Assembly: GCA_029959085.1 (NCBI GenBank)
Contig: JARWIR010000027.1
Coordinates: 9,176,001 to 9,240,000, forward strand
Direction: 5' to 3'
Length of the DNA stretch: 64,000 nt
From: Nemophila menziesii
Lineage: Eukaryota > Streptophyta > Magnoliopsida > Boraginales > Hydrophyllaceae
In this document: positions 1 to 64,000 of the stretch, piece by piece
Position numbering within the stretch: position 1 is the stretch's first letter
How the letters are laid out: every line of letters starts with the position of its first letter
Translations under genes and position numbers: made by a program
Notes under the pieces: model-generated
What the model saw: the letters and a program-made list of their open reading frames with translations, nothing else
What the model was told of the DNA's origin: nothing
Databases searched by the model: none

Positions 1-1216
1 GTTATTCGTTTATTGCTTTCAATAAAAATTAATTTAAGAGTTGCGTTTGACTGTAGAGTATTTTAAATGTCCCCATTAAGCATACTTTTTTTATAAATTT
101 ATGATAGAAAATAGTAGACTTTAGGAGTTGATGTAAAACACACCTTAATTTCATGTAAACATTAAGTACTTGATAGGAAAAATTAATTAATAACGCAAAA
201 GAAGTAAACTTGTACTCAAGGAAAATGTGTGTTTGTAGAACGTGAGATCCGAATGAGTAGAGAAACCACTTAAATATGAACTAGAGGCAAGCTATGTAAC
301 TAGGAAAATGATAGAGGTAGTTCTTCGATATCCATTTGAGACTTTTTAGCCTTCTGTCCCTTAATTTAATATTATCCTTCTTAGCCCCAAATTTAGCCTT
401 TAATCCTTTCTTTTGTCACCACGATATAAAATCATATACCCTTAGTTTATTACGCATTTCTATATGACCCGCACTTGAATCACAACCTGTCTTGAGCTTA
501 AGTTTGGGGTGGTGGGTCTCATTATTGGGAAATTACATTGGGAGGAAATTTTTATGCCTTTGTATTTAGGCACAATTGTTGATCATATGTTATGTTGCAA
601 CCCTTTGCCGGGGTTTTTAAAAAAAAATATGAGAGACATGGCCATTCACATCAAAATGATGGTAAGGGATATCTTATACAACAATTGAGAAAAAGAATGA
701 AAAAGAAAAGAAAACAATATATGAAAAATAAAGTAATCGGCAAAGTGGAGTTTTTGGAAATCATCTTTAAGTGCTTATTGGGTAAACCTGGGGACGCTAA
801 ATTAGTGCGTCAAATGGGTTGAGTGTGAATATATTCGAGTGCAAAATCAAGCTCTTAGACAGTTGTTGATGGTAAGTGAGGAGAGAGCCAAAAGCTCACT
901 TCAAATTTACCAAATATACATTCCATACCGTCCCTAAGCCTATGTTAAAACCATGAAGTCCTCGTGATTCCTACATACATAGTGAATTTATATTCAATTA
1001 ATAGGGAGTAGGATAAATGGAGCGTTCAAAGCGATTAAGGATCGATGAACACCCTATAGCCACCATATTGAGATAAGTATAAGTGTAATCCTCTAGCATT
1101 GTGAAATTAAATTTGGATTGATATTACTTTTGTTTGATTTGGCATGATAGGTGTATGTGTATATTAGTTCCTAAGTCATACTATATGAGATTTGTTTTAA
1201 GTTGTGCTTTGGGAAT
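1..1216 (+). mobile_element. Element B, internal 3' noncoding region (left part)
   Basis: This is the 3' region of a plus-strand LTR retrotransposon whose coding part lies left of the window. It aligns box by box with the 3' regions of A (about 6430-7780) and C (about 16690-18000). Shared boxes are the purine tract with GAGCTTAAGTTTGGGGTGG at 494-516, the CCCTTTGCCGGGGT box near 600-616, and the GTGAG...GAGCCAAAAGCTCAC hairpin at 876-899. A is inserted after 1216, and B resumes at 9210. The short open frames in this stretch are not conserved, and I regard it as noncoding. Confidence 0.8.
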
Positions 1217-2648
1217 TGATGTCTCCTCATTTGTGATAGATTTATATTAGGATGAGACATCATTTTTAGTGTTTTAGAAGTCATTATAGTCGTTTTTCTT
1301 GAGAAATGCTACACTTTCCTATTTTGAGTCTTGATTTAGTAAAATAATATTTTTAGAGCATATTGGGTTTAATTATTTATTTAGTGTGAAGCTTTAAAGA
1401 TAATTATGGAGATTAATTAGATTCCAAGTCAAAGACTACAAGATATGGAAAGAGATAGACATGGTAATTGGAGATAAGGAAATAAAAGCTAAAAACATGG
1501 AAAAGGAAAACCTGCCTTAATCCTGAATTTCTGCACCTACGACCACAAATCAGCTTATATCTCAAGAACGGTGAGGAATTTGGAGAAACGGTCAAGAGCA
1601 AAGTCGAAGAGCTTTCCGAGACGATCAATTTGGTGTACTCATACGCGTCAAACGGATGAGTATTGAAGCTGTTAGAGCCAAAAGAAAAACGGGCCTGATT
1701 TCATGTTTTTAGGGTTACGAATTTGAGTTGGGCTTGGAGTCCACCACTTACTTCTCCTTCAAGAAAACGAATTAGGGCTTCCAAGACACCTATAAATACA
1801 CCCTTATACCATTGTAAACATGTCCTTGCTCAATTGCAAAGTATAGCATTAGTCTTTACTTATATTTTCTTAGTTTTAAACAATAGCTTAGTCCTTTAGT
1901 TAAATATTCATCCTTAGAATCAAGCTATTCATCCAAGAAGCAAGTTGACCTATAGAAGAAGACAAGAAGAAGAAGATTGGAGACTGACAACCCCTCTTCT
2001 ACATCTCACCTTCTCTATATTTAGAGTAATTAGCTATAGATCTATTCTCAACCATATTTCTAAGCTTTTATTCTGTAAGTTTACTTTTAATTGTTGGATT
2101 ATTATTTTGTCTTTAATTACTATTTGTTTATTCTAATTGGTTAAGTGTGGCGTATATTGTATTATGTGTTTTGACCTATTTCCTAGATCTGATCAATCTT
2201 AGGATTATTCTTAGTTATTGACACACCACATAATCGTCTAGTGTGACTAGATAGCCACTAAGGTTTGTTGCAATCCTGGTTAATATATAATGCTTAATGT
2301 GACAGGTTAGAATAACAATTTAGTAATAGACGTAGTAATCCTAATCTATTTGACTTACTTTCATATTTAGTTATTTGTTTTGTTTAATTGTTTTATTTAT
2401 TTATTTGCGTTAGATAGTATTTATATTATTTTATCTTTTCATATTCTATTCAAACATCTAAATTCATCTACGCTTGTTAAACATAAATTGATTTAACGGA
2501 TACAATCCCTGCGAACGAACTTGACTTATCATTAAAACTTGCATACGATCTGTGATACTTGCAGTGAGTTCCGTGGTTCTCAAGGGTGTGTGACTCTTTA
2601 TTATTATCTTTATTTATCTATTATTTTATCACACCTTTGCCCCCACCA
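1217..2648 (+). repeat. Element A 5' LTR
   Basis: This 1,432-bp LTR begins TGATGTCTCC and ends CCACCA. A short inverted copy of its start (GAGACATCA) lies at 1254-1262. A TATA-like TATAAATA is at 1791. Near the 3' end it has the CTTGCATACGATCTGTGATA block shared with the LTRs of D, G and L. Positions 1217-2408 are identical to 7787-8978; all differences from the 3' LTR fall in the last 240 bp. Confidence 0.95.
1791..1798 (+). promoter_or_regulatory. Putative TATA box of element A LTR
   Basis: TATAAATA sits about 575 bp into the LTR, followed by a CT-rich stretch. The same position in the 3' LTR is 8361-8368. A TATA-like motif recurs at a comparable place in the other LTRs (for example ATAAAAGG at 11141). 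The transcription start itself cannot be placed from sequence alone. Confidence 0.55.
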
Positions 2649-2654
2649 AGTTTT

Positions 2655-2672
2655 TGGCGCCGCTGCCGGGGA
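2655..2672 (+). other. Primer-binding site of element A (tRNA-Asp type)
   Basis: TGGCGCCGCTGCCGGGGA lies six bases after the LTR. It matches the complement of the plant tRNA-Asp 3' end with one difference. The same PBS occurs in C and, in decayed form, in D, G, K and L. Confidence 0.9.
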
Positions 2673-2777
2673 TTTATCTTTAAGTTAAATCTATTTCGTG
2701 TTTATTTAGTGTAGAAGTTTTTATTTGTTTTCAGTTTTACGCGTTTTCTTTCTAGTCTCTTCTCAGGTTTATTAGGT

Positions 2778-4622
2778 ATGGCAAATTATTACGCACCAAA
2801 TATGTATGGGGCCCGAAGTCAAAATTTGTATCAAGAAGGTTCGAGCTATCAACTGCAAGCTCCACCACAACCCATGCATAATCCACAAGAAGAAGCTATA
2901 ACCAAGCTCGAAGGACTGATGGGTAATTTAGTGAATCTGGTTCAAAATGTTGTGCAGCTCCACAATGAGCAAACTGCAAAAGTGGAGGCCTTGGAGACAC
3001 AAGTCACGCAAGTGACCAATTCTTCTCTAAAATATCAGCAAGAGACTCCACCGTTAATCCGAAGCATCATAGAAGAACAGGTTCGACAAGCATTTCCATC
3101 TCACCGAGTTTTTGAAAGTATAAGTTATCTGGAGAGTATGGAAAAGCAACATGCGGCAAAGATAGATGCTAATACAACCTTAATACGTTCGATGCACCAA
3201 AAATATCAAGCAATGAAGCAAAGATTAACGGACCTCACTACGATCAATCAACAGTTACAACAAGAATTACATAAGAAACTGGGTTATAGCAATGTTGGGT
3301 TCGAAATTTCAACCGTAGAAGAACCAACCAAGCTTAGCTTAGAAGAAGTAATTGTTAAAGATCAAATTACAAAGGAGGTTGAACCAGAATTCAAGTATGT
3401 GGAAGAAGAAAAAGAAACCAATAAAGAAGAGACAGCCGCACAAGAGGTGCAAAAAGAAGGAAGTAAGGTGGAACCACCACCTACACATCCGTTACTATCA
3501 CCACTTCATCTACAAAGAATTACTTATCCTAGTGGTGATACTAAAACTAAAACGTCAAGCCCAGAAGAAATCATTGTTCCTATACTCGACGTCCCATACA
3601 TGCAAACTGGCCTAGGTAAACAAATTGATGATGATGCCATTGAAATCGATAGCGATGTTTGGTTCGATGTTGTTGAAGAGTTCAGCCTTCAAGAAGAGGA
3701 GGAAGTGGAATCATCACAAGTTCCACTTAATGAGCTAGAAGAACAAAGCACGATATGCATAGAGGACGTAATCGCATATAAAGAGCCTACACCACCGATA
3801 GTCTGCAAGGAAGATCTGTCTAAAAAGAGTAAAAGTGTAGAAGTGGAGACCGAGAATAGGGACCGTGCTAAAGAAAGCCTGACAACCATCCCAAAGAAGC
3901 TACCACAAAAGATGCAAGAATTTGGAGCTTTATATCTCCAAATTAATATAGGTGGTAATTTCAAAACTAAAGCGATGTGTGACTTGGGCTCAGGAAGGAA
4001 TATCATGCCCAAGAGTTTGTTCGAGAAGTTAGGCATGGGAGATGCCAAAAGAAAAGATATTGATTTGCTGCTCCTAGATAATTCAACGATAAAGCCATGG
4101 GGAGTCATTGAAGACGTGCTTGTCCAAGTAGGTACTTTAACTATACCTACAGATTTTGTTATCCTTGATAGCATTGCAGGTCAACATGTTCCATTGATAC
4201 TTGGACGCCCATTCTTGGCGACAAGTCACAGTATAATTGATATGCATAGGGGAACCGTGACTTTCCAAGTGGGAAAAGAATCTAAAACATTCCACTTGGT
4301 GGATGAAAAGCATGAGGAATCACGTATAGAAGCCCCGACACTCCGAGTTGTGACAAAAGAAATTAGAAAGAAAGTCCACATTCAACCCGTGAAAAAGAGA
4401 ATCAAAAGTGAGTTTGGGGTTGGTGACATGGTTGCATGGAAAGCCCCCAAACAAGAGAATAGACCACGGGGATTCAAGGATTCGTGGATGGGTCCGTTTG
4501 TGGTTACGAGAGTTATTTCGTCAAAACGGATTGAGATACAAGCTAAGAAGGGTCACAAACTTCGGATAGTAGATGAGCATGACCTAACCCGTTATTGGGG
4601 AGGTTATGTACGCAAGCCTTAA
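2778..4622 (+). CDS. Element A polyprotein: gag linker, aspartic protease and integrase C-terminal tail
   Basis: An intact 614-codon frame. The first ~60 residues are rich in Q, P and Y and resemble the part of gag downstream of the zinc knuckle; no capsid domain or zinc knuckle is present. Residues about 45-175 look coiled-coil and 175-390 are acidic. A retropepsin-like domain spans about 385-510, with active site DLGSG (D402) and ILGRPF near 475. The last ~75 residues contain DSWMGPFVVTRV and end in YWGGYVRKP, matching the GPY/F-type integrase C-terminus seen in K at 41560-41730. RT, RNase H and integrase core are missing. The ATG at 2778 is about 105 bp after the PBS. The stop is followed directly by the conserved stem-loop box. 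The open frame suggests recent selection or recent insertion. Confidence 0.85.
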   Translation: MANYYAPNMYGARSQNLYQEGSSYQLQAPPQPMHNPQEEAITKLEGLMGNLVNLVQNVVQLHNEQTAKVEALETQVTQVTNSSLKYQQETPPLIRSIIEEQVRQAFPSHRVFESISYLESMEKQHAAKIDANTTLIRSMHQKYQAMKQRLTDLTTINQQLQQELHKKLGYSNVGFEISTVEEPTKLSLEEVIVKDQITKEVEPEFKYVEEEKETNKEETAAQEVQKEGSKVEPPPTHPLLSPLHLQRITYPSGDTKTKTSSPEEIIVPILDVPYMQTGLGKQIDDDAIEIDSDVWFDVVEEFSLQEEEEVESSQVPLNELEEQSTICIEDVIAYKEPTPPIVCKEDLSKKSKSVEVETENRDRAKESLTTIPKKLPQKMQEFGALYLQINIGGNFKTKAMCDLGSGRNIMPKSLFEKLGMGDAKRKDIDLLLLDNSTIKPWGVIEDVLVQVGTLTIPTDFVILDSIAGQHVPLILGRPFLATSHSIIDMHRGTVTFQVGKESKTFHLVDEKHEESRIEAPTLRVVTKEIRKKVHIQPVKKRIKSEFGVGDMVAWKAPKQENRPRGFKDSWMGPFVVTRVISSKRIEIQAKKGHKLRIVDEHDLTRYWGGYVRKP

Positions 4623-4624
4623 TC

Positions 4625-4693
4625 GAGGTAACACGTCTAACTTTGAAAGACGTTAAACAAAAGTGCTGTACGGGAGACAACCCGTAGTTTTTT
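4625..4693 (+). other. Post-ORF stem-loops of element A
   Basis: The first stem is CGTCT, a nine-base loop, then AGACG; TTAAACAAAAG follows. A second perfect hairpin, TACGGG-AGACAA-CCCGTA, is at 4669-4686. The same box follows the integrase-tail ORF in C, D, K, L and O. A role in RNA processing, packaging or stability is inference. Confidence 0.75.
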
Positions 4694-4949
4694 TTTAATA
4701 TTCATGTCTTTTACGTTTTTAATTTAGGTTTAATCTAGTTGTTCTTAGTTGATATTGCATATTTGAGAAAGGTATTAGTGTTTTTGATGCTTAGGTATTG
4801 GAGAAATCGAGTTAGGGAGGCGAACAAAATTTTTTCGAACGGAGAAACTTCGGAAAGCCATATCTTTGCGCTCGGATGTCGGAATCAGGTGATTTTTGAG
4901 CCTAAACTGCATAACTTTTCGAGATCTAGCTGATGGGGAGGTTTTTGCC

Positions 4950-5310
4950 AGGTGCGGTACACCGGACCTCAGCCGCGGTGCACCGCACGGTAAAAACCCG
5001 TGCCACGGGGTAGAGCTACGGGTTTTATCCAGTAACGAAAAAAAAAAATAGCTGATGGGTCCGGTATACCGGACCCTATACCGCGCCATGCACCGCACAA
5101 ACACGTACCACGGGGTCCTACCACGGGTTTTTTGACGTAGGAGGCGCGGAGCACCCCCGCGGTACACCGGACCATGGTCCGCAGCTCAAAAACCCGTACC
5201 ACGGGGTCCTACCACGGGTTTTATCCAGAAGCTAAAAATTTTTGATCATCAGATGTTCCGGTATACCGGAGGATATGCCCGGTATACCGCGCCACGCCGC
5301 CAGAGAGAGA
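4950..5310 (+). repeat. GC-rich palindrome array of element A
   Basis: About 360 bp of GC-rich sequence in an AT-rich element. Perfect palindromes include GCGGTGCACCGC (4975-4986), GGGTCCGGTATACCGGACCC (5057-5076), CGGACCATGGTCCG (5168-5181) and TCCGGTATACCGGA (5257-5270). They alternate with about three copies of a hyphenated repeat that starts AAACCCGTRCCACGGGGT and ends CCACGGGTTTT. Similar arrays occupy the same place in C, D, I, K, L and O. Confidence 0.85.
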
Positions 5311-5740
5311 AAAGAAAGGGTTTCAAGCTAATAAGGAGATCTAATGCTTATTATTCCGAATTTATCAAACCTTAAACCTCTTTCTTCTCTCCAGAACTCT
5401 CCCAACTCCATTAAAGCTTCAACAAACCTTCACCTAACATCAAAACATCACCAATTCACCATGAATTCTCATCCAAATCCTTCCCTACATCATTACAAAG
5501 AAGATTCAAGCACCCGAATCATATCAAAACACCTAGAAACGGAGAATCAAGGCCATGAATCTAAAAATCTTTTCCCAAAATTCCTTAAACCCATATCACC
5601 AAAGCTTGGTTCAATCATACCCACATGGAGAATTATCATCCTAACACCTTTCCTAACCAAAATAAAGCTTGTTCCACCTATGATCATAAGTTACAAATTT
5701 TAAGAGTGCTCAAAGCTTTGAGTTGGGGGTCAAAAGAGAT
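5311..5740 (+). other. Element A spacer between palindrome array and ORF2 remnant
   Basis: Sequence rich in C, A and T, with an open stretch at 5344-5703 that resembles the matching segment of L (about 53340-53480, minus). No known domain is visible and the frame is broken in L, so I treat it as untranslated. A GAGTTGGGGGT purine tract, the first of four, is at 5717-5730. Confidence 0.5.
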
Positions 5741-6214
5741 GATGAAGAGAATAGAGATATTATCAAGTGTATGGGATATGAAGAATCAAAGCAAGGTATT
5801 GGGTAAGCTCTAGAAGATTTCAATTGAGATGGGTACTACTTTGGGAATAAATTACAAGGTAAATCGGATCAAGAGAGTAGAGGAAAGATGTGGTGAATTC
5901 AAAGAACAAAAAGGTTTCAACTTTCATAGAGAAGACACCATAACCTCTTCCTATCAATATCCATCTACCCAAGATGAACAAAAGCTTCTGGGACGCTAGT
6001 AGTTGTATTCAAAACATATTCCTGGATGAACAACTGTCACATGAGAAAGTATTCAAGAGTAGAATTGGAAGAAGATAAACAAGAGACTTCTAGAGTGTGA
6101 TTGATTGGGATGGAGCATAAGAAGGAAAGCGAAATTGGTGATACATAGAAATTTACATACATAGAAAGCACTGCACCCTATTCCGGGTATTGATCAGGCG
6201 AGGCAATTGCCTCG
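5741..6214 (+). pseudogene. Remnant of downstream ORF (ORF2) in element A
   Basis: The start reads like the N-terminus of ORF2 in L (M-KR-E-LS, then EMKKSK in L versus DMKNQSK in A). The end reads QARQLPR, like the end of ORF2 in L. The middle is much shorter than in L, about 0.47 kb against about 1.2 kb, and contains stops. The region ends in the 16-bp palindrome CGAGGCAATTGCCTCG (6199-6214). In K and L this ORF resembles the family annotated as putative plant transposon protein. The assignment rests on position and short matches only. Confidence 0.45.
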
Positions 6215-6304
6215 AAGAGTATGTTTTCTTTCTTCCTTACCTTTTCTTTATGTGCAATATCTGTGAAATTTTAATTTTCTTTTATTTTATTTTCGAGTCT
6301 TTTT

Positions 6305-6341
6305 GAGTCGTGGGGACACGACTCATTTTTGAGTTGGGGGT
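6305..6341 (+). other. Conserved hairpin plus internal purine tract, element A
   Basis: GAGTCGTGGGGACACGACTC (6305-6324) forms an 8-bp stem with a four-base loop. It is followed at 6328-6341 by TTTGAGTTGGGGGT, nearly the same as the tract beside the 3' LTR. The same hairpin-tract pair occurs in C, I, K and L. Confidence 0.75.
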
Positions 6342-7770
6342 GTGGGGATTCGTTGTCTCTCATCTCCAATTTTTCTGTTTTTAGGTAAAATTAAAAATTT
6401 TGAGAAGGTTTAGATGTTTTTTAGAGTGTGTTTAATAGCTTAAAAGCATAAGCTCAGTAAGTTAATGATAGAAAGTAGTATGTTTATGAGCTATTTTATT
6501 TTGTATGCTTTGAGTATTTGCAGGAAAACACACATTGATAGTAAAGAAAAGATTAGTTAGCAATGCGATAGAAAGTATGTTCGATCTCAGGGAACCTTGA
6601 GAAGTGTGTAGGCCGTGAGATCCAATCTAGTTGACAAACCCATTTGATGAAAGTGCTAAAGGTAAGAAAATAACGAAATTACATAGTGTAGAAAGTGATT
6701 AAGGCGGTTCTTTCATATTGAAGCCTTTGAAGCCTTTTTATACCTTCTCACCTTGTGATTTTTGATTTTATATGCTATATCCTTCTCAGCCCCTTCTAGC
6801 CTTTCTAAAGCCTTTTTATTTAAACACATTATAAGCCATATCCCTTTAGATTATAGGACTTTTCCATATGACCCGCACTCGAATCGCGATGCATAGACAG
6901 TTGTTTTAGAGCTTGAGTTTGGGGTGGTGGGTCCACCATTATGGGAATTGTCATTGGGTTGGGATTTTTGAGCTTATTAATTGTGCTCTGATATTGATGA
7001 TGATTCATAGATTGTTATTATAACCCTTTGCCGGGGTAATAGTGAATGAAAAAGAAGCTACGAGCTAAATTTGCCAATAAGGGCATAAAATTATATGAAA
7101 AAATAGCGTGATATCTCATCATTAAAAAGAGTCATAGCTAAAGAAATTGATTTGAAAAGAAAATATATATATTCGGACCGGCAAAGTGGAATTTTTAAGT
7201 GAACATCTTATGCTTTAATTGGGTTATTGGGGATGCTAAAATTATGCATCAATAAATCATTGGGTTGAGTGAGAAACGTTTTATGAGAGTAACTCAAGCT
7301 CTAGGGCGATTCGTTGATGGCTAGTGAGGAGAGAGCCAAAAGCTCACTCTAAATTATCCAAATATACTTATCATACCGTCCCTAAGCCTAAATTACAACC
7401 TTAAAGACCTTTTGATTCTTGCTATGTAATCGAGAAGTGATTGAGCCAATAGAGAGTAGTTAAATGGATCTCTGGATACTAGTGAAAGTTCGATGAACAA
7501 TCTATAGCTTCCTTGGTGAACTGAGTAAAGTTCCTCTCCTTCTTACATTGCGAAACTAATCTGCTCTTGAATTCAAACCGTGTTGACTGTGGATATGAGA
7601 AGTGTACAGGTATGTAGTTTTTGAATATTATTACATGAGATTTTATGAGTAGTTGCTTTAAGTTTATTCTCCATATTCTGCTATCTTCTTCCCTCTGTGC
7701 TTAATTGACCTAGGTGTGTATTTAGAGACTTCCCTTTGTTTTTATCTTTATTGTATCGGGACGATACAAC
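6342..7770 (+). other. Element A 3' noncoding region
   Basis: No ORF of note. It contains a third purine tract (GCTTGAGTTTGGGGTGG, 6911-6927), the CCCTTTGCCGGGGT box near 7023-7036, and the hairpin with GAGCCAAAAGCTC near 7334-7346. All three recur in order in B, C, I, K and L. Confidence 0.7.
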
Positions 7771-7786
7771 TTTGAGTTGGGGGTCT
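7771..7786 (+). other. 3' polypurine tract of element A
   Basis: TTTGAGTTGGGGGTCT abuts the 3' LTR, as expected for the primer of plus-strand DNA synthesis. The identical 16 bases precede the 3' LTRs of B (9289-9304) and C (18001-18016). Confidence 0.8.
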
Positions 7787-9209
7787 TGATGTCTCCTCAT
7801 TTGTGATAGATTTATATTAGGATGAGACATCATTTTTAGTGTTTTAGAAGTCATTATAGTCGTTTTTCTTGAGAAATGCTACACTTTCCTATTTTGAGTC
7901 TTGATTTAGTAAAATAATATTTTTAGAGCATATTGGGTTTAATTATTTATTTAGTGTGAAGCTTTAAAGATAATTATGGAGATTAATTAGATTCCAAGTC
8001 AAAGACTACAAGATATGGAAAGAGATAGACATGGTAATTGGAGATAAGGAAATAAAAGCTAAAAACATGGAAAAGGAAAACCTGCCTTAATCCTGAATTT
8101 CTGCACCTACGACCACAAATCAGCTTATATCTCAAGAACGGTGAGGAATTTGGAGAAACGGTCAAGAGCAAAGTCGAAGAGCTTTCCGAGACGATCAATT
8201 TGGTGTACTCATACGCGTCAAACGGATGAGTATTGAAGCTGTTAGAGCCAAAAGAAAAACGGGCCTGATTTCATGTTTTTAGGGTTACGAATTTGAGTTG
8301 GGCTTGGAGTCCACCACTTACTTCTCCTTCAAGAAAACGAATTAGGGCTTCCAAGACACCTATAAATACACCCTTATACCATTGTAAACATGTCCTTGCT
8401 CAATTGCAAAGTATAGCATTAGTCTTTACTTATATTTTCTTAGTTTTAAACAATAGCTTAGTCCTTTAGTTAAATATTCATCCTTAGAATCAAGCTATTC
8501 ATCCAAGAAGCAAGTTGACCTATAGAAGAAGACAAGAAGAAGAAGATTGGAGACTGACAACCCCTCTTCTACATCTCACCTTCTCTATATTTAGAGTAAT
8601 TAGCTATAGATCTATTCTCAACCATATTTCTAAGCTTTTATTCTGTAAGTTTACTTTTAATTGTTGGATTATTATTTTGTCTTTAATTACTATTTGTTTA
8701 TTCTAATTGGTTAAGTGTGGCGTATATTGTATTATGTGTTTTGACCTATTTCCTAGATCTGATCAATCTTAGGATTATTCTTAGTTATTGACACACCACA
8801 TAATCGTCTAGTGTGACTAGATAGCCACTAAGGTTTGTTGCAATCCTGGTTAATATATAATGCTTAATGTGACAGGTTAGAATAACAATTTAGTAATAGA
8901 CGTAGTAATCCTAATCTATTTGACTTACTTTCATATTTAGTTATTTGTTTTGTTTAATTGTTTTATTTATTTATTTGCATTAGATAGTTATTTATCTTTT
9001 CATATTTTATCCAAACATCTAAATTCATCTACGCTTGTTAAACATAAATAGATCTAACGGATACAATCCCTGCGAACGAACTTGACTTATCATTAAAACT
9101 TGCATACGATCTGTGATACTTGCAGTGAGTTCCGTGGTTATCAAGGGTGTGTGACTCTTTATTATTATCTTTATTTATCTATTATTTTATCACACCTTTG
9201 CCCCCACCA
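7787..9209 (+). repeat. Element A 3' LTR
   Basis: A 1,423-bp LTR, identical to the 5' LTR over its first 1,192 bp. It then shows a ~9-bp length difference and several substitutions in the last 240 bp. It is followed by the TSD GGAAT. Confidence 0.95.
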
Positions 9210-9304
9210 GGAATTATTTACTAGACTCTCCATTTTTGCGTTCAATTAAGGCCTTTATTTTTATTTTACTTTATCGGGACGACAAAGGTTTGAGTTGGGG
9301 GTCT
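9210..9304 (+). mobile_element. Element B internal region resumed, with 3' polypurine tract
   Basis: The last ~95 bp of B's internal region after insertion of A. It includes CGGGACGACAAAGG and the tract TTTGAGTTGGGGGTCT immediately before the LTR start at 9305. Confidence 0.85.
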
Positions 9305-10600
9305 TGATATCTCCCATTTTGTTCTAAATATTAGCCCTTAGGAGACATCATTTTAGGAGAATATTAGACTTATTTTATAGACTTTTATGCTTATTTCGTT
9401 ATATTACATTTTCTCCCCTTGGAATTATGTTATTTCATTTTTTGAGATTTTGTACGTTAATTTTTTTTCTTTTAGTGCAAAGTTCTTAGGTCCATGGATG
9501 CTATGGAGAACACATACAAGGAGGAGAAGTGGGAATTAAAGTCAAAGATCAAGCGGAGAAGTCAAAGGCAAGAAGAGATAATCCGCAGAGTTGACTAATA
9601 GAAAGGAGAATATGGAAAACTGTTACAAATTGCTGTTTTTGAGCCACTTAGCCATTGATTCAGCCTTAGAGAACTAAAATAAGGAAGATGCATTTTTTGA
9701 GTTAGGAAGATTTTGGGACTGGAATCAGGTGATTTGGAATTGAGAAGCAAACATTACGACTGTTTTACTAACAACTGTACATCTGTTACGGGATTTATTA
9801 TTTGGATTTGGGCTTTTCTCATTTAACTTATTATAATTAAGTAAAAATCCCAATCCAATTCCTCCACTATAAATAATCCTTTATACCTCATTTTTATAGA
9901 CACTTCATATTACGCTTCATTATTTTACAAGAGAGAGTCAGAGCAAAAAGGAGAAGGAAAAAGCTAGAGATGGAGAAAGTCATTTCTTCCATCAACCGCC
10001 AATTCCGATCCTTAAATTAGGTTATTTATTTTTTTGTAATTGACAATGGATACTTTTTATTTTAATTCAGTAATTTTAGTTTTGTCATAAAATAATTTCT
10101 TAGTGCTTGAGAATCACAATAAAGGGTTGAACCCCAATTTATTTAATTCACGTTTCCGAATTTAGGATTTTTATAATTTAATCAGAGTTGAGTATTTTAT
10201 ATTGGTTATTACTTTGTTCTTAATTACTATTTATTTTTGATACAACTAGAAATAGGTTTAATTAATTGTGCTATTCACTTTAGGTGGAAAAAGTGATCAT
10301 CCAACATGGGGGTTTGATTACAGACTTAGGTAATACCCGTGTAATGTCCATTATTGACCGTCAGGCTTAACTAATTACATATCCAAAGAGGTAAATACTT
10401 CACATCTGAAGAGGCATATTCACCCGGTAGAGGTTTATAGCACTTTAGTATAGCTCCTAGGTCCACCCGATAATGGGCTAGGAGACTTTAGAATCCAGAC
10501 TAGTATAATAATACTGACTCTACCCTTATACATAAACATCAATTGAATTGATTAGGTGGATCCCGTACGAGACTCAAGTACATTTCTTATCCTTGCGTCT
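9305..10600 (+). repeat. Element B 3' LTR, first part
   Basis: Starts TGATATCTCC, with its inverted copy GGAGACATCA at 9341-9350. It belongs to the same LTR family as solo LTRs E and F. It is interrupted after 10600 by C and continues at 19583; together the two parts give an LTR of about 1.57 kb. The two short frames seen in the A LTR are absent here. Confidence 0.85.
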
Positions 10601-12152
10601 TGATGTCTCCTTAATTGTTCTTATTTTCAACCCTTAGGATACATCATTTTCGATGTTTAATTGAATATTTTGATAGACTTTTGAGTTAAAAATGCAATAA
10701 TCCGGAATTACTATTTTATTTCTAGTATTTTTGATTTATTAAACTTTTGCGCGTAATCTTGTGTATTTTAGTGAAAAGTTTGTAGGTTTTGAATATTAGC
10801 TAGGAATGGAATCCGAGAGAAGAGTCAAAGATCACGAGATAGAGTCAAGACTTAAAGATAAATCCCGAAAGAGTTGTTTTTAGAGCTGCAAATCTATTTT
10901 CCACGCCAAATATTTCTGATTTCGAGGTGCTTAAGAGCTGATTTAGCCGCTGACCTTTAAAGAGAAAACATTCCTTATCGAGTTACGGAAATTTAGCAAC
11001 TGATTTCAGGTCAATCGGAGTTGTAACGAAGCGGAAAAATCCGTTTTAGTGAAGGTGTATCAGCAGTTACGGGATTTTGGGCTTGGACATTTAATTAGTG
11101 CTTTATTATTAGGTCCAAGCCCTAATCCGTTTTTCTACTTATAAAAGGAGGCCTTGACTTCTATTTTTCAGAGAATTCATTCTTTACAATTAAAAACATC
11201 AGAGAGAAGCAACAGAAGGAAGAAAGAAGAAGTTGCAAGAGCTGGAGAGGGTCTATATATATCCGTTCTCAGTCATTCCTATTCCGGAAATTAGGTTTCT
11301 TTTATCTTTTATTTGTAAGACAATATGAATTCCTTTACTTTTAATTTAGTTTTTCTTTTTATTAGTATGAGCTAATTTCATTTTAGCGCTTGAGAATGCT
11401 ATATGGGTAATTCCCAAATCTTATTGAATTTCATATGTTGAATTTGGGTTTTTGTTAAATTAAATTAGATTGTGTCTTTTACCCTTTTCGATAAATTGTG
11501 AATGTTTACTGTTTTTAGCGTCATGAACTAGGAACAGGTATTAGTATCTAGGCTATTCCAATTAGTGGCAATTGGATCATCCTGACGGAGGGTTTAGATA
11601 CAGAACCATTTATTCAATCTAGGATAGAAGCTATTGATTCTGACGAACTTAGCTAATTCTAGGGCCAATGAGGTAATAAAACTTAAACATCCAAAAGTGG
11701 ATCATATTTACCCTGACGGGACTAGTGACACTCTAGGATCGCCTTATAGTCCACTTTGACGGGGGTATGAGGAATTTAGAATCCCGACCATTGTAATTGA
11801 CAAATTTAACCCTTAAACAGCATAGGTTATGAAATAGGATTAGGAAGATCCCTTGCGTTCTCAAGTGCTACTTCTCGTACTCCGTTTTACATCATTTTAC
11901 TTGCGTCTTAGCTTTTATTTACATTTTAATAATTATCTTTCATTTACTTAGCATTAATACAAAAACCAATCAAACATATTTTCTTTACTTGTTTTCATAA
12001 GTGCAACCATTCATTACTTGTTAAACATTGTAGTCAACCATCTCATCATTGGAACGAATCTGTTTTATCAACTATTACTTGGGACAACCGTACACTTGCG
12101 GTTGTGGTTCGATTATTTATTGCATATTTTTAGAACACACAAAGGACCACCA
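10601..12152 (+). repeat. Element C 5' LTR
   Basis: 1,552 bp. A near-inverted copy of the start (GGATACATCA) is at 10637-10646 and a TATA-like ATAAAAGG at 11141. Four TGACG motifs in similar contexts occur at 11583, 11641, 11714 and 11757. The end carries GGGACAACCGTACACTTGCG, shared with the B, E, F, I and K LTRs. The 3' LTR has a short extra block near 18500 (GGGCTTAGAATTT). Confidence 0.93.
11141..11148 (+). promoter_or_regulatory. Putative TATA box of element C LTR
   Basis: ATAAAAGG lies about 540 bp into the LTR, matching 18571-18578 in the 3' LTR. Its position corresponds to the TATA-like motif of A's LTR. Confidence 0.5.
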
Positions 12153-12158
12153 AGTTTT

Positions 12159-12176
12159 TGGCGCCGCTGCCGGGGA
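12159..12176 (+). other. Primer-binding site of element C (tRNA-Asp type)
   Basis: TGGCGCCGCTGCCGGGGA, identical to the PBS of A and six bases after the LTR. Confidence 0.9.
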
Positions 12177-12418
12177 CGGTAGCGTGTGACTACGGTGTTT
12201 ATCCTTTAGTGATAGTTGCATTTATTTTTATTTCAGTTTTACGCTTTTTGTTTGTTCATTTCTTTTCAGGTTTTTAGGTTTGGTGTATGCGAAGAAGACT
12301 CTTTAAGGATCTAGAGCCATCACATTCGATCCTTAATAATCCAGAATCATTAATCAGACTTGCTAACAAGAGAAGGAAAGAATAAGAAGCCTTAGAAGTA
12401 GAAGAATTAATTAACAGA

Positions 12419-14122
12419 ATGGAGAACATTAATATTCAGAATCAACAAAACAATAACGGACAAGCTCAGAGAGTGATTAATCAAGATCCGTGGTTTGTTA
12501 ATGGTCCACCAGAAGTTCCATTCCGTGCTCCTGCTCTAGGAGTAGGTGCTCCAAATATAGATGTTCCGAGGTTTCGTCCAGATTCGGGTATGTTAGCTCT
12601 ATTCCAAAATTTTGGAAATTTTCGCGGTAAAGCTGGAGAAGATCCTCTTAGAGCGGTACAGAAATTCAAACAGATATGTGATTCTTACATCACACAAGGG
12701 GTTTCAAGAGAACATATGTATTATGTTGTGTTTCGATTTTTCATTGTTGATGGAGCGAGTGAATGGCACGATACACAAGATCCTACGAAGATAACAAATT
12801 GGGAACAATTAGAAACTGCTTTCTTTGACAGATATTACCCAAGTAACATGAGGTTAGATGATCAACGTGAATTAACGCATTTCCGTCAAGAATATGATGA
12901 AACTTTGGGTAAAAGATGGACAAGATTTCAGATGTGTTTACGTAGAGTTCCCGATCATGGCCTTTCAGAACAACAACAGCTGAAAATCTTTTACAGAGGC
13001 CTTGATGGGACTTCAAGAGAAAAATTGGATTTGCTTTGTGGTGCTGGATTTCTTCAAGTTCAACTCGTTCATGCAAAAATCATCTTGGAAAGAACAGTAA
13101 AGAATGAAGTTGGGTGGAATACCGTAAGAACACCAGTTAGAGGAGGAATTAATAATGTCAATATTGAAGAAAAGTTCAACTCCTTAGAGACCAAGATTCA
13201 AACCATACTAGAACAACAATTGAGACAACTCACTTTAGCCGTGAAAGAAGGTTTTTCGAATAAAAGAGGTGAGGTAAAGGTTGCACAAGAGGTGTATGGA
13301 TGTGAGTATTGCGGTGTTAATGATCATAGTTGGGAGAATTGTCAGAATAATCAAGAATCTGTGATGTTTGTCTCCAACAGAGGTAACTTTAATTCGAGTG
13401 GTAATGGATATCAGCCTAACAGAAACCATCCTGGGTTTCAATACTCAAATCCTAATGGGGCAGCCAATCCTACATATGCGTATCAGCCACATCTCCAAGG
13501 TAACAACTACAATCCAAGACCACACAACAATTATCAAGGAGGACAGAACCAAAATTATGTTCAGAGACAAGCTCCTCAAGATAGTAATTATGAAACCATG
13601 AACCAAAAAGCCTTACCTGCCCATCCGCAAGAAGGTGTAGTTACCCTGCAGAAAACCATAGAAAGTTTGATTGCTCTTCAGACACAAGCTATGGAACGTC
13701 AACAAGCATCTGATGCAAACATGAAGTTATTACAGAATCAGATAAATCAAATTAATAAACAACTGAATCAACGTCCACAAGGGCAACTCCCTAGCGATAC
13801 TGAGAATCCAATTCAAATTGAAGATTGTAAAGCTATTACTCTCAGAAGTGATAAGAACCTTCCTCCACCTCCTTTTCCGGTTATGAAAGAAAAAGAAATT
13901 AGAAAAGAAAAGGATAAGGTTAGTAAAGAGAAAGAAGTGCTAGTTGAAGAAGTGGAGGGGTCCATTGAGATTCCAAAAAAGAAAAATGATATTATAATCA
14001 ATCGTCAACCTCCACCATTTCCATCGCGAGTTCAAAAGAAGGGTGATTTGGCTGATTACCGAAAATTCTTTAACAAGGTAAGAGGTCTTAGCGTAAATAT
14101 TCCGTTGCTAGAAGCTATTTGA
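12419..14122 (+). CDS. gag: Element C gag polyprotein
   Basis: A 567-codon frame encoding the structural protein of the particle. Residues ~30-60 have the Athila-like RAPALGVGAPN region. The capsid-type retrotransposon gag domain spans about 65-210 (EWHD, FFDRYYP, FRQEYDETL, WTRFQMCLRRVPDHG). A single zinc knuckle, CEYCGVNDHSWENC (CX2CX4HX4C), lies near 300. An N- and Q-rich linker follows, then the gag-protease junction (LPSDTENP, ITLRSDKNLPPPPFP). The same frame extends upstream to an ATG at 12287 but is cut by a TAA at 12383-12385; related N-termini suggest 12287 was the original start. The frame ends in a TGA at 14120-14122, after which homology continues in the same frame into the protease. 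Confidence 0.9.
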   Translation: MENINIQNQQNNNGQAQRVINQDPWFVNGPPEVPFRAPALGVGAPNIDVPRFRPDSGMLALFQNFGNFRGKAGEDPLRAVQKFKQICDSYITQGVSREHMYYVVFRFFIVDGASEWHDTQDPTKITNWEQLETAFFDRYYPSNMRLDDQRELTHFRQEYDETLGKRWTRFQMCLRRVPDHGLSEQQQLKIFYRGLDGTSREKLDLLCGAGFLQVQLVHAKIILERTVKNEVGWNTVRTPVRGGINNVNIEEKFNSLETKIQTILEQQLRQLTLAVKEGFSNKRGEVKVAQEVYGCEYCGVNDHSWENCQNNQESVMFVSNRGNFNSSGNGYQPNRNHPGFQYSNPNGAANPTYAYQPHLQGNNYNPRPHNNYQGGQNQNYVQRQAPQDSNYETMNQKALPAHPQEGVVTLQKTIESLIALQTQAMERQQASDANMKLLQNQINQINKQLNQRPQGQLPSDTENPIQIEDCKAITLRSDKNLPPPPFPVMKEKEIRKEKDKVSKEKEVLVEEVEGSIEIPKKKNDIIINRQPPPFPSRVQKKGDLADYRKFFNKVRGLSVNIPLLEAI

Positions 14123-14902
14123 GATGTACCCAAGTATGCTAAGTTTCTGAAAAGAGCCCTCACTAACAAAAGGCCGTATTGTGATAATGAGATGATTGGT
14201 CTTCCTGAAGAATGTAGTGCCATTTGTCAAAGTAAGTTACCTCCAAAGTTAGTTGATCCTGGGAGTTTCACAATTCCGATCTCGATTGGAGAAGAATGGA
14301 AAAGTAAGGCACTATGTGATTTGGGTGCAAGCATCAATCTTATGCCCAAATCGATCTTTGATAAGCTTAATATTGAAGCAAGACCCACTTCTATGGTCTT
14401 GCAAATGGCGGATCGATCTCTTGCACATCCAGAAGGCCGAATAGAAGATGTCCTCGTTAAGGCAGGTACGTTAATTTTTCCCGCTGATTTCGTTATACTT
14501 GATTACGACGCGGATAGGAATGTCCCCATCATTTTGGGAAGACCATTCCTAGCCACGGGGGGTAACTTGATTGATGTAGAAAACGGAGAAATAATCATGA
14601 GAATCCAAGACGAGGAAGTTAAATTCAACGTGTTCAGACCAATGAAATTCCCAGATGCACAGGAGTATTGCTTTCGCGTAGATGTTGTTGAACAGGTACC
14701 AAAAGAGCCAAATGAGGTTGTGGAAACCTTAGGAATGGAGGAAAAAGAGCTAAGAAAAAAACCACCGATCAAAGTTCCTCCAAATCCTAAGAGAAATCCA
14801 CCACTAAATCATGCGAAAAAGAAAGATAAAGCACGTGCCACGAAGGTTCCGAAAGAACCTAAGAAAGAAAGAAAGAAAGAAAAAGGGGTTCAAAGTAGGT
14901 AA
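14123..14902 (+). CDS. Element C aspartic protease
   Basis: In the same frame as gag, separated from it only by the TGA at 14120. It opens with the junction DVPKYAKFLKRAL. The usable ATG is 14192, 236 codons long. Retropepsin features include CDLGASINLMPKS (D43 of that frame), VLQMADRS and IILGRPFLAT. The domain would process gag after assembly. A lysine-rich tail ends at 14902, where a frameshift in a run of AAAG units breaks the link to the integrase tail at 14883-15092. Confidence 0.85.
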   Translation, partial: DVPKYAKFLKRALTNKRPYCDNEMIGLPEECSAICQSKLPPKLVDPGSFTIPISIGEEWKSKALCDLGASINLMPKSIFDKLNIEARPTSMVLQMADRSLAHPEGRIEDVLVKAGTLIFPADFVILDYDADRNVPIILGRPFLATGGNLIDVENGEIIMRIQDEEVKFNVFRPMKFPDAQEYCFRVDVVEQVPKEPNEVVETLGMEEKELRKKPPIKVPPNPKRNPPLNHAKKKDKARATKVPKEPKKERKKEKGVQSR

Positions 14903-15092
14903 AGAAGTAGCTATGAAGAAACCAAATCCTCCTCCAAAGGTACGTGAATCGAAAAGTTCTTGGCTAGGACCATTCATGGTCACGAAGGTTATCTCAGATA
15001 AACTAGTGGGCATAAAAGCTAAGGGATGCAAATTTCGAGTTGCAAATATTGACAACCTCACTCATTGCTGGGGAGGTTATGTTAATGACTAA
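14883..15092 (+). pseudogene. Element C integrase C-terminal (GPY/F) tail, frameshifted
   Basis: Read one frame over from the protease: GFKVGKEVAMKKP, then SSWLGPFMVTKV, then CWGGYVND and a stop. It matches the end of the integrase in K (WSGPYIVTKV) and the tails of A, L and O. In A the equivalent segment is continuous with the protease, so here the frameshift is a later lesion. An open frame runs from 14811 in this register. The integrase zinc-binding and catalytic domains are absent. Confidence 0.8.
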
Positions 15093-15098
15093 AGAACG

Positions 15099-15135
15099 AG
15101 GTAACCCGTCGAGCTTAACGACGTTAAACAAAAGC
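15099..15135 (+). other. Post-ORF stem-loop of element C
   Basis: CGTCG-AGCTTAA-CGACG, followed by TTAAACAAAAG, just after the stop. Compared with A and L (CGTCT...AGACG), the closing pair has changed on both sides. Confidence 0.75.
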
Positions 15136-15309
15136 CATTTCTTGTATAATAGTTTAAGTTTTTATTTTTCGTAGTTTAAATTCGTTTGATTTTCGTTAAT
15201 TTAATGTTTATTAGTAAGAAATGAGGAAGGGTAGTTGTTTTTGATGATTTCAGGGGTAAAAAGGTCATGAGTTTGGGGTCGAAAGGGCGAAAATAGAGAA
15301 AAAATTTGT

Positions 15310-15830
15310 GGTGTTCCAGGGGCAAACCGGGTACCCGCATTTGCAAATGCGGGTACCCAGTTTCGAAAGCTAAAAATTCCAACTTTCTGACCCAGCGTCT
15401 TGGGTCCCGCGTTTTGCTGCGTCACCACTGCGTTTTGCTGCGTTTTGATTCGCGCCATCGACGCAAACCGGGTTCCCGCATTCGCAAATGCGGGTACCCG
15501 GTTTCGGAGCTGTACTTTTCCAAATTCTCTGACCCGACGTCTTGGGAGGTTGCGTCTTGGTGCGTCTTGGCTCGCGCCATCGACGAAAAACCGGGTACCC
15601 GCATTTGCAAATGCGGGAACCCGGTTTCGAAGTGCATTTCTTTGACCCAGCGTCTTGGGTCCAGCGTTTTGAGGTATATTAAAAAAAAATTATTATTGCG
15701 TCAATTATTGCATCAGACGCCAAAAAAAATTATTATTATTTTTTCGCGCCGACACAGCGACGCGAAACTGGGGCCCCGCATTTGCAAATTTGGGTACCCG
15801 GTTTCTTCTGTGACAGGGCCGTTTTAAGCT
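15310..15830 (+). repeat. Palindrome array of element C
   Basis: Four spaced palindromes built on CCGGGTACCCGCATTTGCAA and its complement. A perfect 30-bp palindrome spans 15329-15358. Near-perfect 40-bp versions are at 15465-15504 and 15588-15627, and a decayed one at 15765-15804. Between them are GC-rich blocks such as GACCCAGCGTCTTGGGTCC and TTCGCGCCATCGACG. Open frames crossing this array are by-products of the repeat. Confidence 0.9.
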
Positions 15831-16187
15831 TTTTAACCCTAGATTTTTACCTCTTTCTTCAAACCAGCTTCCAAAAAACGCTTCCAAAACCCAGAATTTC
15901 CCGAAGATCATCATCTACAACCACACAATCATCGAATCCTACCCTCTTTCACCACAATAACATACACTCAATTCATCTCCTATCCAAAGCACCATGGAAT
16001 TCCCACTTTTCTCCAATTGTTCTTCATCCAAGCTTTAAATTAAATCCAATTCCCTCTTCCCCCACATCAATTAGCCTTTACCCATCTCATATTCCACCAT
16101 AATCTTCAAGTCTTAAGCCTCAAAACATCAAAGTTCTAAGCCTTAGCTTCTCACTATTTGAAGTTTTGAGTTTGGGGTGGAAAGAGA
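15831..16187 (+). other. Element C spacer before ORF2 remnant
   Basis: A C-, A- and T-rich untranslated-looking stretch equivalent to 5311-5740 in A. It ends with the first internal purine tract, TTTTGAGTTTGGGGTGG (16164-16180). No domain is visible. Confidence 0.5.
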
Positions 16188-16551
16188 TGCTTATCCGAAC
16201 CGTTTTCATGTGTACTTATCGAAGGAATTCTCCAAGAAATAGAAACACTTTTGGTACTGTTCAAGGACAAGCTATTGAGATTCTTAATTCACGTTGCAAA
16301 CACAAGACCGAAGAGGTTAAAATTAAAGCTAATCCTAAGAAGAGGAAATTGATTGATGAACCTGAAAGTGTGGAAGAAAATGATTCGATGATGAGTTGGA
16401 ATAGAAAATTAAAGTGTTGAAAAAAAAATCGGATGCGCTGATTGGTATTTTGGGAAACGTTACAAACGAGCTGAACTTTATCCGTTCAAACTACAACTTA
16501 CGCGAGATAAGGTTCATGGACGCAAAACCAGCAACCAGCCTCGCGCTGGTT
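16188..16551 (+). pseudogene. Short ORF2 remnant of element C
   Basis: An ATG at 16188, just after the purine tract, opens 77 codons to 16420. The product is basic (KKRKLIDEP) and unlike known domains. Homology of position then runs to the hairpin AACCAGC-CTCGC-GCTGGTT at 16533-16551, which ends ORF2 in I and K. The domain seen in K and L is not recognisable here. Confidence 0.4.
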
Positions 16552-16612
16552 AAGATACGTTTTCTATCCCTTCTGATTTAGTGTAGATTATTTTATTGCT
16601 TTGAGTCTTTTC

Positions 16613-16653
16613 GAGTCGTGGGGACACGACTCATTTTTGAGTTTGGGGTGGGG
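16613..16653 (+). other. Conserved hairpin plus internal purine tract, element C
   Basis: GAGTCGTGGGGACACGACTC (16613-16632) is identical to that in A. It is followed by TTTTTGAGTTTGGGGTGGGG at 16634-16653. Confidence 0.75.
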
Positions 16654-18016
16654 TTCGCCGCCTCATCCCAGTTTTTATGTGTTATATGTTTTATTTGCTT
16701 TCAATAAATTAATTGTCGGAGTTGCGTTTGACTGTAGAAGATTTTAAATGTCCCTTTAAGCATACTTTTGATGAATTAATGATAGTAAATAGTGGACCTT
16801 AGGGATTGATATAAAACGCACTTAGAATTGCATGCGAACATTGGTAATTGATAGGAAAAATTAATGAACAATGCAAATGAAGTAAGCTTGTACTTAAGGA
16901 ATATGTTTGGTGTGTAGAACGTGAAATCTTAATTAGTAGAGAACCCACCTAGATATGAACTAAAGACAAGCTATGTACTTAGGAAAATGATAGGGGCAGT
17001 TCTTTGTTAGCCATTTGAAGCCTTTTAGCTTGCTATCCCTTATTATAATTTTATCCGTCTTAGCCCAATTTTGAGCCTTAAGCCTTTTCTTTTGTAGCCA
17101 CGATATGAGCCCATTATCCTTTAGATTATTAGGCATTACCAAATGACCCGCACTTGAATCACAATCCTGAGACTAGTCTCGAGCTTGAGTTTGGGGTGGT
17201 GGGACCATATTTGGGAAGATACATTGGGAAGGGATTATAGGTGTTTGTATTGAGGCACAAAAATGTAGATGATATTATTATTTGTAACCCTTTGCCGGGA
17301 TTTGAAAAGAAAAAAAGAGAAAAAGAAAAAAAATATTATAAGAGACATGACCTTTCACATCAAAACGAGGGTCATGGGTATCTTGTAAAAAAAAAGAAAA
17401 AACAAATGAAAAAAAGAAAATAAAAAGAAAGAAAGAATAAAATAAACCGACAAAGTGGAATATTTTTGGAAATCATCTTAGTTTTTATTGGGTGGACATG
17501 GGGACGCAACATTGGTGCGTCAAATGGGTGAGTGAGAACATTTTTTAGCGTAAACTCAAGCTCGAGGACTTTGTTGATGGTAAGTGAGGAGAGAGCCAAA
17601 ATCTCACTTCAAATTCACCAAATATACATCCACACCGTCCTTAAGCCATTATTAAACCATAAAGACCTCTCGATTCTTAAGTACATAGTGAATTTATGAT
17701 TCTGTTGATAGGAAATATACTAGGTGGAGCGTTCAAAGCGATTTAGGATTGAGGAACAACCTATAGCCAACATAAAGATATAAGTACAAGTGTAATCTTC
17801 AAGCATTGCTAATTTAATTTTATGATTGAGATTATTTATATTCGATGTTGCATGATAAGTATATGTATATATTAGTTCCAAGAGTTTGTCTATATGAGAT
17901 TTGTCTTAAGAATTGCTTTAGGTGTATTTGCTAGCTTCTACTTGTTTATACGCTTACTTCTACCCCTTTGTTTTGTTTTGCTTTGTCGGGACGACAAAGG
18001 TTTGAGTTGGGGGTCT
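16654..18016 (+). other. Element C 3' noncoding region and polypurine tract
   Basis: It contains the third purine tract (GAGCTTGAGTTTGGGGTGG, 17181-17199), a CCCTTTGCCGGGAT box near 17287, an A-rich stretch at 17300-17440, and the GTGAGGAGAGAGCC box near 17585-17598. The terminal tract TTTGAGTTGGGGGTCT is at 18001-18016. It matches B and A box by box. No coding sequence is supported. Confidence 0.75.
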
Positions 18017-19582
18017 TGATGTCTCCTTAATTGTTCTTATTTTCGACCCTTAGGATACATCATTTTCGATGTTTAATTGAATATTTTGATAGACTTTTGA
18101 GTTAAAAATGCAATAATCCGGAATTCCTATTTTATTTCTAGTATATTTGACTTATTAAACTTTTGCGCGTAATCTTGTGTATTTTAGTGAAAAGTTTGTA
18201 GGTTTTGAATATTAGCTAGGAATGGAATCCGAGAGAAGAGTCAAAGATCACGAGATAGAGTCAAGACTTAAAGATAAATCCCGAAAGAGTTGTTTTTAGA
18301 GCTGCAAATCTGTTTTCCAGGCCAAAGATTGCTGATTTCGAGGTGCTTAAGAGATGATTTAGCCGCTGACCTTTGAAGAGAAAACATTCCTTATCGAGTT
18401 ACGGAAATCTAGCAACTGATTTTCAGGTCAATCGGAGTTGTAACGAAGCAGGAAAAGCCGTTTTAGTGAAGGTGTATCAGCAGTTACGGGATTTTGGGCT
18501 TAGAATTTGGGCTTGGACATTTAATTAGTGTTTTATTATTAGGTCCAAGCCCTAATCCGTTTTTCTACTTATAAAAGGAGGCATTGACTTCTATTTTTCA
18601 GAGAATTCATTATTTACAATTAAAAACATCAGAGAGAAGCAACAGAAGGAAGAAAGAAGAAGCTGCAAGAGCTGGAGAGGGTCTATATCTCCGTTTTCAG
18701 TCATTCCTATTCCGTAAATTAGGTTTCTTTTATCTTTTATTTGTAAGACAATATGAATTCCTTTACTTTTAATTTAGTTTTTCTTTTTATTAGTATGAGC
18801 TAATTTCATTTTAGCGCTTGAGAATGCTATATGGGTAATTCCCAAATCTTATTGAATTTCGTATGTTGAATTTGGGTTTCTGTTAAATTAAATTAGATTG
18901 TGTCTTTTACCCTTTTCGATAAATTGTGAATGTTTACTGTTTTTAGCGTCATGAACTAGGAACAGGTATTAGTATCTAGGCTATTCCAATTAGTGGCAAT
19001 TGGATCATCTTGACAGAGGGTTTAGATACAGAACCATTTATTCAATCTAGGATAGAAGCTATTGATTCTGACGAACTTAGCTAATTCTAGGGCCAATGAG
19101 GTAATAAAACTTAAACATCCAAAAGTGGATCATATTTACCCTGACGGGACTAGTGACACTCTAGGATCGCCTTATAGTCCACCCTGACGGGAGTATGAGG
19201 AATTTAGAATCCCGACCATTGTAATTGACCAATTTAACCCTTAAACAACATAGGTTATGAAATAGGATTAGGAAGATCCCTTGCGTTCTCAAGTGCTACT
19301 TCTCATACTGCGTTTTACATCATTTTACTTGCGTCTTAGCTTTTATTTACATTTTAATAATTATCTTTCATTTACTTAGCATTAATACAAAAACAAATCA
19401 AACATATTTTCTTTACTTGTTTTCATAAGTGCAACCATTCATTACTTGTTAAACATTGTAGTCAACCATCTCGTCCTTGGAACGAATCTGTTTTATCAAC
19501 TATATTACTTGGGACAACCGTACACTTGCGGTTGTGGTTCGATTATTTATTGCATATTTTTAGAACACACAAAGGACCACCA
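18017..19582 (+). repeat. Element C 3' LTR
   Basis: A 1,566-bp partner of 10601-12152 with only scattered substitutions and a short insertion near 18500. It is followed by the TSD CGTCT. Confidence 0.93.
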
Positions 19583-19856
19583 CGTCTACACTATTTACTT
19601 GCATTATTTATTTTCAGTTAATCATTTTAGCATTTTACTTTATTGCATCATTAGTTATTAATAAAAACCAAAAACAAATCTTTATCATTTACTTTCTTTG
19701 TTTTAAGCAATCAATTCTACTACTCTGATTGTTACTAGTGTCATAACTAGCCGTCCCAGAGAACGAATTCCGTATTATCTATACATTACTTGGAATAACC
19801 CGTGCACTTGCAGGTAGTGTCCCTCTCAAAAGGGGTAGTGATTTTATCACACACCA
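19583..19856 (+). repeat. Element B 3' LTR, last part
   Basis: Continuation of B's LTR after C. It carries the CGTGCACTTGCAGG block and ends ATTTTATCACACACCA at 19856, where minus-strand element D sequence begins. Confidence 0.8.
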
Positions 19857-20260
19857 GGAGACACCAACGGTGTATCGGACCTATGCGTTGACCAGAACCG
19901 TGGTCGTGACTTTTCAACCTGGTTTTCTTCCTTTGTCTCGGCAATGAACCGGATTTGTGAACCGTGGTAACGGTTTTTTGAATTGTGGTGCACCGCAGCT
20001 AGGGCGCGGTATACCGCTCCTAGCTGCTGGTTAACACAAATTTTCTTTGTGCCCCAAACTCATTTCCTGCATAATAACACACTACCTTTCTCTCCTATAG
20101 ATTGTAAACACATTACAAATATACACTAACCTAAGATTATACACTACAAAATGTAAATCTAGCTTAAAAGCATTTAAAAAAAGGGTGTCTCCAAGAGAAC
20201 TTTTGTTTAACGTCGTTTAGTTCGACGTGTTACCTCGGTGATTATGTATTAACATCACCT
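19857..20260 (-). mobile_element. Element D 3' region with palindrome array and stem-loop box
   Basis: Read on the minus strand, this is the end of D's ORF region followed by its 3' region. The box CGTCG-AACTAAA-CGACG plus TTAAACAAAAG lies at 20209-20236. A long hairpin at 19995-20027 has arms GCAGCTAGG/CCTAGCTGC around GCGGTATACCGC, with one bulged base. B is inserted at 19856 and solo LTR E at 20261. Confidence 0.75.
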
Positions 20261-22018
20261 TGGTGGGTCCTGGTGTGTTATAAAATTAGTGCGAAAATAA
20301 AAGGAACCACAATACCACAAGTGTACGGTTGTCCAAGTAATACTCCGACAAGTCGGGTTTCGTTCTCAGGGGTTGGACTGGTATAACCCAAGTGTTCAAC
20401 AGATAAGTAGTAGTAATTGCAAATACAGAAAATAAAAGATAAAATATATTTGTTTGGTTTGTTATATTAATCCTAAGAATGCAAGAAAATAAATACTAAA
20501 GGACTAGATGCAGATATGAGCTATACTTGAGTCTCGCTAGGGAATCACCTAAACTTACCTAATTAATGCTTTCGTTAAGGGCAGAACTGATATTTCTATA
20601 TTAGTCGGGACTCTATAATCTCCTAGCCCCCGTCAGGGTGGATCTAGGAGCTATTCTTAGGTGTTACAAACCCCGTCAGGGCGATTATAATCCACCTTCG
20701 AATGAATACTATTTTACCCAATTGTCTATAAGGTTAACTAAGTCCGTCAGGATCAATAATTTATACCTTACGTTTATTATCTAGTTCAGTAATTAAACCC
20801 CCCGTCAAGGCGATCACTTCCCCACCAAAGTGAATAGCTTAATTACTATGACCTATCTCCGATTAGCTAATTCATTGATAGTGAAATTAATATAAAATAA
20901 GAAACAATATGAAATACCTAATTCAAATTAAACTAGAAACTAATCCCAAATTGAAATACATAAATTAAACAAATTAGGGTTCATCCCATTACGATTCTCA
21001 AGTAATTAAGGTTTAGCTCATATTGAAAGTAAAAACAATAAAGAAATTAAAAATATACATGTTCCTAATAACAGAAATAAAATAAGAACCTAGATGGAGG
21101 AATTGGCTTGAACTGTTGTTGGAGGAAAAGGATTCTCCAGCTTCTGCTCTTGCTTCCGCCTCTTGACTCTCTCTCTAAGGATGTATATATTGAATGAATT
21201 ATGAGAGGTGCTGAATAATGAGGTCTAAGGGGTGTATTTATAGGTGTTAGCAAGCCCTAGGTCGAATTACTTGGAGTGGAAGACAAGCCAAAGACTCTTA
21301 AATTCGTAGCTCTAAATTCTAGGAAAGGTAAGATTTTGCTGCTGATTTGATTTGGTCATATCTTTTTCAATACTTATCCGTTTGAGAAGTTCCAATATAT
21401 GAAACCACTTGTCTTGGAAAGCTCTTTCTATTGGTGCAGACCATTCGTCCAGAATCCTTGCCAATCTTTAATTATAAATTAATATCTAAAACGTGGCTGG
21501 AATTTCAGATTCAAAAGGCAGCTTTATCTTTTCCTTCTTTGAATAAATCTTTCTTAAATCTTCTTATTTCCATGTAAATCTTCTTTCCTTTCATCTTTAT
21601 CTTGACTTGGTCTCTAAGTAATTACCATTTATCTTTTAAATCTTCACATTAAATAAATAATTAAACCGCATATGCTTAAAAAGAATAAATCAATAAATCA
21701 AGAAATCGAAATAGGAAAGTGTACTCTAAATATAGAAACTCGACTAAAAATCATTTCCTAACACTCTAAAATACACTAAGACTTTATTCTCACTTCTTCT
21801 CCTTGGATTGGTCTTTCATGAGATTCAAGAACCAATTAACTTTGCATTAAAAATAGTCAAATTTAGGCACAAAAGCTCAGATTCTGCAAATAGTTAATTT
21901 CCAAGGGGAGAAAGTGCAATATGATCAAATAAGCCTAAAAGTCTATCAAATAAGTCGTTTATTCACCTAAAAGGATGTCTCCAAGGAGCTAATAATTAGA
22001 ACAAATAGGGAGACATCA
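20261..22018 (-). repeat. Solo LTR E
   Basis: A complete LTR on the minus strand, TGATGTCTCC (ends 22018) to GGACCCACCA (starts 20261), 1,758 bp. CACCT flanks both sides (20256-20260 and 22019-22023). No internal region is present, so it is the product of LTR-LTR recombination. It has the four-fold CCGTCAGG repeats of the C-type LTR near 20625-20825. Same family as B and F. Confidence 0.92.
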
Positions 22019-22393
22019 CACCTCTCCAGCATCAAATGAGCTTATCAATGTCAACTCCGCGATATTTGAATCCCTTGTCTTTCACTCCCACGAACTTCTC
22101 AGATCTATTATTTGTAACCATGAACGGTCCCATTCAAGAATTCTTGGATGTACGTGGTAACTTGCTTTGACTTATAGTGTTATACTCCTCAGTTAAACTA
22201 ATCAATTCCTTTTTTTGTAAACTTTGTTTGTTAGAAATAATGTCCTTCATGAATTCAAGATATTTTGTTATTCTCTTGAGAGCTTCTACAAACCGTATGT
22301 TGATATCTAACCTACTCACCATGTCAAGGAACTACTTGAATTCTTTTTCATTGTTCTTGTTTTTGACACGTGATGGGAATGGTGGAGGAGGAC
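22019..22393 (-). pseudogene. Element D gag-protease linker joined to integrase tail (protease deleted)
   Basis: On the minus strand this reads PPPFPSRV, then INIRFVEALKRITKYLEFMKDII, then SLTEEYNTISQSKLP: the usual lead-in to the protease. Instead of the protease it passes directly into SKNS-stop-MGPFMVTN and DIDKLI, the integrase C-terminal tail. The DLGxS active site and the rest of the protease are missing. Stops interrupt the frame. F is inserted just upstream and E just downstream. Confidence 0.75.
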
Positions 22394-23945
22394 TGATGTC
22401 TCCCTATTTGTTCTAAATATTATCCCTTAGGAGACATCCTTTTAGGTGAATATTTGACTTATTTGATAGACTTTTATGCTTATTTCGTCATATTGCACTT
22501 TCTCCCCTTGGAATTAGACTATTTGCATTTTTAGAGCTTTTGTGCGTTAATTTGTTTGTTTTAGTGAAAAGTTAGTAGGTTTATGAATTCATGAAAAAAC
22601 CAATACAAGGAGGAGAAGTGAGAATTAAAGTCTTAGATCAAGTGGAGGAGCTGAAGGAAAGAAAAGAATTTCCAAGAACTTAATTAATGAAGTTGCCGAT
22701 CTGAAAGGCTTTTAAAGATTGTTGTTTTTCGGCTACTTAGGAGCGGATTTATCCTTGTGTTGTGAAACATGGTTTGATAGCCTATTAAGTTAGGAAGATT
22801 TTCCAAGTTTAAACATCCCATTTGGAGTTGAGATGCAAAAGTTACAGTCATTTTACTAAGGGGTGCACACCAGTTATGGGAATTAAAAGAAAAGATGGGT
22901 TTGGGCTTTTTATAATATGACCTAATCCTCTTAACCTAAGCCCTAAAATTTTTTTACAAGTATAAATAGACCCTTTAGCCTCATTTTTACAGAGACTTCA
23001 TAGAATTACAACAAAGGCTTCATATTTTCAAGTCAGAGCAAAAAGGCAGAGGAAAAGCTAGGGTTGGAGGAATTCTGTTCTTCCAACAACAGCCAACCCA
23101 ACCTTTAGGTTATCTATTTTCTTTTCTAGTAATTGAATTATGACTTCTTCTTATTTAATTTCAGTATTTAATTTTATTGTGAGCTAAATTTCCATATACC
23201 TGAGAATCGCAATAAAGGGATGAACCCTAATTAATTTATTCTAAGTTTTGAATTTGGGATTCTTAGGATTTAAACTGAATTGAGTTTTATATATTGGATA
23301 TTACTTTGTTTTCATTACTATTTCTTTTCCGTGCAACTAGTGTTTGGGCTATTCACTTTAGTGGCGAAGTGATCATCTGACAAGGGGGTTTGAATACAGA
23401 CTTAGGTAATACTCGTGTATTGTCCGTTATTGACCGACATGCTTAACTAATTACATAGCCAAATAGGTAATTTCATATCATCCGAAGAGACATATTCGCC
23501 CATATTGGGGTTTATAGTACTTTAGGATAGCTCATAGGTCCACCCGGCAGAGGGTCTAGGAGACATTGGAGCCCCGACTAATATTATAATACCAATTCTA
23601 CCCTTAACAAAGCATAGGTTACGTTAATTAGGTGGATTCCTTGCGAGACTCAAATATCTCTCATCTCTAAAGTTAGTCTTTTATTTGCATTATTTCTTTT
23701 CAGTTATTTACTTTTAGTCTTTATTTTATTGCATCTTTTTAATTTAGAAAACCATACAAAAATCATATTATTTGACTTTTCTGTCAATCAATTATTTCTA
23801 CTATTTGATTAATATTTGGGTTGAAACTAATCAGTCCCTGAGAACAAAACCCGATTTATCGGATATTACTTGGACAACCGTGCACTTGCAGTATTGTGGT
23901 TCCTTTTTTTTCGTACTTAATTTTATAACACCCCAGGACCCACCA
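22394..23945 (+). repeat. Solo LTR F
   Basis: A 1,552-bp plus-strand LTR, TGATGTCTCC to GGACCCACCA. It is flanked by AGGAC (22389-22393) and AGGGC (23946-23950), a TSD with one mismatch. TATAAATA lies near 22962. It closely resembles B's LTR. Confidence 0.88.
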
Positions 23946-25498
23946 AGGGCGTGTATTGTTCACCACTGTATTCTTCTTCTTCTCTGGTGTCTTCTCTAGG
24001 ACACTCTTCGATTTAATTCAACTTTATCTGTAACTGTTTCTTCAACCATCTCTTCAGGAAAAGGGGTTGGTTCTTTGGTTGTTAAGTTTCTTTGTCTCTT
24101 GGTGGAGGTAATTCATTTCCACTTCTTAATTCAACTACATGACAAGCACCATCTTTAGGGGCAATAGTATCACTTGGGAGTTTCCCTTTTGGCCTGTTTT
24201 GGATTACACTCGCCATTTGTGATATGGTATTTTTGAGATTTTTAATAACCTTTGCGTGGGTTTGAAATCTCTGCTGGCTTATCTTCATGTTCTCTTCAAA
24301 CATTTCGATATCAAAACTCGAAGGTTGTTCTTACGTAGCTTGTTGCGTTGAATATGAATGTGGTTCTTGATAATATTCTTCATATTTCGGCTCATGTTGA
24401 TAGATAGGTTGTGGTTGATAATAACGTTGAGGTTGAGTTTTATAATAGTTACCTTGATTTTAAACCCAATTTCGATTCTAGGGGGCGTAATAGTTAGCTC
24501 GAGTCCCATGAGGTTGATAATAACCATTAGAGTAATGGTTTCTTTGACGAGATACGAAGGAAATTTTAGCCGGATTATTAACATAAGTCTCCCACGAATG
24601 ATTTATTTCTCCACAACCAGGACATGATAATAATGCGTGCTCTAGATTTTCCTGAGCTACAGAGCTTCTCTCTAAACGTGATTGTTCTTGCAATTCTTTA
24701 AGTTGTTGGTTTAATTATTCGATCCTTAGGGCTTCTAAGGTATCTTCTTCTTTTTCTGATTCTAACAGCCAACTTCTTTCGGTATCAAGAACTCTTTCCA
24801 TGATAATATGAGCGTCTTCAGGATCTAATAAAACAAAACTTCCATCTCCTAATATATTTCTCATTTCCTTGGACTCGATGTTGAGTCCTTCATAGAACAT
24901 GGTTAATTGATATTTGGGCGAGGAGACGTGGAATGGACACCTCGCTTTCTTCTCGTTGAAACGTAACCATGCTTCACCAACACTTTCCCCTTTTTCTTGC
25001 ATAGATTGTTCTAAATCCATCATATCTTTTAAGAGTCTACTAATCAAATATAGTCGATCTAGAAATTTTGCTTGGAGTTTATCCCAATCTGGAATTGAAT
25101 CAGGGTGTTGGTAGTCATACCAATCGCTTGCACTTTTGGTTAAAAAGAACTAGAACATTATGTAGTACACTTGTTCCTGTGTAACACCTTTGATGATGTA
25201 GGCATCACAAATCTGCATAAATTTATGAATATAATGGACCATATCCTGTTGTGCAGCACCACAAAATTTACCATGACTTGCAAACTGTACTATCACGCAT
25301 GGATCAAGTCAAAATATAGTGGCTTGGATTTACGGAGTGCAGATTCCTCTAGGTTGCACTCTGAATGAGGCGGGAAGATCAAGTTTCCTCAAACTTTCCA
25401 TCTGCATAACCTGTAATGACAAAACTAAAAACAAAAGCGTAATACAAAACTAACTGAAATAAAAGCATTTGATATATGCACAAGGACTCACTATGCAT
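23946..25498 (-). pseudogene. gag: Element D gag, degenerate
   Basis: Minus-strand gag remnant with frameshifts and stops. Recognisable parts, in coding order, are AWLRFNEKKARCPFHVSSPK with MFYEGL (24715-25047), a zinc knuckle CPGCGEINHSWETY near 24600 in which the last cysteine reads tyrosine, and the C-terminal linker with PKGKLPSDTIAPKD and ELRSGNELPPPRD (24082-24303). It lies between D's PBS and solo LTR F. Confidence 0.75.
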
Positions 25499-25516
25499 TC
25501 CCTGGCAGCGGCGCCA
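25499..25516 (-). other. Primer-binding site of element D
   Basis: Complement reads TGGCGCCGCTGCCAGGG, a tRNA-Asp type PBS with one change, next to the LTR end at 25523. Confidence 0.85.
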
Positions 25517-25522
25517 AAAACT

Positions 25523-27057
25523 TGGTGTCGGCTAAGGTGTGATAAAAATATAATAATAAAAGATGCAACTAACACCTTAGCCTAAACACGTTACTCACTG
25601 CAAGTATCACAGGTCGTATGCAAGTTTTAATGATAAATAGAATTCGTTCCTTAGAGACTACGAAAGTCAAGAAGAACTTACGCAATATAAAGTGCAAATA
25701 AGAAAGCTAGATGAATAATACGCTGTTAATAAAAGACTAATGGAATATTTGTTTGGTTTTTGAATAGGAAAAATTAACTAAATAAATTAAAAACATAAAT
25801 TAAATAAAGAGAAGAAGATAGTATGAGAGTTTAGCTAGAGATCTAGCAAGTAATCCCTACTAACCTTGTTTATTCTAATCATGTAAGGGAGAATCGTGTG
25901 ATATGCAATAGCCAGGATTCTATATTCCTCATAACCCCCTTCCGGGTGGACTTAAGAGGCGACCTAACAATTACCAAGGGACTTGGGTAAGGGGACCCTG
26001 CATAATGATTGGTGATTAATCTTAAACCCTTATGACTATCTAGTTAGGCAAGCTCTTCCAGATCACTACCGCACACTAGACGTTTATGAGGTGTTTCAAT
26101 AATAGACACCGCTTCGGAGTGACCATCTAACTACTATTAAGGATATCCTATACTCGTGCACTACCAAGAACTACAGAAAATAAATCAAAACACAGAAATC
26201 AGAGAATAAAACACTAATATCAATTTAAATGCGAATGACTCAAATTAAAATAGATGTAAAACAAGTCTAGGGTTCATACCCATACGCTAATCTCAAGCTA
26301 AAATAGAATTAGTTTATACTAGATAAAGAAAAGAAAACAATTACAAATTTGAAGGATTGGGAAGGCATGTTTTGATGTCCTACTCCTTCTAATCTTCTCT
26401 CCTCTTGGTACAGGCTTCTTCTTGGTCTAAAGGCTGATCAAGGATGTGTTTCTAATTACAAGGGGGTGTATCTATAGGGGTTTTCAAACCCTAGGTCGAA
26501 ATCTTGGAGTAGAATACAAGTAATTGGACTCTTTTCCAAATCAAATTCTTTTCCAAAAATATAGGAGAAGGGATAAATTGTTGTTGTTTTGTTTTAGTCG
26601 CAACTCCTTCGTTATTACTCCTATTATCACATACTTTATATCAAAACGACCGCATCGAAAAGTTTTACACTTTATCTTTTGATTTCTTATTCAAATTCCT
26701 AGCCGATTTTAAGTTATATTCATTTTTGTGGACGTGGCTGCAGAATTTCAGATTTAGTTGACAACTTTTCCTTTCCTATTTTATCTCTACTTCCTTTTAT
26801 CTCCAATTTACATCCAAATCTTATTTCCTTATCTCCTTAGTATTTATTTGGCATCTAATTAACTTCCATATATTTTTAAAGTTTCACACTAAACAAATTA
26901 ATTAAACCCAATATGCTTTAAAGATAATAAATCATTAAATCAAGACAAGAAATAGGAAAATATTAAAATATGAATAAAAATATATAATTAATTACTCAGA
27001 TACACCTAAAATAATGTTTCCAACGTAGATTATTATATCACAAATAGGGGGACATCA
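25523..27057 (-). repeat. Element D 5' LTR
   Basis: A 1,535-bp minus-strand LTR beginning TGATGTCCCC at 27057 and ending CCGACACCA at 25523. It has the group marker TTGCATACGACCTGTGATAC near 25610. Repeated CCGGGTGGAC/CTTCCGGA-like blocks near 25930-26140 are shared with G and L. The insertion point is inside G's protease. Confidence 0.9.
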
Positions 27058-29090
27058 ACATACCACTTATTTGAATAGAAAGATTAAAGTTTCCTAAATC
27101 TGTGAGCTTGAGTGGTAACTCCTTTTTAATTCTTCTCGAGACTCTCTTAGTATGAGCCACAGTCTCTACAATGGCTTCTACACTTGCATCTTTCTCTGGA
27201 ATAACTTGCGTGAATACCTGTTGCGGTGTTTTTCCTTTCTTTGCAATCTCAAGCATTTGAGCGTTTATTTTCTCTAGACTGTATGCCTCTACAAATGCCT
27301 CGAGTTCAATGTTAATCTTTGGATTTGTCTTAGGAATAGATTTGACATTGCTGGAACAATAGGTGGCGAGCCTACCTTCTCTTCTTCTTTATTTTCATGC
27401 ACAACAGGATCAACTTCTACTTTTTGCTCTTTTGAGGCTTTTTCCTCTTTCTATAATGCTCTACTAGCTTGTAATTCAATGACCGATCTAATCTCTTCTT
27501 GCATGTCCTTGAGATGATTTATGAAGTCAGATTCTTCGGGGCTAGGCTTGGTCGATTCTTCTTCAATTTATGGAACCTCCATGGAAATTTCTGCAGCAAG
27601 TGGTGATTCCTCTTTCTTTTCTGTTTCAAGGCAGATTGCCTTACATGCTTCGAACCCAACATTGTTGTCACCACCTTAAATGGCTTTTACCTCTCTTTCG
27701 TTTAGAAAAGCGCTCACTGTTTTCTCTATTTGGGTCAACTGTGTACTTTAGATCTGAACCGAGGCTTCATGTTCTCTAAACTTCTCGTGATGTACTTGAA
27801 TGTTGTTTGTAACTCGATTCATGAAGTTCTGTAATTTCTTCTCTAACACTACTCCTTCTTGAGGATGTTGTGGTAAAGCTTACTGAGCTAGATTATTGGT
27901 ACAAACATCATGTGTTGGTTGTTGTGGAGGAGCTGGTCTATTATAATTTTGTTTTTCTTGATATAGACCTTGACCTCTTTGTTGGTAAGTGTTGTTCTAG
28001 GGACGTGGTGGATAATTACCTTGATTTGCGGCCCCTTGAGTATTATAATACTGCATACCCGGATGATTTATATTACCAAATCGGTAATTCCCTCAATTTA
28101 ATATGAAGTATGCAAATGCTAGATTTCCTTCACACTCTTCCAGTGTATGATTTGGTACTTCACAACATGGACAACGTTGTGCTTCTTGTAGTTCATTTGG
28201 TGAAACTAAATTTTGACGCTTTTGGTCCATTTCAAGCTTCATCTGCTTGACTTGATTTTCTAGTGCTACTAATTTAGCTGAATAAGCATTTTTTTACCTA
28301 ATCGAAGCGTGCCTTGGGCTTTTGTGATAGAAGCTCATGCAATTGGCCAAATCCTTTCTATTTAAATAATATGTTTCATACCTTCTGTAGCTTCTGTAGG
28401 ATCCATGGACACAAATCCCCCTCTTCCAAGATTATCAACCCTCAATCTACTTTTTGAATTAATACCTTGAAAGAACATAGCTAACTTTATCTCTACTTCC
28501 TTTTATCTCCATACGTATCCTACTTCTTCATCATTCTCTTGATTAAAATTAGCAAGCTCTGTCTGATCTTTTAATCTCATACTTTTCGGATATAAATGGT
28601 TTAAAATGTGGCTTGTATTTCATCCTAAGTGTTAATTGTATTGGGTGGTTGTCTATCTAGCTAATTACCAACACTTCTGGTCAAGAAAAACAAATACATA
28701 TTGAAATACAGTTACTCATGTGTAGTGCCTGGAGTAATGTAGGCATCACAAATCTGCATAAATTTCTGAATTGTTCTTACCGGATCTTGAACTAATGTAC
28801 CACAATAGAGTATATAGCTTGTAAATTGACTGAGCATACCATGATCGGGCCTAAACTTTGTAGCTTGGATCACTGGAGGACGATACCCAAATGGTTGAAC
28901 TTGAAAAGGTGCTCCCAAGCCTGGGAGATCTTGTTCGTGATGTTGATTAATTATTCGCTCTCATCCTGGTGGTGATATTTCTTGAGGGATACGTTGATTG
29001 TTATTATTGTTGCGTTGATCTCCCTCAAGTGGAAGTAAATTATCCTCTACTTCAGACATGGCTTCTCTTTGCTTCTTCTCTTCTCTAAAA
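27058..29090 (-). pseudogene. gag: Element G gag and start of protease, degenerate
   Basis: Minus strand. From 5' to 3': gag N-terminus with LGAPFQVQPFGYRPP and RFMQ-type capsid start (28712-28918), a zinc knuckle CPCCEVPNHTLEEC near 28160, linker with NVGFEA, then KKELPLKLTDLGNFNLSIQI, the beginning of the protease (27058-27256). The frame stops where D's LTR begins. Numerous stops and frameshifts show decay. The 3' half of G lies beyond D, outside the window. It is closest to L, N and O. Confidence 0.75.
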
Positions 29091-29239
29091 AGTTTGTTGT
29101 AAGCCCTAAATACACTTTTAGGACCCTAGAGCATACACCAGAACCTGAAAGAGAAAAAACAAAAAGAAAGCGTAAATCTGAAAAAATAACTAAAAACTAA
29201 TACATTAAGAACTAAACCCACACGCTAACGAGACACAAG

Positions 29240-29257
29240 TCCCCGACAGCGACGCCA
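29240..29257 (-). other. Primer-binding site of element G, decayed
   Basis: Complement TGGCGTCGCTGTCGGGGA differs from the A/C site at two bases. It lies six bases from the LTR end. Confidence 0.75.
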
Positions 29258-29263
29258 AAACCT

Positions 29264-30738
29264 TGGTGGCTAGTAGGGTGTGATAAAATAATGATAAATA
29301 AAGATAAGAACTATCACCCTAACCAATCACGTTACTCACTGCAAGTATCATAGATCGTATGCAAGTTTTGATATTAAGTAAAATTTGTTCTCAGGGACTT
29401 AGGGTGTTATACGTATGAATTAGAAGAAAGCGTAGTAATAATAGTTCATGGAATTAAAAGACAGTATAAGAAAATATGAATAATTGTGGAGCTATTGATT
29501 AAACTAAAACTAATGCAAAGAAATAAAAGATGTAAGAATAAGATGAGAAATATAGCTCAGGTTTGCGTGTATACACTTATCCTTCTATTTATTCTACTAG
29601 TTATAAAGGTGATTAAAGTTCTTAAAGTAAGTAGTCATGATTCTATATTCCTCCTAACCCACTTCAGGGTGGACTTAGGTGGCGACCTAACAATTACCAG
29701 GGGACTTGGGTAAGGGGATCCCACGCAATAATCGGTGGTTAGTCTCAAACCCTAGTGACCATCTAGTTAGGAAAGCCTGTCAGGATCACTACCGCACACT
29801 AGACAATTATGTGGTGTTTCAAAAATTAGACACCCCTTCCGGGTGACCATCCAACTTCTATTAACGGGGTAGTCTATACTCGTGCACTAGCGAAAACTAT
29901 GATCAATATATCAAAGAACATAAAACAAATATAAAGGTTAAGAAGCTCAATCGACTTAAAAAGTTTTCTTTCAAAAAAAACTTAGATAGAAGAAAATAGA
30001 ATTCAAGGATTATACATATGCAAAATCCAAGCTATATGAAAATTAGTTCATGCTAGAAAAAAATAAACTAAAATAAAGATACATACCGTGAAATTGCTTC
30101 TCCTAATGATGCTACTTAATACTAAGAACTAATAATCAAGAAATGACATGTTTACAATGATAAGAAGGTGTATTTATAGGTGTTTTCTAAAACCTAGGTC
30201 GAAATCTTGGAGTGGAAGGCAAGTAATTGGAGTCCAAGTCCAATTCAAATTCGTTTCCTAAAATATAGGACATGATAAACACTACTCAATGTTTTTGTCA
30301 TACCTCATTCGATACTAGGCTAAATTTCACCCGCTTTATATTAAAACGACCACACTTTAAAGGCTCGTCTAAAATCGCAGCTGATTTGGAGTTATCTTCA
30401 CTTTAGTGGACGTATATGCAGAATTGGCATACTTATTTGGCAGCTTTTCCTTTCCTATTTCAACTTTGTTTCCTTTTATCTCCTGATTTATCCTGGATCT
30501 TCTTTCCTTAACTCCTTATAATTGATTTGGCATCTAATTACATTCCATAAACTGTAAGAGCTTCACATTAACACACAAACTAAACCAAATATTCTTGTAA
30601 AGTAATAAATCATCAAATCAAGACATTAATTAAGAAATTATCTAATAACGGATAAAAAAATTCCTTAACAATTGATCAAATACACCTAAAATGATAACTC
30701 AAACGTATGTTAATATATCAAAAATATGGAGACATCAA
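29264..30738 (-). repeat. Element G 5' LTR
   Basis: 1,475 bp on the minus strand, starting TGATGTCTCC at 30738 and ending CTAGCCACCA at 29264. It shares the TTGCATACGATCTATGATAC block and the CTTCCGGGTG-type repeats with D and L. Short open frames within it are not conserved. Confidence 0.85.
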
Positions 30739-31104
30739 GTTTATCAGGCCCTACGAATATTTGTATTGCTTGTTGCGTAATAGCTATATCACAATTTCCC
30801 TGGCAGCGGCTCCAAAAACTTGGTGGGTGGTAGGGTGTGATAAAATAATAATAGATTAATATATGAACTATCACCCTACCAATCACGTTACTCATTGCAA
30901 GTATCACAAGTCGTATGCAGGTTTTGTAATTTCTTCTCTGAGACTACTCCTTCTTGAGGATGTTTTGTTAAAGCTTTTTGAGCTAGATTACCGATATAAG
31001 CTTTGAGCTTTCTTGTTCCCCGGCAGCGGCGCCAATAACTTTGTGGCTGGTTGTTTTCGAGGAGCTGGTCTATTATAATTTTGATTTCCTTGATATTGAC
31101 CTTA
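30739..31104 (-). mobile_element. Element N left part: gag fragment with two LTR/PBS patches
   Basis: Read on the minus strand: gag linker (NYNRPAPR-like), a ~55-bp patch with a perfect PBS (31017-31034), gag again (IGNLAQKALTKHPQEGVVSE), then an LTR 3' end (30821-30920), a second PBS with changes (30797-30814) and leader-like sequence. The gag pieces align with G, L and O, where no such patches occur. K is inserted at 31105, splitting N from its other part at 58779. Confidence 0.65.
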
Positions 31105-32644
31105 TGGTGGGTCATGGGGTGTGATAAAAATCAACACTAAATGAGAGGACCTACTAACCGCAAGTGTACGGGTCGTTGCAAGTAATACATAGATATAAGG
31201 GATTTCGTTCTCAGGGACTGCGTTGGTACAACCAATGTGTTCAAGAGATAAGCAATAGTAATTGTAAGTACAAAAAATAAAATATAAAATATATTTGTTT
31301 GGTTTTGAGTTATAAATTACTAGACACAAATAAGTAAATTACTAAAGATTAACAAAAAGTAAATAAATTAAAAATTAAGAGATGTAGATGCAAGGTTGAG
31401 AGATGTAGTTGAGTCTCACAAGGGATCCCCCTAAGTTTGTACAATTAATGCTTCCGTTTAAGGGTAAAGTTGGTATTTATGTATTAGTTGGGATTCTGAT
31501 ATCTCCTAACTCCCATCAAGGTAGCCTTATGAGCTATCATATGGTATTATGAACCCCGTTAGGGTGATTGTAGCTACTTTTGGATGTTGAAGTGTTTTAC
31601 CCAATTGGCTGCGTGTTAGTCAAGCCCGTCTGGATCATTGATGAATACCACGCGTCTATTACCTAGGTCTGTAATTAAACCCCCCGTCAAGGTGATCACC
31701 ACCACTATTGAATAGCCTAATTACTATTACCTATTTCTAATTCATCCAATTACAAATAGTAAATAAACATACGATAATAGTCAATACAAAATACTCAACT
31801 TAACAAAAATCGGAAAAACATCAATCATATAAACCAGTGTTTAACCCATAATTGCGATTCTCAAGTACTAAATGTTTAGCTCATATTCAAAGTAAAAACA
31901 GTAAGTAAATTAAAAGCATACAATTTTCCTAATACATAAATAAGATACATAACCTAATTAAAGGATTGGGTTGAACTATTGTTGAAGAAGAATCACTTCT
32001 CCAGCTCTTCCTTTGCCTTCCGCCTTTTGCTCTCTTCTGAACTTTAAAAGTAAAGCGTATTAAAAAAATGAGGTCTAAAAGGCTTTATATACTAGATAAA
32101 ATTGGATTGGGCTTTTATTTTGTTTAATTAAATGATTAAAATCCCAATATTAGTAATTCGCGTAACTGCTATACACGCTATAGTAAAACAGGCGTAACGT
32201 TTGAGTCATAAGTCCAAATCACCTAATTTTAGTCCTAAATTAGAGCTAAATAAAAGGCTCACCTTTTTCATTTGAACCACCAGACCTGGATAAGTACCGT
32301 TTTGGCTTGAAATCAGCAAGAAGTGACAGCTTACCAGATTCTTATGCTCTTCTTCAACTCTTTTGAGTGGTACCTTTTGCTCTTTTGACCTTCCTTTTGA
32401 TCTAAGACTGTAAAATTCACTTCCCCTTCTCATCTTGGTGCTACCTATCATCCATGTACCTAAGAAGATTATGCTAAAAACAAAAAATTAACACACAAAA
32501 GCTCTAAAAATGAAAATAACATAATTTCACGGGGAGAAAACACAATATTATAAAATAAGCTCAAAACTCTATCTATTAAGTCCAAATTCTACCTAAAATG
32601 ATGTCTCCTAAGGGAATATATTTATCACAAAAAGGGAGACATCA
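31105..32644 (-). repeat. Element K 3' LTR
   Basis: 1,540 bp, starting TGATGTCTCC at 32644 and ending TGACCCACCA at 31105. It is preceded by CCTTA (31100-31104), while K's other end is followed by CCTTG (58779-58783): a TSD with one change. It contains the four-fold CCGTCAAGG/CCGTTAGGG-type repeats and the CGTACACTTGCGG block. Confidence 0.85.
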
Positions 32645-33858
32645 AGACCCCAAACTCAAACTTTTGTTGTCCCGACAAAGTAAAACAAAAACAAAGGTCT
32701 TAGGTGAGACGCAAAAATGCAGATTTTAGTGAATCAAATCACAACTTAAAATAATTCTCATATAGTATAACCTAAGAAATAATTTACACATACATCTATC
32801 ATGCAAAATCAAACATAAATAACATCAATCCAAAATTAAATTCACAATTCTAGAAGGTTACACTTTACACTTAGCTCGTGATGGTGGCTATATGGTGTTC
32901 ATTGGTCCTTACTTTCTTTGAACGCTCCACTTAGCTTACTCCTTATTAGTTAAATTATAAATTAAATATGTATCTAGGAATCATGAGGACTTTACGGTTT
33001 TAGCGTAGGCTTAGGGACTGTATGGTATGTATATTTGGTAAATTTGAAGTGAGCTTTTGGCTACCATCAACAAACTGTCAAAGAGCTTGAGTCTACACTA
33101 GAATTCTAAAACTTCCACTTTGCTGGTTACTTTATTTCATTTTTTTTGTAAGATATCCCTGACCATCATTTTGATGTGAAAGGTCATGTCTCTTATAATT
33201 TTTTTTCAATTTAAAGACCCCAAAAAAGGGTTAGAATTAATATATCATAAAAAAATTGCGCATAAAATAAAAATGTATAAAAATTCCCCCCCAATGTAAT
33301 TTCATAATGAAGCCTACCACCCCAAACTCGAGCTCAAGACAGGAAGTCTCTGGATTGTGATTCAAGTGCGGGTCATATGGAAAGTCCTATAAACTAAGGG
33401 GATATGACTTATATCGTAGTGACAAAAGAAAGACTTATAGGCTAAAAATGAGGCTAGGAAGGATATAATTAATCACGTGTTAGAAAGCTAAAGGTTTCAA
33501 ATGGATATCAAAGAATTTCCTCTATCATTTTGCTAGTTACATAGCTCGCCTCTAATTCATAAAAAAAGTGGGTTCTCTACTCATTTAGATCTCACGTTCT
33601 ACACACCACTCATTTTACCTAAGTACAAGCTTACTTCTTTTGCATTGTTCATTAACTTTTCCTATCAATCATCTAATGTTTACATGCAATCAAGGTGCGT
33701 TTTACATTAACACCTAAGGTCTACTATTTTCTATCATAAATTTACAAAAAAAAATGCTTAATGGGGACATTTAAAATGCTCTACAGTCAACAAATTCCTT
33801 AATTAAGTTTATTGAAAGCAGTAAATAACACATAAAACTGGGAATGAGGACAACGAGT
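32645..33858 (-). other. Element K 3' noncoding region (distal part)
   Basis: Contains the terminal purine tract complement AGACCCCAAACTCAAA (32645-32660) beside the LTR, the hairpin box near 33048-33060, a decayed CCCTTTG box near 33215, and the third tract complement ACCACCCCAAACTC (33317-33330). No gene seen. I is inserted at its left end. Confidence 0.75.
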
Positions 33859-35007
33859 TGGTGAGTCCTTGTGGGTTATAAAATAAAGCGTTAAGGATTA
33901 AGGACTCACAAATCGCAATTGTACCGTTGTCCAAGTGATAAACCGATAAATCGGATTCGTTCGTAGGGACAGATTAGGTACAACTCAGGTGTGCATCAAA
34001 TAGTGATATAATTGCAAGTACAGAAAAAGTAAAATGATATAAAGTTTGTTTGGGTTTTTTGTAAGAACTAAGATGCAAAAATAATTGAAAGACTAAATTA
34101 ATTAAACTGAGCTAAATATAATGCAAATAGAATAGTTGGACGCAAGATGAGAAGTAGTACTTGAGTCTCGCAAGGGCTTCACCTAAACCTTCTTAATTAA
34201 TGTTTTCTAGTTAAGGGTTGAATCGTTATAATTATGCTAGTCGGGACTCTAAAGTCTCTTAGCCCTCGTCAGGGTGGACCTAAGAGCTCTCCTACAGTAT
34301 TATAAACTCCGTCAGGATGATTAAAACTACTTTCAAACTCCAGCTTCAGCTTTTTCTCTCCTTTTTGCTTCTCTTACTTCTCTCTGGCTTTTCTTTTGTG
34401 TGTAATATGAGTTGTGTCTTAAAAAATGAAGTCTAAGGCTTATATATAGTGGGAAAAACGGATTCGACTTTTCTTTAAAGAGGAATTATGTTAAATGATA
34501 TAAAAGCCCAATCCTTAATGAAATCCCGCAACTGGTGTATAGCTGTTACAAAAACAGCTGTAACATTTGCGTCCGGACTCGGTATCACTCCGTTCAACTT
34601 GATAAATCTTCCTGACTCAGAGAATCATCTTCCTTATTTTATGCTCCAAGGCTGAATAAGTGGATAAGATACCCAAAATCAGGTATTGTAACAGAATTCC
34701 AGATTCCATTCCCATCTAATAAATTCTTCGAATCATCTTTTCTCGCCTTTGACTTTTACACTCGATCTATGACTTTAATTCTCGATTCCTTTCCTTGTCT
34801 TGGTGTTCCATCTAATCTATGGACCTACAACTTTGCACTAAAACAAACCATTTAACGTGCAAAACTTTAAAAATGAAATATAATAAATTCCAAGGGAAGA
34901 AAACGCAATATAACGAAATAAACTTAAAAGTCAATCAAATAAGTCAATTAATCACCTAAAATGATGTCCCCTAAGGGTATATAATTAGAACAAAAAGGGA
35001 GACATTA
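33859..35007 (-). repeat. Element I 3' LTR (with internal deletion)
   Basis: It ends GGACTCACCA at 33859 and starts at 35007 with one changed base (TAATGTCTCC). Compared with 37561-39084 it lacks about 400 bp around 34340, where CTTTCAAACTCCAGC joins two distant LTR parts. A terminal purine tract follows at 35009-35025. Confidence 0.85.
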
Positions 35008-37560
35008 ATACCCCAAACTCAAACCTTTGTCGTCCCGACAAAGTAAAATAAAAAAGAGGGCCTTAGGTGAAACGCGAAAATGTAGAGTCTAGCAAATAAC
35101 ATACACCTATCGTGAAAAAATCAAACACAAATAATATCAATCCAAAATTAAATTCACAATGCTAGAAGGTTATGCTTGTACTTATCTCAAGATGATGGCT
35201 ATAGGGTGTTCATCAATCCTTACTCGCTTTGAACACTCCACTTAGCATACTCCCTATTAGCTAGATAAATCCACTATGTATCTAAGAATCACGAGGACTT
35301 TATGGTTATATCGTAGGCTTAGGGACGGTATGGAATGTATATTTGGTAAATTTGAAGTGAGCTTTTGGCCCTTTCTTCACTTACCATCAACTACTGTCCA
35401 AGAGCTTGATTTTGCACTCAAATATTGTTCTCACTCAACCCATTTGACGCACTAGTTAGCATCCCCAAAACTACCCAATAAGAACTAAAGATGATTTTCA
35501 AAAATTCCACTTTGCCGGTTACTTTATTTTTTCATATCTATATTTTTTTCTTTTCAATTTCATATTTTTTATTTTTTGTATATGACACCCATGACCATCA
35601 TTTTTATGTGAATAGTCATGTCTTTTATATATATATTTTCAAGACCCCGGCAAAGGTTTACAAATAATACATCATCAACAATTGCGCATAAATACAAACA
35701 CATAAAAATTCCCTCCCAATGTAATCTCCCAATAATGAATCCCACCACCCCAAACTGAAGCTCAAGACAGGAAGTCTCAGGTTTGTGATTCAAGTGCGGG
35801 TCATATGGAAATGCCTAATAATCTAAGGGGATATGGCTTATATCGTGGCGACAAAAGAAAGGCTTAAAGGCGAAAACTTCGGCTAAGAAGGATTATAGTA
35901 TATTAAGGGACAGAAGGCTAAAATGGGGCTAAGAAGGATTATAGTATATTAAGGGACAGAAGGCTAAAATGTCTCAAAGGGCTAAAAAAAAACTGCCTCT
36001 ATAATTTTCCTAGTTACATAGTTTACCTCTAGTTCATACCTAAGTGGGTTCTCTACTAATTTGGATCTCACATTCTACAAACCAAACATTTTTCATAAGT
36101 ACAAGTTTACTTCTTTTGCATTATTAATTAATTTCTCCTGTCAATTACCTATGTTTGCATGCAATCTAAATGCGTTTTATACTAACTCCTAAGGTCTACT
36201 AATTTCTATCAGAAATTCATAAAACGTTTGCTTAATGGGGACATTTAAAATGCTCTACAGTCAAACACAACCCTAAAGTTAATTTTATTGAAAGCAAATA
36301 AAACACTTAACACATAAAATTGGGATGAGGCAACGAACCCCACCCCAAACTCTAAAATGAGTCGTGTCCCCACGACTCGAAAAGACTCTGAAAACAAATA
36401 CAATATTATACACTACCAAATGAGAAAAATGTAGGATCACGTATCTTAACCAGCACTAGGCTGGTTTTCGTTGCTGCGTTCAGGTTGAAGCTTTGAATTC
36501 TTCTTTATCAAGCTGTAAAGATCATTACTTGTTGCTCTCATCTTGAATAAAGTGTTCTTCATTACCTCGCACTCTTATTGTCGTATTTCCCAAAGTTTTC
36601 ACCTCTTCATAGCCCTCTAAATCATCATCTTTTCTACATAAATCTTTCTGAACACCCAATTTCTTTCATCTTCTATGTTCTTTGTACCTTTTCCAACCTT
36701 CATGGTCATCTCTGATTACCCCAAACTCAAAGCTTCAAGAACTCCCATCAGTTTCAGATGATATTAGTGACTTTGGTGTTCTTGAAGGTGTATGGATATG
36801 TGTGATACCATGTTCTAAGCTGGGTCATGAATATTTCACGGTTTGGGAAAGGTTTAATGGATACTTATAAGCCTTGGTGAAGGAAAGGATTTGGATTAAG
36901 TATGGATCTTTGGTGTTTTGGAAAGATTTTTTACATGATCGAATGTTTGGATTATGTTTGGAGGGATGGTTTGGTGATGGTTTGGTGTTTTGATGGTGTT
37001 TTGCAGGTGTTTCTGGAGTTTAAGTTCTTCCCTTAATTTTTTTCGAAGACGTAAATGGTAGCTGTGTGTAAATGGTCAAATTCCAGTAGGTTTTTTCTAT
37101 ATTATCGGCATTCTGACTTCTCCATTAGATAGATCTCGAAAAAATACGCGGTTTGGGCTCAAGAAAAAGTTAATTCCGACACCGGACGCGAAGTTATGGT
37201 CTTCCGAAGTTTTAGTTGTGTATAGGCAACTCTTTCCAAGGGTTGGGTCGGTATACCGGGCGCGAATAGACAACACTCATGGACGCAATATGAAGCTGCG
37301 TGTAGGCAACTCTATTCCAGTGAGTTGGGTATCAAGCGCAAATTGCCTACTTGCTGGACGCAAAGGGTTGCGTATTCGTGTTGAAAGTTTTCATCTTCTG
37401 TTCTCGATTTCTCCTTGCCTACACCTCGGATTCTTGCGAGATTTATATTCATTTTCATTGGAAATTGTGTTCCCGATCCAATGGACTACTCAGATTTTTC
37501 ATTGGGGCACCAATTTTCTGTTTTCCCTCGTTTTACCCTCCAGTATGCTCGTAGACTTTT
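35008..37560 (-). other. Element I internal remnant: 3' region, ORF2 end and palindrome array
   Basis: In reverse order it holds the terminal tract, hairpin box (near 35355), GACCCCGGCAAAGG box (35643), third tract (35741-35760), second tract with hairpin GAGTCGTGTCCCCACGACTC (36359-36378), the ORF2-end hairpin AACCAGC-ACTAG-GCTGGTT (36448-36466), a short ORF2 remnant (36470-36660), first tract (36719-36731) and a GC-rich block at 37200-37385 with CGGTATACCG and tandem TAGGCAACTCTNTTCCA units. A ~45-bp direct duplication lies at 35880-35965. Confidence 0.7.
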
Positions 37561-39084
37561 TTTTAAAGGACTCACAAACCGCAAGTGTACGGTTATCCAA
37601 GTAATAAACCGATAAATCGGATTCATTCGCAGGGACGGATTAGATACAACTCAGGTTTGGATCAAATAGTGATATAATTGAAAGTACTGAAAAAGTAAAA
37701 TGATATAAAGTTTGTTTGGGTTTTTGTTTAAGAACTAAGATGCAAAAATAATTTAAAGACTAAATTAATTAAACTGAACTGGTATAATGGAAGTAGAATA
37801 GTTGGACGCTAGATGAGAAATAGTACTTGAGTCTCGCAAGGGCTTCACCTATACCTTCTTAATTAATGTTTTCTGTTAAGGGTTGAATTGTTATAATTAT
37901 GCTAGTCGGGACTCTAAAGTCTCTTAGCCCCTGTCAGTGTGGACCTAAGAGCTCTCCTACGGTATTCTAAACTCCGTCAGGATGATTAAAACTACTTTCA
38001 GATGGTTCAATTCCTTACCGCATTGGATATTGGTTAGTCAAGCCTGTCAAGGTCATTGGCGAATACTAACGACAATTACTTAGTTCTGTATCTAAACTCC
38101 CCGTCAAGGTGATCAATACGCCACTATATTGAATTGCCTAGATACTAAAACTTACCCTTAGTTCATGACTGTAAAGATAATAACTAAGCATAAAATAAAA
38201 TCCAACATAAAATAACAAAATCAATTTACATTGAGAAATCCCAAATTAGAAAAACATAAATTAGTCAAGTTAGGGTTTAACCCAATTCGCGGAGTCAAAT
38301 ACAAATGAATTTAGCTCATAATTGAAATAAAAACTAACGAAATAAAATTAAAGGAGTTCATGTTGATTACATAATTAAAAAATGAAAGCACCTAATTGCA
38401 GGATTGATATGACTGTTGGAAGAATTTATTCTCCAGCTTCAGTTTTTTCTCTCCTTTTTGCTTCTCTGACTTCTCTCTGGCATTTTTCTTTTGAGTGTAA
38501 TATGAGTTGTGTCTTAAAAAATGAAGTCTAAGGCTTATATATAGTGGGAAAAATGGATTGGGCTTTTCTCTAAAGAGGAAATAGGTTAAATGATATAAAA
38601 GCCCAATCCTTAATGAAATCCCGTAACTGGTGTATAGTTGTTACTAAAACAGATGTAACTTTCGTCCGTACTCCAATCACTCCGTTCAACTTGCTAAATC
38701 TTCCTGACTCAGAGACTCATCTTCCTTATTTTTTGCTCCAAGGCTGAATCAGTGGCTAAGATACCAAAAAACAGTGATTTGTAACAACATTCCAGATTCC
38801 ATTCCCATCTAATAAATTCTTCGAATCAACTTTTCTCGCCTTTAACTTTTACGCTCGATCTATGACTTCTTTTCCTTGTCTTGGTGTTCCATATAATCCA
38901 TGGACCTACAACTTTGCACTAAAACAAACCATTGCAAAAAGCTTTAAAAATGAAATATAATAAATTCCAAGGGAAGAAAATGCAATATAACCAAATAAAC
39001 ATAAAAGTCAATCAAATAAGTCAATTAATCACCGAAAATGATGTCTCCTAATGGCATATAATTAGAACAAAAAGGGAGACATCA
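37561..39084 (-). repeat. Element I 5' LTR, truncated at its 3' end
   Basis: Starts TGATGTCTCC at 39084. It lacks about the last 50 bp that the 3' LTR has, because the element's deletion joins it to the 3' region near 37560. About nine in ten bases agree with 33859-35007 where both are present. Confidence 0.8.
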
Positions 39085-39089
39085 CCAGT

Positions 39090-39131
39090 ACCCACCCCAA
39101 ACTCAAAAATTAGTCGTCTCCCCACGACTCG
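39090..39131 (-). other. Element K conserved hairpin plus internal purine tract
   Basis: The complement of ACCCACCCCAAACTC is followed by TAGTCGTCTCCCCACGACT, the hairpin of A, C and I with a few changes. Insertion of I lies directly beside it. Confidence 0.65.
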
Positions 39132-39205
39132 AAAAGACTCAATAAAGCAAATTAACTAATATACACTAATAATGAGAAGAAGGGATAAGGAAAAAAAATA
39201 TCTTA

Positions 39206-40300
39206 ATCAGCACTAGGCTGATCATGTTGATTCTCGCGTTCTGGTTGAGCATTCTTCATAAGAATTATGTAGGTGGCATACTGCGAATTTCTCACCCTCT
39301 CTAGAATATTCTTTACGAACTACAACTCTCTTATCTCCTCACCCATGGCTACTATCAACTCGTCATGTTTCTCCTATAATTTTTTCATTTGTTCTTCTAA
39401 CTTGTTTTCTTGGACAATTTTTCTCTTTCTTGTTTGAGGTCTAGCACCTCTCTCATCCCCAAAGTGCTTGTCTAGCTCTATATCCAATTTCGTGGCTCCC
39501 TCATTGACATTTGCTATCGATTTTCTTTCATCTCTTCCCCTTTTCCTGTAGGTTCGTCCTCTTCATTCCTGCGTGGAAAGTTGGCCGCCTAACAAATAGC
39601 GGTTATGGTGCAAGGAAACTTGAAAGCGCGTTGAATAATAGGGTCCTTTATGAATTCCATGATGAGATTATAGATAACGCGAGTAGCATCGAATTCTTTC
39701 TTCTCAAGAATACACTTTATAAAATAAGTTGCTCTTTCGTTACCTCAAAATATTGTTATTGCCAAAGAATATAGATATTATGAAGCGGGACCAAACTTTT
39801 ACGTGTGGTAGCAAGTCGCTACTCAATACCTGACCTTGATATCTTTCTTCTAGGGATAGGTAGTCGTCTACGCATGAAGACTCGATCGTAGATAGGTTTA
39901 TGTTCGAATTAATTATCATTAATTGCTTCGTGGTATTTGCACGAACCTTTCAAGATTAGTAATTTCAAATTTTCACTAATAAACATCATTGATAAAGGTA
40001 TTACCTTTTTGCGTAATTGAATTGCGTCACCATTCGCGAAGACTAATTCTTCATAAACTTCATGAACCAAGGTCGGAATGTACGTGAGATATCTCTTTCT
40101 CAATCGTGCCACCCAAAATTGTCACATGTTATTGCATAATCTTTAAATTAATCGTTCCTAATACCTGATGAAACCCTTTATCTACACCAAACTTCAAAGT
40201 AGTAACTCGTTATGAACTTGATCATTTCAACTAACAAAGGCTCTTTTTTGCTTAGTAGCCATAATCTTTCTATGCACAGATCTATATTCCATTACGTGTT
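39206..40300 (-). pseudogene. Element K ORF2: putative plant transposon protein-like, degenerate
   Basis: The minus strand reads TYIPTLVHEVYEELVFANGD, then IQLRKKVIPLS (39909-40112), then EKKEFDATRVIYNLIMEF and FKFPCTITAIC-stop (about 39570-39720), then a coiled-coil stretch (EEQMKKL, EEIRELQF) to 39230. The LV-EFY and FP-ITA-C patterns fit the plant family annotated as putative plant transposon protein (Transposase_32 type). The same order appears in L. It is interrupted by stops. Its role in the retrotransposon cycle is unknown. The hairpin ATCAGC-ACTAG-GCTGAT (39206-39222) marks its 3' end. Confidence 0.55.
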
Positions 40301-40689
40301 CACTAGCAATTTATTCTTCACTTTTATCCTCTTCCATAATGGCTTCTTCATGTTTTGTCTTACTTGGGTTCTCTTTCCTCTTCAAACTCTGGACTTCTCC
40401 ACTCCTAGGTTTTGAACTTGTATTCGGAATTTTAATTGCTTTCACTGGGGTTTCCCTAAGAGTGTTCCTTGACTTGGGATTAGGTTTTGATGAAGTAGAA
40501 TTTTTGGATAAAAGTTGAGATTTAATGGTGTTTTGGAACGATCTATGAGTTGAGTATGTGTTTTTTGTGGGGTTTAGGAAGAAGATTTGATGATATTGTG
40601 GTGTTTCCATTATGGTTTTCTAGTTTATATGGAGATTCGGGTCGAAATAATGGTGTTTCTTGTGAGGAAAGGAAAAGAAAGGAGGTAAC

Positions 40690-41360
40690 TAACCCTTAAG
40701 GTTTCAATATGGACGACTTAAAGTGAATTGGTCGCGCTTATTCTCGCTAGAAATTTTTTTCGCAACATTTAGTTGTGTGTTGGTCGTCCAAACACAGTAG
40801 CTTCCTTTCTTTGACCGAGTTCGCGGTTAGTTACAACTGGGTTCCCGGCTGTAATTTTCTTTCACACCAAAGTGGTGTGTGTACTCTCCCATCATCTAGT
40901 AGGTTGGGTGTATTACAGTGCATCAACTAGGTACCTATTTGTGGATAACTAGGTTCCTACTTGTGATCCTTGACTTTTCAACTTTTCGCACCAAAGTCTT
41001 GCGTGTAGGAGGCCATCATCTAGTAGGTTAGGCAAATAACAACTCCATAACCGGGTTCCCGTTTAGTAACAACTAGGTTCCTGGTTGTGTTCTTTGTTAG
41101 CACCAAAACTCTGTGTCCACGTGGCTCGAAGTCAATATCTCGATGAATGTAACCGGGTTCTCATTAGAAACAACCAGGTTCCCGATTATGACGTCGAGCG
41201 CGAATGTCAAAACTCGATGATGCACTAATTTGGTTCAACTACGTGGCTGGACAACAATAGCCCAATTGGGTTTCCGGTTTTCTCCTGTTTGAGAACCAAT
41301 TTTTCCGCGTAAACGCTCCCCATATTTTCGCACTAAGCACCCCAAACTCAAGGCTTTACA
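40690..41360 (-). repeat. Element K repeat array
   Basis: Degenerate repeats of AACCGGGTTCCCGGTT-like units (for example near 40837, 41047, 41152, 41175) and of CACCAAAGT...CCATCATCTAGTAGG (40863 and 40982). It occupies the place of the palindrome arrays in the other elements and ends at the first purine tract (41338-41350). Confidence 0.65.
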
Positions 41361-41486
41361 CCTGCTATCATAAAAAATATGCCAACCCTTCTTATTTCAT
41401 AAAAATACACACTACTACACATCATATTAATCTAGTATACACTACAAATTTAATAACATGAAAACAATATACTATTATACATGTAA

Positions 41487-41528
41487 GATGACTTTTGTTT
41501 AACGTCGTTAAGCTTGACGAGTTACCTC
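41487..41528 (-). other. Post-pol stem-loop of element K
   Basis: The minus strand reads GTAACTCGTCAAGCTTAACG, then ACGTTAAACAAAAG. CGTC pairs with GACG. It stands downstream of the integrase end just as it does downstream of the integrase-tail ORFs in A, C, D, L and O. Confidence 0.7.
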
Positions 41529-41559
41529 TCGCACTTATTCAGCTACAAGGAGATCAGAC

Positions 41560-42921
41560 CACCTCAGGATGTGGATCTTCCATATGATTTATATCATCGC
41601 CTCCATGGTATATCTTCAATCGATGCCCATTCACCATGAAGGTGTGGTGTTCGAATGGATGCTCAATCTCTATAGCTCCATGAGGCGTAACTTTGGTCAC
41701 AATATAAGGACCAGACCATTTTGATCTCAACTTCCCAAGATAATCACTGACTTGGAGTTATATTTAAGGACCATTTGTCCAACTTTAAATCTGTTCTCCC
41801 CAATGCGATTATCATGCCATTTTTTTGTCTTTTCTTTGTAAAGTTTAGCATTCTCATAGAGATGATATCGAATCTCATCAAGTTCATTCAGTTTTATCAT
41901 ACGATTCTCATCGGCTAAAGTCGGATCTAAGTTCAACTATGCTTTCGCCCAATATGCACCTAATTCAAGTTCAAGATCTAAGTGACAAGCCTTACCATAA
42001 ACCATGCGATAAGGAGATGCACCAACAAGCGTCTTGTACACAGTATCATTTAACTTCATTGACCAATCTTTACATGTTGGTCCAACAATCTTCTCTAGAA
42101 CAAATTTGATCTCTCGATTAGAGACCTCAACTTGACCGTTTGCTTGTCGATGATAAGTAGTAGATACACGATGTCTCATCCCATACTTCTCTAATACCTC
42201 CTTCAAGTAATTATTCACAATATTCGCACCTCCATCATTGATAATAACTATAGGCGTACCATGTCTTGTGAATATGTGTGATTTCAAGAACTATATCACC
42301 ACTCGCGAATCATTCGTAGGTAGAGCTACAACCTTTACCCATTTTGACATGTAATCAACAACTAGTAGGATGTATTGATTTCCATTGGATAATACAAAAG
42401 GACTCATGAAGTCAATACCACATAAATCAAATATCTCAACTTCAAGAACATTATTACGTGGCATCTCATCTCTCTTCAATATATTACATGTATATTGGAA
42501 TCTATGACATTCCTTGACATATGCATGACAATCTTTATGTAAAGTAGGCTAATAAAAACCAGATTTGAAGTACTTTTGCAATGGTACGATCACCTTTGAA
42601 ATGCCCTCCATATGGTGAATCATGAAAACTTGCAACTACTACATGGACTTCGCATTCAGGTATGCATCTTTTCACCATTTGATCAGTACATGTTTTATAG
42701 AAGAAAGGATCCTCCCAAAAGAACTGCTTTGAACAGTGAACTAATCTCTTCCTCTCTTGTGAGTTAGACCCTTCAGGAAAGGATCCACTCACAATAAGAT
42801 TCGATATATCTGCATACCAAGGAGTACCAATTGCATGTATCGAAAATAAACTCTCATCATGAAACTCCTCCTTAACCAACACTGGTCCACTATTAACCTT
42901 AGAACCTTCAAGACGCGACAA
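41560..42921 (-). pseudogene. Element K integrase, degenerate
   Basis: Coding order: an N-terminal zinc-binding region with FHDSPYGGHFKGDRTIAKVL and [12 protein letters not shown] (the second cysteine of the usual CxxC pair reads Phe), [20 protein letters not shown] with the first catalytic Asp (42291-42479), [12 protein letters not shown] with the second Asp and [13 protein letters not shown] with the catalytic Glu (41937-42287), then FKVGQMVL and WSGPYIVTKV, the GPY/F C-terminal domain ending YHGGDD (41560-41730). Stops and at least one frameshift break the frame. This C-terminal domain is the match for the tails in A, C, D, L and O. Confidence 0.85.
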
Positions 42922-44200
42922 ATGATCTGCTACCTGATTTTCAATCCCCTTTCTATCTCAAATCTCTAAGTTAAACTCTTGCAACAACAATACCCATATA
43001 ATCAAACACGACCTTGAATCTTTCCTTTCCATAAGGTATTTGATTGCAGATTGATCTGTGTATACAACAATTTTCACCCCAAGAAGATAGGAATGAAATT
43101 TATCAAAAGTGTACACAACAGCTAATAGTTCCTTCTCAGTTACTGTATAATTAATCTGAGCACTTGTGAAGGTCTTACTTGCATAGTAAATGGAATGAAA
43201 TACCTTATCTTTTCTCTGACCAACACAACACCCATAGCAAGATCACTAGCATCACACATAAATTCAAATGGAATGTTCCAATCGGGAGGGACTACAATCG
43301 CTGCAGATATGAGTTTCTCCTTTATCTCCAAGAATGATGCTATGCAAGCTTTATCAAAAAAGAATTTGGTGTCCTTCTCAAGTAAGTTACATAACTTCTT
43401 GACAATCTTAGATAAATCTTTGATGAAACGAAGATAGAACCTAGCATGACCCAAGAAACATCTCACTCCTTACACATAAACAGGAGGTGGAAGAGTCTTG
43501 ATCACCTCAATATTTGCACGATCAGCCTCCAGACTTGCACTTGAAACCTTAAGCCTCAACACTATTCCCTCACGAACGATGAAGTGACATTTCTCCCAAT
43601 TTAAAACCAAATCAGCTTCCTTGCATCAACTTAACACCTTTTCTAGATTATGCAAACAATCATCAAAGTTATACCAAAAACAGAAAAGTCATCCATAAAT
43701 ACCTCAAGGAATCCATCAATCATGTCTCAGAATATTGTCGTCATAAACCTCTGAAAAGTAGCAGGTGCGTTACACAATCCAAATGGCATCCTTCGATAGA
43801 CAAAGGTACCAATAGGGCATGTAAAAGTCATTTTGTGTTGATCTGAGGGGTCTACACATATCTGATTGTACCCTGAATACCCATCTAGGAAGCAATAGTA
43901 CTCTCTTCTGGCTAGCTTATCCAACATCTGATCTATGAATGGAAGAGGAAAATGATCTTTTATGGTGGCCTTGTTCAATTTACGATAATCTATACACACT
44001 CTCTCCAACCAACATCGATTCTTTAGGGTATGGCTTCATCTGATCATTCAGGATAGTAGTGATACCTCCCTTATTTGGCACGCATTGAACTGGACTCACC
44101 CTTTCGCTACTAGCTATAGGAAAGATGTTCCGCACATCTAATAACTTGATTACTTCTTTCCTGTGCACCTCCTTCATTACTGGCATCAATCTTCTTTGAC
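42922..44200 (-). pseudogene. Element K reverse transcriptase and RNase H, degenerate
   Basis: RT motifs: YRKLNKATIKDHFPLPF, FLDGYSGYNQI, FVYRRMPFGLCNAPATFQ (43727-44008) and catalytic FMDD at 43688-43699, a form seen in Athila-type elements. The connection and RNase H regions follow, with MRCFLGHARFYLRFI and FEFMCDASD (first RNase H Asp) at 43140-43466. Several stops interrupt it. It is the only RT in the window. Confidence 0.85.
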
Positions 44201-44639
44201 CTTAAACTGACCTTCAAATTGTAGGACTAAACCATTGATGTCAGCAATAGTCTATCCAATTGCTTCTTTATTTGCTCGTAGCACACGCAACAGTTTATCT
44301 TCTTAAGTACCTGTTAAAGTAGCTGAAACAATAACATGTAAAGTATTATTAGTACCCAAATAAGCATACCTCAAGTGTGACGGAAGCGACTTCTCCTCTA
44401 ATTGCAGAGGAGACTCAATTGATGGTTTTTTTGAGGTTCAATCTTCTCTAATTCTCTCACTGGCTCATAGGCAAGACACCTAGGCTTTGTATTCTCAGAA
44501 TTTAGAGATTCCATTGTTTTGGCAAGCTCTTTCATCATCTCTGGTAAGTCAAGTGTTAGGGTAGCCTACAATATATCATCAAAATTCATATCATAAAATA
44601 CCTCTTGCATAGCTTGATTAATTGCATCAACCCAGAACA

Positions 44640-45290
44640 CTCATCCTTGGAATTTGGAAACTTCATTGCCCTAAACATGTTGAACTTTACCTCCTCGCCT
44701 TGAACACTCATTATCAATTCTCCATTCTATACACCAATAAGAGTACGCCTCATTGCTAGGAATGGTCTTCCCAAAATAATCGGGACATTCCTATCGGCGT
44801 CGTAATCAAGTATGATACAATCACAAAGAAAAATTAAACTACCTGCCTTGACGAGAACATCTTCCACACTTCCCTCTTGATGTGCGAGGGATCTATCAGC
44901 CATTTGCAAGACCATGGTGGTAGGTCTTGCGTTTTCAATCTCCAATTTCTCAAAAACCGATCTAGGCATGAGATTAAAACTCACACCCAAATCACTCAGA
45001 GCTATCTTATGTCACTCCTCACCAATAAAATTTGGAATATTAAAACTCCCAAGATCAACAAATTTAGGTGGCAACTTACTTTGGTATATCGCACTACATT
45101 ATTCTGGTAAACCTACCATTTCATTCTCAAGATATGTGAGTTTGTTGGTGATAGATCTTTTCAAGAATTTTACATACTTTGGCATTCCTCTAACAACATC
45201 TAAAAAGGGAAAATTGATATTAAGCTTACTCGCCATATTCATGAATTTCTGATATTCATTCATATTTCCTTTTTCTATCTCTCGAGGGGA
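44640..45290 (-). pseudogene. Element K protease region, degenerate
   Basis: The minus strand reads SDLGVSFNLMPRSVFEKL, ARPTTMVLQMADRSLAHQEG, SVEDVLVKAG and VPIILGRPFLAM (44727-44990). The active site is DLGVS. The motif order matches C closely (LQMADRSLAH is identical). The junction with gag upstream includes the FxKFM-type linker around 45120-45290. It is broken by stops. Confidence 0.8.
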
Positions 45291-48212
45291 AATGTGGAGG
45301 AGGGAGATTCTCTTCCACTATAACATCTTTCTTCTTTTTCTTTTCTAGAATTTTCTCAACTTCCACCTTGATTATCTCTGGTTCACCTTCTTTCTCCACA
45401 ACATCCTTTACTGTTTTTTTACAGTTGTTTCTTTTTCTTTTATAACATGAAAATGTGGTGGTGGTAACTGCTTACTGCTTCTGAGTGCAATAGCATTACA
45501 ATCTTCTCTTTGCTTTGGATTTTCTGTGTCACTTGGGAGTTGCCCTTGTGGACACTGATTTAGCTGTTTTGCCATATGAGCTGCTTGATTCTCTAAAATT
45601 TTATACACAACGGAAGTATATAGTTTCTCTTGTTGTGTTTTCTGTGTAATAGAGATAAGTGTTTGTAGAGCCTTTTAAACATCCAACACACCTTCTTGAG
45701 GTTGAGTGGGTAGAGCTTTTTGATTTAGATTCTCGGTATAGGCATCTTGCGTAGGTTGTATCTGGGCTTGATTTCCATAATGTCCCCCTTGGTAATTATT
45801 ATGTTGTCTTTGTTGATAGTTATTCCCTTGGGGCCGCGGTTTATATGCGTAAGTAGAATTTGCGGCCCTATTAAGATTTGAGTATTGGAAGCCATGATGA
45901 TTTCTGTTTGGCTGATAACCTTGACCACCTGAATTATAGTTCCCTTGGTTGGAAACAAACATCTTGGATTCTGGATTTCATTAACAATTCTACCAATTAT
46001 GATCATGTACACCATGATTCGAACAACCATAAACTTCTTGCGTAGCATTCACATTAGCTTTCTACCTATAAAACCTTCTTTAACAACCAAAGTAAGTTGT
46101 TTCATTTGTGGCTCAAGTGTACTCTTCATTTTGTTCTCTAATGAAGAGAACTTTTAATCAATTCTGGCACCACTATGGTACTCCATCCCATCTCATTCTT
46201 CATTGTTCTGTCCAATGTTATTTTTGCATGGTTTGGCATTATGTGTAAGAATCCTCCTCCACTTAACAAATCTTGATCTTTTCTTGAACGTCCCTTGAGG
46301 CCTTTATAAAATATTGACATTTGTTGCTCTTGAGAAAAACCATGATCTGGTACTCTTCTTAAACATATTTGAAATCTTGTCCAACATGTACCTAGAGGTT
46401 CACCTTGTTCTTGCTCAAATGATGTCAATTCAAGCTGTGCATTCAATCTCATGTTTCTCGGATAATAATGATCAAAGAACGTTGTTTGTAACTCAGCTCA
46501 ATTTGTAATCTGAACTCTTCCATTATAACGTATTTCTTATTTTTCTTTTCTGGAATTTTCTCAACTTCCACCTTGATTATCTCTAGTTCACCTTCTTTCT
46601 TCACAACATCCTTTACCGTTTCTTATAGTTGTTTCTTTTTCTTTTATAACATGAAAACATGGTGGTGGTAACTGCTTACTGCTTCTGAGTGCAATAGCAT
46701 TACAATCTTCTCTTTGCTTCAGATTTTCTGTGTCACTTGGGAGTTGCCCTTGTGGACGCTGATTTAGCTGTTTTGCCATCTGAGCTACATGATTCTCTAA
46801 AATTTTATACACAATGGAAGTATATAGTTTCTCTTGTTGTGTTTTCTATGTAACAGAGATAAGTGTTTGTAGAGCCTGTTAAGACATCCAACGCACCTTC
46901 TTGAGGTTGAGTGTATAGAGCTTTTGATTTAGATTATCGGTATAGGCATCTTGAGTAGGTTGTATCTGGGCTTGATTTCCATAATGTCCCCCTTGGTAAT
47001 TATTATGTGGTCTTGTTGATATTTATTCCTTTGGGATCGCGGTTGTTATGCGTAAGTAGAATTTGCGGCCTTATTAAGATTCGAGTATTGGAAGCCAGGA
47101 TGATTTCTATTTGGCTGATAACCTTGACCACCTGAATTATAGTTCCCTCGGTTGAAAATAAACATCTCGGATTCTGGATTTCATTAACAATTCTCCCAAT
47201 CATGATCCTGTACACCAAGATTCGAACAACCATAAGCTTCTTGCGTAGCATTCACATTAGCTTTCTACCTGTAAAACCTTCTTTAACAACCAAAGTAAGC
47301 TGTTTCATTTGTGGCTCAAGTGTATTCTTCAGTTTGTTCTCTAATGAAGAGAACTTTTCATCAATTCTGACACCACTATCTCGATTCGTTGCACCTCGGG
47401 TTGGTGTTCTCATGGTACTCCATCCCATCTCATTCTTCATTGTTCTGTCCAATATTATTTTCTCATGGTTTGGCATTACTTGTAAGAATCCTCCTCCACA
47501 TAACCAATCTTGATCTTTTCTTGAACGTCCTTTAAGACCTTTATAAAATATTGAAATTTGTTGCTCATCAGAGTAACCATGATCTGGTACTCTTCTTAAA
47601 CATATTTGGAATCTTGTCCAACATGTACCTAGAGGTTCACCTTGTTCTTGCTCGATAATGTCAATTCAAGCTGTTAGTTCAATCTCATGTTTCTCGGATA
47701 ATAACGATCAAAGAACGCTGTTTGTAATTCATTCCAATAGTTGTAAACTGGCCTCTTTGTTGTTGATCATGCCACTCACTTGTTGCGTCTATAAGAAAAA
47801 ATCTACAATTCAAAAATTACATTTGTTCTCTACTCACACCTTGCGTATTATACACGTCGAATATTTGCATAAAATATTGTACTACACGAATTGCATCTTC
47901 TCCAGCCACTCCTCAAAAGTTTCTAAAGTCTCAAAATTGTTTTAGCATACCCAGATCGGGTTTAAATCTTGCAACTTGAATATCTGGAGGGTCAACACCT
48001 GTAGCAGGGGCGTGGTATGGTAATTGTTCAGGACCTTGCACAGACCAAGGATCATATCTCAATTGGAGTTGAGCATTTCCTACAGGTGGAGGACAAATTC
48101 CTTGATTTTGATTATTTAATATTTGAGGAATTAGATGTTGAGGATGTATAGGGTTCCCATTCTCATCTAATTCCACCTGAGGATTGTTGTAGTTGTTGTT
48201 TGAAGATGCCAT
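45291..48212 (-). pseudogene. gag: Element K gag with internal tandem duplication
   Basis: The gag N-terminus opens at 48212 (MASSNNNYNNPQ) with PYHAPATGVDPPDIQVARF. Capsid motifs CWTRFQICLRRVPDHG and FYKGLKGRSRKDQDLL, the linker with GYQPNRNHHGFQYSN, and the C-terminal LPSDTENPKQREDCNAIALR follow. From the capsid motifs to the C-terminus the sequence is present twice (about 46520-47726 and 45313-46519). Both copies have stops and frameshifts. Closest to C. Confidence 0.8.
45313..47726 (-). repeat. Tandem duplication of ~1.2 kb within element K gag
   Basis: Two direct copies with a period of about 1,205 bp. For example, the MYKILEN codons start at 45608 and 46812, and LPSDTEN, GYQPNR and VPDHG recur at the same spacing. 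The copies differ by scattered substitutions and small indels, so the duplication is not recent. Confidence 0.85.
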
Positions 48213-48372
48213 TTCTTCTCTTTCTCTTTTCTTTTAAGCTCGAAATAAACTCTCAGAGTTTGAGAGCATACACTAAATCTGTAAGATCTGAAAAAGACAA
48301 CAAAAAAGCATAAAACCAAAATAAATAATTAAAACTACTTAATGATTAAAAACCAGGATTCACACCCTGCAA

Positions 48373-48390
48373 TCCCCTGCAACGGCACCA
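48373..48390 (-). other. Primer-binding site of element K, decayed
   Basis: Complement TGGTGCCGTTGCAGGGGA has two changes from the plant tRNA-Asp complement. It lies next to the LTR end at 48396. Confidence 0.75.
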
Positions 48391-48395
48391 AAACA

Positions 48396-49041
48396 TGGTG
48401 GGTCTTGGGGTGTGATAAAAATCAACACTAAATAGGAGGACCTACTAACCACAAGTGTACGGGTCGTTCCAAGTTATAGATAGATATAAGGAATTTCATT
48501 CTCAGGGATTGTGTTGGTATAAACAACGTGTTCAAGAGATAAGTAGTGGTAATTGTAAGTACAAAAAATAAAAGATAAAAGATATCAGTTAGGTTTTAAG
48601 TTATAAACTACTAGACACAAATAAGTAAATTACTAAAGATTAACATAAAGTAAATGAATTACAAACTCAGAGATGTAGATGCAAGGTTGAGAGGCGTACT
48701 TGAGTCTCGCAAGAGATCCACCTAAATTCTTACAATTAATACTTCCGTTTAAGGGTAAATCGGGACTCTGATATCTCCTAACTCCCGTCAAGGTAGACTT
48801 AGGAGCTATCCCACGGTATTACAAAGCCCGTCACGGTGATTCAAGCTACTTACGGATGTTGAAGTGTTTTACCCAGTTGGCTGCATGGTTAGTCAAGCCC
48901 GTCGGGATCATTGACGAATACCATTCGTCTATTACTTAGGTCCGTAATTAAACCCCCCTTCAAGGTGATCACACCGCCACTAGTGAATAGCCTAATTACT
49001 ATTACCTATTTCTAATTGATCAGATTAAATAAGTAAATAAA
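48396..49041 (-). repeat. Element K 5' LTR, 3' part
   Basis: Matches 31105-31767 of the 3' LTR. At 49032-49041 (AGTAAATAAA) it passes into L's LTR; this ten-base string occurs in both LTR families. The remaining piece of this LTR is 58422-58778, with ~520 bp lost at the junction. Confidence 0.8.
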
Positions 49042-50303
49042 ATGCGAGAGAAGGAGATAAGAGAATATAGCTAAGATTTTGCGAGTATGCACTAATCCTT
49101 CTATTTCTTCTACTAGTTAATAAGGGTGATAATAGCTCTTAGATAAGTACTCAGGATTCTAAATTCCTCCCTACCCCCTTCCGGGTGGACTAGGGTGGCG
49201 ACCTCACAATCATGAGGGGACTTAACTAAGGTGCTCCTATGCCACTAGGTTCTTAGATGAGTCTGACATTCTAATGATGATCGAAAATTAAATTTAACCC
49301 TAATGACTATCTAGTTAGGCAAGCCCTTCCGGATCACTACCGCACACAAAACGTTTATGTGGTGTTTCAATAATTAGACACCGCTTCCGGGTGACCATCT
49401 AACTACTATTAGCACAACCCTAAATTGATCAAGTTTAAGACTGACAATAAATCAAAACACATACAACAAATATATGGTTAAGCAGCTAGAATCAATTTAA
49501 AATAGTTCTCCCGAAGAAACATAGATAGAAGAAAATATAATTCATAGATTATACATATGCAAAACCCAAACTATGGGAAAATTAGTTCATACGAGAAAGA
49601 AATAAACTAAAAGAAAGATACATACTTTCAACTTGCTCTCTTGAATGACTAAGGATTGGACGAAGGTTTAGAACTGAGCAAGGACGAGTTTAAAAAGGTT
49701 AAAGGGTGTATTTATAGGGGTCTAGTAAGCCCTAAATCGTTTTCTTGGAGTAGGAGGCAAGTAATTGGACTTTTAGTCCAAATCAAATTCGTAACCCTAA
49801 AATATAGAAAAGGTAATAAATTGTTGTTGTCTTGTTTTGGCTGTAACTTCTTTAATATTGCTCCGATTGACGTGTTCTTTATATCTAAACTGATCGTCTC
49901 GGAAAGATCTACACTTTTGCTTCAGACTATTCTTCCAAATTCCAAGCCAATCTTGAGTTATGATATTTTTTGTGGACGTGACAACTGAATTTCACATTTA
50001 CTTGGAAACTTTTTTTTCCTATTTTATCCTTTCTTTCCTTTATCTCCAACTTCCATCCTTATCTTCTTTCCTTTATCTCTTGGAAATGATTTGGAATTTA
50101 ATTAATTACCATATATCTTTAAAGCTTCACAATTATCAAACAATTAAACCAAATATGCTCTAAAATAACAAATCATCAAATCAAGACAAGACAAGAAATA
50201 GGAAAATACTAAAATACTAATAAAAATCGACTATTTAACTTCCTAATACACTTAAAATGATGTCTCCAATATATATTAAATCATCACAAATAAGGAGACA
50301 TCA
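49032..50303 (-). repeat. Element L 3' LTR, truncated
   Basis: Matches 57182-58421 of L's 5' LTR and starts TGATGTCTCC at 50303. About 250 bp at the 3' end are missing because of the deletion into K's LTR. The purine tract complement AGACCCCCAACTCAAAT follows. Confidence 0.8.
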
Positions 50304-51861
50304 AGACCCCCAACTCAAATTTTTATCGTCCCGATATAATAAAGATATTAACAAAGGGAAGTCTCTAAATACACACCTAAGTCAATTAAGCACAGTGGGA
50401 AAGAAGATAGCTGAATATACATAATAGACTTAAAGCAACTAATCAGAAAATCTCATGTAATAATATTTACAAACTCAATTACCTGCACACTCGTCATATC
50501 CACGATCAACACGGCTCGAATTCAAGATTAGATTAGCTTTGCAATGTAAGAAGGAGAGGATCTTTACTCAGTTCAGCAAGGAGGCTATAGATTGTTCATC
50601 GAACTTCACTAGTATCCAAAGATCCACTTCACTACTCTCTATTGGCGCAATCACTTCTAGATTACATAGCAAAGAATCATAAGGTCTTTAAGGTTGTAAT
50701 GTTGGCTTAGGGACGGTATAATAAGTATTTTTGGATAATTTAGAGTGAGCTTTTGGCTCTCTCCTCACTACCCATCAACGAATCTCCCTAGAGCTTGAGT
50801 TACTCTCATAAAACGTTCTCATTCAACCCAATGATTTATTGCACTAATTAGCCTCCCCAATAACCCAATAAAGCATAAGATGATCACATAAAAATTACAC
50901 TTTTCCGGTCCAAATATATATATTCTATTCAAATCAATTTTTTTCCTTTTGTAATATAGCTCTGACTCTCTTTTTGATGTTGAGATATCATGCTATTTTT
51001 CTTATAACAATTTTTTTCTTTTCTTTTCATGCTTTTCAGCTTTTCTTCATTCACTCTTACCCCAACAAAGGGTTACAATATAATAAACATGTCAATCATG
51101 ATCAATATACATAACAAAGCAAAATTAATAATCTCAAAATCCCAACCCAATAACAATTCCCATAATGGTGGATCCACCACCCCAAACTCAAGCTCTTAAA
51201 CAATTTTCTATGCATCGTGATGAGTCATATGGAAAAGTCCTATAATCTAAAGGGATATGGCTTATAATGTGGATAATAAAAAGCTTTAGAAACGCTAGAA
51301 GGGGATGAGAAGGATATAATATAATAATCTGGACATCAAGCTAAAAGGAAACAAGGGGCTTATGAAAGAACCGCCTTTATCACTTTCTAAACTATGCAAT
51401 TTCGTCATTCTCTTACCTTTAGCACGTTCATTAGATGGGTTCAACTAGCTTGGATCTCACTACCTACACACCACTCAAGGCTCCCTGAGATCGAACATAC
51501 TTTATATTGCATTGCTAACTAATCTTTTCTTTACTATCAATGTGTGATATCCTACAAATACTCAAAGCATACAAAATAAAATGTCCCATTAACATACTAC
51601 TTTCTGTCATTAACTTACTAAGCTTATACTTCCAAGCTATTAAACACACTCTTATATCTAAATCCCATGTATCAAAACTTTTAATTTCCACCTAAAAACC
51701 AAAAGATCACATAAAAATGGAGATGAGAGACAGCGAATCCCCACACCTCCAACTCAAAAATGAGGCGTGTCCCCACAACTCGAAAAAGACTCTAAAAAGA
51801 AATTAAAAACAAGGAGATAAAGCATATATAGAAATGGTAAGGAAGAAAGAGAACATACTCT
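50304..51861 (-). other. Element L 3' noncoding region
   Basis: Closely follows the 3' region of A: terminal tract (50304-50320), hairpin box near 50747-50760, a CCCC...AAAGGG box near 51060, third tract (51177-51190), second tract (51740-51757) and hairpin GAGGCGTGTCCCCACAACTC (51762-51781). No gene seen. Confidence 0.7.
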
Positions 51862-53098
51862 CGAGGCTATTGCCTCGCATTATCGACATAGAATATAGGA
51901 ATTACTGGATCTTTCTTTAATTTCTCAAAGAGTGTCATGATGTGCAATTGATTAGCTTTGATTTGTGCCACATCATTGGCCAAGAAAGTTTGAGCTGCTT
52001 TGACGTTATTCATTCGCTCCTCCATTTTTTCTTGCCAAACACGATCCTTTCGTCTTTTGAGACTTGCGTAATTCCTGCTCCTCTCCAAATTTTCTTGATC
52101 CAAGAATTGTCGATATTATTACTCATCTTATACTCTAATTTCTCTTCTTCACCCGGAATTACATTAGCTTTCCAAACAAGACACGTGATCATAGTATTAT
52201 ATTTCACATTAAATAACAATGTAGGAGAGATCAAAAATCGCATTACCTCCTCAAAGATCACTTGTGCCACATCCACTTCTTCTCCCCTTAAAATATAGTT
52301 ATAAAAGATTTCGTTCTTTTTAGGTACATCCGAATTTATCGTGTTTCCAAAAGCATTGGCTGCAAGGAAATTGTGCCAAACTCTTGTATCTGCTTGGATA
52401 TATTTATATGGACAAGGTGCCTTCAATTCCTCCTTATGTGATTTCACTTTCTCCTGATCTAATACATGCTAAAAAATTAGATTCCAATCAAAAGTCTTGA
52501 TATATTCCACCGTTTCTCTAGACTTACATGGTCCGACCAATTTCTTAAACTGGAAGTGACTTCGAATCTCTTCAACTATAAAAGGAACTAACTTGCCTCT
52601 AACTGGAACACAACCTTTACTATATCAGCTAAAGAGGCCTAAATAGAATTAGGAAACTAACTAAACACATATATTTGAACGTCTTACCATGTACGTAGAC
52701 CAACCTAGTCTTTCACCTATCTCCACGAATCTCTTGTATTCACCTTTACCAACATCTTCTTGAAATACTCTCTCATAAGCAAAAGGTAGTCCCTGTAGAT
52801 GTTTCTTAGCTGAAGCTATCAAGACCTTTGAAGCTTCCTCTTTTTCTTTGGGTTCAGGACTCTCGATTTGTAGAGGTTGTGGTGTCTTCTTTACGAAAGA
52901 TGGAACCTTTTTGCCCATTGAATTAACCACAGCTAGTTCTCCTCTCTTTTCATGACCTGTTTTACCCATTATGTTGGAACTTGAACTTTCGTCAATTGAT
53001 TTCTTTTCATTAGAACCCAATACCTTACTTTTCTTCATCTCCTTAGCATTGGATAATGTTTCTGTTCTTTTTGTCATCTCAATTGACCTCCAACTCAA
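51862..53098 (-). pseudogene. Element L ORF2: putative plant transposon protein-like
   Basis: The first block starts at 53074 or 53098 (MTKRTETLSNAKEMKK) and runs to 52661: charged N-terminus, then AYERVFQEDVGKGEYKRFVE. The second block, 52447-52010, has ADTRVWHNFLAANAFG, then ILRGEEVDVAQVIFEEVMRF and YNTMITCLVWKANV, the pattern of the plant transposon-protein family. A third, 52103-51867, is coiled-coil-like and ends NARQ. Stops or shifts separate the blocks. The hairpin CGAGGC-TATT-GCCTCG (51862-51877) marks the end. K has the same protein. Function unknown. Confidence 0.55.
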
Positions 53099-53509
53099 AG
53101 CTTTAATTACTCTTGAAATTTAAAACTCTTGATTATAGGTTGAACAAGCTTTATTTGGGTTAGGTAAGGTGTTATGTAGATGAATCTCTATGTGGGCAGG
53201 ATGAATTCGTCTTTTATTGGTATGGATCTAAGAAATTGTAGGGTGGAATTGGAAAATTTAGGCTTTTGATTCTTGGATTCAAAGTGTTTTGATATGATTT
53301 GGGTGGTTGAATCTTATTTATAATGATGTGGGGAAAGGATTAGATGTGTTTTATCGTGATTGGGTAGTGTTTTGATGTTTGGTGAAGGTTCGTTGAAGCT
53401 TTAATGGAGTTGAGAGAGGTTTGGAGAAGAAAGGGGGCTTTAAGGATTGAAAAATTTGGAATAGAACTAACCTCCTCTTCTTTATACCTTAAAAAAACGA
53501 ATTTTTTCT

Positions 53510-53790
53510 CTCTTTCCAGCGGCGGCCGCCGGCATACCAGTCCCAGACCCTGTTGACACTCGCGTCCACGACTTCTCCCACTTGCTCTCGGCAATGAACT
53601 TGATTTCTCCTACCGTGCCACAGTTTTTCAATCACCGACATACTGTCAGTTAAGCGGCATACCGGTCCGCCATTTTTTTCTCTTTCTCGGCAGTGAACCT
53701 GATTTTAGGAACCGTGTCAAGATTTTTGTCCCACCGGCATACCGGTAATCTCACCGGCTAGCCGGCGGGCAGGTCAGAATTTGCTCAAAA
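53510..53790 (-). repeat. Element L palindrome array
   Basis: GC-rich block with CGGCGGCCGCCG (53520-53531), ACCGG-CATA-CCGGT (53733-53746) and CCGGCTAGCCGG (53754-53765), plus GGCATACCRGTCC repeats. Same position as the arrays of A and C, different sequence. Confidence 0.8.
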
Positions 53791-53917
53791 ATGTCTTTTT
53801 CTTCCCTAACTCGATTTTCTTAGTATGTGAACATCAAAAACACCTATACCTTTCTCAGAATATGCAATATCAACTAAAAAAAACTAAACTAAACATGAAT
53901 TAAAAACATAAAAAAAT

Positions 53918-53976
53918 TACAGGTTGTCTCTCGTACAACACTTTTATTTAACGTCTTTGAAAGTTAGACGCGTTAC
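53918..53976 (-). other. Post-ORF stem-loops of element L
   Basis: The minus strand has CGTCT-AACTTTCAA-AGACG, then TTAAATAAAAG, and a weakened second hairpin (TACGAG-AGACAA-CCTGTA, 53918-53935) corresponding to the perfect one in A. Confidence 0.7.
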
Positions 53977-53981
53977 CTCTA

Positions 53982-54749
53982 TCAAGATTTGCGCATGTAG
54001 CCTCCCCAGCAACGAGAAAGACAATGAACGTCTAACAACTTTCGCCTAATGCCCCTCTTGGGTCTTATCTCTATCACCTTAGCTGAAATAACCTCAGTGA
54101 ATATTAATGGTCCCATCCACGAGTTTTTGTGACTTCGTGGCCTATCCTTTGGTTTGTGGGGTTTCCATAAACCTTCATGGCCGACCCCAGACTCAATCTT
54201 TGGCTCAATATCCACAGGTTTTGTGTGTATTTCTTCTGGGACACGATGATGTGAAAGGCTGTGGATGATAGGAACTGTGGGATCTAACTTCCTCGGTTTC
54301 TTACCCCAGACATGGAATGTCCCAGATATATTTTTAGCATGAAGGGTAACTGTCCCCTCCCGGAAGTTGACGATGCTCAGACTTGTGGCCGTGAACGGGC
54401 TTCCAAGTATAATTAGAACCTGCTTATCTACATTGAGATCAAGTATAACAAAGGTAGTAGGGATGGTGATATTACATGTTCGGACATGTACGTCTTCCAT
54501 TGTTCCCCATGTCTTGGACACTGAATTGTCAACAAACTGCAACTTCACTGGAGCTTGCTCTGTTCTCTGGAGTCCAAGTCTATGGAACACGGACTTCGAC
54601 ATAAGATTTACACCTGAACCCACATCACACATAGCTTTTATCTTGATCATACCATTTATTTGAATAGGAAGATTAAAGCTTCCTAGATCTTTGAGCTTAA
54701 ATGGTAACTCTTTCTCAACTCTTCTCGAGACTCTCACAGTATGAGCCAC
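53982..54749 (-). CDS. Element L protease fused to integrase C-terminal tail
   Basis: A 255-codon open frame. KELPFKLKDLGSFNLPIQI leads into the retropepsin active site CDVGSGVNLMSKS (D42), then VILDLNVDKQVLIILGSPF, where GRPF reads GSPF. After about 60 residues of linker comes NSWMGPLIFTEV and the end CLSRCWGGYMRKS, the integrase GPY/F-type tail. No RT or integrase core lies between them, the same architecture as A. The frame probably began in gag upstream; only a fragment remains open. Confidence 0.8.
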   Translation of the reverse strand: MAHTVRVSRRVEKELPFKLKDLGSFNLPIQINGMIKIKAMCDVGSGVNLMSKSVFHRLGLQRTEQAPVKLQFVDNSVSKTWGTMEDVHVRTCNITIPTTFVILDLNVDKQVLIILGSPFTATSLSIVNFREGTVTLHAKNISGTFHVWGKKPRKLDPTVPIIHSLSHHRVPEEIHTKPVDIEPKIESGVGHEGLWKPHKPKDRPRSHKNSWMGPLIFTEVISAKVIEIRPKRGIRRKLLDVHCLSRCWGGYMRKS

Positions 54750-56810
54750 AGTCTCTTTGTTGGCTACTACACTCGCTTATTTTTCTGGAATAACTTGCGT
54801 GAATACTTGTTGCGGTGTAAGCCCTTTCTTTGCAATCTCAAGCATTTGGGCGTTCATATTTCAAGAGTATATGCCTCTACAAATGTCTTGAGTTCAGTGT
54901 CTACCTTCAGATTTATATTAGGAATAGTTGGTGACATTGTTTGAACAACTGGTGGCGAACCCACCTTCACTTCTTCTTTCTCTTCTTGCACAACTGGTGC
55001 AACTTCAGCTCTTTTGAGGCTTCTTCCTCTTTCCCTTTATCTCTAGCAGCTTGTAACTCCATAACTGATCTAATCTCTTCTTGCATATCTTTCAGAAGGT
55101 TTATAAAGTCAGATCTCTCAGATGAATCCTCGTCATCTGAACAATCAAAGCCTTCGGAGCTACACTTGGTTTGTTAATCTTCAGTTTCTGGAACTTCCAT
55201 GACAATTTCTGCAGCATGCGGTAATTCTTTATTCTCTTCTAATTCAAGGAATATAGCCTCTCAAGCTTCGAACCCAACATTGGCATCACCTACTTCGATA
55301 GCTTTCAATTCCTTCGCTTCAATAATATCTTTCAAAACTTTATTCATTTGTTCTACTTGCTTAACTAAAATATGAATTGAAGCTTCTCGCTCTCTTAACT
55401 TCTCGTTTTGTGAATGCACATTAGTTGTCATAAGATCCATAAAAGTTTTCAATTGTTTATCTCCCACAACACCCTCTAGAGGATATTATGGTAGAGCCTT
55501 CTGAGCTAAAGTGTCGATATATGTGTCATTTACAGGCTGTTGTGGAGGAGCAGGTCGGTTATAATTCTGATTTCCATGATACGGAGCTTGATCTCTTGGT
55601 TGATAAGTGTTATTCTGGGGGCGAAGTTGTTAGTTACCTTGATTAGCGGCCCCATGTGGATTTGAATACTGCATACCCCAATATATCCTGTTACAAAAAT
55701 GATAATTTCCTCGGTTGGATATGAAATAAACAGATGCTGGATTTCCTTCGCACTCTTCCCATGTATGATTCGGTACCTCACACTTCGTACAACCTTGTGC
55801 CTCTTGCACTACATTCGACGCAGCTAAATTCTTTTGCATCTCAAGCTTAATTTCTTTGATTTGATTTTCTAATGAGGTTAATTGAGCTGAGTTTGCAGTC
55901 TCTGCATCCAAACGAAGCGTACCTCCGGTGTTTGTAACAGGAGCTCGCAAAAGTGGCCGACTCCTTTCTGTTTCGATTATATGTTACATACCTTCGGCGG
56001 CTTCTGTAGGATCCATGGACACAAAACCTCCTCTTCCAAGATTATCTACCCTCATTCTACTCTTGGAATGGATACCTTGATAAAACATCTCTAAATGTAA
56101 AGATGGTGTATAACCATGAAGGGGACATCTAGCTAAATTTTGTTTAAACCTTCTCCATGCAACACCGACTTCTTCTTCATTCTCTTGGCGAAACATAGCA
56201 AGCTCCGTCTGATCTTTGAGTCTCATACTCTTCGGATAAAAAACATTTAAAGAATGCGGCTTGAAGTTCTGTCCAAGTATTTAATGTACCTAGTGGTTGT
56301 TTATCTAGCCAATCACCAGCCTTGCTTGTCAGAAAGAACGAAAGCATGAGACAATACAGTTGCTCGCGTGTAATTCTTGGAGTAATGTAGGCATCACAAA
56401 TATGCATGAACTTTTGAATCTCTCTTACCGGATCTTGAATTGATGTACCCACTATAGAGTCCAAAATTCAAAAATTGAATGAGCATAATGCCCGTATTGG
56501 GTCTGAATTTGATATTCTAGATCTCTGGAGGACGATAACATAATGGTTGAACTTGAAAAGGTGCTCCCAAGCCTGGGAGATCTTGTTCGTGTCTGTCGAT
56601 TTTTCTGTTTTCTTCCCGTGGTGGGGTGGTATTTGTCCTAACAGACCAAGTGGCGGATCCACTAATGGTGGATCTTGTCCTACTTGTTTCTCTGCCATTG
56701 CTCTTCTTCGTGCTCTGTCTTCTTTCACTTGTTTATTATAAGATCTGAAGCTCCACTCGGGCTCCGCAAGAGGGGGCCAAGGATTCACTGTTAAAAACCT
56801 GAAAAAGACT
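54750..56810 (-). pseudogene. gag: Element L gag, degenerate
   Basis: N-terminus near 56788 (PPLAEPEWSFRSYNKQVKED), capsid blocks DPVREIQKFMHICDAYITP and WTELQAAFFK (56177-56464), RFKQNLARCPLHGYTP (55984-56226), zinc knuckle CTKCEVPNHTWEEC near 55760, linker NRPAPPQQ, then coiled coil (55261-55467) and NVGFEA. Broken into several frames. Closest to G, N and O. Confidence 0.8.
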
Positions 56811-56905
56811 AGAACAAACCAAAAAAGCGTAAAAATGGAAAAATAAAATTAACTAAAAACTACTGCTACTAAAAGTAAATAACCCACATGCTAACGAGAC
56901 ACAAG

Positions 56906-56923
56906 TCTCTGGAAATGGCGCCA
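56906..56923 (-). other. Primer-binding site of element L, decayed
   Basis: The complement begins TGGCGCCATTTCCAGAGA: the first seven bases fit tRNA-Asp, the rest has changed. It is six bases from the LTR. Confidence 0.65.
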
Positions 56924-56929
56924 AAAACT

Positions 56930-58421
56930 TGGTGTCGCCTAAGGTATGATAAAATAATAGAATAAATAATGCAAATAAACACCCTAGACTGAACACGTAA
57001 GTCACTACAAGTACCACAGATCGTATGCAAGTTTTACTAGTAAGTAAGATTCATTCCTCAGAGACTTAGTGTGTTATACTTATGGGAAAATAAATTCGAG
57101 TAGCAAATAATAATTAAAGACAAGAAAGTAAATAAATATTATTGATGAGGAGATAAGGTTAAACTAAATAAAATAAAAACAAGTAAATAAAATGTGAGAG
57201 AATTAGATGAGAGAATATAGCTTAGGTTTTGCGAGTATGCACTAATCCTTCTATTTCTTCTACTATTTAATAAGGGTGATAATTGCTCTTAGATAAGTAG
57301 TCAGGGTTCAAAATTCCTCCCTACCCCCTTCCGGGTGGACTAGGGTGGCTACCTCACAATCACGTGGGGACTTAACTAAGGTGCTCCTACGCCACTAGGT
57401 TCTTAGATGAGACTAGCCTTCTAATGATGATCGCTGATTAAATTAAACCCTAATGACTATCTAGTTAGGCAACCCCTTACGGATCACTACCGCATGGTGT
57501 TTCAATAGTTAGACACCCCTCCAGGTGACCATCTAACTACTATTAGCACATCCCTAAATTGGTTTGGTTTAAGACAGACAATAAATCAAAACACATAAAA
57601 CAAATATATGGTTAAGCAACTAGAATCAATTTAAAATAGTTCTCCCAAAGAAACATAGATAGAAGAAAATATAATTCATAGATTATACATATGCAAAACC
57701 CAAACTATGGGTAAATTAGTTCATACTAGAAAGAAATAAATTAAAACAAAGATACATACTGTCAACTTGCTCTCTTGAATGACTAATGATTGGACTAAGG
57801 TTTAGAACTGAGCAAGGATGAGTTTACAAAGGTTAAAGGGTGCATTTATATGGGTGTAGGAAGCCCTAAATATTTTTCTTGGAGTAGGAGGCAAGTAATT
57901 AAATTTTTTAGCCTAACTCAAATTCGTAACCCTAAAATATAGAAAAGGTAATAAAATGTTTATGTCTTGTTTTGGCCGTAACTTCTTAAATATTGCCCTG
58001 ATTGATGCGTTCTTTATATCGAAAATGATCGTCTCGGAAAGTTACACTTTTTCTTCAGACTATTGTTTCAAATTCCCAACCAATCTTGAGTTATGATTAC
58101 TTTTGTGGACGTGGCTGCTGAAATTCAGATTTACTTGGCAACTTTTCTTTTCCTATTTTATCTTTTCCTTCATTTATCTCCAATTTCCATCCTTATATTC
58201 ATTCCTTTATCTATTGGAATCGATTTGGCATTTAATTAATTACCATGTATCTTTAAAGCTTCACAATTATCAAATAATTACACCAAATATGGTCTAAAAA
58301 TAATAAAACATCAAATCAAGACAAGTACTAGTATACTAATAAAAATCAACTATTTAACTTCCTAAAAACCTAAAATGATGTCTCCAATATAGATTAAATC
58401 CTCAAAAATAGGGAGACATCA
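56930..58421 (-). repeat. Element L 5' LTR
   Basis: 1,492 bp, starting TGATGTCTCC at 58421 and ending GGCGACACCA at 56930. An inverted copy of the start is at 58376-58385. It has the TTGCATACGATCTGTGGTAC block of the A/D/G group. Confidence 0.88.
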
Positions 58422-58778
58422 CTGGATCAGTACCATTTTGGCTCTAAATCAGTAAGAAGTGACAGATTTCCAGATTCATATTTGTTCAACTCTTTGAGTG
58501 GTACCTTTTACTTTTTTGTCCTCTCCTTTTGATCTAAGACTTTAAAGTTCACTTATCCTCCTCATATTGGTGCTCACCAGCATCTATGTACCTAAGAACT
58601 TTATGCTAAAAACAAACAAATTAACACACAAAATCTCTAAAAACGCAAATAACCTAATTCGGAAAAGAAGAAAGTGAAATATGACAAAATAAGCTCAAAA
58701 GTCTATCTAATAAGGCCGATTTATACCTAAAATGATGTATCCTAAGGGCATATATATAACAAGAAAATGGAGGCATCA
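58422..58778 (-). repeat. Element K 5' LTR, 5' part
   Basis: Matches 32284-32644 of K's 3' LTR. Starts TGATGCCTCC at 58778, followed by the TSD-like CCTTG. Separated from 48396-49041 by L. Confidence 0.8.
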
Positions 58779-59340
58779 CCTTGACCTTGACCTCTTTGTT
58801 GGTATGTGTTGTTCAGGGGACGTGGTTGACAATTACCTTGATTTGCGTCCCCTTGAGGATTTGAATACTGCATACCCAGATGATTTCTATTACCAAATTG
58901 TTAATTCCCTCGATTTGATATGAAGTATACAGATGCTGGATTTCCTTGCACTCTTCCCATGTATGATATGGTACTTCACAAAGTGGACAACCTTGTGCTT
59001 ATTACACTATATTTGTTGTAGTTAGATTTTGACGCTTTTGGTCCATTTCAAGTTTTATCTGCTTGACTTTATTTTACAATGCTGCTAATTTAGATGATTG
59101 AGCAGTTTCTGTTCCTAATCGAAGCGTGCCTTCGGTATTTGTGATAGGAGCTCGTGCAGTTGGCCAACTCCTTTCTGTTTCTATAATACGTTACATACCT
59201 TCTACAACTTCTGTAGGATCCATGGACATAAATCCTCCTCTTCCAAGATTATCACCCTTAATCTACTTTCTGCATTAATACCTTGATTAAACATAGCTAA
59301 CTGTAAATATGGGGTATAACCGTGGAGTGGACATCTTCCA
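58779..59340 (-). pseudogene. gag: Element N gag, right part
   Basis: Minus-strand gag from the capsid motif HPLHGYTPYLQL (59330) through the zinc-knuckle region near 58960 to the linker before K. It aligns with 60027-60590 of O in opposite orientation. At 59340 the expected upstream gag is replaced by the start of O. Confidence 0.75.
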
Positions 59341-61260
59341 AGGTTCTAGTGTATGCTCGAGAATCCTGAAAGTGTATTCAGGGCTTATAACAAACATTTA
59401 AGAGAAGAGAGGAAGCATAGAGAAGCCATGTCTAACATAAAGGATAATTTAGTTCCACATGAGGAAAATAATCTCATTAATAAAAACAATCAAAGATTAC
59501 CTATTCCTTAGGTATTACTTATTCCTCAAGTAATAGCACCACAATGAGGAGAGCCCATAAATAATCTACCTCACAAACAAGATCTCCAAGTCTTGGGAGC
59601 TCCGTTTCGATTTCAACCATTGGTGTATCGTCCTCCAGTGATCCACAATATAAAGTTCAGGCCCGATTGGGTATGCTAAGTCAAGTTACAAGCTATGGAC
59701 ACTATAGTGGTGTAGCGATGCAAGATCCGGTAAGAGCGATTTAGAAGTTTATTCAGATTTGTGATGCCTACATTACTCCAGGCATTACACGCGAGCAACT
59801 GTATTGTCATATGTTTTCGTTCTTCTTGGCCATAAGTGGTGGTGATTGGCTAGATAGACAACCACCAAATACAATTAACACTTAGGATGAACTACAAGCC
59901 ACATTCTTTAACCTTTTCTGTCCGAAGAGTATGAGATTAAAAGATCAAATGGAGCTTTCTATTTTTTGCTAAGAGAATGATGAAGAAGTAGTAGCCGTAT
60001 GTACAAGGTTTTAATAGAAGATAGAAAGATGTCCACTCTACGGTTACACCCCATCTTATTAGTTAGTGATGTTCTATCAAGGTATTAATGCAGAAATTAG
60101 ATTGAGGGTTGATAATCTTGGAAGAGGAGGATTTGTGTTCATAGATCCTACAGAAGTAGTAGAAGGTATGGAACATATTATAGAAATGAATAGGAGTTGG
60201 CCAATAGCATGAGATCCTATCACAAATACCAAAGGAACACTTCGATTGGGTACGAAAACTGCTCATTCAGCTAAATTAAAGCAGAAGAAAATCAAATGAA
60301 GCAGATGAAGCTTGAGATGGAACAGAACTGTCAAAATTTATCTAGAACAAATGTAGTGCAAGAAGCACAAGGTTGTCCACGTTGTGAAGTATCAAATCAT
60401 ACATGGGAAGAGTGTGAAGGAAATCCAGCATCTGTATACTTCATATCAAATCAAGGGAATTACGAATTTGGTAATAGAAATGATCCACGTATGCAATATT
60501 CAAACCCTCAGAGGGCCACAAATAAAGGTAATTATCAACCACGTCCCCTGAACAACACTTACTAATAAAGAGGTCAAGGTCCGTATTAAGGAAAACAAAG
60601 TTATAATAGACCAGCTCCTCCACAACAAACAACCCATGATGCTTATACCAATAATCTAGCTTAGAAAGCTTTACCACAACATCCTCACGAAGGAGTAGTG
60701 TCTGAAAAAATATTACAAGACTTCATGGATTTAGTTACAAAAAATATTCAAACACACCATGAGAACTTCAGAGAACAAGAGGCCACAATTCAGATCTTCA
60801 GCACACAGATGCACCAAATAAAGAAAAATATGAATAATTTGGTGGAATTAAGAGAATTTAAGGATACTAAAGAAGGTGATGACAATGTTGGGTTCGAATG
60901 TGGCAACCTGCCTTGAAACAAAAAAGAAAGAAGAATTATTACATGCTGCAGAAAATGCCGTGGAACTTCCTAGAAATTGAGGAAAAACCAACCAAGCCTA
61001 GCCCCGAAGAATCAGACTTATCCGAAGAATCTGACTTTGTAAATATTCTCAAGGACATGCAAGAAGAGATTAGATCGTTCATTGAACTACAAGCTAGTAG
61101 AGCACTAGAGATAGAGGAAGAAGCCTCAAGAGAGCAGAAAGAAGACATCTACTTTGCAAGAAAAGAAAGACGAAGAAAAGGTGGGATGTCCACCTATTAT
61201 TCAAGAAATGTCACTATCCATTTTGAAGACAAATCCAATGGTTGAAATTGAACTCAAGGC
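59341..61260 (+). pseudogene. gag: Element O gag, degenerate
   Basis: Begins in the leader just before gag (AGGTTCTAGTGTATGCTCGA, matching G near 29125-29145), with no LTR or PBS. It contains VLGAPFRFQPLVYRPPVIH, capsid pieces, zinc knuckle CPRCEVSNHTWEECEGN near 60375-60420, coiled coil (60698-60890) and NVGFEC, then acidic linker (60898-61245). Stops and frameshifts throughout. Same family as G, L and N. Confidence 0.75.
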
Positions 61261-62157
61261 ATTTGTAGAGGCGTACAGTCCAAATAAAATCAATGCCTAG
61301 ATGCTTGAGATTGCAAAGAAAGGGCTAACACTGCAACAGGTATTCACGCAAGTTAATACAAAGAAAGATGCAAATGTAGAAGCCAGTAAAGAGACTGTAG
61401 CTCATACTTAGAGAGTCTCGAGAAGAGTTGACAAGGAGTTACCACTCAAGCTCAAAGATCCAGGAAGCTTTAATCTTCCTATTCAAATCAGTGGTATGCT
61501 CAAAGTAAAAGCCATGTGTGATGTGGGTTCGAGTGTGAACCTTATGACCAAGTCCATGTTCGATAGACTTGGCATCAAGAAGGTGGAAGAAAATCCTGTG
61601 AATTTACAATTTGCGGATAACTTAGTGACAAAGACATGGGGAATAGTGGAGGACGTTCATGTCCAAGCAGGTAATATCACCATCCCTACTAGCTTTGTAT
61701 TCTTGATTACAATGCAGATAAGCAGGTTCCAATCATATTTGGAAGGCTGTTCTTGGCTACATGTCAAAGCATCATCAACTTCCAGGAGGGAACTGTTACT
61801 CTTCGTGCTAAAAACGTATCCGAGACATTCTATGTCTGGGGCAAGAAAACAAGGAAGTTAGTTCCTGTCATCCACATTGCTACCGCGTACATAGTCCTAG
61901 AAGCAATCCACGTAAATCATGTGGATACTAGACCAATGAGTGAGTTTGGGGTCGGCCATGGAGATGTATGGAAAACCCGCAAACCAGAGAATAGGACACG
62001 GAATCACAAAGATTCGTGGATGGGTCCATTTACCGTCAAAGAAGTTTTTTTGGTAAAAGTGATAGAGATCATACCCAAGAGGAGTATCCTACAGATATTA
62101 GTATAAATTCATAGCCTTCCTCGTTGTTGGGGATGCTATATAAGGAAATTCTAATAG
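61261..62157 (+). pseudogene. Element O protease and integrase tail, frameshifted
   Basis: DKELPLKLKDPGSFNLPIQI leads to CDVGSSVNLMTKSMF (61496-61700). After NITIPTSFVF a frameshift moves the rest to the next frame: IINFQEGTVTLRAKNVSETF, then KDSWMGPFTVKEV and, past a stop, LPRCWGCYIRKF. Same order as A and L; no RT or integrase core. Confidence 0.8.
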
Positions 62158-62222
62158 AGGTAACACGTGTAACTTTGAAAGACGTAAAACAAAAGTGATG
62201 CACGGGAGACAACCCGTAATTT
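62158..62222 (+). other. Post-ORF stem-loops of element O
   Basis: GGTAACACGTGTAACTTTGA then AAGACGTAAAACAAAAG, and the perfect hairpin ACGGG-AGACAA-CCCGT at 62202-62217, as in A. The first stem is partly decayed. Confidence 0.7.
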
Positions 62223-62349
62223 TTTATGTTTTTATGTCTTTAATTTATGTTTAGATTAGTTGTTTTTAGTAGATATTGCAGTATTGAGGAAGGTATTAGT
62301 GTTTTTGATGTGCCGGTACTTAAGAAATCGAGTTTGGGAGAAGAAACCA

Positions 62350-62780
62350 AAAAATTCGGCAAAAATCAGATGTACCATGCAGTACACAACACCATCACTG
62401 CGGTGCCCAGTACCCCAATAAGCGTCACAATGGTAGAGGAAATCAGGTACACATGCGAAGCAAAGGTTTCATCCAGAGCGTTCGTGCGGTATACCGCACG
62501 AGTGTCGTGGTGCACCATACAAAGAAAACTGTCACCACAGTTCAGCGACCAAGCTCACGAACCAGATAGTGTCGTCACTCGCGCCAGACCGTGACGCGGT
62601 CTAAAATTGAAGGTACCCGAGGTACACCACATCAAGCCAAGAACAGTGACAACGTTATGTTAGATCCGGGTCAATTACGATATCTCATTACCAAAACCGT
62701 ATTGTCAAGACCGTGGCACTGGGTGAAACAGACTGCAGTGCACCACACGGCGCCGCCAGAAAAAGGAAATAAAAGGAGGT
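62350..62780 (+). repeat. Element O palindrome array
   Basis: GC-rich block with the 20-bp perfect palindrome TCGTGCGGTATACCGCACGA (62482-62501) and GGTGCCCAGTACC, GGTACACCACA, GTGCACCACAC variants. Element homology ends near 62780 (GGCGCCGCCAGAAAAAGG); the rest of O and any 3' LTR are absent. Confidence 0.75.
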
Positions 62781-62799
62781 TAGTTATATACATATTAGT

Positions 62800-63032
62800 T
62801 CAGAGATATGAAGAAACTATTAAACATCCTTCCCTACTTGATGAGACTTCTTTTTGGATCCGTATTTCTGGTATTCCACCTTTTTTTTATTAAGGAATCA
62901 AATGTTTCTAAAATTGTTTCAAAAATTGGTAAGGTTATTGAAGTTTCTCTTCCTGGCCCATTGAAATTTAAAGAGAATTCGAGTATCAAGAGTCGAATGT
63001 GTTGTATTAAAACCTCTGTTAGTAGGTTTTAA
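62800..63032 (+). pseudogene. Possible LINE-type DUF4283-like fragment
   Basis: Two frames together read TSFWIRISGIPPFF and VSKIVSKIGKVIEVSLPGP, which resembles the W-RI-GIP...IG--IG-V pattern of the DUF4283 domain common in plant LINE ORF1 proteins. It is short, frameshifted and has no neighbours to confirm it. Confidence 0.3.
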
Positions 63033-63169
63033 TCAGCGGTGGTCGGTTGCGGGAGGTCGGAGATGAATGATGCCAGCACTTTTTTTGTTTTTTAATGTCT
63101 TTTGCATTATTTAAGGGTATATTAATATTTGGTAATCCTTGAGTTCCCTTTATAAAACTAAGATATATA

Positions 63170-63560
63170 CTATTCGCAAAAAATCAGTCTCGAAGAGTAT
63201 CATTCATCCAAAAAAAATGATAAAAGATTTTTTGGAAAAAAAAACACAAAAATATAAAGATAATTATATTTTAAAAATAATCATAAAACAATTTAGGAAA
63301 AAAATAATGTTAAAAAACATATGTGCATTTTTAGAAAAAAAAAATAACGGTAAAATAATTTTTAGAAAAAATAACTGTAAAAGATTTTTTTTTAAAATAA
63401 TGTAAAAGAATTTTTATGAAAAAACACAAAAGAAATATAAAAATAATCATAAAAAATTTTATAAGAAAAAAATATGTAAAAAACATAAAATGAATTAAAA
63501 AAATAATGTTAAAAGAATTTTTTAAAAACACATAAAAATAATTAAGATAATGTATAAGTT
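63170..63560. repeat. A-rich imperfect minisatellite
   Basis: Irregular repeats of AAAAACACAAAAATATAAA, ATAATCATAAAA and AAAAATAATGTAAAA-like units. The open frames it produces are low-complexity artefacts. Confidence 0.7.
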
Positions 63561-64000
63561 GTAAAATTTGACAAACTTGTTATTTTTTGTTACAGATTTC
63601 AAACTTATTGTATTAGTTTTTAGTATTTTATTAAAATTATTTTATACATATCATTTTTGTATTCTATTAAATATTTAATTATTCATTTTAATTTGCAATT
63701 ATTTATTCGGGTTGTAATAATTATGTATTTATTTATCGTATTGTATTTTAATATCTAATTATTCTTAAGGGTTGTAATAATTAGTGTTTTATTCATAAAG
63801 ATTAATCTTAATGTACTTATATTAGTTTTAATTGTTTCAATTTTAGAATTCAAATTATACAAAGTAGAAACTCAAAAATTTATAAAAATTGGTAAATAAG
63901 TTTTAGGTTTAAACTTGGTCCACGTGTTATATTAAATAGTCAAATACATTATTGGATTATAAAAGAGTAAAACTTACATCCAATATTGGATTGTTAAATA
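63561..64000. other. AT-rich sequence, nothing recognised
   Basis: Contains a short duplicated phrase GGGTTGTAATAATTA (around 63708 and 63768). No gene, LTR or RNA feature seen. Confidence 0.5.

What the first reader, a model, noticed from the sequence alone, without database searches (positions are those of the whole stretch)
2778..4622. Protease fused directly to an integrase C-terminal tail, without RT or integrase core, in an intact ORF
Element A encodes 614 codons with DLGSG protease and a WMGPF...WGGY ending. The ending matches the last ~60 residues of integrase in K (WSGPYIVTKV...YHGGDD). The same join occurs in C, L and O. These belong to two groups defined by LTR ends, so either one old deletion was inherited or the design arose more than once. 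Keeping the integrase tail, and in A keeping it open, suggests the tail has a job, perhaps in packaging, nuclear entry or targeting of the borrowed integrase.
Basis: partly seen in the sequence, partly recalled or inferred. Interest (0 to 1): 0.85.

Follow-up and report, generated by a model that had tools for sequence, protein, structure and literature searches.

The report
Retrotransposons keeping only integrase's tail
In this plant genome several numerous, young families of jumping DNA have lost the copying and cutting enzymes but kept a protein made of a protease joined to the last piece of the lost cutting enzyme, and natural selection seems to have preserved that piece, which suggests it has a job in helper-dependent jumping.

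Summary
[quoted passage not shown] A is a complete insertion (1217-9209, TSD GGAAT; LTRs differ at 8 of 1423 sites). It is not a one-off: 72 full-length copies were scored in the same genome, 71 without a stop. Two more families carry the tail behind Gag and protease: C (13 of 150 listed copies open for 934-978 codons) and L (about 42 of 150 open for 939-977). An autonomous Athila family (20 of 150 listed with frames of 1876-1911 codons) has the same LTR tips, PBS and PPT. The tails of A, C and L group together (UFBoot 100), although C otherwise resembles the autonomous family, so C is probably a recombinant. Between families tail amino acids are kept while synonymous sites are near saturation. 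Similar Gag-protease-CTD proteins are predicted in Cannabis and hop. Best reading: semi-autonomous elements like wheat Sabrina, but with a selected integrase-CTD module, probably for assembly or packaging. That function is inferred. New variant of a known kind.

The parts
1217..2648 (+). 5' LTR of element A (TGATGTCTCC...CCACCA)
   Evidence: self-BLAST and inspection of ends; 1415 of 1423 aligned sites identical to the 3' LTR; TSD GGAAT at 1212-1216 and 9210-9214
2655..2672 (+). primer binding site TGGCGCCGCTGCCGGGGA; the stretch CCACCAAGTTTT + PBS is the same in A, C and the one autonomous copy read there
   Evidence: 29 of 30 A copies carry the identical stretch
2778..4622 (+). 614-codon ORF: coiled coil - variable middle - protease - linker - integrase CTD
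2883..3278 (+). predicted long helices (residues 36-167); residues 8-79 resemble the Gag region after the zinc knuckle of an L-type element (27993-27727, minus)
   Evidence: tblastn E=2.8e-6; AF2 helices, pLDDT block means 52-80
3897..4247 (+). retropepsin-like protease (DLGSG), residues about 374-490
   Evidence: w=0.18 among 70 copies
4353..4619 (+). integrase C-terminal tail (GPF motif ... WGGY), residues 526-614
   Evidence: selection
4625..4697 (+). conserved DNA directly after the stop (GAGGTAAC...GACGTTAAACAAAAG, then hairpin ACGGGAGACAACCCGT and T run)
   Evidence: alignment of A, C, L, O, K; the hairpin part is seen in A and O, nearly in L, not in C or K
7771..7786 (+). polypurine tract TTTGAGTTGGGGGTCT before the 3' LTR, same as in C and three autonomous copies
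7787..9209 (+). 3' LTR of element A
10601..19582 (+). element C (TSD CGTCT; LTRs 10601-12152 and 18017-19582): Gag 12419-14122, protease 14123-14899, tail 14895-15089 in another frame
   Evidence: family with open 934-978-codon frames
49027..58421 (-). element L: LTRs 57177-58421 and 49027-50303, Gag pieces 56564-55333, protease-tail ORF 54776-53985
   Evidence: family with open 939-977-codon frames
59580..62148 (+). element O, same design as L: Gag pieces 59580-60835, protease 61358-61705, tail 61684-62148
41599..48080 (-). element K: decayed autonomous Athila-type copy (Gag, protease 45077-44589, integrase core 42290-41940, CTD 41727-41599)

Best explanation
Element A is a semi-autonomous (helper-dependent) LTR retrotransposon of the Athila lineage. 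It does not make RT, RNase H, integrase or capsid. It uses those of an autonomous Athila family in the same genome, whose LTR tips, PBS and PPT it shares.

A, C and L each keep an ORF that ends protease - linker - integrase CTD. C, and by frame length L, also keep Gag. A replaced the capsid part of Gag by a long coiled coil.

Shown or strongly supported: the tail is an integrase CTD by descent; it is coded in frame in many young copies of three families; the tails of A, C and L group together; selection has kept it as protein, not as DNA.

Inferred: the tail works as a small binding module during particle assembly. It either holds the element's own RNA (or primer tRNA complex), or holds the helper's Gag-Pol/integrase, so that this genome is loaded into shared particles. 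In A the coiled coil would attach the product to helper Gag through Gag's own coil region.
For: Tail homology. 72 scored A copies, 71 stop-free. C and L families with long open frames ending in the tail. Autonomous partner in the genome with the same LTR tip, 3' tip, spacer, PBS and PPT, while LTR bodies are unrelated (A vs partner 650 of 1417).

Tail tree: A+C+L against the other CTDs, UFBoot 100. Forcing C's tail to join the K-type integrases is rejected, AU p=0.00015 with the decayed window L and 8e-6 with an intact L copy. Tail A-L: 45 of 68 aa identical, pS 0.77, pN 0.20. A-C: 33 of 67, pS 0.79, pN 0.34. C-L: 30 of 66, pS 0.73, pN 0.36. A-L linker: only 9 of 46 aa identical.

Within A the high-frequency variants (4 or more of 30 copies) are 0N:7S in the tail against 16N:4S in the non-protease rest, Fisher p=0.0004.

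Comparable Gag-protease-basic linker-CTD proteins in Cannabis and hop. In HIV-1 (other authors' work) integrase CTD basic residues bind viral RNA (PMC7671690, passages), and the CTD is the main contact of integrase with LysRS, an association of GagPol tied to tRNA primer packaging (PMC7589778, abstract).
Against: No experiment. The AF2 tail-only model is useless (pLDDT 46.8). The full-length model has low confidence overall (45.8), with only the last strands of the tail at about 75. The fold of the tail is therefore inferred from homology.

The branch that sets A, C and L apart from the other CTDs is very long (about 1.8-2.0 substitutions per site), so some of the grouping could be shared fast change and not shared descent. 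C's protease with A and L is not rejected (AU p 0.148).

Tail variants in 2-4 A copies are not depleted of amino-acid changes (8N:2S). The A copies studied are the best-scoring by protein and hence biased to intact ones. The C tail counts (0N:14S for variants shared by two or more copies) come from copies picked by their tails and are not independent evidence.

The partner is inferred from shared ends, not shown. That L's long frames hold an intact Gag, and that the partner's 1886-codon frame is one Gag-Pol, is inferred from frame length.
Confidence: 0.5

Rival explanations
1. Targeting or nuclear entry: the tail is kept because it joins the partner's integrase complex and steers it to chromatin or into the nucleus.
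For: The tail derives from the integrase part that in chromoviruses lies next to targeting domains (PMC3059260, passages). The C linker is rich in lysine (last 110 residues net +20). Hop noaCRM elements lack RT, RH and INT but by the legend keep the other three domains, GAG, PRO and the CR chromodomain (PMC12371157, section 19).
Against: Athila elements are reported to lack any targeting domain (same passages). No domain beyond the CTD was found in A's tail. Nothing here tests insertion sites.
Confidence: 0.22
2. Passenger: the tail is a left-over of a deletion that happened to stay in frame and travels with the protease ORF.
For: Singletons (w=0.55, p=0.09) and 2-4-copy variants (8N:2S) in the tail are near neutral among 70 copies. 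Young bursts keep frames open without selection.
Against: Tail amino acids kept between A, L and C with synonymous sites near saturation; frequent variants 1N:7S; the neighbouring linker is not kept (9 of 46 aa); the tail sits behind two different kinds of protease.
Confidence: 0.13
3. Cis element: the DNA or RNA of the tail-coding region, next to the conserved block after the stop, is needed for packaging, splicing or RNA structure, and the protein is incidental.
For: A block directly after the stop is conserved in A, C, L, O and K.
Against: Synonymous sites in the tail are near saturation between families (pS 0.73-0.79) while amino acids are kept, the opposite of a cis element in the tail itself. 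The block lies outside the tail.
Confidence: 0.06
4. Interference: the tail product caps or mis-assembles the partner's integrase, limiting the partner, a parasite's control device.
For: In HIV-1 the CTD is reported to mediate integrase multimerisation (PMC7671690, passages), so a free CTD could compete.
Against: No sign that the autonomous family is suppressed: 20 of 150 listed copies still have frames of 1876-1911 codons. The elements depend on that integrase themselves.
Confidence: 0.09

Closest known systems
RLG_Sabrina_SA and RLG_WHAM of wheat/barley (Athila clade, semi-autonomous GAG-Pro), partner RLG_Wilma/BAGY2
   Same: Athila-clade, Gag plus protease in one ORF, no RT or INT, high copy, same PBS and LTR tips as an autonomous partner with little other similarity (PMC9744471 and PMC5738225, passages).
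   Different: No integrase tail is mentioned in the passages read; A lacks Gag capsid. Whether Sabrina/WHAM ORFs carry an unnoticed tail was not tested here.
RLG_Quinta with RLG_Cereba (wheat centromeric pair)
   Same: Non-autonomous element supplying Gag, partner with same PBS and LTR tips (PMC11302176, passages).
   Different: CRM chromovirus; Quinta has Gag plus a domain of unknown function; no protease-CTD join is mentioned in the passages read.
noaCRM of hop (PMC12371157)
   Same: Lacks RT, RH and INT of six domains, so GAG, PRO and apparently the chromodomain at the integrase end remain (section 19 with its legend).
   Different: Chromovirus; what is kept is the chromodomain, not stated to be the integrase CTD; no selection analysis in the section read.
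Athila-type integrase C-terminal domain (GPY/F; retroviral SH3-like CTD)
   Same: The tail is homologous.
   Different: Without N-terminal and catalytic domains; several positions changed (SW.GPF, LT..WGGY) in A, C and L together.
Predicted Gag-protease-CTD proteins of Cannabis (P0169 and kin) and hop (P0156, P0166, P0205)
   Same: Protease, lysine-rich linker, then CTD starting at the same F.VG point as in C.
   Different: Tails form their own group; common origin with A/C/L neither supported nor excluded (AU p 0.34). Database gene models; exon structure unknown.

Membership tests
Athila lineage of Ty3/Gypsy LTR retrotransposons | LTRs with TG...CA ends, 5-bp TSD, tRNA-Asp-type PBS, PPT | tested here: met
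   A: TSD GGAAT, TG...CA, PBS TGGCGCCGCTGCCGGGGA, PPT. That the PBS is of tRNA-Asp type follows what PMC9744471 says of its Athila-clade families (passage); it was not matched to a tRNA here
Athila lineage of Ty3/Gypsy LTR retrotransposons | RT/RH/IN phylogenetic placement | not testable with these tools
   A has none of these domains. The name Athila for K and its family rests on resemblance recalled and on the barley/wheat papers, not on an RT tree made here
semi-autonomous Gag-Pro elements (Sabrina_SA type) | intact Gag-protease ORF, no RT or INT | tested here: inconclusive
   C: frame open over all 565 codons held in 4 of 20 fetched loci and 934-978 codons long in 13 of 150 rows. L by frame length. 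A itself fails: no capsid or zinc knuckle
semi-autonomous Gag-Pro elements (Sabrina_SA type) | LTR tips and PBS identical to an autonomous partner | tested here: met
   (partner PBS seen in 1 copy, PPT and LTR start in 3 others)
semi-autonomous Gag-Pro elements (Sabrina_SA type) | matching activity periods and co-expression with the partner | not tested
   would need LTR dating of many copies of each family and expression data
integrase | HHCC zinc finger and DDE catalytic core | tested here: not met
   no such Pfam match in the A ORF at E<=10; only the CTD is present
integrase CTD (GPY/F module) | sequence homology to the CTD of true integrases | tested here: met
integrase CTD (GPY/F module) | SH3-like fold | tested here: inconclusive
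   AF2 models of low confidence; no fold search was run
TR-GAG (Gag-only non-autonomous elements) | Gag as the only coding part | tested here: not met
   A has protease and CTD and no capsid. Definition recalled; only a search listing seen

The most novel reading that the evidence does not exclude
Across flowering plants, Athila-type elements that give up RT, RNase H and the integrase core keep the integrase CTD behind Gag and protease, because the CTD is a separable loading module (for genome RNA, primer or helper Pol) needed in every particle. Non-autonomous elements would thus be a natural gene-trimming experiment showing a non-catalytic role of plant integrase like that known for HIV-1. 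The module can pass between element families by recombination.
Probability: 0.35. Interest if true: 0.8.

Novelty: new variant of a known kind. Interest (0 to 1): 0.6.

Why it matters
Helper-dependent Gag-protease elements are among the most abundant sequences of large plant genomes such as wheat and barley, and how they are mobilised is inferred mainly from shared ends. A conserved integrase CTD in such elements gives a handle on what they must bring themselves. It would also extend to plants the idea that integrase has a structural, non-catalytic role. The C family suggests that this module is reshuffled between element families.

Tried and rejected
Rejected: chance open frame (71 of 72 scored copies stop-free); one-off deletion; tail resemblance by chance (1000 shuffles); C's tail as a simple left-over of a K-type integrase (AU p 0.00015 and 8e-6).

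Led nowhere: database search with the tail alone (9 candidates, none at E<=10); Pfam on A's tail and on K's tail; AF2 of the tail alone; constraint test placing C's protease with A and L (not rejected, AU p 0.148; C's protease groups with K at UFBoot 99); test whether Cannabis/hop tails share the origin of A/C/L (undecided); genome-wide counts by short pattern (no answer). No fold search was run, because both models were poor. One search stopped because minus-strand loci were not turned (redone). One search stopped after its tail results; its protease part was redone.

Bias known: A copies were taken best-first by protein score (30 whole; 70 of the 72; left out were the near-tandem neighbour of a fetched copy and the last copy of the list). 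C copies were picked by tail score, so C's tail counts are biased. Database proteins with an integrase-CTD match: P0127, P0130, P0132, P0134, P0139, P0141, P0187 and P0237 were set aside as possible gene-model splices; P0047, P0112, P0126, P0203, P0215, P0010, P0015 and P0038 as partial or weak; P0032, P0072 and P0120 are the integrase-bearing comparison set. Kept in the tree as protease-CTD proteins: P0012, P0156, P0166, P0205, P0169, P0188, P0124, P0230, P0152, P0155, P0209 and P0240; of these P0188 and P0240 lack the DLG motif that I searched for.

Full report
1. The object. The ORF 2778-4622 encodes 614 residues. It lies in a complete LTR element at 1217-9209: LTRs 1217-2648 and 7787-9209, 1415 of 1423 aligned sites identical, TSD GGAAT, PBS TGGCGCCGCTGCCGGGGA, PPT TTTGAGTTGGGGGTCT. 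At 1.3e-8 substitutions per site and year (rate as quoted in PMC9744471, passage) 8 differences in 1423 mean about 0.2 million years. The protein is: helices at residues 36-167 (model of low overall confidence), whose start (8-79) resembles the part of Gag after the zinc knuckle; a variable middle; a retropepsin-like protease, about 374-490; a linker; and the tail, 526-614. There is no Gag capsid domain, no CCHC motif, and no RT, RNase H or integrase-core match.

2. The tail. It matches the C-terminal domain of Athila-type integrases: 37.7 bits at best against four database CTDs (three from integrase-bearing proteins, one from P0012) and two pieces of window K, with at most 29.3 bits in 1000 shuffles and 22.7 bits in other parts of the A protein; 42.7 bits to an open-frame integrase of the same genome; hhalign probability 96.4. 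A direct search of the protein database with the tail alone found nothing, and Pfam has no match, so the homology rests on these direct comparisons.

3. The genome. 72 A-type matches were scored over the full 614 residues, 71 of them without a stop; only the best of 46708 first-look candidates were scored, so this is a lower bound. In 29 of 30 copies the stretch CCACCAAGTTTT + PBS is identical.

4. Two more families. A search with C's tail listed 150 copies, 13 of them in frames of 934-978 codons (counted by eye). In four of 20 fetched loci (L050, L053, L057, L058) the frame is open over all of the 565 codons held; the one translation printed (L058) runs from the Gag part after the zinc knuckle through protease and a lysine-rich linker to the tail. 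A search with L's tail listed 150 copies, about 42 in frames of 939-977 codons (counted by eye); two of these were read over protease and tail (L108, L109). The window's own C, L and O are decayed copies.

5. The partner. A search with the integrase core of K listed 150 matches, 20 of them in frames of 1876-1911 codons (counted by eye), long enough for Gag-Pol in one ORF (one ORF inferred from length). One copy was read at its 5' LTR end and PBS, three others at PPT and 3' LTR start. LTR tip TGATGTCTCCT, 3' tip CCACCA, spacer AGTTTT, PBS and the PPT TTTGAGTTGGGGGTCT agree with A and C. LTR bodies: C against partner 1306 of 1543 (85%), A against partner 650 of 1417, A against C 661 of 1384. This is the pattern by which Sabrina/WHAM were assigned to Wilma in wheat (PMC9744471, passages).

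6. History. In the tail tree A, C and L stand together against the other CTDs (K-type integrases, P0032, P0072, P0120 and P0012; UFBoot 100), on a very long branch (about 1.8-2.0). Putting C's tail with the K-type integrases is rejected (AU p 0.00015 with the decayed window L, 8e-6 with intact L). In the protease tree C goes with K (UFBoot 99) and A with L (99), but putting C's protease with A and L is not rejected (AU p 0.148). C's DNA is K-like up to 14656 (72%) and again from 15192 (84%, against the autonomous copy L044). The tail at 14895-15089 lies between. The simplest account is that an A/L-type tail was recombined into a K-like backbone. A and L share 81% identity over 6198-8405 in the 3' region, which also fits exchange between families.

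7. Selection. Thirty whole A ORFs, variants in 4 or more copies: protease 5N:10S, tail 0N:7S, everything else 16N:4S (Fisher tail against the rest p=0.0004). In the same call the tail's 2-3-copy variants are 3N:1S and its singletons 13N:6S. Seventy copies, protease to tail, variants in 2 or more copies: protease 12N:23S (w=0.18, p=5e-7), linker 8N:0S, tail 9N:9S (w=0.34, p=0.02); in 5 or more: tail 1N:7S (w=0.05, p=0.0004); but 2-4 copies: tail 8N:2S (w=1.35) and singletons 18N:11S (w=0.55, p=0.09). New insertions are expected to drift, so the frequent, older variants are the informative ones. The sample is biased to intact copies; the contrast between parts of the same copies is not affected by that in an obvious way. 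Between families: tail A-L 45 of 68 aa, pS 0.77, pN 0.20; A-C 33 of 67, pS 0.79, pN 0.34; C-L 30 of 66, pS 0.73, pN 0.36; protease A-L 61 of 122, pS 0.61, pN 0.33; linker A-L 9 of 46. Synonymous sites near saturation with conserved amino acids mean selection on protein, and argue against a cis element in the tail.

8. Other plants. The last database search (query: the C protein of L058, 565 residues) gave 5928 proteins, 120 listed. With the first search, 240 proteins were scanned with integrase-tail and new-tail profiles. Protease-CTD proteins without RT or integrase core between them were seen in Cannabis (P0169, a cluster of 41 sequences; P0188, P0124, P0230) and hop (P0156, P0166, P0205), with a lysine-rich linker and the CTD starting at the same F.VG point as in C; in Ulmus (P0152, P0155, P0209, P0240) a stretch resembling the start of RT (judged by eye) stands between; in Prunus P0012. 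Ten proteins were scanned with Pfam, seven of these and three set aside: only Gag and/or protease matched, and P0188 and P0240 matched Gag alone; P0012, scanned earlier, matched the protease and, weakly, an integrase SH3 domain (E=0.028). These are gene models; splicing artefacts cannot be excluded. Whether these arose separately from A/C/L is undecided (AU p 0.34).

9. Mechanism. Shown: homology, copy numbers, shared ends, grouping of the tails, conservation as protein. Inferred: use of the partner's enzymes; a binding role of the tail in assembly or packaging; the role of A's coiled coil in riding on partner Gag. Support by analogy: HIV-1 integrase CTD binds viral RNA in virions (PMC7671690, passages) and is the main contact of integrase with LysRS, tied to primer packaging (PMC7589778, abstract).

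10. Known or new. Semi-autonomous Gag-Pro elements of the Athila clade are known (PMC9744471, PMC5738225; passages). Hop noaCRM elements lack RT, RH and INT but apparently keep the chromodomain (PMC12371157, section 19). In ten searches of the held open-access library no listed title or abstract start names a Gag-protease-integrase-CTD or protease-integrase-CTD element; some lists were cut (20 of 26, 15 of 20, 8 of 36), two searches returned nothing, most subscription journals are not in that library, and apart from listings only the named passages, one abstract and one section were read. Hence: new variant of a known kind.

Noticed in passing
window 4625-4697 and the matching places in C, L, O, K: A DNA block directly after the tail or integrase stop (GAGGTAAC...GACGTTAAACAAAAG) is conserved in all five elements, in A and O followed by a hairpin ACGGG-AGACAA-CCCGT and a T run.
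   Followed up: partly
L044 949-2284: A 445-codon ORF downstream of the autonomous Gag-Pol, at the place of the third (env-like) ORF of Athila elements; name recalled, no profile run.
   Followed up: no
L043 97-1049 and L044 2692-3648: In one autonomous copy about 950 bases in front of the LTR are duplicated at both ends (99.6% over 2310 bases with the LTR part), a tandem or recombined arrangement.
   Followed up: no
window 4983-5238: GC-rich near-tandem repeats (CCACGGGGT...CCACGGGTTTT) in the non-coding part of A after the ORF.
   Followed up: no
window 9258-9329: PPT-like sequence followed by an LTR-like start TTGATATCTCCC, the end of another element family right after A's 3' LTR.
   Followed up: no
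database protein P0160: A protein labelled Salmonella enterica is 41% identical to the plant Gag-protease of C; plant contamination in a public record is likely.
   Followed up: no
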